From assembly GCA_009760855.2 (NCBI GenBank), contig WPIO01000014.1:2230001-2294000 (forward strand): 64,000 nt of DNA. The letters are read 5' to 3'. This document shows positions 1 to 64,000 of this stretch, piece after piece. Source of the stretch: Cristatella mucedo (lineage: Eukaryota; Bryozoa; Phylactolaemata; Cristatellidae). Within the stretch, counting starts at the first letter, position 1, and each line of letters starts with the position of its first letter. The notes under the pieces are model-generated. The model was given only the letters and a program-made list of their open reading frames with translations, ran no database searches and was not told the DNA's origin. A program made the translations under genes and the position numbers.

Positions 1-74
1 AATGAGATGATGTCCCCGATGTGTGGCATGTTTGAGCTGAATCACTGTGCTCAACGCTTGCCGGTGCTCGATTG

Positions 75-80
75 TTTATT
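75..80 (-). terminator. DHX35: Candidate polyadenylation signal of DHX35
   Basis: AATAAA on the minus strand, about 930 bases after the DHX35 stop codon. I saw no nearer canonical signal, so the 3' UTR may run to here. No transcript evidence is available. Confidence 0.3.
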
Positions 81-1013
81 ATGATTCGGCATGCTACCAA
101 ACATTGGCCCCGAAGCCTCCTTCAAAGGAGCACAGCTGAGTTTGATGACTGCCGAAGCCAATTAACCAGCAAGAGACAGCATGCTAAAAGTCGGGTTTGT
201 GAGAACAATTACCACATTGCCAGTACTTCGGAAGGAATGGCGGTTCAAGTGCTCTAGCCGCTGGATAGCAAGACTGCATGCATGCTACTCTGTATCCCCA
301 AAAGTGAAACTTCAGGGGCAGCAGCATTTGAACGAGGCTGCAATTGAACAGCAGGTTAGCATGCGGCCATGTCATTGCAGTGACGGCTTCACGGGGCTGC
401 TTCGTCGGTTTTCCCTGCTCAGATTAGTCCCTCAGTTGTAAGCAACCCAGAGACTTTTTTGCTTTGCGGATGTGCAGGTTAGACTTCGAAGTGCTTGGAC
501 GGGCGGTGGCATCGACACATTTGCTTGACTTCCAGGGTTGCAATCACTTTCTCCTCAATAATCCCTCTTATCGGACACCTTACTGGGTGGAAGGCCGATT
601 TGTTGGTAAATCACTGGGATGCACAACAAACTTCCAACTTATTAGATTTTGCTCGTAACCCCTTGCGATTGCTTTGTCATTCAACCCCTTGCTCTCAATG
701 ACTCGAGAAGGCTTGCGTCAGTCAATGGCTTGCCACTAGTCGGCAAACATTTTCTTGTTTTTGTTTCAGATGTCTTCAGCTACTGTCATTACTTTCTTGA
801 AGCCAGCTTCTGACAGTGACTGGGGCAAATGGTTTCGAGGCTACATTTCTCACTACATATGGACCCAGCGTGGGACGAAATCACCACTGCCTTGCAAACG
901 TGCTCCCGTCGAATATGTGCGACATGCACCTGGCTGGTGAATCGTCGGTGGCGATGTCGTGACGTCGTTAAATGCAAACCCGAGGATTGGCAGCACGAGA
1001 GGCCAGAGATTGT

Positions 1014-1058
1014 TTAGTCCCCGGACGTCCTGGCATGTTTGATGGCTTTTTCTCTAAC
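1014..1058 (-). CDS. DHX35: DHX35 exon 24 (C-terminal tail and stop)
   Basis: Acceptor TTTGCAG, phase 0. Encodes [14 protein letters not shown] and then TAA. It fits the short basic tail of human DHX35 (LKAKRAKVQDP) in position and length. The phase match with exon 23 supports it, but the tail is short, so some doubt remains. Confidence 0.75.
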   Translation of the reverse strand, partial: VREKAIKHARTSGD

Positions 1059-4000
1059 CTGCAAAGCAAACAGCAGAAACAATCGTGCTATTAGCCCTGC
1101 TGTGTAGCAGCTCACCAGGATATAGCATACATCGTAACTTCGCCTGTGACTAGAGAAGCGTGCATACATGTGCTGTAATTCTGAGTTGCATTACGAGCAC
1201 AGCATGAGACACCAGTGCCTCTACCAGAAGAAGAGCACTTCAGCTGACGGTCACATGTGTATAATGAGTAACTGCTGAGTACTTGGCGGTGGCGATTATT
1301 TTTTCTCAAGGGCCATGCCATGCCATTCAGGAGCAGAGGAATTAGGAGCCACAACAGGCAATCATAATGAGTTGTATAGTTTCGACACGTGAAGCACTCT
1401 TGGGAGGTTACTAAGGACTCGCAAAGACCATCAGACGGTTCAGCTACAAGTGGGATCAAGCACATCTAGATAATGCACCTAGTTTGTCATATCTTAATAT
1501 ACCACTTGCATACTTTTGTTATTTGATTTACACCACAGCCATCACCACACCGAAAGTGAACCACATCCAGAGAGCTCTTGCATGAGGCCACTACTTGCAG
1601 CAGTCCAAATACAATACTATTATATACTCACATTGCTCTTTTTGTTCTCGCTGGGTGTAAGGATCACGAGGTACCATGCTACCATACATTAAAACACGAT
1701 GTTCTCTTGCATTTACTTTCACCTGTGCGATACGACACTTACCGTGCCAAATTCGTAGAAGTGAGGAGCCAGCTCGTATAACCACTGGGGATCAATCACT
1801 GTCACATCCTGCATATACTCCTTGTCAGTCTTCACAACTTCATTGAAAACGACCCTATAAGCAAGAAATAAACATGAGGTGACAAATGAGTTCACCAATT
1901 CATACCAACTCAAGTCCAGTTATGAGGTGAGTTACAATTTCGAAGCTTTCGTGACATCTATTAAATGGGCCAGTTGTAAGATGTTGCCTTCGGGATTAGA
2001 GGCCCAGGTTCACTACTAAGTCGATCTATCCTCCCTTAGCTAGAAGAAAAAGTTCGTTGGCACTATGCAAGCTGCCTGTTGATCCTGCCTTACTTTTATA
2101 GCTTAGATTACATGGAATTGAGCCTACCCAGTTGGACAAGAAACCTTCCCAAAATTCCACTCAGTGATCCTATAGACTAACATAAAATATTCATTAAATA
2201 GACAAATGATGATTGGGGACTGTAAGCCAGCTTTTTAATGCCTCGATCTAGAAAGCTGTTAGTAGGCTTACGATGGTCAGGCTAAACCTACGCTTTCATC
2301 TATCACATGATTCTCTCGAACACAGCAAAGCTTATATATGCTTGGGGAAAATCTGGTCCAGAGCTTTTGATCGCTGAAAGTGTGCTATTCCATCCTTGGC
2401 ATTCAATCTGACTTGGCCTATAAGCACGGCGGCTGACAGGTGGACTAGTGCTATGAACGAGATATGCAGCCTCGTGCGCATTTTGCATTTGTCACTGGTG
2501 ATAATGTCAATCCTTGACGATAGCTTGTCCATTTTGCCTACATCTGACCTCGGGATATATGAGATGGCAACGGACAAACCGATATACGAGGCTGCACATC
2601 AGGACGATATGTCTTATCTCACTGCCTGAGGACCACCGGTCGATACTTAGCAGACAATAAGGTTATTGAAAAATAGCACATGGCACAGCATCACAAACTA
2701 AACAACGAGAATTTGGGGGGGGGGGGCACAAAATAATAATAATAATAATATTGCACTTGATAAAGCGCCCTCAGAGAACTTAATCTCTTTCTAGGCGCTT
2801 TACATTTGCTGCAAAGTGATACGCAATAGAATAGTAAGTAAAATCATGCTTGAAAAACAAACAAAATGAATAACATGGTTAGGGGTGACATGCACTGGGT
2901 CAGCATGCAAATGTGGTTAGTGGCAGCATGAACAGTGTCAGCACGCATAAGCACATCGAGGACGAATCACAAGGACCCACTAAATGCTGTCCTAAATAGG
3001 AATGTTTTTAAGTTTCTTTTAAATGTGGTCAGGTCAGGGGATGTTCTGATGCAGGTCGGGAGGGAGTTCCAGGCTGTGGGAGCATACGAGCTAAATGCAC
3101 GGTCTCCAAAGGATTTAAGGTTTGTACGAGGTATTTCTAGACTGTTGGATTCCGAAAAGCGAGTGGTACGATGCTTTGCCTGATGGGGTAGTATCTCTGA
3201 AAGATAGGCTGGAGCCATAGAATGAAGAGACCTAAAAGTGAGCGACAAAACCTTGAAGTCAATCCGTTGCTTGACTGGTAACCAGTGCAGGTCGGCGAGA
3301 AGTGGAGTAATGTGGCAACTGCGACGCTCACGGCAGACAAGCCTAGCTGCAGAGTTTTGCACCAGCTGCAATCGCCTGATCGCACATGCTGGTAGGCCAG
3401 TAAGCAGTGAGTTGCAGAAGTCGAGACGAGATGTCACGAATGCATGGACCAACTTGGACGTGGTATCCTTATCTAAACAAGCCCTAATTTTAGCAATGTT
3501 AAAAATCGCGGCTGACTATCTAAGGGAACAGCACAGAGCAGAGAGATGGGCAGACAGACAGACAAACGAGAGAGCTGTCTCAACAAGATCCATCTGAGAA
3601 AAATCAGCTCTCACCACTGGGGCGGCACATCACGGTGCAGCACTGAAGTCGGATGGATATAGAGTTCGTGATTGTCCCGGACAGTTCTGTACACTCCATG
3701 CCCAATAAAGTGGAGCCGGGCGGCATTGGCAAAGAAGCCGAGTGTGATACACTTACGAATCGTGTCAACGTCACCTACAAAAAAAGCCATACAAGCAATA
3801 ATAAGGGCAGGGAATCACATCGCTCTAGCAGCACCTGGTAGTTACTCACCTTCACATGAAATAAGCGGCACACCGTAGCGCACAAGCAACGACTTGAGCT
3901 GGTCCCTTATTGTCAGTGCTCGGAGCAGCCCTTTATAGTTCAGGTAGTTAGTATGACACCATTTCGGGTTTTTATTGTACTGCAATCAAATTAAGCCCAA

Positions 4001-4592
4001 AAATGTCATGCCATGCCAAGCATTACTCAAGGGCTCAATCTCATACAGTTGCTGATGTAACAGCACCTACTGTTTACCTTAATAAATGCTAAATACACGT
4101 TAAGCAGAGTGATGTGATCACCTTCTTCTACACCAAATAACCTCTTCTTCTTATCCTGAAAGGATATCGATATGCCGATATGCTCAGCTATGTTACGAAT
4201 TACAGTCAACCTCATGAGAGCGAGCATGAATCCACTGCATCATATTAATTGCACTACTATCCAAGTGCTCTGCAGTCTACATGCACCAGCCACTACTCTA
4301 ACGATACTTAAGTATTGTTGACAATGTAGCTGAAGGCTAAAGAGCATGCCTAACCAGCGCTGACTCGATACATTTAAGGATCCGGGTAGCACAGAGGAAG
4401 CAAGGAAGTGCATCTTAACAGAAAAAAGTGAGACAAACAAACACAGCGCTGGTTGCCAATTAAAAATCAGGAGTAACTACAATTAAACACTGCATTAATT
4501 AGTATGAGAATCTTAATAATATATTAACTTAACTCATTTTTACAGCTCCCTACGAGAACTTGTATATGTGTGGGTGCGCGCAAGCCCGCTCG

Positions 4593-4646
<54 letters not shown>

Positions 4647-6965
4647 CGTCAATCCTGGAAGTCGAAAGCACTACCAGCTATGCAAGTAATTCAAAGAAGT
4701 TTCACTTGTGCGAACACAAACACCAGTCATATTAAGCTCAGTGCTACCTACAGTCAGTTGGGTGCACTGATGGCAAAGAATTCTTTGCGATGCATTTGAT
4801 AACAAGGCATCTACGACATTGCTCTAAATGCAGTTGCGCCGAGCAAAAAAGTATCCGCATTCCAGCAGCTATGAAATAAACTATTATGTCATTGTTGGTG
4901 GCAACACACATTAGGCCTGTTACCCATAACGAATCAACAGCCAGGTAATCCAATAACACGCCACCTTAAGCCGAGACCCTCTAAGAATGCAGAAGAATAA
5001 GAAAGCTTCTGGTTTTTTAAACGGTTTAGAAAGAGAGCTAAAATTGAACCTAACTTCACAAAAGCGGGCACTGAATGCTATTTTACTAGCTTTACCCACC
5101 AGAAAAATCCAGACCTGAGCTAAAAATACAGCTGTAAGTTCTGGCTGGATTTGCACTGTATCCCTGAGAAAAGCCAGGTCAACAAGTTCAGTAACGAATA
5201 CTCCTGTAAAAGTGAAGTACAGGCCAAGTCCTGCAGAAACAGAATGTAATAATCAAGAGCAAACTCACTGCCTTAATTTTCTGATTGGGAGGTGTAACAA
5301 ATATGTTTTGTATCTGCGTCATCGAGGTAATGGTGAGAATCTCTTCTGAACATTTCATGTCGCCTATGAAAAAAAAGAATTCTATACAATACATAAAAGC
5401 ACAAAAGAAATATCAGGTCACAATGCATACTCGCAAGCACAGACCACCGGCAAAGACAACCAACTCTGACTGACTAGAAGTAAGAAAAGACGTCGAGTTT
5501 AGTCGTGTTCATCAGCAATTTTAAATAGTACAAGTCTTACTGGCAGACATTCAAAAAATCAATTACATGAAATATTGATGCTTGGAAACTGCCACAGCTT
5601 CAACAAACAGCAAAACAATAAACGGCAGCCATCCAAGACAGAACCTTAGTTTGCCTTTACCCGTCTCTTTGAATCCCTGACCTGCCTGGTCTGCAGAAAC
5701 AACGAGATCACGAGAGCCACATCTGCACTGACTTTTTTTAAAGTCACTTTGCATGTACAATCTTAGGTGGTAGCAGCATCACAATGTCAAACTCCAATCA
5801 GGAATTACTATGGAGTCCCTATTCGTTCGGGTTCTTTGAGAGTTTTCTATGACGTCAGGCATACTAAAATCCATCCCAGAAGACTTGCTGAGGCACTGAA
5901 GGAGCCTGCGCAGTACTGGAGAGTTTATTTTCGCTGTGAGCATGCAGCCATCATCTTGCCTAGGGAGCCAATGAGCTAATTTAGGCAATTTCTGTGGAAC
6001 GAATCAGCCCCGAGTCGCACGCTGGCACAGCCATTCGAGCCCAGCGGCGCAGCTCGCGCGCTGAAGCCGAGCTCAAAGCAGAAGCCACACTCGGTCACGG
6101 CGCACGTCAGTGTGCGGTCACGGAGCTCAGCGCAGATGAGAAGCGAGCGAGTGAGCCACAGCCAGCACTGCTTCGAGCTGACTTCCACTGACCGGAGCCC
6201 AGCAGCATCTTCGCAAACATCGGATGCAAAGGAAACTCAGCCATCTGGTGACCGAGAGGCCGAGTGAGATAGGCGGACTTATCCAAAGCTGCAACGACCA
6301 ACAGGCGATACAAGAACATGGCGGCGGCACGCAGGAACACTCATCTCGCTAAGGCAGCAGCCGGCACTTTCCAACGAGCTGCGCGTAAGCAGTGCAGGGA
6401 CGATCGGAGCTGGATCGACCACAGGCTGCTCAAGGCAGCGGGGGCAATGATAGCGAACCGGGCGGACATCGACAAAGGCCACGAGCTAGATCTGAACCTT
6501 CTGCAGCAGCACTTCGAAGCGGTGAAGCCAAGCGTACCTCCCAGGGCGTAGAGCAGCTCCACACCTCTGACCATGTTCTGTGCGGGTGGAGGCTGAAAGG
6601 AAAGTGATGACGTATGGCGCCGCCGCCGAAATCCAAGGGATGCCCTGCAGCCCAGAAAACTGACGCTCTCAGGTAGCCTAGCCAGCAGGGGAGAGGGAGG
6701 GGGCCGACGGCAGAGGAGCAGCGGTGGTGCCCACCCCATAAAGAGCCTCACCGAGAGGAAGCTGAATCGAACCACGTTGTCGATGCCGAGCGCTTTCATC
6801 TGCAGCACGACCGGCGCCAGGTCGCTGCGCTGCAGCTCTGGCACGGTCGCATCGGCCAGCTTCCGGTACTCCTCCTCTGCGAGACGAAACCAAAAGCTGA
6901 GCGACGGGGGCAAGGTACGATTGAAAGCAAGCAGCAATTCGAGCGGCCGCTAAAGAAATGTATGT

Positions 6966-6998
<33 letters not shown>

Positions 6999-7018
6999 GG
7001 GGGGGAGAGAGAGAGAGG

Positions 7019-7084
<66 letters not shown>

Positions 7085-10000
7085 GGGAGAGAGATAGAGA
7101 GGGCAAGAGAGAGAGAGAGGGGAGAGAGATAAAGAGGGGGTGAGAGAGGAGTGAGAGAGGGGGGAAAGAGAGAGAGAGGGGAAAGAGAAAGAGAGAGGAG
7201 AGAAAGAGAGGCCCGGGCTGCTCGCGCTGCAGCTACCTGTGTAAAGCCTGTAGGCTTTGCCGGATCGAATGCGGCCAGCCCGACCGCTACGCTGAATGGC
7301 AGATGCTTTCGAAGTTGGAACGATGAGTAGCGATTCTGAAAATTTGGCAGCACACATGGCGACTGGAGCAGCTGGCGCCACTGATCGTAGGGCCTCAGAG
7401 CATCGACAGCAGCATAGGCTTAACAAGGCTCGGCTTCACTGCAGCACACCAAAAAGAAAAGTCTGTTGCATCCAGCAAGTATACAGCTGGACTTGTTCCT
7501 GTGAGCACCGCTAATGATGCATTATGCAGTGATGTTTCGGCTGCTGCACTGCTGGGGCTACCATGTCGGACATTACCGAGCTAAGAAGCCTGTGCACTAA
7601 CCTCACACGTGCTATGCAAGATAGCTGCAAAGCAGGTCACGTAGAACTTTAAAAGTCGAGGCAAAAAGTAGCTTTCATCCATGCAAGGTAAGAATCACAT
7701 TCTGGTTTTTGAAATCTTGCAAAGGACTTCGGCATCGGAAAGCCTCAAATTAACTCGGTACTGAAGAGAAAGACTGGATAACTCAGAGTGTTCCATTAGT
7801 GTCAAAGCTACCCAGCTTCAGCTGTCGTAAAGCTAACTGATGACATTTTCTTAGGGAGGGAGTGGTCTTCAAAGCTCAAAAGACCCAATATATCAGTGTC
7901 AGGGCAAATGACTCGAGAATGGGTACAGCTATCCAGGCTACAGCTCCAGGTTCATGTATTTTAAGGCTCTAAAAACTTGGTCAGATGCCTTCACAAAACA
8001 ACCGAAGCATTAGCCTGGGCAAGCTGTGTAGCAAAAGTGTAATCATGGACAGCAACTGTGAAAGGCAGACACAATTATTATCTGTCTGTGTAATGGCTAT
8101 TTTCCAGATAACATTTGTAATAGGATTGCACCTAATAGTTTACTTTCACTATTCGAACGAATACGAATAATTGACTAAATATTCTGGAGAAAAGAATAGT
8201 GTACAGGCTTTGAGTGCTCTATACAAAACTCTCTTTTGTAACACCCACAAAGTCTTTGCAACATCACTCGTGACACGGCTCCAAACAGAGTTTACTTCTG
8301 CATGTATGCTGTCATTGCAGGCAACATCCCTTTGAACCACAATAAAGAACCAATATAAATTGAGAACATGAATACTCTTCAATAATTAAACAACAGAGTC
8401 ACGAAAAGCAGAAACATCTGACGACACTGAGTTCATGCGACATCCAAAAACAATATCCAGCACTCAGAAGGTATGTCCGCAAGCAGTACAATCTAGAACT
8501 CGCTTGCTTTTTGGGTCTCCCGAAGGAATATCTATCGATAGGATCCGAAGTGAATTATCACCCCACACAAAGGTTAACATCGAATGAAGCCTATGATTCG
8601 ATGCATCCTCAGCAAGTTGCCCTGTGAACATCTGACTTAGAGTTTGTTGAGGCTTTTCAGAAACGATTGTATGTGGTCTCCCTCCTACACTGGCTTGAGC
8701 AAAATCGACAAATGGCCCCCTCAACGCCTAATGCTGCCACCGAGCTTGAGGTCAGCTTCTCATAACGTCAGATGACAAGTGAATCTCGAGGCTAGTGAAT
8801 ATATATTTACGAGCAGATTGCACCGATTGAAGCGATACTCTATATGATTCGACGGAGTCAAACTGGCTGTGGCAGCCTCTGAGCTCGAACCGAGCGATTA
8901 AGCGAACAACCAAGCACGCCTTCCACCAGCTTTCTTCAGTGGGCCATTGGTTTGAAGCATTGTTTGGCCTAAAAACTAGTCGGGGTCAGCAAAAGCACAG
9001 CAAACTCAGCAACCCCACTGTCACACGATGTACGTGCCTGAAGCAAGACACACTCACCGATAGCCGTATCAGGATTGTATGCTTTGATTTTCACGAAACC
9101 ACAGTCGACAACTGCAAAAGGAAACACTCGCCTAAATGTAAGCTACCAGCACCAACCTGAGCACAGGCAAACTGACTCCCACGCGCCACCTCCACCGTTG
9201 ATTTCAGCGACAACATGCAATCATGCCACCTTTGATCACTCACCATAAACGACTCCCGGAATGGTGACAGATGCTTCTGCGATGTTCGTGGCAACGATGA
9301 CTTTACGAAAACCCTGAGGTGTCCTCTGGAATACTTTCATCTAGAGCCGTCAAGCGAAAACTTGCACGAACATTCACACTGCCACCCTGCTAAGCTCACA
9401 TGTAGCGCAGCACAGCAGTGAACAAGGCAGACAGCGTAGATAAAGAGACAGACAGAGTAGAGAAAAGCAGACGATCGACTTTCCACACCTGATATGCATG
9501 CGGCAACCCGCTGTGCATCGGCAAAACGAGCAGCTGCTGGCGATCGCCGGTCACCTGCCGGCGTGACTCCTCACTGCAACCGAGAAGGCATGCGTAGCAG
9601 TGGCGATCACGGCTAGCCTTGGGGAGGAGAGGAAGGAAGAGGCACAGAGAGCTGCCTCGTATTCTCCAGCTGTCAAGAGCACACACTCTGGGATAGCACG
9701 ACAGTAAACGTTGGGCACGGCTCGGCATTCAAGTCAGCGTATTGGAACAAGTTACGCGATCTCACGCTTACGGCAGCGAGCGGCAGTGAGCATGCTTGGT
9801 TAAAGCACATCAAAGACTCGTTCGCGAGAAGCAGTAAAGCAAACCGGAGTCACACTTACATTAGTGTGCTGATAACGTGCTCTATTTCCTCCTGCAAAGA
9901 AGTACATAGGCGCCCTAGAGCTTGTGAGCTGTCACAGCCAGAGCAGTATCAGCCGGCTGATGCCAGCAAGACTGCTGTTAACGTCCCACTGCTAAATATT

Positions 10001-11765
10001 ACAAGATACGTCAACAGTACTCCTATCGGTGACCATCTGGGTGTTGGCCCACGAGTAGGGCGATAGCACTTCTTGGCAACAAAGGTCACAGGTTAGAGTC
10101 CTGAAGCAGGCAACCATTCTCTGCAAAAGCGGGAGGTAACTTCCAAGACTAGTCTAGGGCTATGTAAATAAGGCTATTGAACCAGCCGATCATTACTTTC
10201 CCTAGCCGGTTTACTGCAACACAACCGGCAAGCTACCATTTGTAGTCAATGGCTTCGTCAAGTTGCTTTGGCCAGAAAAAGAGGCAGCTGGAAATGTTGC
10301 ATCAGAGCACAAAACATTAGACGATATGATATTTGCAAATACTGACACCCCACCAATAGGACTAGTTTCTTTTTCTTGTTGTTAATTTCATGAGACATCA
10401 CGGCTACCCACTTGGCCTTTTAGATGTCCAACAACGTCACATACGCTATTCTCTCCTAGCAAAGCACATCGCAACTTCGTTCAGAGACCGGGCACTGCTC
10501 GCATGGCTATCACTGTCACTAATAATAATAATGATAGTACACATGTATGTAGCATCTTCAAAGAAATTAATCTCTATCTAGGAAATTTACATATGCTGTA
10601 AAGGAAGCATGACCACAAGGTCAGTGGTAACATGCACAGTCTCTACATGTATAATATGGTTAGTGGTAACATGCAGTGTCAGCACGCAGAAGCACACAAA
10701 AGACAAATGACAAGTACACAGCAAATGGTGTGAGACACAGGTGCATTTTTAGCTTCTTTTTAAATGCCGCTAGGTCAGGGGATATCGTGCCGTCAGTTGG
10801 GAGTGAGTTCCGGGCTTATAGAGCAAGCCAACTAAAAAGGATGGTCTCCAGAGGATTTGAGATCATCGAGCAGCGGCGGCAGCATTTTCACAAAATTAGT
10901 CCGCACGAAAAAGCACAGACCAATCAAAGAAATACTGCACATACCACGCCAGTGAGGAAAGCAAGAATATCGCCGGCACTCTCGCTGGCATGTATCTTGA
11001 GCACTGCATCCACTGTAGCTTTGACATAATGCGCCACAGGGCTGTAACGGAGGGCGGAAAGCAAAAGGCAGCTGATCCTGCATGCCAACAGATACTTTTA
11101 TAGCTGCAGAAAACCCTTTGCGACTATCATGCCGCTTTCATTGGGCAATACAAGATGACCGGCCGTGGGACTCGGAACAAACGAGCTGGGTAGTGTATGG
11201 GCAAGCCTCTTATAACAGCGAGCGTCAGGCACAGCTTGAGCTAAGCCATATCCGAGCAGCCTTCCCGGCATACCCGCAGCAGGTCACGGGGTTCCGGCAC
11301 CACGGGGGATGGGGAGCTGCAAGGCAGCAAGTGCTAAAGCATCGCTAAAGCACTCCTAGCATTCTTCAATATGGCGTCAGAGGCGATGGTGTACACAGCT
11401 GATCTGCCAGTGTACTTGCATTGCTATTTAAAAACTATTAGCATTTAAGTAGCTAAAATGATGCCAAACACTGTTGGTAAATAGCATATGACTATATTAA
11501 CAAAAAATAGAAACAACAAAATAAAAGAACAAAGTATGACATCTGATCAGTGAAAGAAAATCTATCTTTCCTAGCACTAGCTCAATGACTGTAGATGGTC
11601 AACATGCTCAGCCCATCTATCTATAAGGTTTTAGTTCTGCATATTTGCAGCACATCACGACCATGGGCCATCGTAATGCATTGACACAGTAAGTGCGACC
11701 TGTGCATGTGCAAGTAAATGCACGTGCCCACCCTGTGGAGATCCCTAAGTGCACATAAACGTGCG

Positions 11766-11810
<45 letters not shown>

Positions 11811-14800
11811 ACGTGTGTGCATACAAACAAGATATGCACAGCTAGCTGAATGATTGGCATGCCAGGGCAGTCTCAAAAATGCAATGTAAGTAAACACACG
11901 ACAGTTGCTGCAAACAAGCATTCTTACTCAATTGTATAGAAGATATCCACAGGGTACATCCGACCTTCGACCGAGAGTATAGCAGCGGTGGCTTTTAGTT
12001 TATCGTCTCTTTCAAAAGATGTAAAGTAATTATAAAAATGCTACAACGTAAGACAAGAAGGTAAATGTTTTTACAGTAATGATACAGGCAACATAAGAAG
12101 CAGAATTTACTGTGGCAAAACATGCATACCTGGGCATCCATTGTAGCTGAAGACACTATAAGTTTCAGCTCAGGTCGTTTCTTCATAATCTAAAATTGAT
12201 AAAACAGCTGAAACATCTGTCGAGTCCTGTGGACTGTCAAGGCTCTATCCGTCCATGCAGGAGAAAGAACATGGTGCCTGGAGGCAGTGGCAGAGCCAAG
12301 ATTTTCATTTACGTGGAAGACCTGCAACAGTTTTATGAAGGGGCAAGACCAGCAACATTTTCATGTGGGCTGGGCTAGACCTGCAATTAATGAAAAAATA
12401 GTGCAAAATCATTGTGTTTATTCACACGAACTCAGCGGCTGCTCATCAACCGGAATTGAGACATAATTTCGTCGTTGGTGACGGTCGCTGGGGGGGGGGG
12501 GCCGTAGGAATGGGGAGTGGCTCAGGTTGCTGCCCTGCTGTATGGGGGGGGGGAGCAAATGCCACCCTCCCGTCTGCCACTGCCTTGAGGGTTCATGTAA
12601 GAAGCAGCAGTACTTCTGGTGCTGATAGCAAATATACTTTCACCAGATACCTATAAGAAAAACTGCTAGTGCAAAGATGATAGACACAGTAAGCAGAAAA
12701 CTAAATGTAGGTCTAAAGCTATTAAGAAGTGAAGCGACTGGAAAAAATGAGAAAGAACCGTCAGATGAGTAGTGAAACTCAAAAAGCAAGCGAGCCAGCA
12801 TCTCACCTTTTTGAGAAATCCAATGAGTAGGTCAGTATGGATCGTTCTCTCGTGGACCTCATCCAGCATTATCACACTGCCAAAAATAATGAATGAACCG
12901 GTTAAACCATTCTGATGGTGGTACCAAAACTCCAATGCACGAATGCCCAGCACTTACAGTCGACAAACGCTCGGATGAAAAACAACCGAGAGTGTCTCTT
13001 CGATTTCTGACTAGCTAGCAATGGTGCCGACGGGGCATCTTCTCATAACGCACGGCTAACGACTTCCTTAACTGATTTCTGTGACATCGCCCACTAGTCA
13101 GTCGCTCAGGTGAGGATATTAATTTCTCCTCTAGGACAAGGCAACAAGTCTGCACTCACGCCTCACTGTTACTAGAGCGACACTTAATTACATACAATAA
13201 TGATCAATATGAAGGCAATTTCCGAAGACCCATCTAGTTCAACAATGCAACTTCATCCAACGGTATCTGGAATCGGATGAGTAGGCAGCAAGTATGGGGG
13301 GAGAAGGTTACTCTTTGAAAGAGCTAGGTTGGTGGCACAATAGGTTCCAACTGGTATTTGGGGTGCATGTAAATAGGGTGCATAAAAATAAATAAGGTGT
13401 AAGGTAAATAGGGCGTTAACCTTCTACCATTCCTATCAAAGACACTGGAACGGGTCGCGGCAGACCAGCTGAACTCGTATATCGAAACCTCACACCTTGC
13501 TAGTAAGTTCCAGTCTGGCTTTAGAGCTAATCACTCCACAGAGTCAGCATTGCTTCGGGTATACAACGACCTACTTAGGAATGCAGACATGGGTAGAGTG
13601 TCTCTTCTTGTTTTGCTCGATCTTTCGGCAGCTTTTGATACCATCGATCACAAAGTACTTCTAGAGCGCCTCTCATCTCGCCTGGGCATCACTGGCACTG
13701 CTCTGCAGTGGTTCAGGTCCTATCTCAGTGGGAGACTCCAGAGTGTTGACGCGAATGGACAAAGATCATCTGAAGTACCTCTAAAATATGGAGTACCTCA
13801 GGGCTCTGTGCTAGGTCCGGTCCTTTTCACCGTTTATACTCTCCCTCTCGCTGATGTGATTGCCAAGCACAATCTAGGCTTTCACTTCTATGCGGATGAC
13901 ACTCAGTTGTACCTTTGCTTTGATCCCTCCCAGCCTTCGAGCACCTCAAATTCTCTCAACTCACTTGCTGCATGCATTGATGACATCCGATCATGGATGG
14001 CAGCAAATTTTCTAAAACTAAACGATGATAAAACTAACTTACTAGTTATGGGCAAACCTAGTGTTATTCAGAAATTGGAAAGGCTGACTTTCAAAATTGG
14101 CTCTGCCAGCATATCTCCAGTTGCATCAGCTCGAAATCTAGGTGTCATATTCCAAAGCGACCTCTCGTTAGACGACCATATCAGCTCCACAGTCAAATCA
14201 GCCTATTTTCAGCTTCATAACATTGCTAAAATTAGGGCTTGTTTAGATAAGGATACCACGTCCAAGTTGGTCCATGCATTCGTGACATCTCGTCTCGACT
14301 TCTGCAACTCACTGCTTACTGGCCTACCAGCATGTGCGATCAGGCGATTGCAGCTGGTGCAAAACTCTGCAGCTAGGCTTGTCTGTCGTGAGCATCGCAG
14401 TTGCCACATTACTCCACTTCTCGCCGACCTGCACTGGCTACCAGTCAAGCAACGGATTGACTTCAAGGTTTTGTCGCTCACTTTTAGGTCTCTTCATTCT
14501 ATGGCTCCAGCCTATCTTTCAGATATACTACCCCATCAGGCAAAGCATCGTACCACTCGCTTTTCGGAATCCAACAGTCTAGAAATACCTCATACAAACC
14601 TTAAATCCTTTGGAGACCGTGCATTTAGCTCGTATGCTCCCACAGCCTGGAACTCCCTCCCGACCTGCATCAGAACATCCCCTGACCTGACCACATTTAA
14701 AAGAAACTTAAAAACATACCTATTTAGGACAGCATTTAGCGGGTCCTTGTGATTCGTCCTCGATGTGCTTATGCGTGCTGACACTGTTCATGCTGCCACT

Positions 14801-17800
14801 AACCACATTTGCATGCTGACCCAGTACATGTAACCCCTAACCATGTTATTCATTTTGTTTGTTTTTCAAGCATGATTTTATTACTATTCTATTGCGTATC
14901 ACTTTGCAGCAAATGTAAAGCGCCTAGAAAGAGATTAAGTTCTCTGAGGGCGCTTTATCAAGTGCAATATTATTATTATTATTATTATTAAATAGGGTAA
15001 ATTGGGTGCAGGCGTATGCACACAGGCCTTCTGAGCTGATGCCAAGTGACGGAAAGCAGCTAAGACCCCGTGGCTCATTCCACATGAAATTTTCTTCAAC
15101 ACAGGAGACTACATTCAATTTCGATTTTTTATCTCTGTTTTTAAGTACTATCAAAGCCGATTCTCTCTTTTGACAAATAAAGTATCCTAGAACGATTTGG
15201 TACAATGAAATACTCATGAACTACTGGGCCTCCAAGCCTCCGTTCCACTCGACACCATTTTTCATAAAAAATATCCCATTTATCGATAAGGATTTGCCAC
15301 ACCCAATCACTGCCATTTCAAATCTTTAGACGTACCATCTATACTGTGCACGATCATTGTCAGCATCTAACACAACCTGAAGAATGATGCACTACACATA
15401 CTTAGTCAGTAATGCTGTAAAGCAGCTCTTTTGGGAGACCACACACTGGCATGAAGTACCTGTATTCACGAAGCAAGGGATCTTGCATAATTTCACGTAT
15501 AAGCATCCCGTCTGTTAAGAACTACAAAGTGACCAAGTGCATTACATTAAGAAAATGCACAGTAGTATACTTTGATGAACCCATCTGAGCAGTACAGGAT
15601 TGCATTGATGAGTCCATTTGTAATAAGAAAGGAAGAACCCAAGCCGGCACCAGATGGTGTTCGGCAAACGACTGAGCATCTGCATCACAAAGACTGACTG
15701 CTGAGGCAAAGGTAATGCATGCAGCTCTAAAACTGTGCACGCATTACTATGATCTCACTACCGACACGAATTATTGTATACTGCTGCCAACACTTTTGAG
15801 AGCTCGAGTTTTAAATACAGCAGCATATATGATAAAGTTAAAGATGGAAAGCAAGAAGTCGCACAGTGCATTTACGACATTACAAGTACAACTCTTCACA
15901 GTTTCCCGTGAGCCTAGTGGAAAAGTAAAGGTCTTCGAGTGTGGACTAATATCCCCATCCAAGGAACTACTTACAAAATCTTTGAGAATAAGCAAAACCT
16001 ATCATATAATATTATCTGCAAACCACCAAGTGACCCAAATCATAGCGTAGGTGTCATGTGAACAAAAACTCCTCCGGTTAGTTCACTTTGCTCAGCAGCA
16101 ATAGTCAAGTTATACATGCAAAGACTCGTTTGTCAGAATCATCTGATCTAGAAAACATTAAGCCTCAAACAGATGTATCAAGTGCTGCACTGGGTCCCAG
16201 CAGGCTATAAGCGAACCTCATACGAGTTACAATACATTTTATAAGTAAGCAGCAACGCCAGAGAGCACGACAGGCTCTCAACGTCGCATAGAGCTCGAAA
16301 TCAATGCAACCTCGTGATGGACTCTCTATGACAGGTCCCAAACTGACAGAGTGCTAGAGCACACCCGTGGGACTACCATCGACAGCCTAAATTGCGGTCG
16401 GCAACATCTTGCTTTGAGCTCGTGTTCATATCTCTTCTGCTCAACTGCATTACTTTTATTCGAAAACCTGTGCAAATATAGCCCTTCAATTTCGGCCTAA
16501 CTAAAGAGAGTTGGACAGAGCAGAGGAATGATAAGGCCTTTATGCAAACGCAGTCAGATGCACGGAGGTAATATCGTGTGGTGATTGCTGAACGTTTCAT
16601 GGTTTAGGATTTGTAGGGTACAAGTAGCTCTTGCCAACATTTGCTTGTAGTACAATACAGTGAGAGGAGTAAACAGATCGACAAGATATCCTGGTCAAGG
16701 ATCCTGTTTTCTCATTGGCAGTAAGGCCACAGCAAATTAAAGTGAGCCAGCAACTATGCTAAGGTGAAATTCGTTCAATATAGGAGACCATGCCGGAACG
16801 TCATTTAGAGGGAGGAGAAATATATATGTCGCCTAATAATGTTCTCATCCCTGCATAGGTGTGTTTACACCATTGAGGCTGGTCATGATTCAATTCAACA
16901 CATCACTAGTTTAGCAGTGTCATTAAGTCTGAGAACAACAGACAGAACCTACATGTCACTATACAGACTTCAGGTGTATAAATATGGGGATTTGGAGGCT
17001 GATATCATACAGGTATTTCTGTGATCCCTGCAGGCTGTATCGAATGGCTGTAGCAACAAATGAATTGCTAAGTAGAGCTATTATTCACAATTATTACTGA
17101 GTTTGCCAACCACATTATCGTATTCAAATCTTGTATAAAAAACGTACACACACATATACAACAAAAACACACTGGATTCAAGCACAAGCTGACTTGTTTA
17201 TGTGTGCTATATACAAATCTCCAGCATTATGCAGGTTTTATATAGGCTAACAATACTTATGTAGCCCTCAGAAGTGTATAAAACAGCAATACCCAACGTC
17301 TTAGTAAGAAATAGGCCCATCAAGGTTCCTGATGACTGCCTCTCCCGACTGGGCGTTGAAGCTGTTGAAGTGAGCCAATCCATAGCACTGACAGGTGAGT
17401 CATAAAACTGTTTTCTGACCCAATTCGCAGTGTGTTCTGTGGTCATTATCTGGCTGATACATACATTTATATTCCAAGTGAATTCAGACAGACATAATTT
17501 GCATGTTCTGAAGCACACCATAAGGTGCAAAGTCTGGTCAAACATGCCAGAGTGTGATGCAAAGATCGAATGCCGGCACCGGAATATACAACTCCACCTG
17601 TCGCCTTAGTTGATACTATGCCACAGGCAGTCTCCGAGGTACTCTTCACATTCTTTTCGGAATGTAGAGGTGGCGTCTTCATTTCAAAAGAGCTGAAAAT
17701 TGCTACTTTCATTGCAATACAGTGGAGTCATTCTTAAACCACCCAGCGGCATGACACTTGGCTTATTTCAGCCTATCGGCTCCCTCACCCCCCCCCCCGT

Positions 17801-20800
17801 TTTACTCAGCCACCGGGCCTTCTCCCCTACCCTCAGTCACCAAAAGATGCTCACACACACAGGCAAATCTAGGACTTGCCGTTTTTCCAGCAAGCTGCCG
17901 TCCCCATGGTAGCTTCCAATTCCTGTGAGAGAGAGAGAGAGAGCGGCCTCAAGCTAGTCTCGTTCAGGTCGCTTCAGTGAAAGGTCCTCAGGCTGAGACT
18001 CATTGTTTAGGGGCCCTGGGCACTGCCAGTTTGACTTGACCCACTCCTGGCATGCTCAGCCAAGCTGAATCTACAGCAGCCATCACTCATTCCAATAAGA
18101 CGAGCGTTCTTTGTGGTGATAATTTCTTGTTTATGAAGTGCTAGCAACGTGCCCTTATCGGCCACGCAGGCAGTGCACCATCGTCCACAAATTGTACAGC
18201 AGAGCTATCTACTGCCGAGACGACCAAATGAGGAATTGACGAGGGGCGGCACATCTGCAGAATCCCCCTGACTCTCTCTCGCACATAAAAATGTTCAAGA
18301 TTATGTTCTATGCGACCATATTCTTAAAATGTGTATATTTAAACTTGGTGGCTGTTATAGGTTAAATTGGTCGATTTGATAGCATTTCTGCAAGTGCGGT
18401 GGATGCTCTTAGTTAGAGCCTTGGTCGTCGGTAGCCATATAATGTTGTGCCAATTTCCTTGTCAAGACCTTTACTTCCTGGAACACTCCAAGCTGCAGGG
18501 GCCTCTGAAATACGCCTATTGCGGGGTGCAAAACTACCAATGGCCGAAAGTGTATAGTGCTACTACTGGCAACCACAACACCAATTCCTTTGATAGGCAA
18601 ATGCACCAGGTTTCTCAAATAGGCAGCATACAGTTTCCATGACCACTTGTGAAACCTGTTGGTTTCCCATGGAGTATGTAACACAGCGTACCTTCACCCG
18701 GGTTTTTCCTTCATCAAGGCAGGAGTCAAATCGAATCTTATAGCCGATCACATCTCCAAGTTGGCAGCCTCTCTCTTCTGCAACACGCGATGCTACCTGA
18801 AATGATTCACTTGATTCTGTTCAAGGATTTCGTCATTTTTTGCACGATAAGGTGTCAGTGTTAACAAACTTATCATTTGCATATGACAAATATGAACACA
18901 CAAACACACACAGGTTTATGTCTGTAAGCATAAAAAATAATGAGAAACAGATTTGAATGATACCTAAAATTAACCAAGGAGAAGCCTAGATTATACAATA
19001 ATGACAAACAAGGAAGCTATCACTAACCAATTTACATGCTTCCTTTCTAGGATATGTAAAGTGCCTAGACCGAATCAGTTCTCTTACGATAATAGACATG
19101 TGTCATTATTATTATGATTATTAAGAAAATGCGAAAGTTCAAAGATAGAAGAAATGTGGTGAATGATAATGTTTTATTATGCTAGCAAGACGTACAGGGC
19201 TTGGTCAATATGAACTTTAGGAACGCTAGTTTTTCCCAGATAGTTTGACTAAAAGCTAGTGGTTAGATTTTTCCAAAAATGGATAACTTCAAGATAACCC
19301 CAATTAACCAACAGCCTAATGTTTAGAAGCATTTGTAGCGGCTATAAGACATCAATAAGTGCACTACTGCCATATACATGGCAGCAATCTACTTTCTTAT
19401 CAAAAGAATGCTTAACCTAATTGCTCGACCATTAAGAAATGCAGGTAGTCCCTGATCCTAATATAGCATTTTGAAGTTAGTCGTGAAATTCAGGGACGTG
19501 AAATTCAGGGACATTAACGCTAGGCTACGGCTGCAAAACCCAACAACCGGCTCCGGATCCCAACATTGAGCAAACTTGTGCAGAATCGCAGAGCAGCGGA
19601 AATGCACGGCAATATTCGAGGCTCTCTTTAGCCTCATTTGAAGTCATTTGCACCTTTCAGAAGCAGCGCACGTGTCCCAGAACCACACTGCATAGCGCAT
19701 GTTGCTTGCACTCTCCATGCCGAGTGCACCCACTAATTCTGCTAGCCGGTTGGACTGGGTGCATTGGCGTGAATAAGGCCTCTGACTTCGTAGCTTGAGG
19801 GTTAGACCTCCAGTGACTACACGCTCTTATTCCTTCCTAAGCACTAGTATAGCCTTTTGGGGTGTCTAGCACTAAGGCTTTGCTCTTCTAATAGGTGATG
19901 CTATCGTGTGACCATCACCACGCGCTCGAAATTTAGGTGTCGTTTTCGACAGCTGCCTCAATTTTAAAAGCTTCATTCAGAAGACTGATTCTACAGCTAG
20001 CCATCACGCCCGATCCCTATCCAAGATTAGGAGCTGTCTCCCACAGTTGCTTGTAAAATTTTTAACTAGCTCCTTAGGTCTGTCTCGGCTTGATTATTGT
20101 AATTCCCTTTTGGCTGGGCTGCCAAAGAAAGCTATTTGACCACTGCAGCTGACTATGAGTATGGCTGCAAGGCTAGTCTTCAAGTCCAAGAGGTTTGACT
20201 ACATGTCTCCTTTGCTGAAAGAGCTAGGATGGATGCCGGTTGAGCAACAGATACAGAGCAAAGTTCTTACGCTGACCCACAAGGCCTGCCACGGCTTGGC
20301 TCCTGCGTACCTAGCTGAACTGCTGCACCTGTTTTAGCCTCTTCGTGCCCTCAGGTCCTGTGTGGACAATAAATTAGCTGTTCCATTCCTCCGCTTAAAG
20401 ACCGTTGGTGACAGAAGCTTTAGCTCTGCAGGTCCTAGACTGTGGAACTCGCTTCCACAATTCTTACGCAACGACAACTACTCTCCTACTGCCGACTATG
20501 GCTCATCCTTTTCAGCGGTCCTGAGCTGCTACTTTCATGCTACTCACTACCTCAACTGCTCTCCTGACTCTGCTATGCTTCCCACTTTCTCTTTGTTGCG
20601 TGAGACGAAGTCTGTTGGCTACCGAATGCGTACCGAAAGCCGCTTAGGCTGTGAGTGCGCTATACAAAACTCTCCTGCGTAACATCCACACGGTCTTTAT
20701 GAAATTGTGGAGTTACAGACGGAGATACATTACATTACATTGCTGTACATAAATCCGGTTGACGAGCTTAGCTAGCTACTTCTTCTCCCCCTCAGCGATC

Positions 20801-20849
20801 CAACCAATACAGGCAAAGAACGACAATATGCGAATATGCTTTGGAATCG

Positions 20850-20931
<82 letters not shown>

Positions 20932-23900
20932 TCAACTTCAGAAATAGGAAAACAAACTAGTTGGAGGAGCACCATAGGCCTAACCACAAGTGGTGTTTAC
21001 GAATAGGATAACTTAAGCCGCTAAGGTGCAAAATACTACGGAAGCTGCATCTTAGGCAAGTTTACTAGTCCTTCTTCCAGACCTTCGGGTCTTTTATTTT
21101 AAACAAGACTACTAAAGTGCAAGCTGTCAGCAGCTGACTTAAGGATATCTGAATTGCCTGGCTTTTTGCTGCAACCGACTGTGGAGTCGCTGCCGTGAAG
21201 CCGTTTTCCAGCATTTTGCCACGACTACCGTGTAGATTACCACATAAAAAATGCAAACATATGCCCAGGGCATCAATGGAGGTTCATGTGTCAATTTACT
21301 CACCGATCCAAGGAATAGAGAGCGATCAATTGTCGAGTGAAAGAATGACTGGAACAACGTGAACTAATTGTGCACAGCCGAACAGTGGGCACTTCACAAA
21401 GATTGAGGCACAGTGCTATCTAGCTCGATGCGGGTTGTTCACATAAGACGAAAACTTCCTCAGGCAAAAGAAGTTTGTGCCTGAATTTTCAAAATTATAA
21501 GAAAAACCATGCGATTGTGTACGACAGCTGCACATAGATTTCTATTTCACTTGGCTCCGAGTCGGCAGCCTAGGTATTCCTTATGTTTGATTAGATGCAC
21601 AGATTGTACCGACATCTTTATGATCGACTGAGCTTAGAAGCTCCGGTTTAGGTTCCTCATAGGCTTAACACTGATCCACTGATTGGCAGTACTGAAACAG
21701 TTTAGAGCACAGCAACGTTCCAAATTTGACTCAAGATTGAGTCATATAAGAATGGTAAAAGCAAAGAAAATACAGTATGTAACAGGACCACGAAAGCCGG
21801 CACTAGTAAACAGATGAACTTCTTGAGTTCAGAAATGGAGAAAAGTGGCACACAAGGGGACATTTAGCGATCAGATGAAATGTGGCATGCAAAAATGTCA
21901 ATTGATAAACATGCACTCCCAGGATTATCAGTATACCAGTTAGACAGAACAATGAGTTGTAAACACATACGGTTGACTAAAAAAGGGACTCGATATCTGC
22001 TTCGGTTTACACAGCACAGGATTTGAGAGGTCTACTGAAGCTTGCAGCCGGCCTTCATTCACACCACACATTGGAATTGTGGAAATTGTAGAGTATTTAG
22101 GGGCACACATATGTACATCTGTGCAAATGTGAGCATCTGTTTGTCGATGGGGAAAAACAAATGTCATTTCCAGCATTAACTCAAACCCCCAAGCAAGGAT
22201 GCACTTACTGTGACAGCGGACACACGGCGAGGCTGTGTGACAGCTATCTTCCTGCCGTGGTTTGCCCAGCCCACCTCGAGCAGATACTACAATTTACGCA
22301 CCGCTGACGTTCAAGTTTAAAGATGCAGGAATAAAACTACATGCAGGACCATTGCAGGTACATGAACCTGCCGAGATCACATAGAGAGGAGCATTGGGCA
22401 CAGCATACTCAAAGCCTGGTACGCTGCAAATGTATCACAATCTCGCACAGTAAATGCACATTCAGTGCCTCAGTTCTGTTTACCTCCTCCTGCTGCTACC
22501 CAGCATGTGCTCAAGTCAGCACCTGGTCATAGCACCTTTTGCCTTTATATGCACGTGTGTATGTAATCTCACATGCAAGCCCATCTCTGCTTTTGTACAT
22601 ACGGGCATGCATGCATGACAAGCAAATGTACACATTTGGTACGACATGGCCACGCATTTGCACATTCAGCAAAAATAGCCATCAGCAAAAACTGCTGAAC
22701 TCAGTCGTCACAGTCGTGAAACGTCACTGTGGCTTAAAAAAAGAAATACGACCAACAGATAAGAAGGCAAACTTTTCCATTACGTAAGCTAATTCAGATA
22801 AAAAATAATTACAAGTCATCTCTGCACTTCCAGAGATTGCAGGCTGTCCTTTATTTGTGAATTCATGGCTCATTTTTCAATTCATGGTAGATCTTTGAGC
22901 CACAAGCTTACAGTGCAAATTCAACAGTGGGTATCAAAACTCGCTTATTGCAGTAAGCTGCAGCTATGCAATGATATGCTTTTTGAGACTAAGGGAGGCT
23001 TGCTTTCCAGAGCATTTGAAAAAACAACTGACTTGGCTTCCTCAATAAAAGGCAAAATACTTCAATGTATACTTGTTCCACACAGCTTTTGCTATGTCCA
23101 TGTGAAATGTCCTGTTGTGTGGTGGTACATACAGAAACTGTTCACATTGTGGCCAAGGGCAACAGCAGCATGCTTTGTATAGCCCAGAGTGGACCTGTCT
23201 TTTTCTGTCTGCATTGTTAATCTATGCATGATTAAGTGAGTGTTCCTAACTGGGGTTCCTACTAACACGAGATCGTGAGTATTTTATGTTCTTTTCCATG
23301 CTGGTCTGAGCATGATAATTGTATTTTGTACATGCTTGCCTAAGCATGATACCTTGCTTTTCAATAACTGCTGGTTAGTGCTTCTCTTACAGCAAGTTTT
23401 CAGGGGCATGAATAGAGATTACATTCTCTTAAGATGCTATACAAAAGATATTAATATAATGACTATTATTATTATGTTTGTTAAGACACCTGATGGCCCA
23501 TTGGGTCTAAAGGTGACACAAGTCTAACCACATTTGTTTAATAATAATAATGATAATAATACATTTGATATAGCACCCTCAGAGAACTCAATCTCTTTCT
23601 AGGCACTACATCAGCTGCAAAGGAAGCACGATCGAATGGTTAGTGGAAGCATGCTCAATAAAAACAAGAATAACATGGTTAGGGGTGACTTACACAGGGT
23701 CAGCATGCAAGTATGGTTAGTGGCAGTATGCACAGTGTCAGCACGCATAAGCATATAAAGATCGAGTCACAGGGACCCACTAAATGCTGTGATAAATAGA
23801 TGTGTTTTAGTTTTTTTTAATGTAATCAAGTCAGGAGATGTCACGATGCAAGTCGGAAGTGAGTTCCAGGCTTGGGAGCTTACAAACTAAAGGCACAGTC

Positions 23901-26381
23901 TCCAAAAGATTAGGGGTTTGTACGAGGTATAGATATAAACAGTTAGATTCCGAAAAGCAGGTGGTACGATGCTTAGCCTGGTGGGGAGTAGACCGGATAG
24001 GTAAGCTGGAGCCACAGAATGAATAATAATAATAATAATAATACACCTGATAAAGCGCCCTCCGAGAACTCAATCCCTTTCTAGGCGCTTTACATTTGCT
24101 GCAAAGGAAACGCGATCGAATGAAGAGACCTCAAAGTGAGTGACAAAAGTTTACTCGGATAATATGCTTTAGAAACGGCAGCCAGCTCAAAATCACGGCT
24201 GCGCACCAGGGCTCGGGATAAGATAGAGAGCCAAGGATCATGGGATCGGCCAATTTTCGAGAGATTGGATTTGATAGCAGAATAGCTCGGAGCATGACCG
24301 ATATCCCAATCCCGACCAACCTACTGACTAATTTAAGCCCAAAGGAGAACTTCGTGCAGCTAGGCTTAGTTAGTCCTTAAATCATGCATAACGCTAATGT
24401 TTCTGCCTCTAATTACTGATGGAAATAGCTAGGTAATAGAGTTTTTGCTCTGGAGTGTATTCATGAGGTTTTTCCTGCTTGTAGACTCTTCTCGCATTGC
24501 ATGGTCAAACACTCGTGATCAGAACACAGATGACTACTACCCAGTGCCAGAGTATCATTGCATTAGCACCTGCAAGAGCAGGCAGAAACAATGCACTCAG
24601 GTAGCTGAGCCACCAGCAATCTTTACAAAGCGCAAAGCATCCCAGGATATCGCAGCACTGGAAATAAAAGTAGTATGCGCACTGTCGTGCCACTGTTGCC
24701 AGCACACCCATTCGATATGCGAAGTGAAAAAACATAATCATACACAGAAGTACCAGTCACTGCCTTTGCATAAAATCATCCAGTCTTCTACGGGTAATCG
24801 TCAACAATACTGTGAGTGATATTTATCGAATGCGGTTCCTGTGCCTGTAGTCTGCCGGTACCCATTTCGTCATCCTCATTCGGCACAATATCACTATGAC
24901 GACTGATTATCGCTTGCTAGTGCACACTATTCGCTAGCAATAATCCACATTTTCTACACACGTATGACATTCATGATCATGTGTGACACAAGGATATACA
25001 GGTACAATAAGTGCTAGCCTAAAAAATCCATGCAAATTGGGAGTCACAATACAATCTCAAATATTTCAGTATTGTATGAGCTCCTAGCCAAAAACTTGCA
25101 CCGGCATAGCATTTGCGTGAGTTAACATTTGGAAATGAATTATGCACGCTACAGCCTTAGTTAACTTACCAAATGCAAAAATCTGTGCAATTAACCTGCT
25201 CTTGCAGTATCTGGAGCAACTTCCGGTTCTTGACATAGACTTAATTTTAGAAGGATATTAGGTATTTTTATTGTGCCATACCATCAGAATCCTGTTAAGT
25301 ACGACACACTGGATGCACCAAGTACCCTCATCTGTATGAACGAATCTCAACGACTGTGTTATGCATTCCCTAAATAGCAACCAAAGGCTTGAAGCAAGCT
25401 ATTTTGCGAATGCACAACCATAGAAAGAAAGAAGTCCTTTCTAATGAGCAAGAAGTTATAGAATTATTCTATATTGTCCTTAGCCTTTTTTTCTTGCTCG
25501 GTTCACCAAATGGGTGTATTCTTGCACTCAATTGAACTCCTACCTCATGTCCTCAAAGGACACGTTAAAACATGTAGGTCAGCATGGATTTGGCTACTCG
25601 AATGATTACAAAGACTTCAGTAGCAATTATATCTGGTTCCGCACCTTTTTTTTATCAGGAAAGATCGTTTAGTGGTTTCTTGCCCAAACTGTAACATCGA
25701 TTTCTTGCTTAAGTTGATTTAATAACTTCATTAATATAATGGTAGAAGAGCCTTTGCGGCTATTTCCACCGGTTGCAGTGGTCAATAAAGGTCCGACCAC
25801 TGCAGGAAATCCACGATCCGGGTCGTGAAGTGTGAGCACCTTACCCCTGGCTGAGATCCATGGCTAGCCAGTATCTGCACACGTGCAAAACCAGATGGCT
25901 TACACCTTGAACGTTCATGAATAAGTACCCGACACAGTTATTGAGATGCTCGACACATTTAATAAATCATACGTATTTTGATGCTGGTATGAACAAATAT
26001 CCTACAAAATTGCAACTGTTTCCAAACCTGCTTGAAACGCAAAACAACTTCATTAGACATATTTTCACATCCAGTGCACTAATCGAGGTGGCAGCATGCA
26101 TAATCTGCTGCAAATATTGCTCTTTCATATCAATGCCAGCTTCTGAATAATTTTTCGGCCTCAATTTAAAAAATCTGGTCACCTTTCAAGGCTCATGCTT
26201 CACCAGTATTTGTCACGTGTCGGCAAAGACTGGCACCGTTATGAGCGCTGTGTTTGCGGCCAAAGAACTTACGTGAGAAGCCGATACAGCACGTTTGTAA
26301 CACTCGATACCTGGGCTGCAAGAATATTTTTGAGCCAGCAATGTTCACATGCATGCCCCGGGCACACGCATGCACAGGCAT

Positions 26382-26469
<88 letters not shown>

Positions 26470-29400
26470 GGCACAACAACTTGGTGCACTCTGGGAATCA
26501 AAATAAATCTCAAGCCTTACAGTGTATGCAATCAAGGCCAAAAGATACTGCCACAAGGTAGGATTAATAGAGGAAAGGAATTAATCCTGCAAATTATGCA
26601 TGCTGGCACCTTGGTTAGTCAACTAGAAGTAAAACATATGCACAAGTTTGGCGGTTTCAAGTGGGTTCAGAAACGGTTTCGGTATTCGAAGGAGAGTTTT
26701 TCTTAGCACCATCACAACAGGATGAAGCAAGAGTGTTTTGATGTTCCAAGTATCCCGTCTCAAAATATGCATCCAACAAGTGTCAGGTAGTTTTTCAGAA
26801 ATTGTCAAAGTTTTAGACATCTGGTTTCATGAATGGATAGGCCAGAAATAGTTTGAGACTGAGCAAGAAAGAAATCGATAGTGCAGTTAAAGCAACAAAC
26901 CAACCAAGTACCTTTCCTGATAAAAAAAAGAGCCATGAAACCATATACAGTTGCATTAGAAGTCTTGGCAAACACCAGATCAAACTGAGGGAATTACGAC
27001 AGAAATAATTTAAAAGAGGTCCTAAATTGCTTTTTTTTATCAGAAAAAGGCTGGTATGTGGTTTTCTATCCTATCGGGTCATCGATTTCTTCCAGCATTT
27101 CAAAACCTTCTCAAGAATGTGCCACAGTCGGCAGCAGGAGAATAGATGTTGCATAAGAATTGTGGTGGGAGTGAGTTCCACAGTCTAGGACATGTAGAGC
27201 AAAAGCTTCTGCCGCCAACTGTCTTTAAGCACAGTAATGGAGCAGCTAATTTATTGTCCATAGAGGATCCGAGGAGGCAGAAACAGATGCAGCAGTTCAG
27301 CTAGGTATAAAGGAGCCAAGCTGTACCGGGCCTTGCGGGTCAGCATAAGAACTAAACTCTTTATCTGTTTATCAACCTGAAGCCGTTGAAGCTCCTCCAG
27401 CAAGGAAGACACATTGTTTAACATCTGGGATTTTTTAACTAGTCTTGCAGCCATATTTATTTACAGGTGAAGTGGCCTTGTGGCTTTTTCCGATAGCCCA
27501 GCTAAAATGGAAGTTGCAATAATCTAGCCGATGCAGAACCAGGGAGCTAGCTATTTTTTCCAACCTACCGTGGTAGGAAGTCCCTAATCTTAGATAGGGA
27601 TCGGACGTGATGGCCAGCTGTGGAGGAAGTCTTCTTAATGAAACTTTCATGATTTAGGCAGCTGTCAAAGAGGACAACTAAATTCCGTGCATACGGTCAC
27701 AGTCGCACAACAGCAGTATCTATTAGAAGATCAAAGTCTTCTAGTCCAGCCACATCCAGGATCGAATGACTGCCAGGCAAGCAAGCATTCAGTTTATCAG
27801 TCGCTGCAGCCGATTCTGACGGCTTAAACGACAAATACAGTTCAGTATCGTCAGCATAAAAGTGACAGCCGAGTCCATGTGCCCGAATCACTTTTTCCAG
27901 AGATTCAGTATAAAAGTACTATATATACAGGTATAACAGAATATACTAGTAGGAGCTGGTATACACTCAAATACTAACGCAAATAAGTTCTTAACTTCTT
28001 TCTTTATTAGAATAGTTCATATACACTCCCAGATGATTCCAGATACCAAAATGCTAAAATGAAGCTACGTTATCTTAGTGGCCTGAAGATGATTAGCCAA
28101 GTTTATTTAGAGATCCAGTCTACTGCAACCGGATTAATCTTTTAAGACATCAATGCCCTATTTTACCTCGCAGAAAACGTCGAACAGTGGTACAACAATG
28201 AACCAGCATACTTCACGACTCCAAAGATAGATAGCCAACACATGTCTTTTCGCATGATGGTTAAAAAAGAAGAATGATGCCAATCAATTATAATGCCAAT
28301 GTAGATTCCACAAAGGCAGCATTTGCCGTTCTATCGTGTGCATTATCCTTGACCAGAAATAAACAGTTCACTATTTTCATCCTATTATAGTCCGTAAAAA
28401 ATAAATACTAATATTAATAAAATAATAATAAAACAAGAATATTACTGAATATTTCCTTATATTCAAATATACAAACATATCTTTCTAAAAAAAATCGGCA
28501 CGACAGATATTTCTAGCGCCTATGCATTTACATTCATCAGTGCATGCTGGTGATGAGCCAGCAGACTTTCAGTAACAAGCTTGCCGATATACTGAGATCA
28601 AATAAAATTGGATGCTCAGGAAACGCATGCACACACGCGCGCGCACACACACACAGACAAGCACGCATGCATGCACACACTGCACAACAAAGCTCATGAG
28701 AAAAGCAGAGGCCAGCTTGCACTTTTGCTGTTGTTTAATGCTACGACTCACCTGAGGTATCTGTGTACTTTTTCCACTCCCAGTTTCACCAACAATAATG
28801 GTGGTTTGAAAGTTCTCGAGCAGGTAAAGAATGCTGTTTCTGTACTGCACGTAAGAAATTATTTTGGAAATCGTTAGCAAGTTTAAAAGGTAGAAACATA
28901 ACTGAGATGCTTTGACGTTTGATCACAAGACAGTGCGATGGGGATCACAGGAGGACCATTGACCCCTGTATCGTCGGCCACACCAGGTTGATTCCAAAGG
29001 ATGATCACAGTGCGCATTGACCAGAGGAGAATACGCCACTAATGCCTGCTGCTGTTAAAAGTAAAAAGGATTTTGCAACAGCAAGCTAAACATAGAACCT
29101 GCTTATGCTTTGAATTAGGTAGATAAAATGAGCGAATGTATGACAGCTGATTAGACATCATGCTAATGGCTTTGAGGTATTATTGAGATACAGACAAAAG
29201 TGACATGGATTAAGACAAAGACCACTTGGTCATATGGCCCAAACACTACGACCCACGCTAAGCTCTGGCCACAACACTATATATCCAAATGTGCTGGAAG
29301 GCTCTGCATGACGTGTGTAAATATAATATACACATTGTTCTCTTAACAATAATAATACATTCTGCTGCAGCAAGAAAATGCTCATAAGCCGTTCAGCTGG

Positions 29401-30957
29401 AACTGTAAATATATTCAACTAGCATGAGATTGTGTAGCCAAGAACAATGTATGTTGAACGATTAGTCATAAATAGTAAGACCGCCATTCTTCATGGTTGC
29501 CAGATTTTACTGGACTTGGAAAACTGAAAGATGTGCCTGGACATTGAAAGCTGAAAACAGCAGAACTATGCTCTTGTGTGGAAACTGCACACCTTCCAGC
29601 CTGGCAGGCCGAGCTACTTATTCGAGCGTTCAAACAAGTGGCGTGATCATCTGCAAAGTGCCTAGAAAGAGATTAATTTCTCTGAGGGTGCTTTACAAAT
29701 GTATATTATTATCAACCCCGGTCAAAGTGATTGTATTTGATGACCGAGGTGGTGTGCTCAAGCCCCATGGCATATGTGAAGTGCCTGAATAGAGATGAAG
29801 TTCTCTAGGGGTGCAATACAAATAAATTATCTATTATCTATTTATTATTCCCTTGAAGGCCAATCAATCCCAATGAAGTCATTTTTCGTATGTCTCAATT
29901 ACCTTGTCATTCTCTCACAGCACTAGCTTATACCTCCTTGCTAAAGCCAAATAAAAAAATCATGCGTTCGGCCTCGAGTCACACTCACTTCGTGCAAGTG
30001 GAGAGTATGTGAGTGCCAAACCAAGTCCTAAAGGCGGCAACATAGATATATATGTTAGCTCATAAAGCACCTACAGCCATCTATTGTGGGCCTGCAGCTG
30101 TCTGCGTGCAGTCTTGTGAGTGCCCGATCATCGATGGTTGATGTTGGTTGCAGGTGTAGGAGAGAATTACCACCACGAGGTTGCCATGAGCAACAGCTAC
30201 AGTTGGGCTAGACACACGACCACCTAGGGCTCAGGCACTTATTGTACTGTAAGCGTAGGCCAAAGCTCAGTAGCTACGAGTGCATCGACTCTGTCGGATG
30301 TGCTTTACGAAACTGCACGAGGACTTGAACACTTGCAAGCCTTACTGATGATCCAAGCTTGCAAGCTGGGCGAACACACTGCTAAAAGAGTCGGCCAGAC
30401 ATTCGATACACTGGTCAAAAAACTATCTCGAGTGCGAGCAGAGGCCGAATACTCAGACAGGGAGACGAGGTCAATAGCTTTAGTGGCACGCTCGGCATCC
30501 GGACGTGGACCGGTGATGTTGGCTGGGTGATGATGCACGGCGGCGGCATAATGGCTTTACAGCCGCATAAGTTCTTGACTGGCTCGCTGAATAATAATTG
30601 GAAGAAGATTCATTTTAAATTACCTTAAATACAGGGAGCTTCTCTCTCTGCTGCTGAATGGACAGCGCAATGTATGGGTTGTACGCAACTGCGGCGGGCT
30701 CGCTATCTCTTTCTTCTTTAAGAGCCTCACCGGGAGCTTCGGTACCTGAAGGAGCCACAAAAACGGATGCTCGCGGCAGTAGCGGATCGGCTAAGCATGA
30801 GCAGGTCGTCATCCAAGCCTGGATGACGACGTACAGAAATGCTCGCGCCGCTCGCCACTGAGTGCCCCGGCGACGAGCAATTGGATAAGATACTGGCTTC
30901 GACGAAAGTGAAGTGCAACTTACCGGGCTTCCAAAACTTTGCTGTGTAGTGAGCCAT
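1014..30957 (-). CDS. DHX35: DHX35, DEAH-box RNA helicase of the spliceosome (24 coding exons)
   Basis: Joined exons (high to low): 30957-30924, 30745-30624, 28844-28752, 22286-22209, 18796-18692, 15521-15460, 12876-12807, 12189-12130, 12040-11928, 11041-10945, 9891-9860, 9573-9489, 9340-9244, 9111-9058, 7335-7237, 6876-6752, 6592-6538, 6288-6193, 5363-5269, 4155-4078, 3979-3850, 3774-3615, 1854-1743, 1058-1014. All phases match; total 2097 nt, 698 residues plus TAA. Motifs by residue: [10 protein letters not shown] 71-79, Ia TQPRRVSA 100-107, Ib TDGML 147-151, II DEVH 170-173, III SAT 202-204, IV FLTG 274-277, V from 334, [10 protein letters not shown] 382-389, then the winged-helix, ratchet and OB-fold region. 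Known for the family: ATP-driven 3'-5' RNA helicase found in spliceosomal C complexes with the G-patch protein GPATCH1. Collinearity with human DHX35 to the C terminus makes the assignment firm. DEVH in place of DEAH is unusual. Confidence 0.96.
1743..1854 (-). CDS. DHX35: DHX35 exon 23
   Basis: Acceptor TTATAG, donor ACG|GTAAGT, 37 codons. Encodes [20 protein letters not shown], then [17 protein letters not shown], matching VVYNEVIQTSKYYMRDVTAIESAWLLELAPHFYQQGT. Read-through would add only seven residues, so splicing to exon 24 is preferred. Confidence 0.94.
2732..3501 (-). mobile_element. L2-clade LINE, family 1, 5'-truncated copy
   Basis: Lies in DHX35 intron 22, in the same orientation as the gene. 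The minus strand reads the C-terminal part of the LINE protein ([20 protein letters not shown], later [20 protein letters not shown]), then a 3' UTR and an AAT-type tail next to a G-run. The fragment of about 160 residues is open and looks young. The 5' end is lost within the RT thumb region. Confidence 0.9.
3615..3774 (-). CDS. DHX35: DHX35 exon 22, OB-fold region
   Basis: Acceptor TTGTAG, donor TG|GTGAGA. This is the largest coding exon at 160 nt. Encodes [20 protein letters not shown], then [19 protein letters not shown], matching the OB-fold region of human DHX35 ([31 protein letters not shown]). Confidence 0.95.
3850..3979 (-). CDS. DHX35: DHX35 exon 21
   Basis: Acceptor TTGCAG, donor G|GTGAGT, 43 codons plus one base. 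Encodes [20 protein letters not shown], then [17 protein letters not shown], collinear with KWCQEHFLNYKGLVRAATVREQLKKLLVKF. It is separated from exon 22 by a 75-bp intron. Confidence 0.95.
4078..4155 (-). CDS. DHX35: DHX35 exon 20
   Basis: Acceptor TTTCAG, donor AAG|GTAAAC, 26 codons. Encodes [20 protein letters not shown], then YLAFIK, matching FAVEEGDHLTMLNIYEAFIK. The basic DKKKR replaces VHRK of the human sequence. Confidence 0.95.
4590..4643. repeat. CG/CA dinucleotide microsatellite
   Basis: A short alternating CG tract runs into about 22 CA units. It lies in DHX35 intron 19. Alternating purine-pyrimidine DNA of this kind can form Z-DNA. Confidence 0.95.
5269..5363 (-). CDS. DHX35: DHX35 exon 19
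   Basis: Acceptor TCATAG, donor GCA|GTGAGT, 31 codons plus two bases. Encodes [20 protein letters not shown], then PPNQKIKA, matching CSQEILSIAAMMQIQNIFVVPPNQK of human. Confidence 0.95.
6193..6288 (-). CDS. DHX35: DHX35 exon 18, ratchet region
   Basis: Acceptor TTGCAG, donor G|GTCAGT. Encodes [20 protein letters not shown], then [11 protein letters not shown]. The block LT.PLG..MAEFPL.P..AKML is typical of the DEAH ratchet-like domain. Confidence 0.95.
6538..6592 (-). CDS. DHX35: DHX35 exon 17
   Basis: Acceptor TTTCAG, donor G|GTACGC, 55 nt. Encodes [18 protein letters not shown], matching [19 protein letters not shown] of the human protein. Confidence 0.95.
6752..6876 (-). CDS. DHX35: DHX35 exon 16, winged-helix start
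   Basis: Acceptor TCGCAG, donor TCG|GTGAGG. Encodes [20 protein letters not shown], then [19 protein letters not shown]. This matches the winged-helix region of human DHX35 (STVPEMQRSNLAPVILQLK) that follows the helicase core. Confidence 0.95.
6967..7210. repeat. GA-rich microsatellite filling DHX35 intron 15
   Basis: About 240 bases of GA repeat with G-runs on the plus strand. On the DHX35 transcript this is a pyrimidine-rich tract occupying most of the 360-bp intron between exons 15 and 16. Long open frames across it are repeat artefacts. Confidence 0.95.
7237..7335 (-). CDS. DHX35: DHX35 exon 15, motif VI
   Basis: Acceptor TTTCAG, donor G|GTAGCT. Encodes [14 protein letters not shown], then [18 protein letters not shown]. 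Motif [10 protein letters not shown], supplies the arginine finger; relatives have QRAGR(A/G)GR. The following intron is almost entirely a pyrimidine-rich repeat on the transcript strand. Confidence 0.95.
8202..8278 (+). mobile_element. L2-type LINE family 2, 3'-end fragment
   Basis: Matches the extreme 3' end of the copies ending near 20,740 and 48,090 (GAGTGC.CTATACAAAACTCT followed by AACACCCACA). It is a diverged fragment of about 75 bp in DHX35 intron 14, antisense to the gene. Confidence 0.6.
9058..9111 (-). CDS. DHX35: DHX35 exon 14
   Basis: Acceptor TTGCAG, donor G|GTGAGT, 54 nt. Encodes [18 protein letters not shown], nearly identical to YVIDCGFVKLRAYNPRTAI of human DHX35, just after motif V. 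Confidence 0.95.
9244..9340 (-). CDS. DHX35: DHX35 exon 13, motif V
   Basis: Acceptor CTCTAG, donor G|GTGAGT. Encodes [16 protein letters not shown], then [16 protein letters not shown]. Motif V is usually ATN(I/V)AETSITI.G; here the conserved Thr-Ser-Ile is Ala-Ser-Val and a Pro precedes Gly. Confidence 0.93.
9489..9573 (-). CDS. DHX35: DHX35 exon 12
   Basis: Acceptor TTGCAG, donor CAG|GTGTGG, 28 codons. Contains [15 protein letters not shown], matching the family block LRVLPMYAGLPSFEQ. The stretch before it ([13 protein letters not shown]) is shorter than in human and accounts for part of the small length difference. Confidence 0.92.
9860..9891 (-). CDS. DHX35: DHX35 exon 11 (32-nt microexon-like)
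   Basis: Acceptor TTTGCAG, donor AT|GTAAGT. Encodes [10 protein letters not shown] plus two bases of an Ile codon. It matches EEVETVVSMLIE of human DHX35. At 32 nt it is the shortest coding exon of the gene. Both splice sites are strong, and the phases on each side require it. Confidence 0.88.
10058..10185 (+). mobile_element. Probable old copy of SINE family 2
   Basis: A tRNA-like head (GATAGCAC...) and a diverged B box (GGTTAGAGTCC) are followed by AAGGCTATTGAACCAGC, close to the 3' part of the copy at 56,470 (AAGGCTGCTAAACCAGC). It lies in DHX35 intron 10. Confidence 0.4.
10516..10868 (-). mobile_element. L2-clade LINE family 1, 3' fragment
   Basis: Contains the AAT tail, the TCTAGGCGC-type 3' UTR segment (diverged) and the last part of the coding region in the same order as the copy at 2732. 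More diverged than that copy. It ends about 75 bp from DHX35 exon 10. Confidence 0.8.
10945..11041 (-). CDS. DHX35: DHX35 exon 10, motif IV
   Basis: Acceptor TTACAG. Encodes [17 protein letters not shown] and GDILAFLTG (motif IV). The best donor is GTG|GTATGT, giving FLTG-Val-Glu-Glu across the junction where relatives have FLTG-Gln-Glu-Glu. A weaker donor three bases earlier would delete that residue. An L2 fragment ends about 75 bp downstream in the intron. Confidence 0.88.
11090..11165 (-). mobile_element. SINE family 2 fragment (tail side)
   Basis: AGAAAACCCTTTGCGACTAT resembles the reversed tail of SINE family 2 (CAGAAGAGCCTTTGCGGCTA at 25,745). Only the tail half is recognisable. It lies in DHX35 intron 9. 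Confidence 0.3.
11773..11808. repeat. CA microsatellite
   Basis: About 18 CA units in DHX35 intron 9. Confidence 0.95.
11928..12040 (-). CDS. DHX35: DHX35 exon 9
   Basis: Acceptor TTGTAG, donor GA|GTAAGA, 37 codons plus two bases. Encodes the start of the second RecA domain, with [15 protein letters not shown] matching the family block TVEGRTFPVDIFY. The preceding stretch (HFYNYF...) is less conserved, as in other animals. Confidence 0.9.
12130..12189 (-). CDS. DHX35: DHX35 exon 8, motif III
   Basis: Acceptor TTTTAG, donor CAG|GTATGC, 20 codons (residues 189-208). Encodes [20 protein letters not shown] is motif III, which links ATP hydrolysis to unwinding. The intron between this and the next exon is only 89 bp. 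Confidence 0.96.
12285..12582. mobile_element. hAT-type non-autonomous element (298 bp)
   Basis: Ends are inverted: CAGTGGCAGA at the left and TCTGCCACTG at the right. They are flanked by near-identical 8-bp duplications, CCTGGAGG (12277-12284) and CCTTGAGG (12583-12590). Eight-base duplications and CAGTGGC ends are hAT hallmarks. The interior has two long G-runs and no transposase ORF. It lies in DHX35 intron 7. Confidence 0.75.
12807..12876 (-). CDS. DHX35: DHX35 exon 7, Walker B (DEVH)
   Basis: Acceptor GGCAG, donor AAG|GTGAGA. Encodes [19 protein letters not shown]. Motif II reads Asp-Glu-Val-His where human DHX35 and most relatives have Asp-Glu-Ala-His. The catalytic Asp, Glu and His are kept, so ATPase activity is expected. 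Confidence 0.95.
13420..14992 (+). mobile_element. L2-clade LINE family 1 with intact reverse transcriptase half
   Basis: Lies in DHX35 intron 6, antisense to the gene. It starts within the RT domain and runs through the 3' UTR to an ATT tail (about 14,966-14,992). The short match TAAATAGGG on both sides may be the target duplication. The endonuclease domain is missing, so the copy is dead on arrival, but the remaining frame is unbroken. Confidence 0.92.
13421..14752 (+). CDS. L2 ORF2 fragment: reverse transcriptase and C-terminal domain
   Basis: 443 codons, open, without its own start because the copy is 5'-truncated. Reverse transcriptase motifs in order: [17 protein letters not shown] (first catalytic Asp), [14 protein letters not shown], and [12 protein letters not shown] with the YADD active site at about residues 160-163. 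The end holds [20 protein letters not shown] and [10 protein letters not shown], typical of L2/CR1-like LINEs. In a complete element this protein reverse-transcribes the LINE RNA at nicked genomic DNA. Confidence 0.92.
   Translation, partial: LLPFLSKTLERVAADQLNSYIETSHLASKFQSGFRANHSTESALLRVYNDLLRNADMGRVSLLVLLDLSAAFDTIDHKVLLERLSSRLGITGTALQWFRSYLSGRLQSVDANGQRSSEVPLKYGVPQGSVLGPVLFTVYTLPLADVIAKHNLGFHFYADDTQLYLCFDPSQPSSTSNSLNSLAACIDDIRSWMAANFLKLNDDKTNLLVMGKPSVIQKLERLTFKIGSASISPVASARNLGVIFQSDLSLDDHISSTVKSAYFQLHNIAKIRACLDKDTTSKLVHAFVTSRLDFCNSLLTGLPACAIRRLQLVQNSAARLVCREHRSCHITPLLADLHWLPVKQRIDFKVLSLTFRSLHSMAPAYLSDILPHQAKHRTTRFSESNSLEIPHTNLKSFGDRAFSSYAPTAWNSLPTCIRTSPDLTTFKRNLKTYLFRTAFSGSL
15460..15521 (-). 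CDS. DHX35: DHX35 exon 6, motif Ib
   Basis: Acceptor TTGTAG, donor AG|GTACTT, 20 codons plus two bases. Encodes [25 protein letters not shown] is the RNA-contacting motif Ib of DEAH helicases. The short exon sits between a 3.2-kb and a 2.6-kb intron, and the latter contains an L2 insertion. Confidence 0.93.
18692..18796 (-). CDS. DHX35: DHX35 exon 5
   Basis: Acceptor TTTCAG, donor AAG|GTACGC, 35 codons (residues 110-144). Encodes [10 protein letters not shown] and GYKIRFDSC. The latter matches the family block GYCIRFDDC that ends in RIK before motif Ib. Confidence 0.95.
19055..19125 (+). mobile_element. L2-type 3' tail fragment
   Basis: AAAGTGCCTAGACCGAATCAGTTCTCTTACG-type tail, ending in ATTATTATTATGATTATT. 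It corresponds to the last 60 bases of LINE family 1. No more of the element is visible upstream. Confidence 0.5.
19893..20741 (+). mobile_element. L2-type LINE family 2, 3' half
   Basis: Lies in DHX35 intron 4, antisense to the gene. Encodes pieces of the C-terminal region ([15 protein letters not shown], then [20 protein letters not shown]) with several stops, then [20 protein letters not shown] and an ACATT-repeat tail at 20,727-20,741. Very similar to the right half of the copy at 45,810-48,092. Confidence 0.88.
20853..20926. repeat. GA microsatellite
   Basis: About 37 uninterrupted GA units in DHX35 intron 4, 110 bases after the LINE family 2 copy. Confidence 0.95.
22209..22286 (-). CDS. 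DHX35: DHX35 exon 4, motif Ia
   Basis: Acceptor TTGTAG, donor ACA|GTAAGT, 26 codons (residues 84-109). Contains YLLEVGW and motif Ia, [10 protein letters not shown], which contacts RNA and couples to ATP binding. The intron before it is the longest of the gene at 6.5 kb. Confidence 0.95.
23380..23490 (+). mobile_element. L2/SINE-type 3' tail fragment
   Basis: GAATAGAGATTACATTCTCT, then AAGATGCTATACAAAAGAT and ATTATTATTAT. This is the tail shared by LINE family 1 and SINE family 1, without a recognisable body. Confidence 0.45.
23541..24150 (-). mobile_element. L2-clade LINE family 1 copy, interrupted
   Basis: Same 3' UTR and coding order as the copy at 2732, with more decay and frameshifts. 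It is interrupted at 24024-24117 by a second short copy of its own tail. It lies in DHX35 intron 3. Confidence 0.85.
24024..24117 (-). mobile_element. Tail-only L2 insertion nested in an L2 copy
   Basis: 94 bases consisting of an AAT tail and the last part of the LINE 3' UTR, flanked by GAATGAA on both sides (24017-24023 and 24118-24124). The host LINE sequence continues after the second GAATGAA. This is an extremely 5'-truncated insertion. Confidence 0.8.
25745..25870 (-). mobile_element. SINE family 2 copy
   Basis: On the minus strand a tRNA-like head with GGTAAGGTGCTCAC-type sequence is followed by GATCGTGG-like B-box remnants, then a GTGGTCGG/CCGACCAC hairpin and the AAGGCTCTTCT tail. 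Shares head and tail with the copies at 31,885, 48,693 and 56,468. It lies in DHX35 intron 3. Confidence 0.55.
26393..26462. repeat. CA microsatellite
   Basis: About 35 CA units in DHX35 intron 3. It produces long His-Thr and Cys-Val open frames that are not genes. Confidence 0.95.
27122..27905 (-). mobile_element. L2-type LINE family 2, decayed copy
   Basis: On the minus strand reads [20 protein letters not shown], then ARDLV-type and [10 protein letters not shown] stretches, ending at a 3' UTR with GTGGAACTC-like sequence. Many stops and frameshifts break the frame. The YADD motif is still visible. It lies in DHX35 intron 3, in the same direction as the gene. Confidence 0.85.
28752..28844 (-). 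CDS. DHX35: DHX35 exon 3, Walker A
   Basis: Acceptor GTGCAG, donor CAG|GTGAGT, 31 codons in phase 0. Carries motif [14 protein letters not shown], which binds the ATP phosphates. Human DHX35 has GETGCGKST; the Ser here is the commoner DEAH-family residue. Confidence 0.96.
29648..29716 (+). mobile_element. L2-type 3' tail fragment
   Basis: AAGTGCCTAGAAAGAGATTA, then TTTCTCTGAGGGTGCTTTAC and a short ATT run. This is the family 1 tail only. It lies in DHX35 intron 2. Confidence 0.6.
29718..29835 (+). mobile_element. SINE family 1, partial copy
   Basis: Diverged head (GACCGAGGTGGTGTGCTCAA, then GCCCCATGGCATATGTGAAG) followed by the shared tail TGCCTGAATAGAGATGAAGT and TCTCTAGGGGTGCAATACAA. It lies directly behind the L2 tail fragment. 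Confidence 0.55.
30624..30745 (-). CDS. DHX35: DHX35 exon 2
   Basis: Acceptor TTCAG|GT and donor AAG|GTAATT. Encodes residues 12-52, from TEAPGE to the conserved [19 protein letters not shown] block. This block precedes the helicase core and is a signature of DHX35. Ends in phase 0. Confidence 0.95.
30924..30957 (-). CDS. DHX35: DHX35 exon 1 (start codon)
   Basis: Encodes [11 protein letters not shown] plus the first base of Gly12. FW.PG near the N terminus matches vertebrate DHX35 (KFWRPG). The ATG is followed by G. The donor is G|GTAAGT and the phase is 1. No other in-frame ATG gives a better match to the family. Confidence 0.9.
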
Positions 30958-31150
30958 TTGCAGACTCTGGTGCTTTCCAGTGGCAGATTTCTTGAGACGC
31001 CTCAGACTGCAGCCTAGTGGCGCCAAGGAGTGCGACCCTTGGCAGCCTCACAACCGTCGGGGCAAGAGCCAAGGACTCGCGCCATGCGTGGCCCGCAAAT
31101 AGCGGAAGTTGACATGCGGTCAGTGAGGAGAGGCAATGGCAAACGGTGAG
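30958..31150 (-). promoter_or_regulatory. DHX35: DHX35 promoter region with ETS-like site
   Basis: The 190 bases upstream of the DHX35 ATG are richer in CpG than the introns and lack a TATA box. GCGGAAGT at 31102-31109 is an ETS-family core motif, common near start sites of animal housekeeping genes. No transcription start can be fixed from sequence alone. Confidence 0.4.
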
Positions 31151-31309
31151 ATTTTAAGTAAGGTTAGTTCAGTAATATTAATTTAATAATAAATATTAAG
31201 ATGCATCGTGGTGCAAAAGCCATGAATGTTTGAGAAGCGCTGAATCCGGTTTAGGGATCGTTGCAGCCGTTGCTGAGAGGGCGTGGCTCAGACATGGATT
31301 AGATTAGAG

Positions 31310-31496
31310 CAGCGGTTCTCAACCTGTAGGTCGTGACTCCTTTGGGAGTCAAACGACCCTTTCACTGGGGTCTCCCTAGACCATCGGAAAACACGCGTTT
31401 CCACATTTTGCACACAATAATTTTATAATTGGGGTCGCCATAACAAGAGGAACTTATTAAATAGGGTCGCGGCATTAGGAAGGTAGAGAACCACTG
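31310..31496. mobile_element. hAT non-autonomous element resembling SPIN/URR1
   Basis: 187 bp with inverted ends CAGCGGTTCTCAACCT and (reversed) CAGTGGTTCTCTACCT, matching at 14 of 16 bases. The flanks GATTAGAG (31302-31309) and GGTTAAAG (31497-31504) look like an 8-bp duplication with two changes. The interior (GACCATCGGAAAACAC, GAGGAACTTATTAAA, GGGTCGCGGCATTAGGAAGG) closely resembles, from memory, the SPIN/URR1 group of hAT-Charlie miniature elements known from rodents and other animals. No transposase is encoded. It ends 353 bases upstream of the DHX35 ATG. Confidence 0.82.
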
Positions 31497-31504
31497 GGTT
31501 AAAG

Positions 31505-32573
31505 GGCTCATTCCTTCCCCGTCACACTCATCCACGTACCAAAATTTTGAAAGTCGTGCATGAGCACGTCCCGTAAACAGAAGTTGCTGCTGATTCTCTA
31601 GCCGGCACTGATCAATTTTAAGAGAGCAGGTGCAAATATAAATGCAAAAGGCTAAGTGCACTTTAAATTTCGTTTGATTTGCATTCATAAAGCAACTATT
31701 TCCAGAGATGTGCTCATAAAAGGTGGCTGGAAATACGCAAGGCATTAGTTGCCAATCGGAAATTCAGTGAAACACTACTCGATGCGGAGGGAAGAGACAC
31801 ATGTAAAAGAATGTACGAAAGTGGACAAAGTGGAAGTGAAAAGTAAAGCTCGGCTGATCCAACGGCCTCGTTTATATAGCGACAGAAGAGCCTTACGACT
31901 ATCGCTCCGCTTGCATTAGGCCTTGACAGAATTTTCTGCTTGCTGCAGGGCTCAAACTCGGACTTGGATTATGAAGTGCGAGCACCTTACCGCTAGTCTG
32001 AGACCTCGGTGTTAGGTGTACAGTTCAATTGAGGTAAGTATTAAACAGTTTTCATTCTATCTTTGAGTTAGTAGTACAAGAAAAATTAGCAAGGCAACCG
32101 TTACTTTTCGAGAGACAATTCTCTTTTCCGCTAGAAATGGACTCCGATAAAAACTCGAGATACAAACAATGAATAAATTCAATAGGCGCCACGCTTTAGA
32201 AACTCTACATAATATTGCAAGTTTCGCAAAATGCAACAACAACAAGAGAATGAAGAAGAAGCCAATGCGAGTCGCGCTTTTGAAACTCAATGAACACTGA
32301 CTTATGTTAAACGGTACAACGAGGTATTGGAGAAGCTAGCGATGGTCACGATAATCCTGCCCAAATAAGGCTTGAATTCCTTCAAAAGAAGCAGAAACAA
32401 GTAGCCCCATATTTAGCTAATGACCTTTAATGACCTTTTATGCTCTTTAGAAGCTCAACGAAATCGAGGTTTCCGTCAAATTCGAAAACAAACAGAGACG
32501 ATGCAAAGCGAATTAATATGCAACATGCGATACGATGCAAATCAAATGATGATTTTCCGTGATTCTCCACTGC
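31505..32573. other. Intergenic stretch, mostly unassigned
   Basis: Apart from a SINE family 2 copy at 31,880-32,010, I see no gene or recognisable repeat here. Base composition is like the DHX35 introns. Confidence 0.5.
31880..32010 (-). mobile_element. SINE family 2 copy
   Basis: The minus strand reads CTCAGACTAGCGGTAAGGTG, then a degenerate B box, GCAAGCGGAGCGATAGTC and AAGGCTCTTCTG. Same order as the plus-strand copy at 56,468. Confidence 0.55.
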
Positions 32574-32698
32574 TCATCGCTATCATCATCGCTATCATCA
32601 TCGCTATCATCATCGCTATCATCATCGCATCATCATCGCATCATCATCGCTATCATCATCGCATCATCATCGCTATCATCATCGCTATCATCATCATT
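32574..32698. repeat. 12-bp minisatellite (TATCATCATCGC)
   Basis: About ten units of TATCATCATCGC with shorter 9-base variants lacking TAT. Because both unit lengths are multiples of three, one frame reads Ala-Ile-Ile-Ile repeatedly. This is coincidence, not a gene. Confidence 0.9.
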
Positions 32699-33580
32699 GG
32701 TAGTTGAAGGTAAAGAGGGCGTGGTTGATAAATCCCTTATTGCTGCTAGTTCTTCCGGTGGAGATATTAGGCCCCGTTGAGATATACGTAGGGATTTTTG
32801 TCAAACCTCTATGTAAACATAACCTCTACTATAAGATTTTCTATGCTAATAGAGAAGTTATGCTTACAGTGTGGTTGTCATCAGACCTACCATTATCTTG
32901 GTAGTTCTACTACTGGAAAACAAGCCCAGCCTGATCGCTTTCATTAGGGCTCCGAGTAGAAGACTTGTTCATCAATGACCAGAGGAAGAAGATATGCATA
33001 TTTAAGAGCAAAATCCGGTCATCTCTCGGGAAGAGGTTTACACGTGTGCTAAAAGTACGTCTGGACTTGACCGCTGCCGAATTAAGCTACATCTCTCACA
33101 CACATCTCTCGCCTCGGTGAGAGCGAGAGCTATAGAGCTGTGAATTCTGCTCAAGAAATCTGCCGAAGGCGAGAAAATAGACAACTGCGTTCTGCAATTA
33201 CAAGGCATGCGGAATTTTCTGATTCGGTACCTAAATGCGCGAGAAAGTTTTCAGCATACTCTTTGGCCTTGAAGCAGCGGTAGCGATATCATTTGGTATC
33301 GACGAGGGCGTTCTCGGTGCTATTGCAGAGGCCGTATCGCATCTCAACTTGACGCACCTATTACTACTCTTGGAGACTTTGTATATCTTCTACCGGAAGC
33401 TGCTATGGGGCACCAGGAGCAGTCGGGTGAAGTCGTTTGAAGGGCATCTGGCACCTGCGTACGGGACAGTGAAGATAAACAGGATGCCAATCGCCTGCGT
33501 ATTATTCCGGTTCTCTCACCAGCTCAGGTGCTTGCGGCGGCGGCGGTGATAACCGTCGTTGACACAAGCAGCGACTCAGC
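32699..33580. other. Intergenic stretch, nothing recognised
   Basis: About 880 bases without a supported gene or repeat. A plus-strand open frame at 33,235-33,549 has no recognisable motif and no splice context I trust. Confidence 0.5.
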
Positions 33581-33582
33581 AG

Positions 33583-34194
33583 ATAATAATAATAATAATA
33601 ATTCACTTGGTAAAGCGCCCTCAGAGAGCTCAATCTCTTTCTAGGCACTTTACATTTGCTGCAAAGGGAAGCGAAATTGAATGGTGAGTGATATCATGGT
33701 CGGTAAATAACATGAATAACGTGGTTAGGGGTGACATGCATGGGGTCAGCATGCAAGTGTTGTTAGTGGCAGTATGCACAGTGTCAGCACGCACAAGCAC
33801 ATGAAGGACGAATCACAGGGATCCACTAAATGCTGTCCTAAATAGGTGTGTTTGTAAGCTCTTTTTAAATGTGGTCAAATCAGGGGATGTCCTGACGCAA
33901 GTCGGGATTGAGTTCCAGGCTGTGGGAGCATACGAACTAAATGCACGATCCCCAGAGGATTTGAGGTTTGTACGAGGTATTGGTAACTGTTGGATTCCGA
34001 AAAGCGGGTGCTACGATGCTGGGCCTGGTGGGGGAGTAGATCTGAGAGATAGGCTGGAGCCATAGAATGAAGTGACCTAAAAGTGAGCGACAAAACATTG
34101 AAGTAGATCCGTTGCTTAACTGGTAGCCAGTGCAGGTCGGCGAGAAGTGGTGTGATGTGGCAACTGCGACGCTCACGACAGACAAGCCTGCAAT
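33583..34194 (-). mobile_element. L2-clade LINE family 1, 3' half
   Basis: Tail, 3' UTR and C-terminal coding sequence on the minus strand ([20 protein letters not shown]). 5'-truncated at about 34,194. It has a few frameshifts compared with the copy at 13,420. Confidence 0.88.
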
Positions 34195-34389
34195 TTTCTC
34201 CACGGGCTTCGTATCGAGTGGCGTCGGCTAAGTCAACAAGCTGCAACATCATGACCGCGGAAAATCATCTATGGCTTCAACAAGAATCTCTGCTCATGGA
34301 CGCTACGAGCTCTTCATGTGGGAATCAGATCACGAAGCGGCGTACAAATAAAGGATATCTCGGAAGGTTTTAATCAAATTGCCGCACTG

Positions 34390-34537
34390 GTTAGGCCCAG
34401 TGATGAAGGTGCTCGCCAACACTGAGGTCAATGTGCATGTTTTTTACGACCGAGTTCGCGGACTCAAGGCCCGCGGCATGTGATAAGCGCTTGAAAAGAG
34501 ATTAGGTTCTCTTAGGGCGCTATACAAAGGAATTCTG
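34390..34537 (+). mobile_element. SINE family 1, full-length plus-strand copy
   Basis: tRNA-like head (TTAGGCCCAGTGATGAAGGT, then GCTCGCC), a B-box region (GCGGACTCAAGGCCCGCGGC) and the LINE-like tail GCGCTTGAAAAGAGATTAGG, TTCTCTTAGGGCGCTATACA. The order head, B box, LINE tail is that of a tRNA-derived SINE. Confidence 0.6.
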
Positions 34538-34869
34538 TTACATTAAATTATCAACTTGCCTGGTGGTGAGCGGAGGGCCATTCCCTTCTTCCCTAACAAA
34601 AGCAATTACCCCATGACTGCCCTAGGAGAGACGCTAGAAGAACGCAGGACGGTAGATAAAACGGGTGTGTTTATTTAATGCAATGCTGAAGACCGTAGGG
34701 GACACGAATAGGGCAGAAACAAGACGAACGCAATACGGACAGTATAAACTCAGCGAAACGCGTCTCGCCGTTCCAGACGCTGTGACCGCTGAGAACAGCC
34801 GACCTCTGTGAGGTCAAGTCGTGCTAACAGCAACATACATTAAAGCTGCCATATATTGGCTCTCAATAT

Positions 34870-35176
<307 letters not shown>

Positions 35177-35847
35177 ATGTCCGATTACGTTTACACTTGT
35201 GCTATCCGTGAGAATCATTACAGTAGCATGTGGTTAAACTTACGTATGACTACCACAAAATGCGATTTGACATAGTTTTAAAACAGTTTCGTTCCCCGCT
35301 TCAATATTTTTAGAGATTAAAATGGTGCGGATTTCTTTAATAAAATTAATATTACAAACGACATTTCTCAGTCAGCCAGCATAATGAAATCCGTGCAACG
35401 AGGCTGTATAAGCAGCTAGAAATTCTTGCGGGTTCTGTTGCCCATTTCGAATGCTAAGAAATACACACAGTATGAAACATCCCTTGTAAGGAGATCGCAC
35501 AGTTTTCATGTGAGCATTGCATCTCGTATTCAAAAAGCAGACGCTCACAAAATGAGTCTGTCTAGAAAGAGCCCGGACGACGCTCCCTCCTAATTGGTGC
35601 AAAAGCTGCCAATTGAAGTCAGTGCTATCGACTGACGCTTGCCGATACAATAAAGCCGCAGATGCACGCACAGTGGCTGTCGTGCCCTCTTTCCAGTTTA
35701 CGTAGAGCCCCTGGAAAAATGTTGAATTCACTTAGGACGCTGTGCTAATAAACTGCAGTTATAATAATTGCCATTACGCTTCCGTGAGGCCCACCGAACG
35801 CTTAGAGCTTCAAGATTACTCATATATATATATATATATATAATATA

Positions 35848-35985
35848 TAATTTATTTGTATAGTGCCCCAAGAGAACTTAGTCTTTATTCAACCGCTTCA
35901 CACATGCCTCGCTGTTCGAGCCCACGACCTCGGCCTGACCTTGGTCGGGGCGAGCACCTTAACCGCGGAACCAAACCAGCTCGGC
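35848..35985 (-). mobile_element. SINE family 1 copy
   Basis: The minus strand reads GGTTCCGCGGTTAAGGTGCT, a B box around GTGGGCTCGAACAGC, then GCGGTTGAATAAAGACTAAG and CTTGGGGCACTATACAAA. It sits directly behind a TA repeat at 35,822. Confidence 0.65.
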
Positions 35986-35989
35986 GCAG

Positions 35990-37036
35990 CGGTGTATGAC
36001 GCAACTCTTTCGGTGGGAGGGGAGCGGTAATTGCGGTCGGCGTGCCGCTTCAAGGGTTAGCAAAAATGCCACCGACCTTCTTTGCGGGTCGGGGGCGGAG
36101 CTCGCCGGACGGACGGCTCGCCGCCTTCTGCGGGCCACTCTGGCCACTCTCTCGAAAGGAGTGCGCACTTATTTTCAAGCGGCGTCCAAAGGTGCTCGCA
36201 AGGGTTTGCTCGCTGGAGGCGTCGAGCTCCCCCCCCCCGCGCGTGCAGCCAGGCGTCGCACCGATTGTGGCTGGCTTTGGCAGCTCCTCGCGGGCGGGGC
36301 GAGAAATCGTCGGCGAGCCTGAGTCAGAATAAGTGCCTACAAGAGGAAGCTACCATTTATTCTCGAGAGGCTACCACACTTCACGACGGTGCTGCTGCTA
36401 AATTGGCCGCCGGCTGGGGCACGCAGCTGCGCTGCTTCGGCGGTTTGCCTGCGTACGGCGGCAGGCAGCCAGGCGGTGGACAGTGAGCTGAAAAGGGATT
36501 CTTTGTCTGCGCGCGTGCGTGCGGCGCGCGCATGTGTATGCGACGTACCTGTGTCCTCGATAGATTTCCGCAAATCATTCTCCTGGGCTAGAGACTAAAG
36601 TCTTTTTTGAACCCCAATTGCTAGAAGATGTGCAGCTAAATATCAGCGAGCGAAACATGTCACTAAGCAATGGGGCGAGATACGATTATTACTAGCCGCA
36701 GCGAGTCGCTTAAGGATTTGAAAAAACTCTGCGATCGTCCGACGCACCGCATTGTGAGGGCGGCGGCCCAACAAGGAGCATACTTTCAGCGAGCCGTAAA
36801 AGCTTTTCGTTAAATGCTCCCAAGCACGACTTACTGATGATGACCGAGCATGGAAATTGTATTTCATTTGTCGAGATAACTGTGAGCGCTTCCAGCCAAT
36901 AATAGTAATTGCTACCTTTTTCGCAGCACAGCTAAAGCAAGCAAAGTCCTGCGCGATCCAACCACATGGCTGCTTCAAATAGACTGAGAATACTTCGGGA
37001 CGAACGTCTGCTGGGGCTACAGGTGAAGCCCAGTCT
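35990..37036. other. GC-rich intergenic block, nothing recognised
   Basis: 35,990-36,560 is strongly GC-rich with many CpG, unlike the DNA before it. Long frames exist on both strands but none has a recognisable domain. The rest up to the L2 copy is ordinary. Confidence 0.4.
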
Positions 37037-37037
37037 C

Positions 37038-38605
37038 CCTTCTACCATTCCTATCAAAGACACTGGAACGGGTCGTGGCAAACCAGCTAAACTCATATAT
37101 CGAAACCTCACACCTTGCTAGTAAGTTCCAGTCTGGCTTTAGAGCTAATCACTCCACAGAGTCAGCATTGCTTACGGTATACAACGACCTACTTAGGAAT
37201 GCAGACATGGGTAGAGTGTCTCAGCTTGTTTTGTTTAATCTTTCGGCAGCTTTTGATACCATCGATCACAAAGTTTTTCTACAGAGCCTCTCATCTCGCC
37301 TGGGCATCACTGGCATTGCTCTGCAGTCGTTCAGGTCCTATCTCAGTGGGAGACTCCAGAGTATTGACGTGTATGGACAAAGATCATCTGAGGTACCTCT
37401 GCAATATGGCGTACCTCAGGGCTCCGTGCTAGGTCCGGTTCTTTTCACGATTTATACTCTGCCTCTTGCTGATGTGATTGCCAAGCACAATCCAGGCTTT
37501 CACTTCTATGCGGCTGACATTCACTTGTACCTTTGCATTCATCCCTCCCAGCCTCCGAGCACCTCAAATTCTCTCAACTCACTTGCTGCATGTATTGATG
37601 ACATCCGATCATGGATGGCAGCAAATTTTCTAGTACTAAACGATGATAAAGCTAACTTACTAGTTATGGGCAAACTCAGTGTGATTCACAAATTGAAAAG
37701 GCTGAAGCTCAAAATTGGCTCTGCCAACATATCTCCAGTTGAATCAGCTCGAAATCTAGGTGTTATATTCCAAAGCAACCTCTCGTTAGACGACCATATC
37801 AGCTCCACAGTCAAATCTGCCTATTTTCAGCTTCATAACATGGCTAAAATTCGGGCTTGTTTAGATAAGGATACCACATCAAAGTTGGTCCATGCATTCG
37901 TGACATCTCGTCTCAACTTCTGCAACTCACTGCTTACTGGCCAACCGGCATGTGCAATCAGGCGATTGCAGCTGGTGCAAAACTCTGCAGCTAGGCTTGT
38001 CTGTCGTGAGCATCGCAGTTGCCACATTACTCCACTTCTCGCCGACCTGCACTGGCTACCAGTCAAGCAACGGATTGACTTCAAGGACTTGTCGCTCACT
38101 TTTAGGTCCCTTCATTCTTTGGCTCAAGCATATCTCTCAGATATACTACCCCCATCAGGCCAAGCATCGTACCACTCGCTTTTCGGAATCCAACAGTCTA
38201 CAAATACCCCGTACAAACCTCAAATCCTTTGGAGACCGTGCATTTAGTTCATGTGCTCGCAAAACCTAGAACTCCCTCCCGACCTGCGTCAGAACATCCC
38301 CTGACCTGACCACATTTAAAAAGAATTTAAAAATACACCTACTTAGGACAGCATTTTGTGGGTCCCTGTGATTTGTCCTTCATGTGCTTATGCGTGCTGA
38401 CACTGTACATGCTGCCACTAACCACACTTGCATGGTGACCCTGTGCATGTCACCCCTAACCATGTTATTTATGTTGTTTGTTAAGCATGATATTACTCAC
38501 CATTCAATCGCGTTTCCCTTTGCAGCAAATGTAAAGCGCCTAGAAAGAGATTGAGTTCTCTGAGGGCACTTTATCAAGTGCATTATTATTGTTATTATTA
38601 TTATA
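37038..38605 (+). mobile_element. L2-clade LINE family 1, RT domain to tail
   Basis: Starts at the same LINE position as the copy at 13,420 and continues to an ATT tail. The open frame runs 37,075-38,247 and is then frameshifted before the C-terminal region. The active site reads YAAD instead of YADD, so the enzyme would be dead even if expressed. Confidence 0.92.
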
Positions 38606-40380
38606 AGCTGTTCGGACCGGACAAGGGGGAATATGGCGTCACACCCCCAAAATCGTCTGCTTATTACTTCCACCGAAAGTCAATGCTGAGCTCCCTAAGA
38701 GTTTCCCGGTATCTTACCTGGTGTTTGGTGTTGTTTTTGTATGCGTCTAGTATCATTTGAGAATGCCATCCATCACATTGATCGATCGCATAGCGTACCG
38801 CATGGCTTGTCAAGTGCACATGTAGCCCTTCTATGGCTGTGGAATACGCAGCTCTACTTTCATGACCTGGTCTTGTTATTAAGGTATGGCTTGACTTGTT
38901 GTTGATTTGTTGACTGCTGTCGTGCTCTAGTGCCATCGTAATGCCTGCGTGCATCGGTGCTGCATCTACGACTCGACGGCTTTGCTACACGGCGCTAGCC
39001 AGTGTCTGCCGCACGTCTCCGAGTACTGGGAGTCGCATTTTCGGTACAGACTCTAGATCCGAGGCTGCGACGAGCGTTCGTAGCACTCACTACACCGCTG
39101 CGTCTGGTTTCAGTTCAAATTAGACCTGCCCCTCGGCGCTTCGATCGAAGCTCGCGTCAGAGGCCCACAGCATTACACGACCGGCTCGATGCGCCCCCAT
39201 CGCAGCCAGCATGCCGTTGAGTCGATGCGTTCCGAGTGCTTGACCGCCGTGCGGCTTTTACTCGGAGCTTTTGGTCTCACCTTCCACGGTTTTCCAACTT
39301 CGCTGCGTAGGTTTAGGATTTTTTACGCACCTTTTGCAGAACTATAATGTTCCGAGACGCTCTGACGTGTTCATGTTCATGCTCGCAGACCACTCGCGGC
39401 GAGAGCTCGATCCGATTCGACATGCCACGCTGCTGCGCGCGAATGCGCTCGCGCATTTCACGATCGCTATTGCCATTTGCGATTGCCATTTGCGCGTCGA
39501 TCCGTAACCGTCGCGTCTGCTTCGGTCGCGTCTGCTTCGGTCGGCGACCACAGACCGCGTCCGGCTTCGAGACTTTCGACGGTGCCGGCGAGTGGGGGTG
39601 GCTCCTGCAGCAGCCGGACCGTCGCTAGCTGTCGCTTCTGGCGACCCGCGAACTGTTCGCGACCTTTCGCGGCAGTTGCGCGAGTGAAACGCACCGGCGG
39701 GATACCACGTGACGCCGGACTGAGAGCTGGAAAATGTTGGCTTTGAGCCAGAAATGCTTCCGAAACCTCCGGTTTTCCGAGCCCAGGGCTGTGCTGTTGC
39801 AATTTAAGTGGGGATCCAACGAGAATGAGAGGCAGAAAGCACTTGGCGCGAGTCACTTGCCTCAGCTTGAGCACCGATCATCATTGCACGTCACTAGCAC
39901 GCGCTGAAGGTAACTTTGGCTTTGGTTTGTCCTTCACGTCACGAAAGCGCTGGCAGCGCTCGGACGCTCGGCTGTTGATCCAGCAAATCGCTTCTCCACG
40001 GTAAATAATTAAGACCGTCCAACCAACGGCTTGCAGCCAACGATTTCGCGATCGATCGAAACCAGCCTCCTGCCTGCCGGCTGTCTAGCGCCGATCGGCC
40101 GCCAGCCCCCCCCCCCCCCCGCCGGCCAGCTGACTAGCGCTGCTCTGCTGCGTAGTAGTCGGCGGTCGTTGCCCGACGATCTTAATCGTGTCAACCCTCA
40201 CAAACTACCGTTTCGAAGCGTTTCTAATATGCTCTTACTTGCATAGAATTAATTGTTCGTTCTTGTACTTTACCTAAGCGACAAGCATCGGAAAAACCTT
40301 CATTCCCCCCCCCCCGGCGACGCCGCCGTAGCCACATCCCTGGTGCTCTCATATCCGGGTACTCACATCCGCGATATCAA
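38606..40380. other. Intergenic block turning GC-rich, nothing recognised
   Basis: From about 39,000 the sequence becomes rich in CpG and has long frames on both strands by composition alone. A 15-bp doublet GTCGCGTCTGCTTCG occurs at about 39,510-39,541. No domain or splice structure was recognised. Confidence 0.4.
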
Positions 40381-40559
40381 TGCTCATCTCGCCGGATCTC
40401 GCTGCATTCGCGTTTCATGCTACGATTGCTTCATTATCAGCTGTTACGAGTCGAAGATTTAATATAAGAAGCGCTTCTATGGTGGTTGGAAGAGCCTCGG
40501 CTAGGTTCTACGTTAATTTGCAACAGATTGTGTCTCACGCACTTCGAAATCACGTACTT

Positions 40560-40760
40560 GTACTTGCAGCGCCTATTCGCCGTAGCAGCAGAAAGGGCGT
40601 TCGCTCATCAATTGGAGACGGCGACCTCAGTTCTTATTCGCTTAAATCACGGAGCCCTCTACCAACAGACATCGCGGATTTCCCTGACTTGACGACATTC
40701 AAAGCGAGAAACTTCAAACCCGCCTGTTCATCACTGTCTTTCATCCATAAATGCAAATCA
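40560..40760 (+). mobile_element. Probable L2-type C-terminal fragment
   Basis: RSPLPTDIADFPDLTTFKAR resembles the LINE block [20 protein letters not shown] found in the better copies. The flanks are too decayed to extend it. Confidence 0.45.
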
Positions 40761-40852
40761 CCCTGCGCTAGCGCTACTGTTAAGAATCAGCTGACGCACT
40801 TCCTCCCCAGCCTTCGTGAAGCGCTTCGAACGGGATTCAGTTCTCTCATGTG

Positions 40853-40945
40853 CAATTCAATTATATGGCGCCAAAAGAGAACTCCGTCTCCATCCGCGCG
40901 CTTTACGTATGCCGCAGGGCTCGAACCCTAGACCTCTTCGAGGCT
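40853..40945 (-). mobile_element. SINE family 1, tail and B-box half
   Basis: The minus strand reads GGGTTCGAGCCCTGCGGCAT, then GCGCGCGGATGGAGACGGAG and TTTTGGCGCCATATAA. The tRNA-like head is missing. Confidence 0.6.
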
Positions 40946-41776
40946 AGAAAAAATCGCTTCATCATTATTACTTTTGTTTTTTTCTAATTTTTCTGTAGTG
41001 CCTCACCTATTGTAAGCACAGCGCATTATCGAACCTACCGCGCATCCGTCATCTTTAAAGTGCCGGGCGTGTACTTTAAATGCGAGGCCGCCGAAAGTTG
41101 ATCTGCGGTCGCACAGCGAAGTTGCTCGCGCTCGTCTCTATTAAACAGATGCCTAAGCAATTCTGAAGGTGACTTCGATCAGCGACGGCTACTTCAAGCT
41201 CAAGCAGAGGCTGCGTGGACTGGAGAGAGGCTTGCTTATAGCTTACTGCTTTATGTCGACCGGGTCTTCGAGGTCCTGGTCTTCGAGGAGGAGCAATATA
41301 TTGTGCACAACAGCTTTTCGAAGCCATGCCCGCTGCAAAGCAATGGCAGCAGCTCTCGACATAACGCGGAGGACGACTGTGCCACCGCTGGAGTTCCTTA
41401 CTGCGGCAGCATCGGATTGTCTCCCATTACGTTCATTCTGGTAGAGCATTCATTTGCCCAAAACCGCCAGTCGTCAACCATTTTCGCCGGCGCTCCGCAG
41501 CAGCAGCCTCCCACTCTCGTGCTGCAGGTCGAGCGCACGAGCCTTTCGTGCGATCCTTGGAATCGCCGCCGTCACGATGGTCCGGTGGAATCGACCGAGT
41601 GGAACTCTGGCTTCAATGGCTATCAGGCCACGTACGCGGCGGCAGAACAATTTAGCCGCATCATTTTCACGCTCAGCCGCGTCGCAACGCATGCATTAGA
41701 AACTCAAATAGATAGACGAATTCCGCTTTTGAGGACCTGGCGCGCAGACGGTTAGGGGGACGCTCTGCAAGGCGTT
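40946..41776. other. Probable 3' UTR or flank of the small membrane-protein gene
   Basis: Lies just after the stop codon of the minus-strand gene ending at 41,777. Long frames on both strands (for example 41,303-41,755) have no recognisable domain. I could not choose a polyadenylation signal. Confidence 0.3.
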
Positions 41777-41975
41777 TCAGACGTCGGGAAGATGCTGCGA
41801 CGTGTTGCCGTTGATTAAAGGAATGTCCGTAGCACTGTCTTTTTTATTTACTCGACATTCTTGCTCAACCTCGTATCCGTAGTAGCAGATTAGCGAGAGA
41901 ATGCAGAATATAATGTATGTGACGAGCAGTAGTACTCCCAATACAGTCGACATAACCGCCACAGCGTTATAGGCC
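41777..41975 (-). CDS. Terminal exon of the small membrane-protein gene
   Basis: Acceptor CTATTTTGCAG. Encodes AYNAVAVMSTVLGVLLLVTY, a hydrophobic continuation, then a polar tail ending QHLPDV and TGA. The strand bias of hydrophobic residues over one helix length and the clean acceptor argue for a real exon. Confidence 0.55.
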
Positions 41976-44900
41976 CTGCAAAATAGAGATGCTGACGCAG
42001 TTCAAATGCCGCGACGCGGTCGAGACGATCTTCGAACGCGAGGGCGCGCGCGTAGCGTCGACTTCGGGGATCAAGCGAGGCGCGCGCGGCGGCGGTGCGC
42101 GAGCCCGAGGCTTTTCCAGGGTCGCCTTTGCCCTGAAGAAATTTTACGCGCCCGTTGCCTATTGCCCGAGTTGTCGCGCAAGACGGGTGACTGAGAAAGA
42201 AGAGTAAAAGCCTATTCAAAATAGGAAACAGATTATACCAAAATGCAAAGTAGCACAGAGACGTGAGCGAAAACGCTCTCTGTCATTTCAAAACGGAGCA
42301 GTGCAGTTTTCTGAGTACGCGTGTAAACTTGAAGAAAGGACCGACTTGAAATTAAAGGTGAACATAAAGGCCCTGCGGGAGAAAATAAATACTATTAATG
42401 GAGCTAGGTGTCTCGCCCCGTGGCGGGCGCCCATTGTCACGCTGGATGCAGGCTTGCATTTGCCCCAATGGGCTCTGCGCTCTAAATAAAATACAATTCA
42501 TTTGCATAGCGCCACGAGAGAGCTGGCTCTCCATCCAGACGCTTCGCATAAGCGACAGGGCTCGAGCCCTCGACCTCGGTCGACCCCCTTAACCTCAGTC
42601 ATCGAAGGCGAGCACCTTGGCCCCTGGGCCAAGCCAAGTCGGCACTAAATGCAGAGTGCCTAGAAGGAGATCGGGTTCTCTGAGGGCCCTCTAACATATG
42701 TGTTATTTTTATTATTATGCTTTTAACGATTCTTTCGAGCGATCCGACTCGACTCTTTGCATTTTGCTCTTTTCCCGCGAGAAAAGTCTCTCCAGCCTCT
42801 CCGAAACCTGTCGAATCGCGCGTGCGCGGCTGCAGCGACGCATTCAAAATCTACAGCAGATAAGCCAAGAGAGTTCCGCTCTTTGGCACTTGGCGCCACG
42901 TTTTGCCGTACGATGCAGCGTCATCGCATGATGATGCTTGCTCTTCGACGCCTCCGACTCTTGTGACGTTCGAGCAGTTCATTTTCTCTGCGGACTTCCC
43001 ACAGGACGCTGGCAAAGCGAGAAAGGGACGGTGCGAAGAGCCGACACCGAACTTCCAGTTATTGTCATATTATTATTATTTCGTGTTTTATATGTTCATG
43101 ATGTTATAAGACTTCCTCAAGTATTTGTAGGAGTGTGTACCAACGTACAGATAAGCACTTCTCCGATTCATGGAATCCCTCCGCCGGCTTTGCTAGAGCG
43201 GGAGATGATTAATGCCATTTCGTTGTAAATGAGCAGAGCCCGCTGTGCAATTCCCATAGACGGGTGCTGTGAAATAAAAGCTTCGGGCGAATGCGGAAGG
43301 TATGCAATGCGATAAATTACCGCCTTTAACGCTACAATGCCACAATGACTAAGTGGGTGCCATTCAGGAGAATTCTCTATCGCGAACCCAAATCCTAAGC
43401 GGCTTGCGGTACACATTCGGTAGCCAACCGACTTCACCTCACGCAACAAAGAGAAAGTGAGAAGCATAGCTGAGTCATGAGAGCAGTTGCGTCAATAAGT
43501 AACATGGAAGTAGCAGCTCAGGACGGCTGGAAAGGATATGCCACAGTCGGCAGCAGGAGAATAGATTTCCTTTCGCACGAATTGTGGAGGTGAGATCCAC
43601 AGTCTAGGAGGACCTGCAGATGTCGTATGACAGTGGCTCCGGCGGCGGCTGTTCCAGCGGGAGTCTCGCGCAGACACAGCGGGCGCACGCGCGCGATATC
43701 GAGACTCTCCTTAATTACTCTCAGTGGCGCATATATGGGAGTCCAATCGATCGCAGCAGGCGACACGAAATATAACCTGCATCAGTGGCCCGACGCTGCG
43801 CCTCTTCAACGGCTTCTTAACTATTGGCCACAGCAGGTGAGGCACGTGCATTAGTGTCGGGCGCTTCGCTAATTGCAACGGCAGAAGCAGGAGGCGCACG
43901 CAACATCCCTTCCCGCATAGAAAACGGATTTCGTAGTCCACCAGCCCAGCTGGGGAGGGGGCGGCCCTCACGACCGGAAAGTCGTGTGGCCATTGGCTTC
44001 CCGCGCTCTCCTCTGCTGCCTGCTCAGGCGGTGCCCTGTCCAGCGAAATATCGTTCGGGCTCTGTCAGGATATTGATTTAAACATAACGAGCTCCGAGAG
44101 GCTTGGATGGGGTGCAGGCTACGTGATAGCCACTCGCAGGAGGCACGCGTCAGCTCTGCTCCTCGAAAGCAGCCGGCCATAGTTGCTGCCCACCTTTAGG
44201 CAAAACTAGGGCACCGCTCCCACTGTCAGGCGGTTCCCCCAGGTCACCTCCGCACGAGCCTCGATGGCCGGTCTCCTGTGCTCTTCGCCGGCCGATCGCA
44301 CCCTGCGAACAACACCCTGGCTCATTATGGCAGTTTTTAGAGTTCGGCTCCGCTGAGCCGATCTCGCGGAGACGCTCTCGGGCAGCCTCCGCCTGGTCGC
44401 AGGCTACTATCGCCTCGCGGCTGACTGCAATCTCGCGTTGCTCCTCAGTACGCAGCGCCGAGACGCTTGTGCGGGTGCTCTCCACCACCGAGAAGCTCTC
44501 GCCGCTGAGCTCCGCGGTCGAGACGTCGCTCTCTCGGGCACTCTTTTCCGCCGAGATGCTCTGCGCCGGCTACGACGCTCTTGCCGCTGCGCTTTGCTGC
44601 CGAGACGTCGCTTGCTTGGGCCGCCGGCGCCTTTTTTGCAGGCTACTATCGCTTCGCCGACCGCTACCGCCTCGCCGATGGAAGCCGTCGCATGCTGCCC
44701 CTCCTTCGTCTCCGGCCGCTGCCACTTACGTTGTTCCGGCGCTCTTCGGCTGTTCTGGCTGCTATGTCGGAAGCGGTCCCATAACCGCTTCATTCACCGG
44801 TTTTGCCGTCGGATAGCTGCGGCAGCCGAATGAGCTCCGCTCGCCGGTCTGAATCTTGCGGGCGGTTGACAGTGGGGTCAACCGGTGATGAAGCTGGCTC

Positions 44901-47900
44901 GTCGCTTAGCTTTGTGCCGGTCTCGGCTCCGGCGAGCTGCTCCTGCTCCAGCCGAAACCTCTCGGTCTCACGCTCGGCCTCCGCATCCGTCAACCACGAG
45001 AAGATCAGGATTAATTCATTTCGCAGCTTGTGGTAATCTTGCTTTACGTCGGCCGGCTGACCACCCCAATCGTGTATCGCGTTATCGCCCAGACACACTG
45101 GTGCAACATGTTTTAATGGCATCGCAATCTTTAGCCTTGCTACAGCCTTCTCAACCATTAGAGGCCAAGGCATAAAGTGCGGTCCGCCGTTAAACATTTC
45201 GTACCTCAGTATAGGCGTCCCACCTAGACTATAGAAGGTCTGGTATTCTTTTCGGTACGAGTAAACCATTCTCTGGTGCCAGTTGTTGCGTGACAGTGGC
45301 TCCGGCCGAGGCTGTTCTTGTGAGAGTCTCACGGAGACACAGCGGGCGCACTTTCGTGGTAAACGAAACTCTCTTTATTACTCTCAACGGGCACAAATAT
45401 GAGAGCGCGATCAATCGCAGCAGACGATACGAAATATAACATGCATTAGTGGCCTGACGCTTTGCTGCGTCAATGGCTTAACTATTTGCCAAGGTGAGGC
45501 ATATACATTTGTGTCAAGGAGCTTTGCTAATTACAGCGGCAGAAGCCGCAGGCGCACACAACGCAGAGCAAAAGCTTCTGTCGCGTAGGAATAGAATAGC
45601 TAATTTATTGTCCATAGAGGACCTGACGGCTTGAAAAGGCTGAAAGTGGTGCAGCAGTTCAGCTAGGGTGACCAGCGTTTCTAGCCCAAGAGGCTTAAGC
45701 TTAGTGGTTTAGGTTGAAGCGTTGAGGTAACGGGATTGGACGCTGGTTGGCATGCTACTTCTTTGTGATGTTTGTTATGCAGGTTAAGTTTGTGATGCAG
45801 GTCTTCTTCATCTGCATTCAGACTCGACCGGCAGCCTCGATACCCTCACTGATGCTACGAACATGACACTCAGAAGTGCTCTTGACAAGCATGCTCTCGT
45901 TCATTCTATCCGTGTTCAAAGTTGTGGAGATTCCTTTCAATTTACAAAGAAACTCCTAAAGATGCACCGGGTTAAGCGCAGGCTTGAACGTCGTTTCAAG
46001 AAATCGGGGTCTGATGCAGATCTAGTCAATTTCAAAGACTTCCTTCAATTTTACACCCGAAAGCTTTAAAAAACCAAGGCTTCTTTTTTCATTAGAAAGC
46101 TGAATTCCTGCCAGTCGGACACTAAACAGATTTATAAGACAGTAAAACATTTACTGGCCAATGCTGAGATGTCCAACTCCCCAGATATTAAGGGCTCAGC
46201 CGAAAAGTTTTCAGCCTTCTTTACTGAAAAAATTGTGCACATTCGTGCCTCCATCAAGCCCCCTACGACTAAAACAATCTGGTTCCACAACCTGTGACCT
46301 TCCTTAAAAGGTTCTCCGAGGTTTCTGCATGCGATGTGGCTACCTTAATAAGGTCTAGCAAAAAGAGCTCGTCTCCTGAAGACCCTATACCCTCATCTCT
46401 GTGGTCTTCACTTGCAGACCAACTTAGCCCTGCCATAACCAAGATTTTTAATGCTTCTTTGGGAAAAGGGGTCGTCCCCAAGTCCTTCAAACCGGCAATC
46501 GTTAGACCCATTCTTAAAAAGCCTGGATTAGACAGAGAGGTCCTTGCAAACTATCGCCCAGTTTCCCTTCTTCCTTTCTTATCAAAGATTCTTGAAAAAA
46601 TTGTTGCTAAGCAGCTGGTTGAACATATTGAAAATAATGGAATGTCAGAAACATTTCAATCAGGGTTCAAGAGGCAGCACTCCACTGAAACTGCTCTCCT
46701 CCTTGTTAACAATTACATTCTATGTGGCAACGACGGGAATGTCACTGCCCCAGCTCTGCTAGATCTGTCAGCTGCCTTCGACACCATTGATCACGAGGTT
46801 CTGCTTGAACGATTGAGAACAACGATCGGTCTGGCAGACGAAGCACTGGCGTGGTTTAAATCCTACTTGTCTGATCGAGTTCAATCCATGTCGTGTGGAA
46901 GTCAGGTCTCACAAACGAGAAGGGTCACCTGTGGAGTCCCTCAAGGGTCCGTACTCGGCCCCTTGCAGTTCTCCATTCATACACAACCTCTGGGAAAAGT
47001 CAGTAAGGCCCATGGACTAGGATATCACTTCTATGCTGACTATACTCAGTTGTATTTGTCATTCAAACCGTCGGAATCTGCTGCAGCAACTGAAAAGCTG
47101 AATGCTTGCCTTGCCGATATTTGATCCTGGATGTCGGAAAACTTCCTGAAATTAAATGATGATAAAACTGAACTGCTGCTCATAGGACACCCTAAGCGTG
47201 TGGCTATCGATGCTATTGTGATGGTATTGGGGATGGTGGTGATGATGATGGTGATGCTTTTGTGCGACCATCACCACGTGCTCGAAATTTAGGTGTCGTT
47301 TTCGACAGCTGCCTCAATTTTAAAAGCTTCATTCAGAAGACTGCTTCTACAGCTAGCCATCACGCCCGATCCCTATCCAAGATTAGGAGCTGTCTCCCAC
47401 AGTTGCTTGTAAAAGATTTAACTACCTCCTTAGTTCTGTCTCGGCTTGATTATTGCAATTCCTTATTGGCTGGGCTGCCAAAGAAAGCTATTAGACCTCT
47501 GCAGCAGACCATGAATATGGCTGCAAGGCTAGTCTTCAAGTCCCAGCGGTTTGATCACGTGTCTCATTTGCTAAAAGATCTAGGATGGATGCCGGTTGAG
47601 CAACAGATACAGAGCAAAGTTCTTACGCTGACCCACAAGGCCCGCCACGGCTTGGCTCCTTCGTACCTAGCTGAACTGCTGCACCAGTTTTAGCCTGTTC
47701 GCCCTCAGGTCCTGTGTGGACAATAAATTAGCTGTTCCATTCCTCCGCTTAAAGACCGTTGGTGACAGAAGCTTTAGCTCTGCAGGTCCTAGACTGTGGA
47801 ACTCGCTTCCACAATTCTTACGCAACGACAACTACTCTCCTACTGCCGACTATGGCACATCTTTTTCAGCGGTTCTGAGCTGCTACTTCCATGCTACTCA

Positions 47901-50900
47901 CTACTTCAACTGCTCTCCTGACTCTGCTATGCTTCCCACTTTCTCTATATTGCGTGAGACGAAGTCTGTTGGTTACCGAATGCGTACCGAAAGCCGCTTA
48001 GGCTGTGAGAGCGCTATACAAAGCTCTCCTGCGTAACACCCACCTGGTCTTTATGACTTTGTAGAGTTACAGACGGAAATACATTACATTACATTTGTGT
48101 TCATGGAAATTCGAAACAAAACCGCGTCTTCGCCCCATTTCATCTGCTTATGACTGCAATATCTATATTGTTGCCATTTAATTTGGCCTGAGTATTTTGA
48201 AGATACTATAAATATTACTCGCTAAACAAAGATCCGCGGCGCTACGCCGACCTCGTTCCGGCCATTCCAGCGCACTCGCTTGGCATTGACGGATAAAATA
48301 TCAGGTCGGGCGGTACAATTCGAGACAGCGAGCCCAGCTCGCTTCCGATTAGCGAGAGCTCGCGCGGCGGTGGCTAGCGCTGCCGCGCTCGGAGAGACCG
48401 CCACTAGAGGCCGCCCGCCGTCTAGGAAAGCGAAGAGAGGACGCCGCTCCGGGCGCGACTGCCACGTGACTGAAGCGGTGGTCGCAGATTGAGAAAAGCC
48501 GCAGCTAACTTCGTGCTCGAGGTCAAGGGTCAGTGCACCCGCTTGGAAGCCTGCATTGCCCTTCGACTTCCTTTGGACAGACCGGCGGCTCTTAGCACTA
48601 AAGTAAACGTTTAGAGCTACGAACTCAACAGCTTCAGTGTACAGTGCGGCAGAAGAGCCTTAGATGCTTTCAACCCGCATGCAGCGGGTGGCGAGCCGCG
48701 ATAGCACACTAGGCATGGCGGTTGATTTTCACGACGTCGTTCCCCAGGTAGTGGGTTCGAATCCTGCACGTGGGCGATTCTGTATCGCCGCTGCAAGCAG
48801 TGGTGATAGCCGTAAAGGCTCTTCTGTCGCTATACAACGGAGGCTGTTAAATCAGCTACGATTATTTATTTATTTTTGTAGCTCTTTTTGCCAGCTGTAG
48901 GGTCCGCATCGCGAAGTACCGGCATCTCGTCGCTAAGAACAGCTAAGAGTCTGGGCTAAGAGCAGCTAAGAGTTTTGCGGTGGCGCCTCAGCCCGCAAAG
49001 GGCACAGTGCCCGCAGCAGGAATTGGGCCGTCTGTGTGCGAAAGCGACGCAGCGTTAGCCGATAGCGTAGCCAGTCGCCCGTGCAGACGCTTATGCTATG
49101 GGGCGAGCCTATCAGCTTGGACCGCGGCGTGGGGATAACTCCGCAGGGAGTTCAGCCGCAGGAAGAGCACCGGAGCGACCGGAAAAGAGCTGGTCATCAT
49201 ACCCACCTCATTCCTAGCGAAGCCCCGCCCCGCCCCCCTGCTTCGCGAATGAGTTTGTCAGCTCACTTCGTACACACTCACGACATCTCTCCTGCTGCCG
49301 ACTGTAACACATCCTTTCCAGCTGTCCTGAGCTGCTGCTTCCACGCTACTCGACCGTCAGCATCGTATCACCACCATTTCCTCGACTGCCCTTCTGACAC
49401 AGCTACGCTCTTACTTTCTCTTTATTCCATTAAATTAAGCCTTGGCTAACGTGTGCACAGCGAATGCCACATAGGCTGTGAGTGGCCAAAGAAAATCTCC
49501 CGAATAACAACTGCATAGTCTTTGTGGCTTTAATAGATCATAAGTAACTAATTGTTTAGCGCCCTAAGAGAGCTTAATCTCTATTTAGGCGCTTCACTTG
49601 TGCCACGGGGCTGGAGCACACGATCTCAGTCCAACTTTGTGTCAGGGCGAGCACCTTAACCACTGGGCCAAATCAGCACGGCTTTGTGGAGTTACAGACC
49701 GAGATACCTTACATTCTGCCTAAGCTTCGCTGGCTTCCTATCAGGCATTGAATCGATTTTAAGATCCACAGTCTGGCTTGCAGGTTACTTCACTCACTAG
49801 CACTAGCTTACCTACCCGACTTCCTTGCTCTTTCCAGTTAGCTCTCGCAGGCAAGTTACAGTTTACCCATCCGATTCAGTCACCTTTCCTTCAGTGCGAA
49901 AGCACGAAAGTCCGGAACTCGCTTTGGCACCAGTGAACTTGCCTTTTTTGAGTCGGCTTGCTTTGCACGCGTACCTGTGCATGATTCAGTGCATGTTGCT
50001 CGCCATAGGTCCTACTGAACGACAGTGATGAGTATCTCCACGTTTGCTTTACCATGATGGCCCTAAACACGTTGCTTGTTTGCTGTTGCAAGCTCGATAC
50101 CACGCATGTCACCTAACCCTTGGGTCTCTTGGGTCTCTATCCTGCAGCGACTTTTAAAGCGCCCGGATAGAGATTAAGTTCTCTGAGGGTGCTATACAAG
50201 CGAGCTGGATTATTACTGCTGTTCTTCTAAAACCCGACTCCCTACTCGAATGCGTCCGGATGGATAACATCGCCAGCCATCTCGGAGCGCCCGATTACCC
50301 TCATGCTGACGTCTGGCGCACTTTTGGTCGTTCGGCATTCTTCCAGGACGAAATTTCTCTGATCAGCCGACGAGATCAGGACGGATCGATCGGGAGACGT
50401 CACCGCCGCCGCTAGCTAAACGCAATGCAGCTCTCCGAAGGGAAGTTCAGCTACGCAGGGAAAATGGCACGGAGGTTGCATTGGAATGATTCTTCATGGA
50501 AGTTTCTCTACATTCCCGAAATCTCCGGGCGCCAGGTGGTGGGGGAGCGTGCTATAATACACCGTCGACTCAGTACGATCGCGAAGCTCATGCCCGAGGC
50601 GCATTCGCGGCCAGGGCTGGCTGCACTGGGTGGCTGCCGCCGCCTCTGTCTGGGCGAAGGTGAATGCGGCAGCCGATCGAGCACTAATCGCTGTCGCTTC
50701 GTCGCCGAATGCTCGGCTGCTGCGCTTCCGCAACGACGAGCAATCGCTCCGGCGCTCTCACGGGTAGAACCATTCGTTAGGGCCAGTCGAACTGGGTGGT
50801 GACAACACGCATCGGGCTCTCTGTCAACAGCCCGTGTTTAGAAAGGTGAGCGCCAAGCAGTGCAAGCCGGTCAGCGCAGACCTCCGCCGCCGCCAGCCTG

Positions 50901-51500
50901 TGAAGGAGCCGACTAGCCGATGGGAGCAATTAGACGCTGCCGGCGTGCTGCGTGTGAGCCAGTGCGGGCGGTTACCTAAGCGGGTCGATGCGCTGCAGTG
51001 GCGAGCCATTTTCGCCGACGCTCGGTCAGCTCCCAACCATAGAAGCCCCTAGCTTAAAAAAAAAGTGCCAGCCGCTATCCGTCAGACGACCTCGAGGTCG
51101 TCTGCCGACCGCTAGCCCGCGCCGAATTCGCATTTTGTCAGCAGCGGAGGCGGCAGCTGCGGTGGGTGCAGTGCAGCCAGACACCGCCGCCACCCACCCA
51201 CCCCTCCCCCCCCCGAAGACCCAGCGTCGGCGCTCGCGTGCGATGAGACGGCGACACTTACAGCCGACTGTCGCCCTCCTCGTACGGCTCCCTGATGAAC
51301 AGAATGGCGCCGGCGGAGAGGAACGTCACGCTCGTCCAAAAGAACGTGCACGACAGCCAAGTAGGCGGCAGCCAGATGCGCCGAAGCGCCTGGAAGGTCG
51401 GCGGCATCGCCGCAGGCGGCGCCTCACGGTCCGACGGAACGTCGCCGAAGGCTTCAGAGGAGCGGGCTGAAACGAGCGACGGCTCCGAGAGCTGCGGCAT
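41777..51500 (-). CDS. Two-exon gene for a small two-pass membrane protein
   Basis: Joined exons 51500-51262 and 41975-41777, 438 nt, 145 residues plus TGA. The first exon ends CT|GTAAGT in phase 2 and the second follows TTTTGCAG with the base that completes Leu80, so the phases agree. Residues 1-44 are Ser/Pro-rich. One membrane segment is at about 48-69 (SCTFFWTSVTFLSAGAILFI). A short charged loop (REPYEEGDSR) follows. The second segment is at about 84-110 (VAVMSTVLGVLLLVTYIIF), then a polar tail of 35 residues with CYYGYEVEQEC. I do not recognise the family. The ATG at 51500 is the first in frame after a possible acceptor at 51560, so upstream coding exons are not excluded. The start lies in a CpG-rich block. 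The 9.3-kb intron is packed with mobile elements. Confidence 0.55.
42486..42643 (-). mobile_element. SINE family 1 copy
   Basis: Head (TTGGCCCAGGGGCCAAGGTG), B box GAGGGCTCGAGCCCTGTCGC and tail GCGTCTGGATGGAGAGCCAG with TGGCGCTATGCAAATGAA on the minus strand. An extra piece of about 25 bases sits between head and B box. Confidence 0.65.
42648..42722 (+). mobile_element. L2-type 3' tail fragment
   Basis: GAGTGCCTAGAAGGAGATCG, GGTTCTCTGAGGGCCCTCTA and an ATT-rich end. It lies back to back with the SINE copy just before it. Confidence 0.55.
43345..43620 (-). mobile_element. L2-type LINE family 2, first part of a broken copy
   Basis: The minus strand reads RLWISPPQF and [14 protein letters not shown], then TFSLLREVKSVGYRM, as in the copy at 45,810. 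It stops exactly at the LTR element. The missing upstream part continues at 45,563. Confidence 0.85.
43621..43905 (-). repeat. 3' LTR of the nested LTR element
   Basis: 285 bp. On the element strand it starts TGTTGCGTGCGCC and ends CATACGACA. A GAGTAATTAAGG segment corresponds to GAGTAATAAAGA in the other LTR. Confidence 0.85.
44790..45269 (-). CDS. Gag-position ORF of the LTR element, family not recognised
   Basis: 159 codons on the minus strand. The ATG lies inside the primer-binding site and is the first after the 5' LTR; the frame is also open into the LTR. Visible stretches are YRKEYQTFYSLGGTPILRYE, PLMVEKAVARLKIAMPLKHV and VKQDYHKLRNELILIFSWL, then an acidic, Glu-rich helix and a polar end. 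There is no CCHC zinc knuckle. By position it should be Gag or a remnant of it; I cannot match it to a known Gag. Downstream frames are GC-rich and Arg/Ala-rich with a repeated EAIVAC segment, so the original protein may have been longer. Confidence 0.5.
   Translation of the reverse strand: MVYSYRKEYQTFYSLGGTPILRYEMFNGGPHFMPWPLMVEKAVARLKIAMPLKHVAPVCLGDNAIHDWGGQPADVKQDYHKLRNELILIFSWLTDAEAERETERFRLEQEQLAGAETGTKLSDEPASSPVDPTVNRPQDSDRRAELIRLPQLSDGKTGE
45284..45562 (-). repeat. 5' LTR of the nested LTR element
   Basis: 279 bp. On the element strand it starts GTTGTGTGCGCC (first T lost) and ends TCACGCAACA, directly before the primer-binding site. It contains AATAAA, a possible polyadenylation signal. 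Confidence 0.85.
45563..45668 (-). mobile_element. L2-type LINE family 2, second part of the broken copy
   Basis: Continues the copy at 43,345-43,620 after the LTR element: GCAGAGCAAAAGCTTCTGTC, AGCTAATTTATTGTCCATAG, then GTGCAGCAGTTCAGCTAG. The join restores the family 2 order exactly once one GCAGA is removed. Confidence 0.85.
45810..48092 (+). mobile_element. L2-type LINE family 2, longest copy (2.3 kb)
   Basis: 5'-truncated after the endonuclease. Encoded in order: the linker (SALDKHALVHSIR, then KRRLERRFKKSG), the RT domain (46,294-47,124), the C-terminal region (47,262-47,693 and 47,716-48,036) and an ACATT-repeat tail. Stops or frameshifts lie at about 46,068, 47,122 and 47,693. A GAT/GGT-rich stretch at about 47,212-47,262 replaces part of the coding region. 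The copy is dead. Confidence 0.92.
46294..47124 (+). pseudogene. Broken reverse transcriptase of LINE family 2
   Basis: Contains [40 protein letters not shown] and [14 protein letters not shown]. The active site reads YADY instead of YADD. A TGA at 47,122-47,124 ends the frame where the related copies read Ser-Trp. Confidence 0.9.
48093..48650. other. Intergenic/intronic GC-rich stretch, nothing recognised
   Basis: 48,230-48,500 is rich in CpG. No repeat or exon was recognised. It lies within the intron of the small membrane-protein gene. Confidence 0.4.
48693..48880 (+). mobile_element. SINE family 2 copy with clear B box
   Basis: tRNA-like head (GATAGCACACTAGGCATGG), a consensus B box GGTTCGAATCC near 48,757, GCAAGCAGTGGTGATAGCCG, AAGGCTCTTCTG and a tail rich in ATTT. 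Same order as at 56,468. Confidence 0.65.
48881..49264. other. Unassigned stretch
   Basis: A short direct repeat AGAACAGCTAAGAGT/AGAGCAGCTAAGAGT lies near 48,936-48,974. Nothing else was recognised. Confidence 0.4.
49265..49715 (+). mobile_element. L2-type LINE family 2, 3' fragment carrying a SINE
   Basis: ACATCTCTCCTGCTGCCGAC through the end GAGTTACAGACCGAGATACC, interrupted at 49,532-49,679 by SINE family 1. Coding sense is mostly lost. Confidence 0.75.
49532..49679 (-). mobile_element. SINE family 1 nested in LINE family 2
   Basis: Minus strand: TTGGCCCAGTGGTTAAGGTG, CTCGCCCTGAC, a B-box region GTGTGCTCCAGCCCCGTGGC, then GCGCCTAAATAGAGATTAAG, CTCTCTTAGGGCGC. Flanked by GGCTTT at 49,526-49,531 and 49,680-49,685; the LINE sequence continues across. 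Confidence 0.78.
49716..50212 (+). mobile_element. Third L2-type LINE, decayed 3' part
   Basis: LPKLRWLPIRH, then IDFKIHSLACRLLHSLALAYL is the L2 C-terminal block, but it differs from families 1 and 2. The end (AAAGCGCCCGGATAGAGATT, AAGTTCTCTGAGGGTGCTAT) is the shared tail. Confidence 0.65.
50213..51261. other. GC-rich stretch of the intron, no exon recognised
   Basis: CpG-rich, with runs of C and G. Long frames on both strands reflect composition. It may be part of a CpG island around the start of the small membrane-protein gene. Confidence 0.4.
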
Positions 51501-51559
51501 CGCTCTCTTCTTCAGATTCAGCACCGCCTTCGCCTCCAGCTCATCGCTCGCTCGCTCCT
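51262..51559 (-). CDS. Exon 1 of the small membrane-protein gene (coding part from 51500)
   Basis: A possible acceptor (CCGTTCAG) precedes 51559, and a strong donor GTAAGT follows 51262. In frame upstream of the ATG it could encode ERASDELEAKAVLNLKKRA, so it may be an internal exon of a longer gene. Confidence 0.5.
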
Positions 51560-51700
51560 CTGAACGGCGATGAGCCGAAAAGTGCCCAGCGGCACTCAGG
51601 CAGGGCACTCAGGCGGCGGCGAAGTGCAGCGCATCGGCGAAGTGCAGCGGAGCGGCGAAGTGCAGTGGAGCGAGCGGCGAGAGCAAGTGAGCCGACACGC
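51560..51700. repeat. Short tandem repeats upstream of the small membrane-protein gene
   Basis: GGCACTCAGGCAG occurs as a doublet and (A/G)GCGGCGAAGTGCAG as a triplet of about 20-bp units at about 51,613-51,672. They lie in the probable promoter or 5' UTR area. Confidence 0.6.
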
Positions 51701-52107
51701 TGGCTCGGCTCCGCCGCACTCCTGCTGTCCACTTCGCTTTTACTTGCTGACGAGCCGGGGCAGGGGTACGACCGCCGAGGTCAGGCTGACAAAGTCCAGG
51801 ACAGACTAGTCTTTTCGCCCCGAACGGCGATCGTGCATAGAAAATGCGCCCGGTCTCTGTCCGACGGCTTTTGCTTCGTAAACTGCACCGCGGGGTTGTA
51901 CCAAAGAGAGCACACAGCGGCTAAACGCCAACACAGTAGCTTCTCTGCTGGTCACTATCGGTTCGCACACTGCAGTTATGACATCAAATGTCGCTCGAAA
52001 TGTCGTGGTGCACCCGCACAACGCATGCACAGATGCACTCACACACGAACCATTATAAAATTCCTTGCGGATTTATACTAAAAACGTCTGCCAATGCGTC
52101 ACTCCCT

Positions 52108-52109
<2 letters not shown>
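51701..52109. other. Upstream flank, nothing recognised
   Basis: About 400 bases before the TC repeat. No gene was recognised on either strand. Confidence 0.4.

Positions 52110-52182
<73 letters not shown>
52110..52182. repeat. TC microsatellite
   Basis: About 36 TC units. The Ser-Leu frame across it is an artefact. Confidence 0.95.
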
Positions 52183-52184
<2 letters not shown>

Positions 52185-52444
52185 CCTGTCTCTCGGTCTC
52201 GCACTCCGGTACATCTCTCAGTTCTTCTACTTGTCGATTATCGCCACTTCAGCATAGCACGGCACTACGTAAATCCAAGTGCTACTCAGTTCACTCAAAT
52301 GGCAAAAAAGATGAGAACTTGAGAGTATTTTCTCTCGCAAAAAATGGCATCGGCGACTCTGTCTGAGGCCGTTGTTATTGCTAGCTCTCTCGTTAACATG
52401 GTCGCTTAAGTTGCTGAGACGGTCCATTGAGCGAAAGTAAATGT

Positions 52445-52645
52445 GCTGAATAGTCAGTCAGTATGTTTATATGGCGCTAAGCACACCTGAGAGATACGGT
52501 AGCGGAAGAGAGTTTGCAGGATATGCTGCCTCGTCCAAAAGGTATTGAACTCGTGACCTTCCACCTAAGGGGGGTAGGATGGGGTAAAGCCATACCCGCT
52601 TGAAATTCCGATAGACCAAAAGCTGTGAGCTACCGCTATGCCCAA
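52445..52645 (-). mobile_element. Probable third tRNA-derived SINE
   Basis: The minus strand reads GGGCATAGCGGTAGCTCACA (A-box like), later GGTCACGAGTTCAATACC (B-box like) and ends with a TAGCGCCATATAAACAT tail. The body differs from SINE families 1 and 2. Confidence 0.5.
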
Positions 52646-53710
52646 GATCGCTTGGCCGCGTGGAAAGCCTGCTCTTGCACTCCCGGGCTCGCCTTGTTTT
52701 GCAGTGCCAGGCACGCGGATCGCTTGCACAATCGATCTAGCACTCGCGCCCTGCTCCTCGCGATGAACAATCCTGGTGTGCATCCAGCGCCCGCGTGCCG
52801 ACCGTTACGAACGGTAGCTTGTGGTGAATGCATAAATCACATTTCTTATCGAGCTCAGCGGCACAAGCGGCGGTAGTTGGCTCGCTTGATGTCGGCCACC
52901 TCGATCTGTACGCAGCAGCATTTTTAACATCTGCACCCCGGGTGGGTGGAGGGGGTTGGCCGGCTCGCGACTTGCCTGCTTGCTTGCTTATAGAGAACGG
53001 CAATTCAGCCCACGGACACGAGCGTTGCCGAGGGGCGGTGGCGGCAGTGGGTCGCGCTAGGTCAATATTTATCAAAGGCTTCATCCCGTCAAGACCCGGG
53101 GGTTCGCGTATCCAGCAGCTGAGTGCTAACAGTAAAATCTGAGTCCTGGCGAAGCGCTTCCTCGCAGCGCGAGCGATGGCTCTCCGAGCTCTGGCGGTAG
53201 CTGTCGGTCGGCTCTTCGCGTCGATCGCGTCGCTCACACGACAAACGACTTCTACGAACTCCATTCTCCCGAAGCTAGAAGTTGGGCGGGCACGACACGG
53301 GCAGCCATGTTGTCAGCCTCGTCCGAATGGCGGTGCACTATTCTGTGCTTTTTCCGGGAAAGTGACGATTTCTATACCTTTCTTCTAGCCCGCTATATCA
53401 CCCGCCGCGCCCCCCCCCCGTAATGTGGGTCGCATCGGTGGCTGCCCTGACATAGTGCGTTTCGTTACAAGTGAGTGAGCCAGCGAGCGAGTTACAACTG
53501 TACATGGAAGGCATTGCCTACACAGCCATCGTAGCCGAGGCCGTCCCTCAAATTAATAGCGATTACTTTTCTCTACCGCCTTGATATACATTTCAGCTAA
53601 CAGCGGCTACCTAAGTTGCTTGCTGACCAATGTACTTGTCGCTCTGATGTAGCTCCCACCACAGGATGACGGCGTGCTGCAGCTGCTTTGCCTGTTGCAC
53701 TGCTCCGCTT
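52646..53710. other. GC-rich unassigned block
   Basis: A plus-strand frame from 53,176 starts MALRALAVAVGRLFASIASL, like a mitochondrial presequence, in a good start context. It has no recognisable continuation before a stop at 53,386. No other candidate was found. Confidence 0.3.
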
Positions 53711-53712
53711 TT

Positions 53713-53788
53713 GGATTCACTGCTCTTGAGCTCATCGCAAGCCTTCGTTAGGATTCATTACTCTTGATCTCACTGCAAGCCTTCAAGA
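53713..53788. repeat. Tandem duplication of a 38-bp unit
   Basis: GGATTCACTGCTCTTGAGCT... at 53,713-53,750 is repeated at 53,751-53,788 with about seven differences. Confidence 0.8.
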
Positions 53789-55560
53789 TGGCTTGAAGAC
53801 GTGCAGTTTTGCTTGGGTTTGTGCGTCTGACCTGGCTCGGCAGGCAGGGGCCGGTGGCCGTTCACTGAACCACACAAGTCAAAGACCGCTACCACTAGAG
53901 AAGAATATAACGAAAAGTAAACAATCAAAGGCCAAAAAGTTCAAGGTCCGTTCACCAACCGCGCTAGCAAGCAGTATACATTTCTAGAATCGTTACCATG
54001 GCAGCCTTTACAAATTTTTTTTAGTAATCAGAGATCTTTAAGGGCTACTAGTAGCGAATCTTCGAAAGACCATAGTATTATGTAATACATAAATGAATAT
54101 GTATTACATAATACTATGGATCACAGGTGGAGCTGCCAATAGAATTTCCAAAAGATCTTAGAAAGGCTCTTACCGAAAGATAAACTCTAATAGAGGGCCA
54201 CCGACTGCCCACTATGGAGGAGTTGTAGTATCCGGTTTGGAGGTAGACGTCCGTTGGAGGAGAGGTGGGCGAGGCCTGGGAGGGGGTAACACTGCTCTTC
54301 GAAACCCGTTACTCTTGCTTTCCCTGATGGGTGTGAAGCACAAGTACAAGTATAAGCTCAGAAAGAACTCATGGTAACGCCATGCCATCTTACCCCTTAC
54401 TATAGTCCATACCAAACACGAGTAAAATGATCCCAGATGTTTCACAAATCAACCCAGATAAAATTGAATTTAAGGCTGCTCTCAGGTAACGAAACAGGAT
54501 CTTCATTGAACTATCAAAAGCGCCTAGAATTGAGCGCTCCGGACTCTCAGCATAGAAATGTTGTCCATGAGTGCGTAGACAATGAGTTTCATGGAATATC
54601 GCGTAATCTAAAACAGAGGTGAAATATCACAATGCGAATAGACGATGGAGCGTCAAAGTGTCTGTAAAGATCGGCTCAAACTAGAATTATTATTGCAACT
54701 TCTCGGGCTTCGTTCTTATTTACATTATAGCTACTTTTCGCTGATTACTGGAGCACTCAGCTTAGTGGCGATCAATTTCAGGTGTCAATATGAGCAGTTT
54801 GAATTCATTTTAGAATTCGGTAAGGATCTATTTTATGATATCACACGTCTCCTTTTAATTTCATACTGTAGGGTTAGATACAATTTTGAATTTGACCAAT
54901 TCTTTAGTCGTGGATCTTAAGAATACAGCGCTCTGAAAATATTGAAGCTATCAGGCAAAAAAGCGTGATATAGTTCTGATAATAACAGTAGAGACCGTTC
55001 TTCTAAAATACAAGTTTTTACTACAACTACAGACGTGCCTATGATCTGCATACTGCAGCACAAAGGATTCATCCAGAGTGTTTTAGTTTCGTAGTTTAAT
55101 TAGCAAAAAAATCTCATTCAAGGGTCTTTTCATTTAACCATACTTTTATGCAAACAATTGACTGCCTTCATGCTATAGCAGCAAGGCTCGGAACATTTTC
55201 GGATTAGTCCTCATCCTGCTTTGAAAGCAAATCACTTTTATTAATTAATTCGACGATTGACATTCTAAGGAATCTAGGGGGCTTAGTGGCATGGAGAAGT
55301 GAGCAGAGAGTAGAGCCTACTTCCTAGTGAATTGTCCACGGATCCTTTCAGGATAGTATCGCTTGGCGGGCTAGCAGCGAAACGTGGCATTAGCCTACTT
55401 CGTAGGCCTCGCCGACTAGAGCTTAGTGGAAGGGTGTTAGCGGATGGACAAAAAGACACAACCAACCAAACAGAGCGAGTTGAGGAGAGAAAAAGCAGGA
55501 GAATAAAGCTAGAGACAGATGCGCAGGCATGCGGAAAAGTAGACGCGAGCCGAAGAGCGA
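53789..55560. other. AT-richer unassigned stretch with one hairpin
   Basis: Contains the perfect inverted repeat at 54,070. The plus-strand frame at 54,645-54,920 has no recognisable motif. Nothing else is supported. Confidence 0.4.
54070..54119. repeat. Perfect 21-bp inverted repeat
   Basis: Arms CCATAGTATTATGTAATACA+T (54,070-54,090) and its exact complement (54,099-54,119) around an 8-base loop, AAATGAAT. There is no adjacent transposon end or T-run. It could be a tiny palindromic element or an AT-rich recombination-prone hairpin. Confidence 0.9.
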
Positions 55561-55562
55561 AA

Positions 55563-55672
55563 GCGCCGAAAGCCGCTCAGGCTGTGAGTGCCCGCTATAC
55601 TAAACTCTCCTGCGTAACACCCGCATAGTCTTTATGGCTATGTGGAGTTACAGACGGAGATACAAGACAAGA
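55563..55672 (+). mobile_element. L2-type LINE family 2, 3'-end fragment
   Basis: GCCGAAAGCCGCTCAGGCTG, CTATACTAAACTCTCCTGCG and GGAGTTACAGACGGAGATAC, then an ACAAG/ACAAGACA tail variant. Only the last 110 bases are present. Confidence 0.8.
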
Positions 55673-56099
55673 CAGCGAGAAAGAGTCACAGGCATGTTAA
55701 AAATCCAGATGCTGGTACATCGGAGCCAGCGAAACCAGCCGAAACCGGACCTAAGCAAGCCGAATGCTGGACCAGAGGTCCGTTAGGAGTGGGAGATGCG
55801 AAGCCACCGGCCCAAGACTGGAAATCAATACTGGGTGTTCGCTTTATGCAATCTGAAGGATTTCCTCTTCGCAGCAACAACTGAGATATCTGCTGTCATC
55901 TTGCATGTCATTATCAGCTTTACCTGATCGGGCCGGAGTTCAAGTAGTTGCCATAGAAGGTTATCGAGGTGGTCACTGAAATGATTGACAGGCTGTAGGA
56001 TGCAACTGCTCGGACGTTCTCTTTGGAACGTCTTGACGGCGCTACCCGCGCCGGGCTAGCGTCTTGCTGAGCATCTGCCAGCCATCGTCCGTGTACAAC

Positions 56100-56284
56100 G
56101 TGCCACAAGTAGGAGAGCTTCAGTGGGCAGAGAGTCTATCGACTCGAGTTCGGAGGCGGCTACTTTTTCGGAGTTTGACTGAATTTGTCTCGTTACGACT
56201 CTGACAAGATCACCGATCCAGAGAAGGAAGACGAGCAGGATAATGACTGCTGTACCTAGCTGCAGTGCCTCCTGAGTGCAGGGT
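56100..56284 (-). CDS. Possible exon with a membrane segment
   Basis: After CACTCAG at about 56,273 the minus strand reads EALQLGTAVIILLVFLLWIG, then DLVRVVTRQIQSNSEKVAAS, ELESIDSLPTEALLL. One membrane helix followed by a polar, charged stretch looks protein-like. There is no clear donor; the same frame meets TAG at about 56,060 and then stays open to a GTAAAG at 55,920. It may be an exon, an old pseudogene or chance. Confidence 0.2.
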
Positions 56285-56467
56285 TAACTTTGTACGGGGG
56301 AGGGGCAGTTGACTGGACACAGCCAGGACCAGTAGGGGTGTGGTGGAGATGGGGGGCTCACCCAGCAAGGCCAAACCCGCCCTCTGACTTTAGGCCCAGA
56401 TGCGCGATGCATTACCTCATGGTAGCCGATTGGAAGTCTGGAGGCGTTCGCGAGTGCATTATTTACT

Positions 56468-56620
56468 GGGCCGTGATAGCCAGGGAGGTAAGGTGCTCGC
56501 TCCTCCCGACCGAGATCGTGGGTTCAGATCCTGCAGTTGGGCGGTCCCCTATTGCAAGCGGTGGTGATAGCCGGCAAGGCTCTTCTGAAATCAAGGCTGC
56601 TAAACCAGCTACAATTTTTT
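56468..56620 (+). mobile_element. SINE family 2, best copy
   Basis: Head GTGATAGCCAGGGAGGTAAG, GTGCTCGCTCCTCCCGACCG, B box GGTTCAGATCC at about 56,522, GCAAGCGGTGGTGATAGCCG, GCAAGGCTCTTCTG, end GGCTGCTAAACCAGC. A and B boxes are about 45 bases apart, as in a tRNA-derived promoter. Confidence 0.7.
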
Positions 56621-57370
56621 GTATGGCATGGATTTGTCCGCGTCACTCAGCACCCACAACCCGAGCGATAGAGTGCTGGCGTACCTGGACGCCCCGGCTA
56701 GCGACGACAAACAACAGACACTGGTAGCCCGGGCGCTGAAAGTTTCTTATTAATCTGCATAATCCTTTAGAAGAGCTGTTCGTAGGGTTCCCCAAGCGAC
56801 ACTGTTCCTTAAAACAGTAGGCAGTTGCCCCTTCCCCCGTCCCTCCGGCGACGGTTTGCTCTGGCTCCTGGACCACGTGGCAACAGACTCCGGATTCCGT
56901 GTGCCCTCTAGGGATTCTATCTAAGGTTATCCCGGTAGTAATGTTTAGCTCCAATGTTGTCGCTGCAAGCAATTTTTTTACATCAAGAGATGAATGTGAT
57001 GTCACTTCTCCCGGCGGTGACCCAGTGACAGCCATCAGGGGCAAGAATAACTTCCGACTAGGAAAAGGGTTATAATGGGAAACGACGTACACCCCCCCAT
57101 AGATTCGCTTACAAGTGAATGACTACGGCAAGTTACAGGTCAGGTGACTTCGTGAAGCTTGGGGGTTTTCTATTTGCACATCAGCAGGTTGGTAACGCAA
57201 CGGGCCTCCAGCACGACCGCACAGGTGTGTCAGCCTCCACGTTTTTCCCAATCGTTCTGGTCGCACTCTGTCTCCTGCAAACACCATACATACGTGAGCA
57301 GCTTAAGGTAGGCATCCATCACCGCGCAGCAATATGTCTCTTTAATCGTCGTATTATTGAGAATACACTC
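56621..57370. other. Unassigned stretch
   Basis: A 149-codon open frame on the minus strand (57,092-56,643) has no recognisable domain or membrane segment. I treat it as unproven. Confidence 0.3.
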
Positions 57371-57482
57371 TAAACAAATTTAATTCATTTGCACAGCGCC
57401 TTGAGAGAGCTTAATATCTATTCACACGCTTCACATATGCCACGGGGCTCGAGCCACCTTAATCGCTGGATCAAACCAGAAG
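57371..57482 (-). mobile_element. SINE family 1, shortened copy
   Basis: Minus strand: head TTTGATCCAGCGATTAAGGT, B box GGCTCGAGCCCCGTGGCATA, tail GCGTGTGAATAGATATTAAG, CTCTCAAGGCGCTGTGCAAA. About 30 bases between head and B box are missing compared with the copy at 60,378. Confidence 0.65.
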
Positions 57483-59690
57483 TGGTTTAACAGCTAAATG
57501 GGCAGGAGGATCTCTAGCGCTGCTATCGTGGCAGACTCATTTATTCGCTGGCTCTCAGTGACGTCATCACGTCATATGAGATGACATTGAAAAAATAACC
57601 TTGACTTACTATGCGACAGTGACCACAACGCGGCATCCTTGACTATTAGGGCAGTGACGGTATTTTGTGGGCATTCATCCTCTGTAATGGTACGGTCCTG
57701 CGACGTGCCCCTCTTGCACCGAAAAACCAGCCTTTACTTTTTGGAAATTCTATTTAGGCATTTATTCAGCTCTCCCGCGTTTGGGTAACGATGGCGACAT
57801 CGCAGTGGTCTGGAACGTGATGAGCAAAGCACTCTACTGCAGTCGCCAGAAGAGCTGCAAATGCTTGCCCTATTTCGAGGAGAGATCGCGTGCCGTATTT
57901 GTTCGTAATACAATTCTTCGGCACTAAATGCACTCGGTAAACCAAATTTCACTTGTGAAAATGTTACTCCGGTACAGTACAGCAGTCGCCTAACACAGCA
58001 GACTGGGGGTGACCGCACCGAAGCACGCGAGAGAATTTTCAAAATTTTCCGTGTAGTGACAGATAAGAGAGAAAGGGTGACATTGCAAGAGAAGAGCAAT
58101 GAAGAGAGACGAGGTATGTACGAGCACCTTAAGCCCTGACCATCTTCCTTAGGTCTGTGAAAGCTTTGCTATGTATATACGTCCATCAAGCTGTTGGCGT
58201 ACAGGAATATATAAAATGATAATATACTTTATTTGCCTAGCGTCAGAGGAGAACCCAAGCCAGGCTTGCTTAGCACGAATGTCACCGTGCCAAGAGCTGC
58301 CACTGTGTCTTCGAGCGTGCTAACTTCGCCTCCGGCTTTGAGCCACCGTAACATTTTTACAAGCCTCAAAACAGCGGTCCGGTTGGAAGTAGTGTTAAAG
58401 ACAAGGTGCGGTCGACTGCCTTCAGCAAGCGCTTCTTCCACTGTCTGAGGAATCAATTTTCATCTAGTGGAAGCCTGCGGTAACATGTTCTCGACAGGTT
58501 AATAGAGGAATCACATTCTTACGGTGTTCAACCGAATTCCAAAATCACTGCCCATTCATGCTACTCCGTTGCCTCTCGAGTAGAGCAGTCAAAAATAGTA
58601 AAGCCTGCGGCTGCAAGTGTCCATCGTAAAGCTGTAACCGCGAAGACTTACGCTGCCCCAGTGCAAAGCCATTCCTTCCAAAGGATCGATTCTCATTAAA
58701 CAGCTGACTAAAGGCAGAGAACGAGCAAGCAGATGGACATAACGATTACGATTTCGGCGCATCCCACATATCCTGTATGAGAAGCTAAGAATCTGTGTGA
58801 GAAAGCTTAATACTTTGAGTAAGGATGCATCTCATGAAATTGTTTTCCGTAACGGTCACCCGATAACTTAAAAATTTCTATCATTACGAGCGGATCTAAT
58901 CCACGCTAGCCAAACTGGGTCACTCGCCATATAGCAACGGTATGATTAAACAGCTGGGCAGATAAACAATGTCCAAAAATTCTTTTGTCCACATCTTGGT
59001 GTGTACTCGTACGGATGATAGTGGTCGCTTCATATCGGCTGAGTACCTGTACTTCGTAGCGAGAACGTACAGCTAAAGTTTTCATCGAACTAGCCAAAAT
59101 AAACATCCATACTGTACAAACTAGGTTTGCCAATAAATTGCAATGGCATCTACGTTCGCTCTCGTATTCGCTACTCATACTCATCTGCTACATCGTTGAC
59201 CTACACACGGGCAATCCCAACAGTAAGGCAGTGCAGGACGTACCTACACAACTAGCGCACGGCTCCTTACCTCTGGGGAAATCAAGCTGTGGTTCCAGAT
59301 TAGCCTCTTTCCGCTCATGGAATGCTTCGCGACAAAAGCAGTGGAGTGACCGACCCACCCCAGCGTAGCCAACTCCTTATTAGCTTGGTGCTGATGCAGT
59401 CCGACTTCAACTCAACGACTACCCGCAACACGGCTGGCAAACGTGAGCCAGTAATCTAATATACATTGGCCCGTTGGGCCCACTTGCAATCCTGCCTACA
59501 CCAGAAGAGAGGCTACTGCAACCGGCATGAAATCTGCAGTCAGCTGTTTCAAGTGCTCGAGGTATCGCCATGCCAACAGTCATACATGGCCTTTACACAA
59601 GCCATTAGAGATGCCGGCGCTGACGACCTAATTGAACAGCCTTCTCCTGAGAGGTGTACGAGCAAAGCAGGAGGTCAAAGACGCAGCTAG
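57483..59690. other. Unassigned stretch with weak exon candidates
   Basis: Minus-strand frames at 58,456-58,229 (TVEEALAEGSRPHLVFNTTS ...) and 59,184-58,906 (WMFILASSMKTLAVRSRYEV ...) look somewhat protein-like, with possible acceptors. I could not join them to each other or to a known family. No repeats were recognised except a weak tail-like piece at 58,215-58,245. Confidence 0.3.
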
Positions 59691-59837
59691 ACCGTACCTC
59701 GGCCGATCGCAAATCGCGAGCGATCTGTCAATCCTCCAGGACCATAGATGACGGCATCGGTAGTGCCAATTTGCAGGTAAAAAACAGCAAGCCACCTGCT
59801 AGAAGCACGAGGCTGCCGGTCGTCCAATCCTCGGCAA

Positions 59838-59925
59838 CAGGTAAACCGGGGCTCGGCTGGAGCTTCGGCCCAGTTTACCTGTAGTACTCCCGAAGCTCGG
59901 CCATGCCAGCAGTCTGATCGAACCG
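59838..59925. repeat. Overlapping inverted repeats
   Basis: CAGGTAAACCGGG (59,838) pairs with CCCAGTTTACCTG (ending 59,881) with one mismatch, and GAGCTTCGG (about 59,861) pairs with CCGAAGCTC (about 59,890). The two stems overlap, so only one can form at a time. Confidence 0.6.
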
Positions 59926-60061
59926 GCCACCCGGGCGACCCCTGCCAGCATGTATGACATGCAGGTGCTGCCCCCACCTCAAGCCGAGAAAAACTGAGAA
60001 GCAGTCGACGGTAAAGCAAGCGACTAGAATCGTGTGTTTATATGTATATATATATACACGC

Positions 60062-60147
60062 CTGAGCTGGGATTTCACTTTAGACGCAAGAATAGATAGA
60101 CAAACGGACTTGTCTATTCTGGCATCTTAAGTGAAATCCCAGCTCAG
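60062..60147. ncRNA. 86-nt hairpin, miRNA-precursor-like or palindromic element
   Basis: The arms CTGAGCTGGGATTTCACTT (60,062-60,080) and its exact complement (60,129-60,147) form 19 perfect pairs. Pairing continues inward with one mismatch, a small internal loop (CGCA/GGCA) and AGAATAGA/TCTATTCT, leaving a loop of about 14-18 bases. Size and shape fit an animal miRNA precursor; a palindromic miniature element is equally possible. The strand of any transcript is unknown. Confidence 0.4.
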
Positions 60148-60377
60148 TCGTCAGTCTCGGTGAATGAACCAATACTGACGACGGCAGCGTCTAGTTGACC
60201 GCGACGTACTGATAGAAGTCAGGCGCTGCTCTGTCTGCATAGATCGTAACCATTCACCAATCGCTTAAGCTTACTCCCGCTATGGGGGTGGGGGTAATTG
60301 TTTTTTTTTTATAACTAGTTGAAGCTTACACTAATTCTTCACGAGATTCAGCCTGACGGAATGTACTGCAACAGATA

Positions 60378-60535
60378 TTAAATACAATACATCTGTATAG
60401 CGCCCCAAGACAATCTAATCTTTATTCAGGCGCTTCACGTATGTCACGGGGCTCGAGCCCACGACCTCGGCCACCAAATTATGCATTCACCTTGACCTTG
60501 ATCGGGACGAACATCTTAACCACCGGGCCAAGACT
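60378..60535 (-). mobile_element. SINE family 1, best full-length copy
   Basis: Minus strand in order: GGCCCGGTGGTTAAGATGTT (A-box-like head), GTCCCGATCAAGGTCAAGGT, GTGGGCTCGAGCCCCGTGAC (B box), GAAGCGCCTGAATAAAGATT, CTTGGGGCGCTATACAGATG, then an AT-rich end. The last 45 bases resemble the end of LINE family 1. Confidence 0.72.
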
Positions 60536-62371
60536 ACATAGCATTTCGCATACATACATCCTTTACAAAGTTGCCACCTGATTACATTACAACTAGATAC
60601 ATGTAGCCAGAAGTGAGGGCGGCCAGACAGATTCAATGCCTCTTAGCTCGGTCCACATTATCTCGACATCTCCTCAGCAACTACTGCATACCTCTCTCCC
60701 GTTATGTCTGAATAGTCATCTAGGTGCATTTACGGGGTTCAGAAGACTGCATCCACAACAATCCAAAGTTAACGATCAATTAACATCGGCAGGCCTACTG
60801 TCTTTCTGTGAACACTTACTTGCTAGTGGTCTTTGATATGCCACCAAATTCGTCCAAAGACTACATGCTACTGTGATTAAAAACACCGGGTACACTTCGC
60901 GATACGAACTGCTCCCTAGATTGTCTGGAGCATAACCAACGCAGTCTTCAGCCTGGTGACTAACAGCGGCACAACACAGGCAGCCAACCACTTCTATGCA
61001 AACAAGGTTGCACAAACAAGCCACGTTTGCACAAATACGTCAGCACAGCATTCACAAAGTAGCTCCATTACTGTCACTGATGACCATAAAAGAAAAATCG
61101 GTGACCATTACCAAAGGAAAATAGATGAGCAAACATTTCACTCGGTTGAAAATGGTTTGCAAATGGTTCGTACGGTAAAGCTGGGATATGCCTTAGTAAA
61201 GACGAAGTGCACGTACGTAAGTACCGGGAATTGAACGGAACAACACATAGGTGCACATAAGCAGCAGCACCGGTAGGCTTTAACAGAGAAAACGATTTAC
61301 TTTTATGCTGAACTTGTACACAGTGTGCCGAAGGCTCGCACCGGAATAAACGTTGCATCCCAGTGAACAACAACCCAGCATTGCGGCCAACTGTGCAATA
61401 ACAAAGCGCCTCACAATTAAGGCTGCTACAGCCACAAGCAGGAGCAAAAATTTGCTATTCTCTGTACAAATATTACAAATATACAGTGGCATGAGCATTA
61501 TTGCCAGCTAGCTAAGCCCGGATAGTGGCGGCGCCCTGGCCACAGCGCGGCTGCTCGGGCACGCTCCTCCAATCCACAAACGCAGCAGCAGGCACAGATG
61601 CCGACACCTGCACAAATATGGCCGAGGCAAGCATTACGAGCTGTATGAGCTGTGTAAGCGCCGGCCTGTTCGCACGCACAATCGCCCGACGACCCGGCGG
61701 TCGATCGTGCGTGCAAGCCCGCCTTGCATTCCTGAGATGGTAACAAAAACGAAGAAGAGTCACGCAGACAGACCTGCACGAGGGTACGAGCATACGAAAA
61801 GACCCCGAGCGAACATCAAGGCCAGCCAGCAGTGCGAGCCGCGAGCTCGCGTGACAGAGGGAGGAAAAATAACGGACCACGCCTTCTGTCATGCGCCAGG
61901 CATGCCGCACAAGCCCTATCGAATAAAATAAGAAGTCAGCATGCAACTTGGACCAAAAAAAAGAGGGGCAAAGCTGCAAAGGGCAGGTGATGCGCGACCT
62001 AAGTCGACCCATTAAAGAAACAAAAAAGTAAGAGAGAAACCCAGTCTGCTGGTTTTACGACAAGGCGACTCTTGCATAGCGCAAGCAGATTAGTCAGTGC
62101 ACGCCACCAAGCGGCAACCGTCAGCGGCGCAGTGACTCGAGGGCGCTAACCCGAGATTAGCGTGTCGGAAGCCTGCTGCTCACTGCATGCTAGGCAGCTG
62201 CAGAACAACGACAGAGTGCCGTAGGTCGCCCGGCGGCTAGTCGCGCAGCCACTGTGATGCACTCGGGACGACGTCAGCCAGCCACTGCAGCAGCCGGTCT
62301 CCGGCAGCAGGCACTTCGATCCCGTCTGTCACTACCTGAGCTGCTATGACAAAGACGCAAGCGAAATGCGT
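60536..62371. other. Probable 3' UTR and flank of the TAO kinase gene
   Basis: Downstream of the TAOK stop on the minus strand. A hydrophobic frame at 61,735-61,512 (LTQLIQLVMLASAIFVQ) follows a good acceptor (CCATCTCAG), but no gene could be built from it. The TAOK polyadenylation site could not be chosen. Confidence 0.3.
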
Positions 62372-62704
62372 CTACAGCTGCGTGCTGTAAGCTACGCTGC
62401 CAGGGCCGCGGGACGGTGTGCCGCCGGCGACAGGGGTCAGCAGCCCTGAGGAGGAGGGCGGCGGCAGCTGCGCAGGACCGGCGGCGGCCGGCGAAGCCGA
62501 TGGCGTGGCGTCCGGCGAGTCGTGCTGAGATGATATCGAGTTCAACAACAACAACGAGTCGTCGTGCTGAATGACGGTCGCACTGGCAATGCCCATGCTA
62601 TCCGTCTCGCTGTCGAACGCCTCGATCTCTTTGCCTTGCCGCTCGTGCAACCGTCGCATCGCGCTGCTGCGCTCTCTTTCAAACGCAGCCCCTTCTTCTT
62701 CCGC
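62372..62704 (-). CDS. TAOK: TAO kinase, last coding exon (gene continues beyond the window)
   Basis: Acceptor TTTTTAG before 62,704, then 110 codons and TAG, taken in phase 0. It starts AEEEGAAFERERSSAMRRLH, a coiled-coil end, followed by ERQGKEIEAFDSETDSMGI. This matches the TAO-kinase signature ERQAREIEAFDSES(M)RLGFS near the C terminus. The rest (LLLLNSISSQHDS, then a Ser/Pro/Gly-rich end with PPPSSSG) is low-complexity and not conserved. Known for the family: Ste20-type MAP3K that activates p38/JNK and Hippo pathways; the C-terminal coiled coil regulates it. The kinase domain lies upstream, beyond 64,000. I cannot tell which TAOK paralogue it is. Confidence 0.8.
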   Translation of the reverse strand, partial: AEEEGAAFERERSSAMRRLHERQGKEIEAFDSETDSMGIASATVIQHDDSLLLLNSISSQHDSPDATPSASPAAAGPAQLPPPSSSGLLTPVAGGTPSRGPGSVAYSTQL

Positions 62705-64000
62705 CTAAAAACAAGAAAAAAAATTTACGGTTACAGCTGGACGACACTAAAGGCCATCCATCACAGGTGAGGGGAGGTTTCGGGCTCGTGGCTAATTGAC
62801 GACGCAGCCAGTTGGCAAAGGCATGGGTGCTAGCGCTCGTGTGTGGTCTCGATCTGTTAACCAAGGGCCACGAATGACAAGTGTGGCGCCCGAGCCCTGC
62901 CATTTTAAAACCCCTTTCATCTGCTCCAAACGTCCTAGTGGAAATTGGGCAAATCAAACGCCGAGGAGCAAACGACGACTCTCAACAACGTCTCTCACAT
63001 CATCCAGAACACGCCCGCCTTGCCGAGGCTACGTGACGTGACGTAAGTAATCTATTTCGTCGCTGAGCCCCTGCAGGCTGTGTTGCAAGGCCAGCGCTCG
63101 CATAACCTAAGAGCCTGTCAGGCACAAGCTTGTGCGCTGCCGGTGGAGCAGTGACAATACCGAGGCAAATCGGTTGCAAGCAACAGAGCTTTGTCACGAA
63201 GCCAAGCTGAGACCGGTTCCCCACACCTTTGGTTACACCGGCTTGCCGTTTGTCATCCTTTGTCTGGGAGAGTTTCCTGCTACCAAGGGCTATCATCGGG
63301 TCAACGATTTCCTGTGTGCCAGGAAGAGCCTCCGGTGTCAATGACAGCAGCACACAAAGGCAGCAGAACTCCGACGTCATAATCCCCTGACAGGGATTTA
63401 ACGACCGGATCGTTCCTTCAGGAGGACTCACACACCCCACACCGCAGGAGCCCACAATGCAGCTTTGTGTAAATAAACGTACGAACTCAGCGACTGGCAA
63501 TTCGTTCTAAAAATCCACTCTGAATGGGAGTCTCCAAGAATGAACTGGCCGCCATTTTATCTGACGTGGCGCTGGCCGACGAGAGCCATCTGCAGACATG
63601 GGTGCACGACTTGCGTTCGCTCTACTCAGTGTGGCGGTGTGGTTGGAAAGTTAGGAGCTGAGCAGCAGCTGACTAGCTGCAAGGAGGGGGTGAAAAGAAG
63701 ACAAGCCAATGGACAAGCCGTTAACTAAGGTAGGCACAGCTGCACCCGGCGGGCCGATGACCGGCCACCACCGGTAAAAGGCCTCACACACCTCCCAGGC
63801 AGGCTTGGTCGGCATGAGATATCCCACCTAGGCATGCACCTTTGTAACCGGCAGCCTAGAGCTATCACATTCGATGTGTAGACCGTTCAACACCCGGCTT
63901 GTTCACGAAGTTTCAGCATTATATCGGCCAAGGATTTCCAATCGTCAGTAGTCCCCAGTCGACGAATGCTCAGAAAGACATTCTAGAGTACTATCATAAC
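62705..64000. other. Intron of the TAO kinase gene, nothing recognised
   Basis: No further coiled-coil exon of TAOK is visible up to the window edge. TGACGTGACGTAAG at about 63,035 contains CRE/ATF-like cores, but nothing shows it is a promoter. Confidence 0.4.

Follow-up and report, generated by a model that had tools for sequence, protein, structure and literature searches.

SPIN (SPACE INVADERS) transposons are a classic example of DNA passing from one animal phylum to another; to our knowledge, the question of what carried them between hosts is still open. Transfers into mammals are dated to 15 to 46 million years ago (PMC5857283), and 385 SPIN elements are reported from the painted turtle (PMC4054807). 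Invertebrate hosts are described as well; Rhodnius prolixus carries SPIN, with fewer than five SPIN copies within piRNA clusters (PMC11614815), and the snail Biomphalaria glabrata is reported to have about 1,000 copies of a hAT transposon whose identity to SPIN is significant, together with no intact DNA-transposon transposases (PMC5440852). A comparable system in the Tasmanian devil, OC1, is described as a 2,571-bp autonomous element with a 192-bp internally deleted miniature transposon (MITE), amounting to 5,208 copies in all with a star-like phylogeny (PMC3621081).

The window analyzed here is a stretch of 64 kb, and its positions 31310 to 31496 are a complete miniature hAT transposon (Table 1). 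The element is most like the non-autonomous SPIN elements of the hAT Buster group, with which it appears to share the ends CAGCGGTTCTCAACC...GGTTGAGAACCACTG and the interior GACCATCGGAAAACAC (by provisional SPIN letters), 8-bp target duplications centered on TA, and a parent of about 3 kb with a transposase; it differs from them in its host, here an invertebrate whose mitochondrial gene order is mollusc-like. The B. glabrata element likewise has a lophotrochozoan host and about 1,000 copies, but the host species is different and the likeness is one of description, not of sequence (PMC5440852). The present assembly does not agree with that snail in genome size, G+C, or mitogenome size. The R. 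prolixus elements share an invertebrate host and non-autonomous copies, although that host is an insect (PMC11614815). OC1 has the same architecture of an autonomous element plus an internally deleted MITE but is a separate family with its own sequence; it is likened by architecture and not by sequence (PMC3621081).

Table 1. Coordinates of the transposon and of the neighboring DHX35 gene in the window.
Feature	Position	Strand	Evidence
Non-coding MITE (hAT, SPIN-type), 187 bp	31310..31496	+	19 mismatches and 1 gap against the 186-bp genome consensus
5' terminal inverted repeat	31310..31325	+	14/16 complementary to 3' end
3' terminal inverted repeat	31481..31496	-	14/16 complementary to 5' end
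Left target-site duplication GATTAGAG, degraded	31302..31309	.	6/8 identical to right copy
Right target-site duplication GGTTAAAG, degraded	31497..31504	.	6/8 identical to left copy
DHX35 first coding exon	30621..30812	-	30621-30749 = human residues 13-59 (phmmer, 9s2f chain 35); open frame from MTTCSC
DHX35 human residues 59-89	about 28752-28844	-	protein match
DHX35 human residues 90-118	about 22200-22286	-	protein match
DHX35 human residues 114-151	about 18689-18802	-	protein match
DHX35 human residues 149-379	in pieces, from about 15.5 to about 9.1 kb	-	protein match
DHX35 human residues 404-469	within 6341-6949	-	protein match

The 5' end of the window element, CAGCGGTTCTCAACCT, matches CAGTGGTTCTCTACCT, the reverse complement of its 3' end, at 14 of 16 positions, its 3' terminus reads AGGTAGAGAACCACTG, and its 8-bp flanks, GATTAGAG and GGTTAAAG, agree at 6 of 8 positions. 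The three sequence pieces quoted by the original prediction are present where it placed them, and the proximity to DHX35 that it described is confirmed as to location; the likely start codon of DHX35 is a methionine at 30810-30812 in the frame of the first exon, with the transposon about 500 bp upstream. The third frame of the upstream part gave no protein match, and one other search returned only a piece that had been placed before. Neither an nhmmer search nor a profile of 40 copies found a second copy of the element within the 64-kb window.

The host assembly (572 Mb in 688 contigs) holds many relatives of this copy. Of 2,055 first-look candidates from a search with the window element, 40 were scored, namely the window copy and a further 39 that are nearly full length and 86 to 88% identical to it. 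When up to 3 mismatches are allowed, 716 + 742 = 1,458 places genome-wide match a 25-base piece from the 3' half, whereas the control with the pattern reversed matches 0; the match in the window is therefore not due to chance. All 40 full-length copies, the window copy included, align to one clear consensus of 186 bp, from which their differences are mostly private. When this consensus was used as the query, 40 of 2,336 candidates were scored, the best being 97% and the 40th 94% identical. Copy number and divergence were among the checks that the original prediction had proposed, and they come to well over a thousand copies and, in local alignments of the 40 copies, to 3.2 to 9.7% from the consensus (mean, 5.3%), in a sample that is non-random since the 39 were picked for resemblance to the window copy. 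The window copy diverges from the consensus by 8.1% locally and by 10.2%, or 19 mismatches and 1 gap, globally; it is a dead, decayed member of the family and looks typical of it by divergence. Transitions at CpG sites reach 8.1% in the 40 copies, compared with 2.8% at other sites, an excess of the kind that methylation of CpG sites in the host germline would leave.

The first 100 places listed for the 25-base piece, which end at contig C244, are all exact. With 46% (64 of the 139 transposase hits described below) or 52% (21 of the 40 scored consensus hits) of other matches lying below C244, extrapolation from the listed rows implies about 190 to 217 exact places. A rough reckoning, which assumes equal divergence in all copies, puts the family at about 1,700 copies, each diverged by roughly 8%, and the burst of amplification looks old rather than ongoing. 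Contig C66 carries two exact 25-base pieces at 88281-88339, on the same strand and 34 bp apart, which suggests a tandem duplication within one copy.

The target sites and termini place the family among hAT elements of the Buster group. The flanking octamers of the 40 copies match at 8 of 8 positions in 8 copies, at 7 in 15, at 6 in 6, and at fewer in 11, so that duplications of at least 6/8 accompany 29 of 40 copies (the window copy, at 6/8, among them), as opposed to 129 of 2,000 control pairs in which octamers were paired across different copies. The short terminal inverted repeats expected of a hAT element are present in the consensus too, with 15 of the first 16 positions matching, compared with 14 of 16 in the window copy. 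TcBuster is described as having the target consensus nnnTAnnn, in a paper that places SPIN in the Buster family (PMC3499496), and the same test is reported for another MITE (PMC3517528). Here, TA occupies octamer positions 4 and 5 in 30 of 40 left and 32 of 40 right flanks, against a background TA frequency of 0.057, and such TA-centered duplications are a Buster-group signature. The consensus is non-coding, is present in high copy, and shares its ends with longer copies, as is characteristic of a MITE.

Longer copies were sought with a putative Buster-type transposase segment, which gave 139 genome hits. The best two of these 139 are L086 (54% identity), about 3.1 kb long in a fetched piece that ends two bases before the element end, and L087 (40% identity), of 2,956 bp. 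The 5' end of the MITE is found in them at 91 and 88% identity and the 3' end at 87 and 89%, respectively, and the two copies are 82 to 83% alike over their main two blocks, compared with 77% over the initial 498 bases; both are broken, with longest open frames of 192 and 118 residues. The third- and fourth-best hits (L088 and L089) had no significant SPIN ends. The L086 frame has a weak 25 to 31% local identity to other hAT frames of the host genome, from which, together with the match to the putative Buster-type query, the transposase of the long copies appears to be hAT-like. A Pfam search with two open transposase pieces of L086 returned no family at E 0.1, and a search of solved structures with the transposase pieces returned no transposase (0 hits; 3 unrelated hits).

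The window MITE retains the first ~93 and the last ~80 bases of the long parent. Beyond this junction, L086 and L087 run on as ATTTCCGATGGTC..., which pairs back on GACCATCGGAAA and is presumably part of SPIN. A pattern laid over this stretch, designed after L086 and L087 had been read, matched 17 places genome-wide (control, 0), with A at its open position in 11, T in 4, C in 1, and G in 1; A is presumably the SPIN base. Eight of the 17 loci were read and comprise two long copies, five short ones (320, 484, 498, 553, and 608 bp), and one without a 3' end in the fetched piece. Three of the short copies (L090, L094, and L095) have blocks of 303 to 421 bp in common with the long copies, while L091 and L092 have no such block above 250 bp. 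The MITE looks like one product of internal deletion among several, the most numerous of those seen; the finding of long copies with MITE ends around a hAT-like transposase, together with copies of lengths in between, thus indicates that it arose by deletion from a SPIN-type transposon.

How close this transposon is to SPIN itself was assessed against provisional SPIN ends that were recorded only after the consensus existed. The consensus matches these provisional ends at 91 of 93 and 67 of 69 positions and the window copy at only 81 of 93 and 62 of 69, so they agree more closely with the family than with the decayed copy, and the likeness to SPIN appears to extend, as originally predicted, well beyond the terminal 15 bases. 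Two reverse primers printed for the mouse Ate1 locus (PMC2767504) each match the consensus at 18 of 20 positions and on the same strand, one at the end of the element (with one primer base in the flank) and the other at consensus positions 56-75. Close identity to SPIN is likely from this comparison, which draws on provisional SPIN sequence and two 20-base printed primers.

The same evidence bears on whether the family is instead a native Buster-group hAT of the invertebrate lineage that is SPIN-like through conserved ends, with no recent horizontal transfer. The SPIN side of the comparison consists of provisional letters rather than authenticated SPIN sequence, and shared Buster ends could inflate the apparent identity. 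Buster elements in general are described as sharing about 106 bp of terminal sequence, with TGGGTCGCG repeats near the Buster1 ends, and Buster families as having been transferred among invertebrates and a bat (PMC4298943). We nevertheless consider a native origin quite unlikely, since the consensus matches the provisional SPIN sequence over both ends, the mouse primers match it twice, and copies run past the MITE junction into a stretch that is presumably part of SPIN, while the Buster1 ends given as CAGGGCTTCTTAAAC (PMC4298943) differ from the CAGCGGTTCTCAACC of this family.

The reading that we favor, with a probability of roughly 0.86, is that of a SPIN-type Buster-group MITE from an element of about 3 kb that entered an invertebrate lineage and then amplified and decayed. 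An autonomous SPIN element of roughly 3 kb would have entered the host lineage, most likely by horizontal transfer, and a hAT-type transposase, seen as broken fragments only, would have cut and pasted both the parent and its internally deleted derivatives. Insertion generated the 8-bp duplications centered on TA that flank the copies, one 187-bp derivative was amplified and then decayed, as the counts and divergence reported above show, and the window copy inserted some 0.5 kb upstream of where DHX35 translation probably starts. Horizontal transfer is our best inference from an apparent near-identity between very distant hosts. The split between protostomes and vertebrates is more than 500 million years old, and a non-coding 187-bp MITE is unlikely to have stayed near-identical to a vertebrate counterpart for that long, an argument that leans on the provisional SPIN sequence, when its own copies have already drifted by about 3 to 10%. 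Vertical inheritance of SPIN-type elements from the common ancestor of the two groups is for these reasons highly improbable, even though Buster elements are reported from bat, mosquito, sea urchin, zebrafish, and planarian (PMC3517528). Contamination of the assembly with vertebrate DNA, which the rodent-like similarity remarked upon in the original prediction might bring to mind, has a negligible probability given 1,458 places in a 572-Mb genome against a control of 0, 40 copies on many contigs with differing flanking octamers, and a window copy beside DHX35 on a contig of 7.25 Mb.

Carriage of the element by a virus was unsupported by searches of IMG/VR and of phage records. A 16-base SPIN piece occurred in 4 IMG/VR stretches, in which matches to the element at that place reached at most 17 bases and nhmmer found nothing; the pattern of the 3' end gave 0 matches in IMG/VR; one IMG/VR stretch fit the peptide pattern of the transposase piece, and none encoded a relative; and the phage records gave no match.

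The host itself is most likely a lophotrochozoan invertebrate. COX1 on the 21,008-bp mitochondrial contig (C688) reads through with TGA as Trp, and reading ATA as Met and AAA as Lys yields the residues expected at conserved positions, which indicates the invertebrate mitochondrial code and agrees with the expectation of a non-mammalian host that is not a rodent. Genes named by eye form the run nad1, nad6, cob, nad4L, nad4, nad5, within which tRNAs for Pro, Ser, Thr, His, and Phe are predicted, from an over-predicting list of 44. We take this run to be the order found in Katharina and in other molluscs and lophotrochozoans; the remaining order is rearranged. The contig (loci L049, L050, and L051) has protein genes on both strands and contains a 2,119-bp direct duplication plus an inverted partial copy of about 1.8 kb, all 100% identical. 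Fragments of COX1 with TGA codons, some with further stops, occur on contigs C166, C83, C549, and C299 and are probably mitochondrial insertions.

Since a SPIN-like hAT is already in print for a snail (PMC5440852), the present case probably adds one more host to a family already known; once named, the element is an ordinary one. Among the SPIN papers listed, mostly outside subscription journals, titles and abstract openings mention no further lophotrochozoan SPIN host besides Biomphalaria. One more invertebrate that carries long copies and shorter derivatives along with over a thousand MITEs is a new data point, and setting the divergence of its copies beside the values for bats, rodents, lizards, kissing bugs, and snails can put the invasions in order. 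It is conceivable, though in our view doubtful, that this lineage, as a SPIN host not reported before, took up the autonomous element itself, generated a MITE of its own, and could stand close to the donor or carrier from which tetrapods were invaded.

Other transposons in the host genome were considered as parents of the MITE and set aside. Young hAT copies, which gave the best Pfam matches to Dimer_Tnp_hAT, come from a different hAT family, and SPIN ends were found at 0 of 30 fetched loci. This other family (e.g., L053, L057, and L066) looks very young; the score is exactly 76.8 bits in 55 of 138 Dimer_Tnp_hAT rows, and its open frames reach up to 642 residues, with one of 1,947. Four loci read among 46 DUF4371 matches (L082 to L085) had no significant SPIN ends; at their DUF4371 matches, L084 (contig C645) and L085 (contig C244) have hAT-like frames that are 563 and 482 residues long.

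Within the window, reverse transcriptase frames (Pfam RVT_1) at 13412-14752 and 46273-47124, both on the plus strand, look like two different non-LTR retrotransposons, and fragments resembling them lie at 2967-3515 (minus strand) and 37027-38247 (plus strand). Long dinucleotide arrays of AG, CA, TC, and GA are also present (6966-7210, 34873-35174, and others), as is a 12-bp tandem array at 32574-32695.
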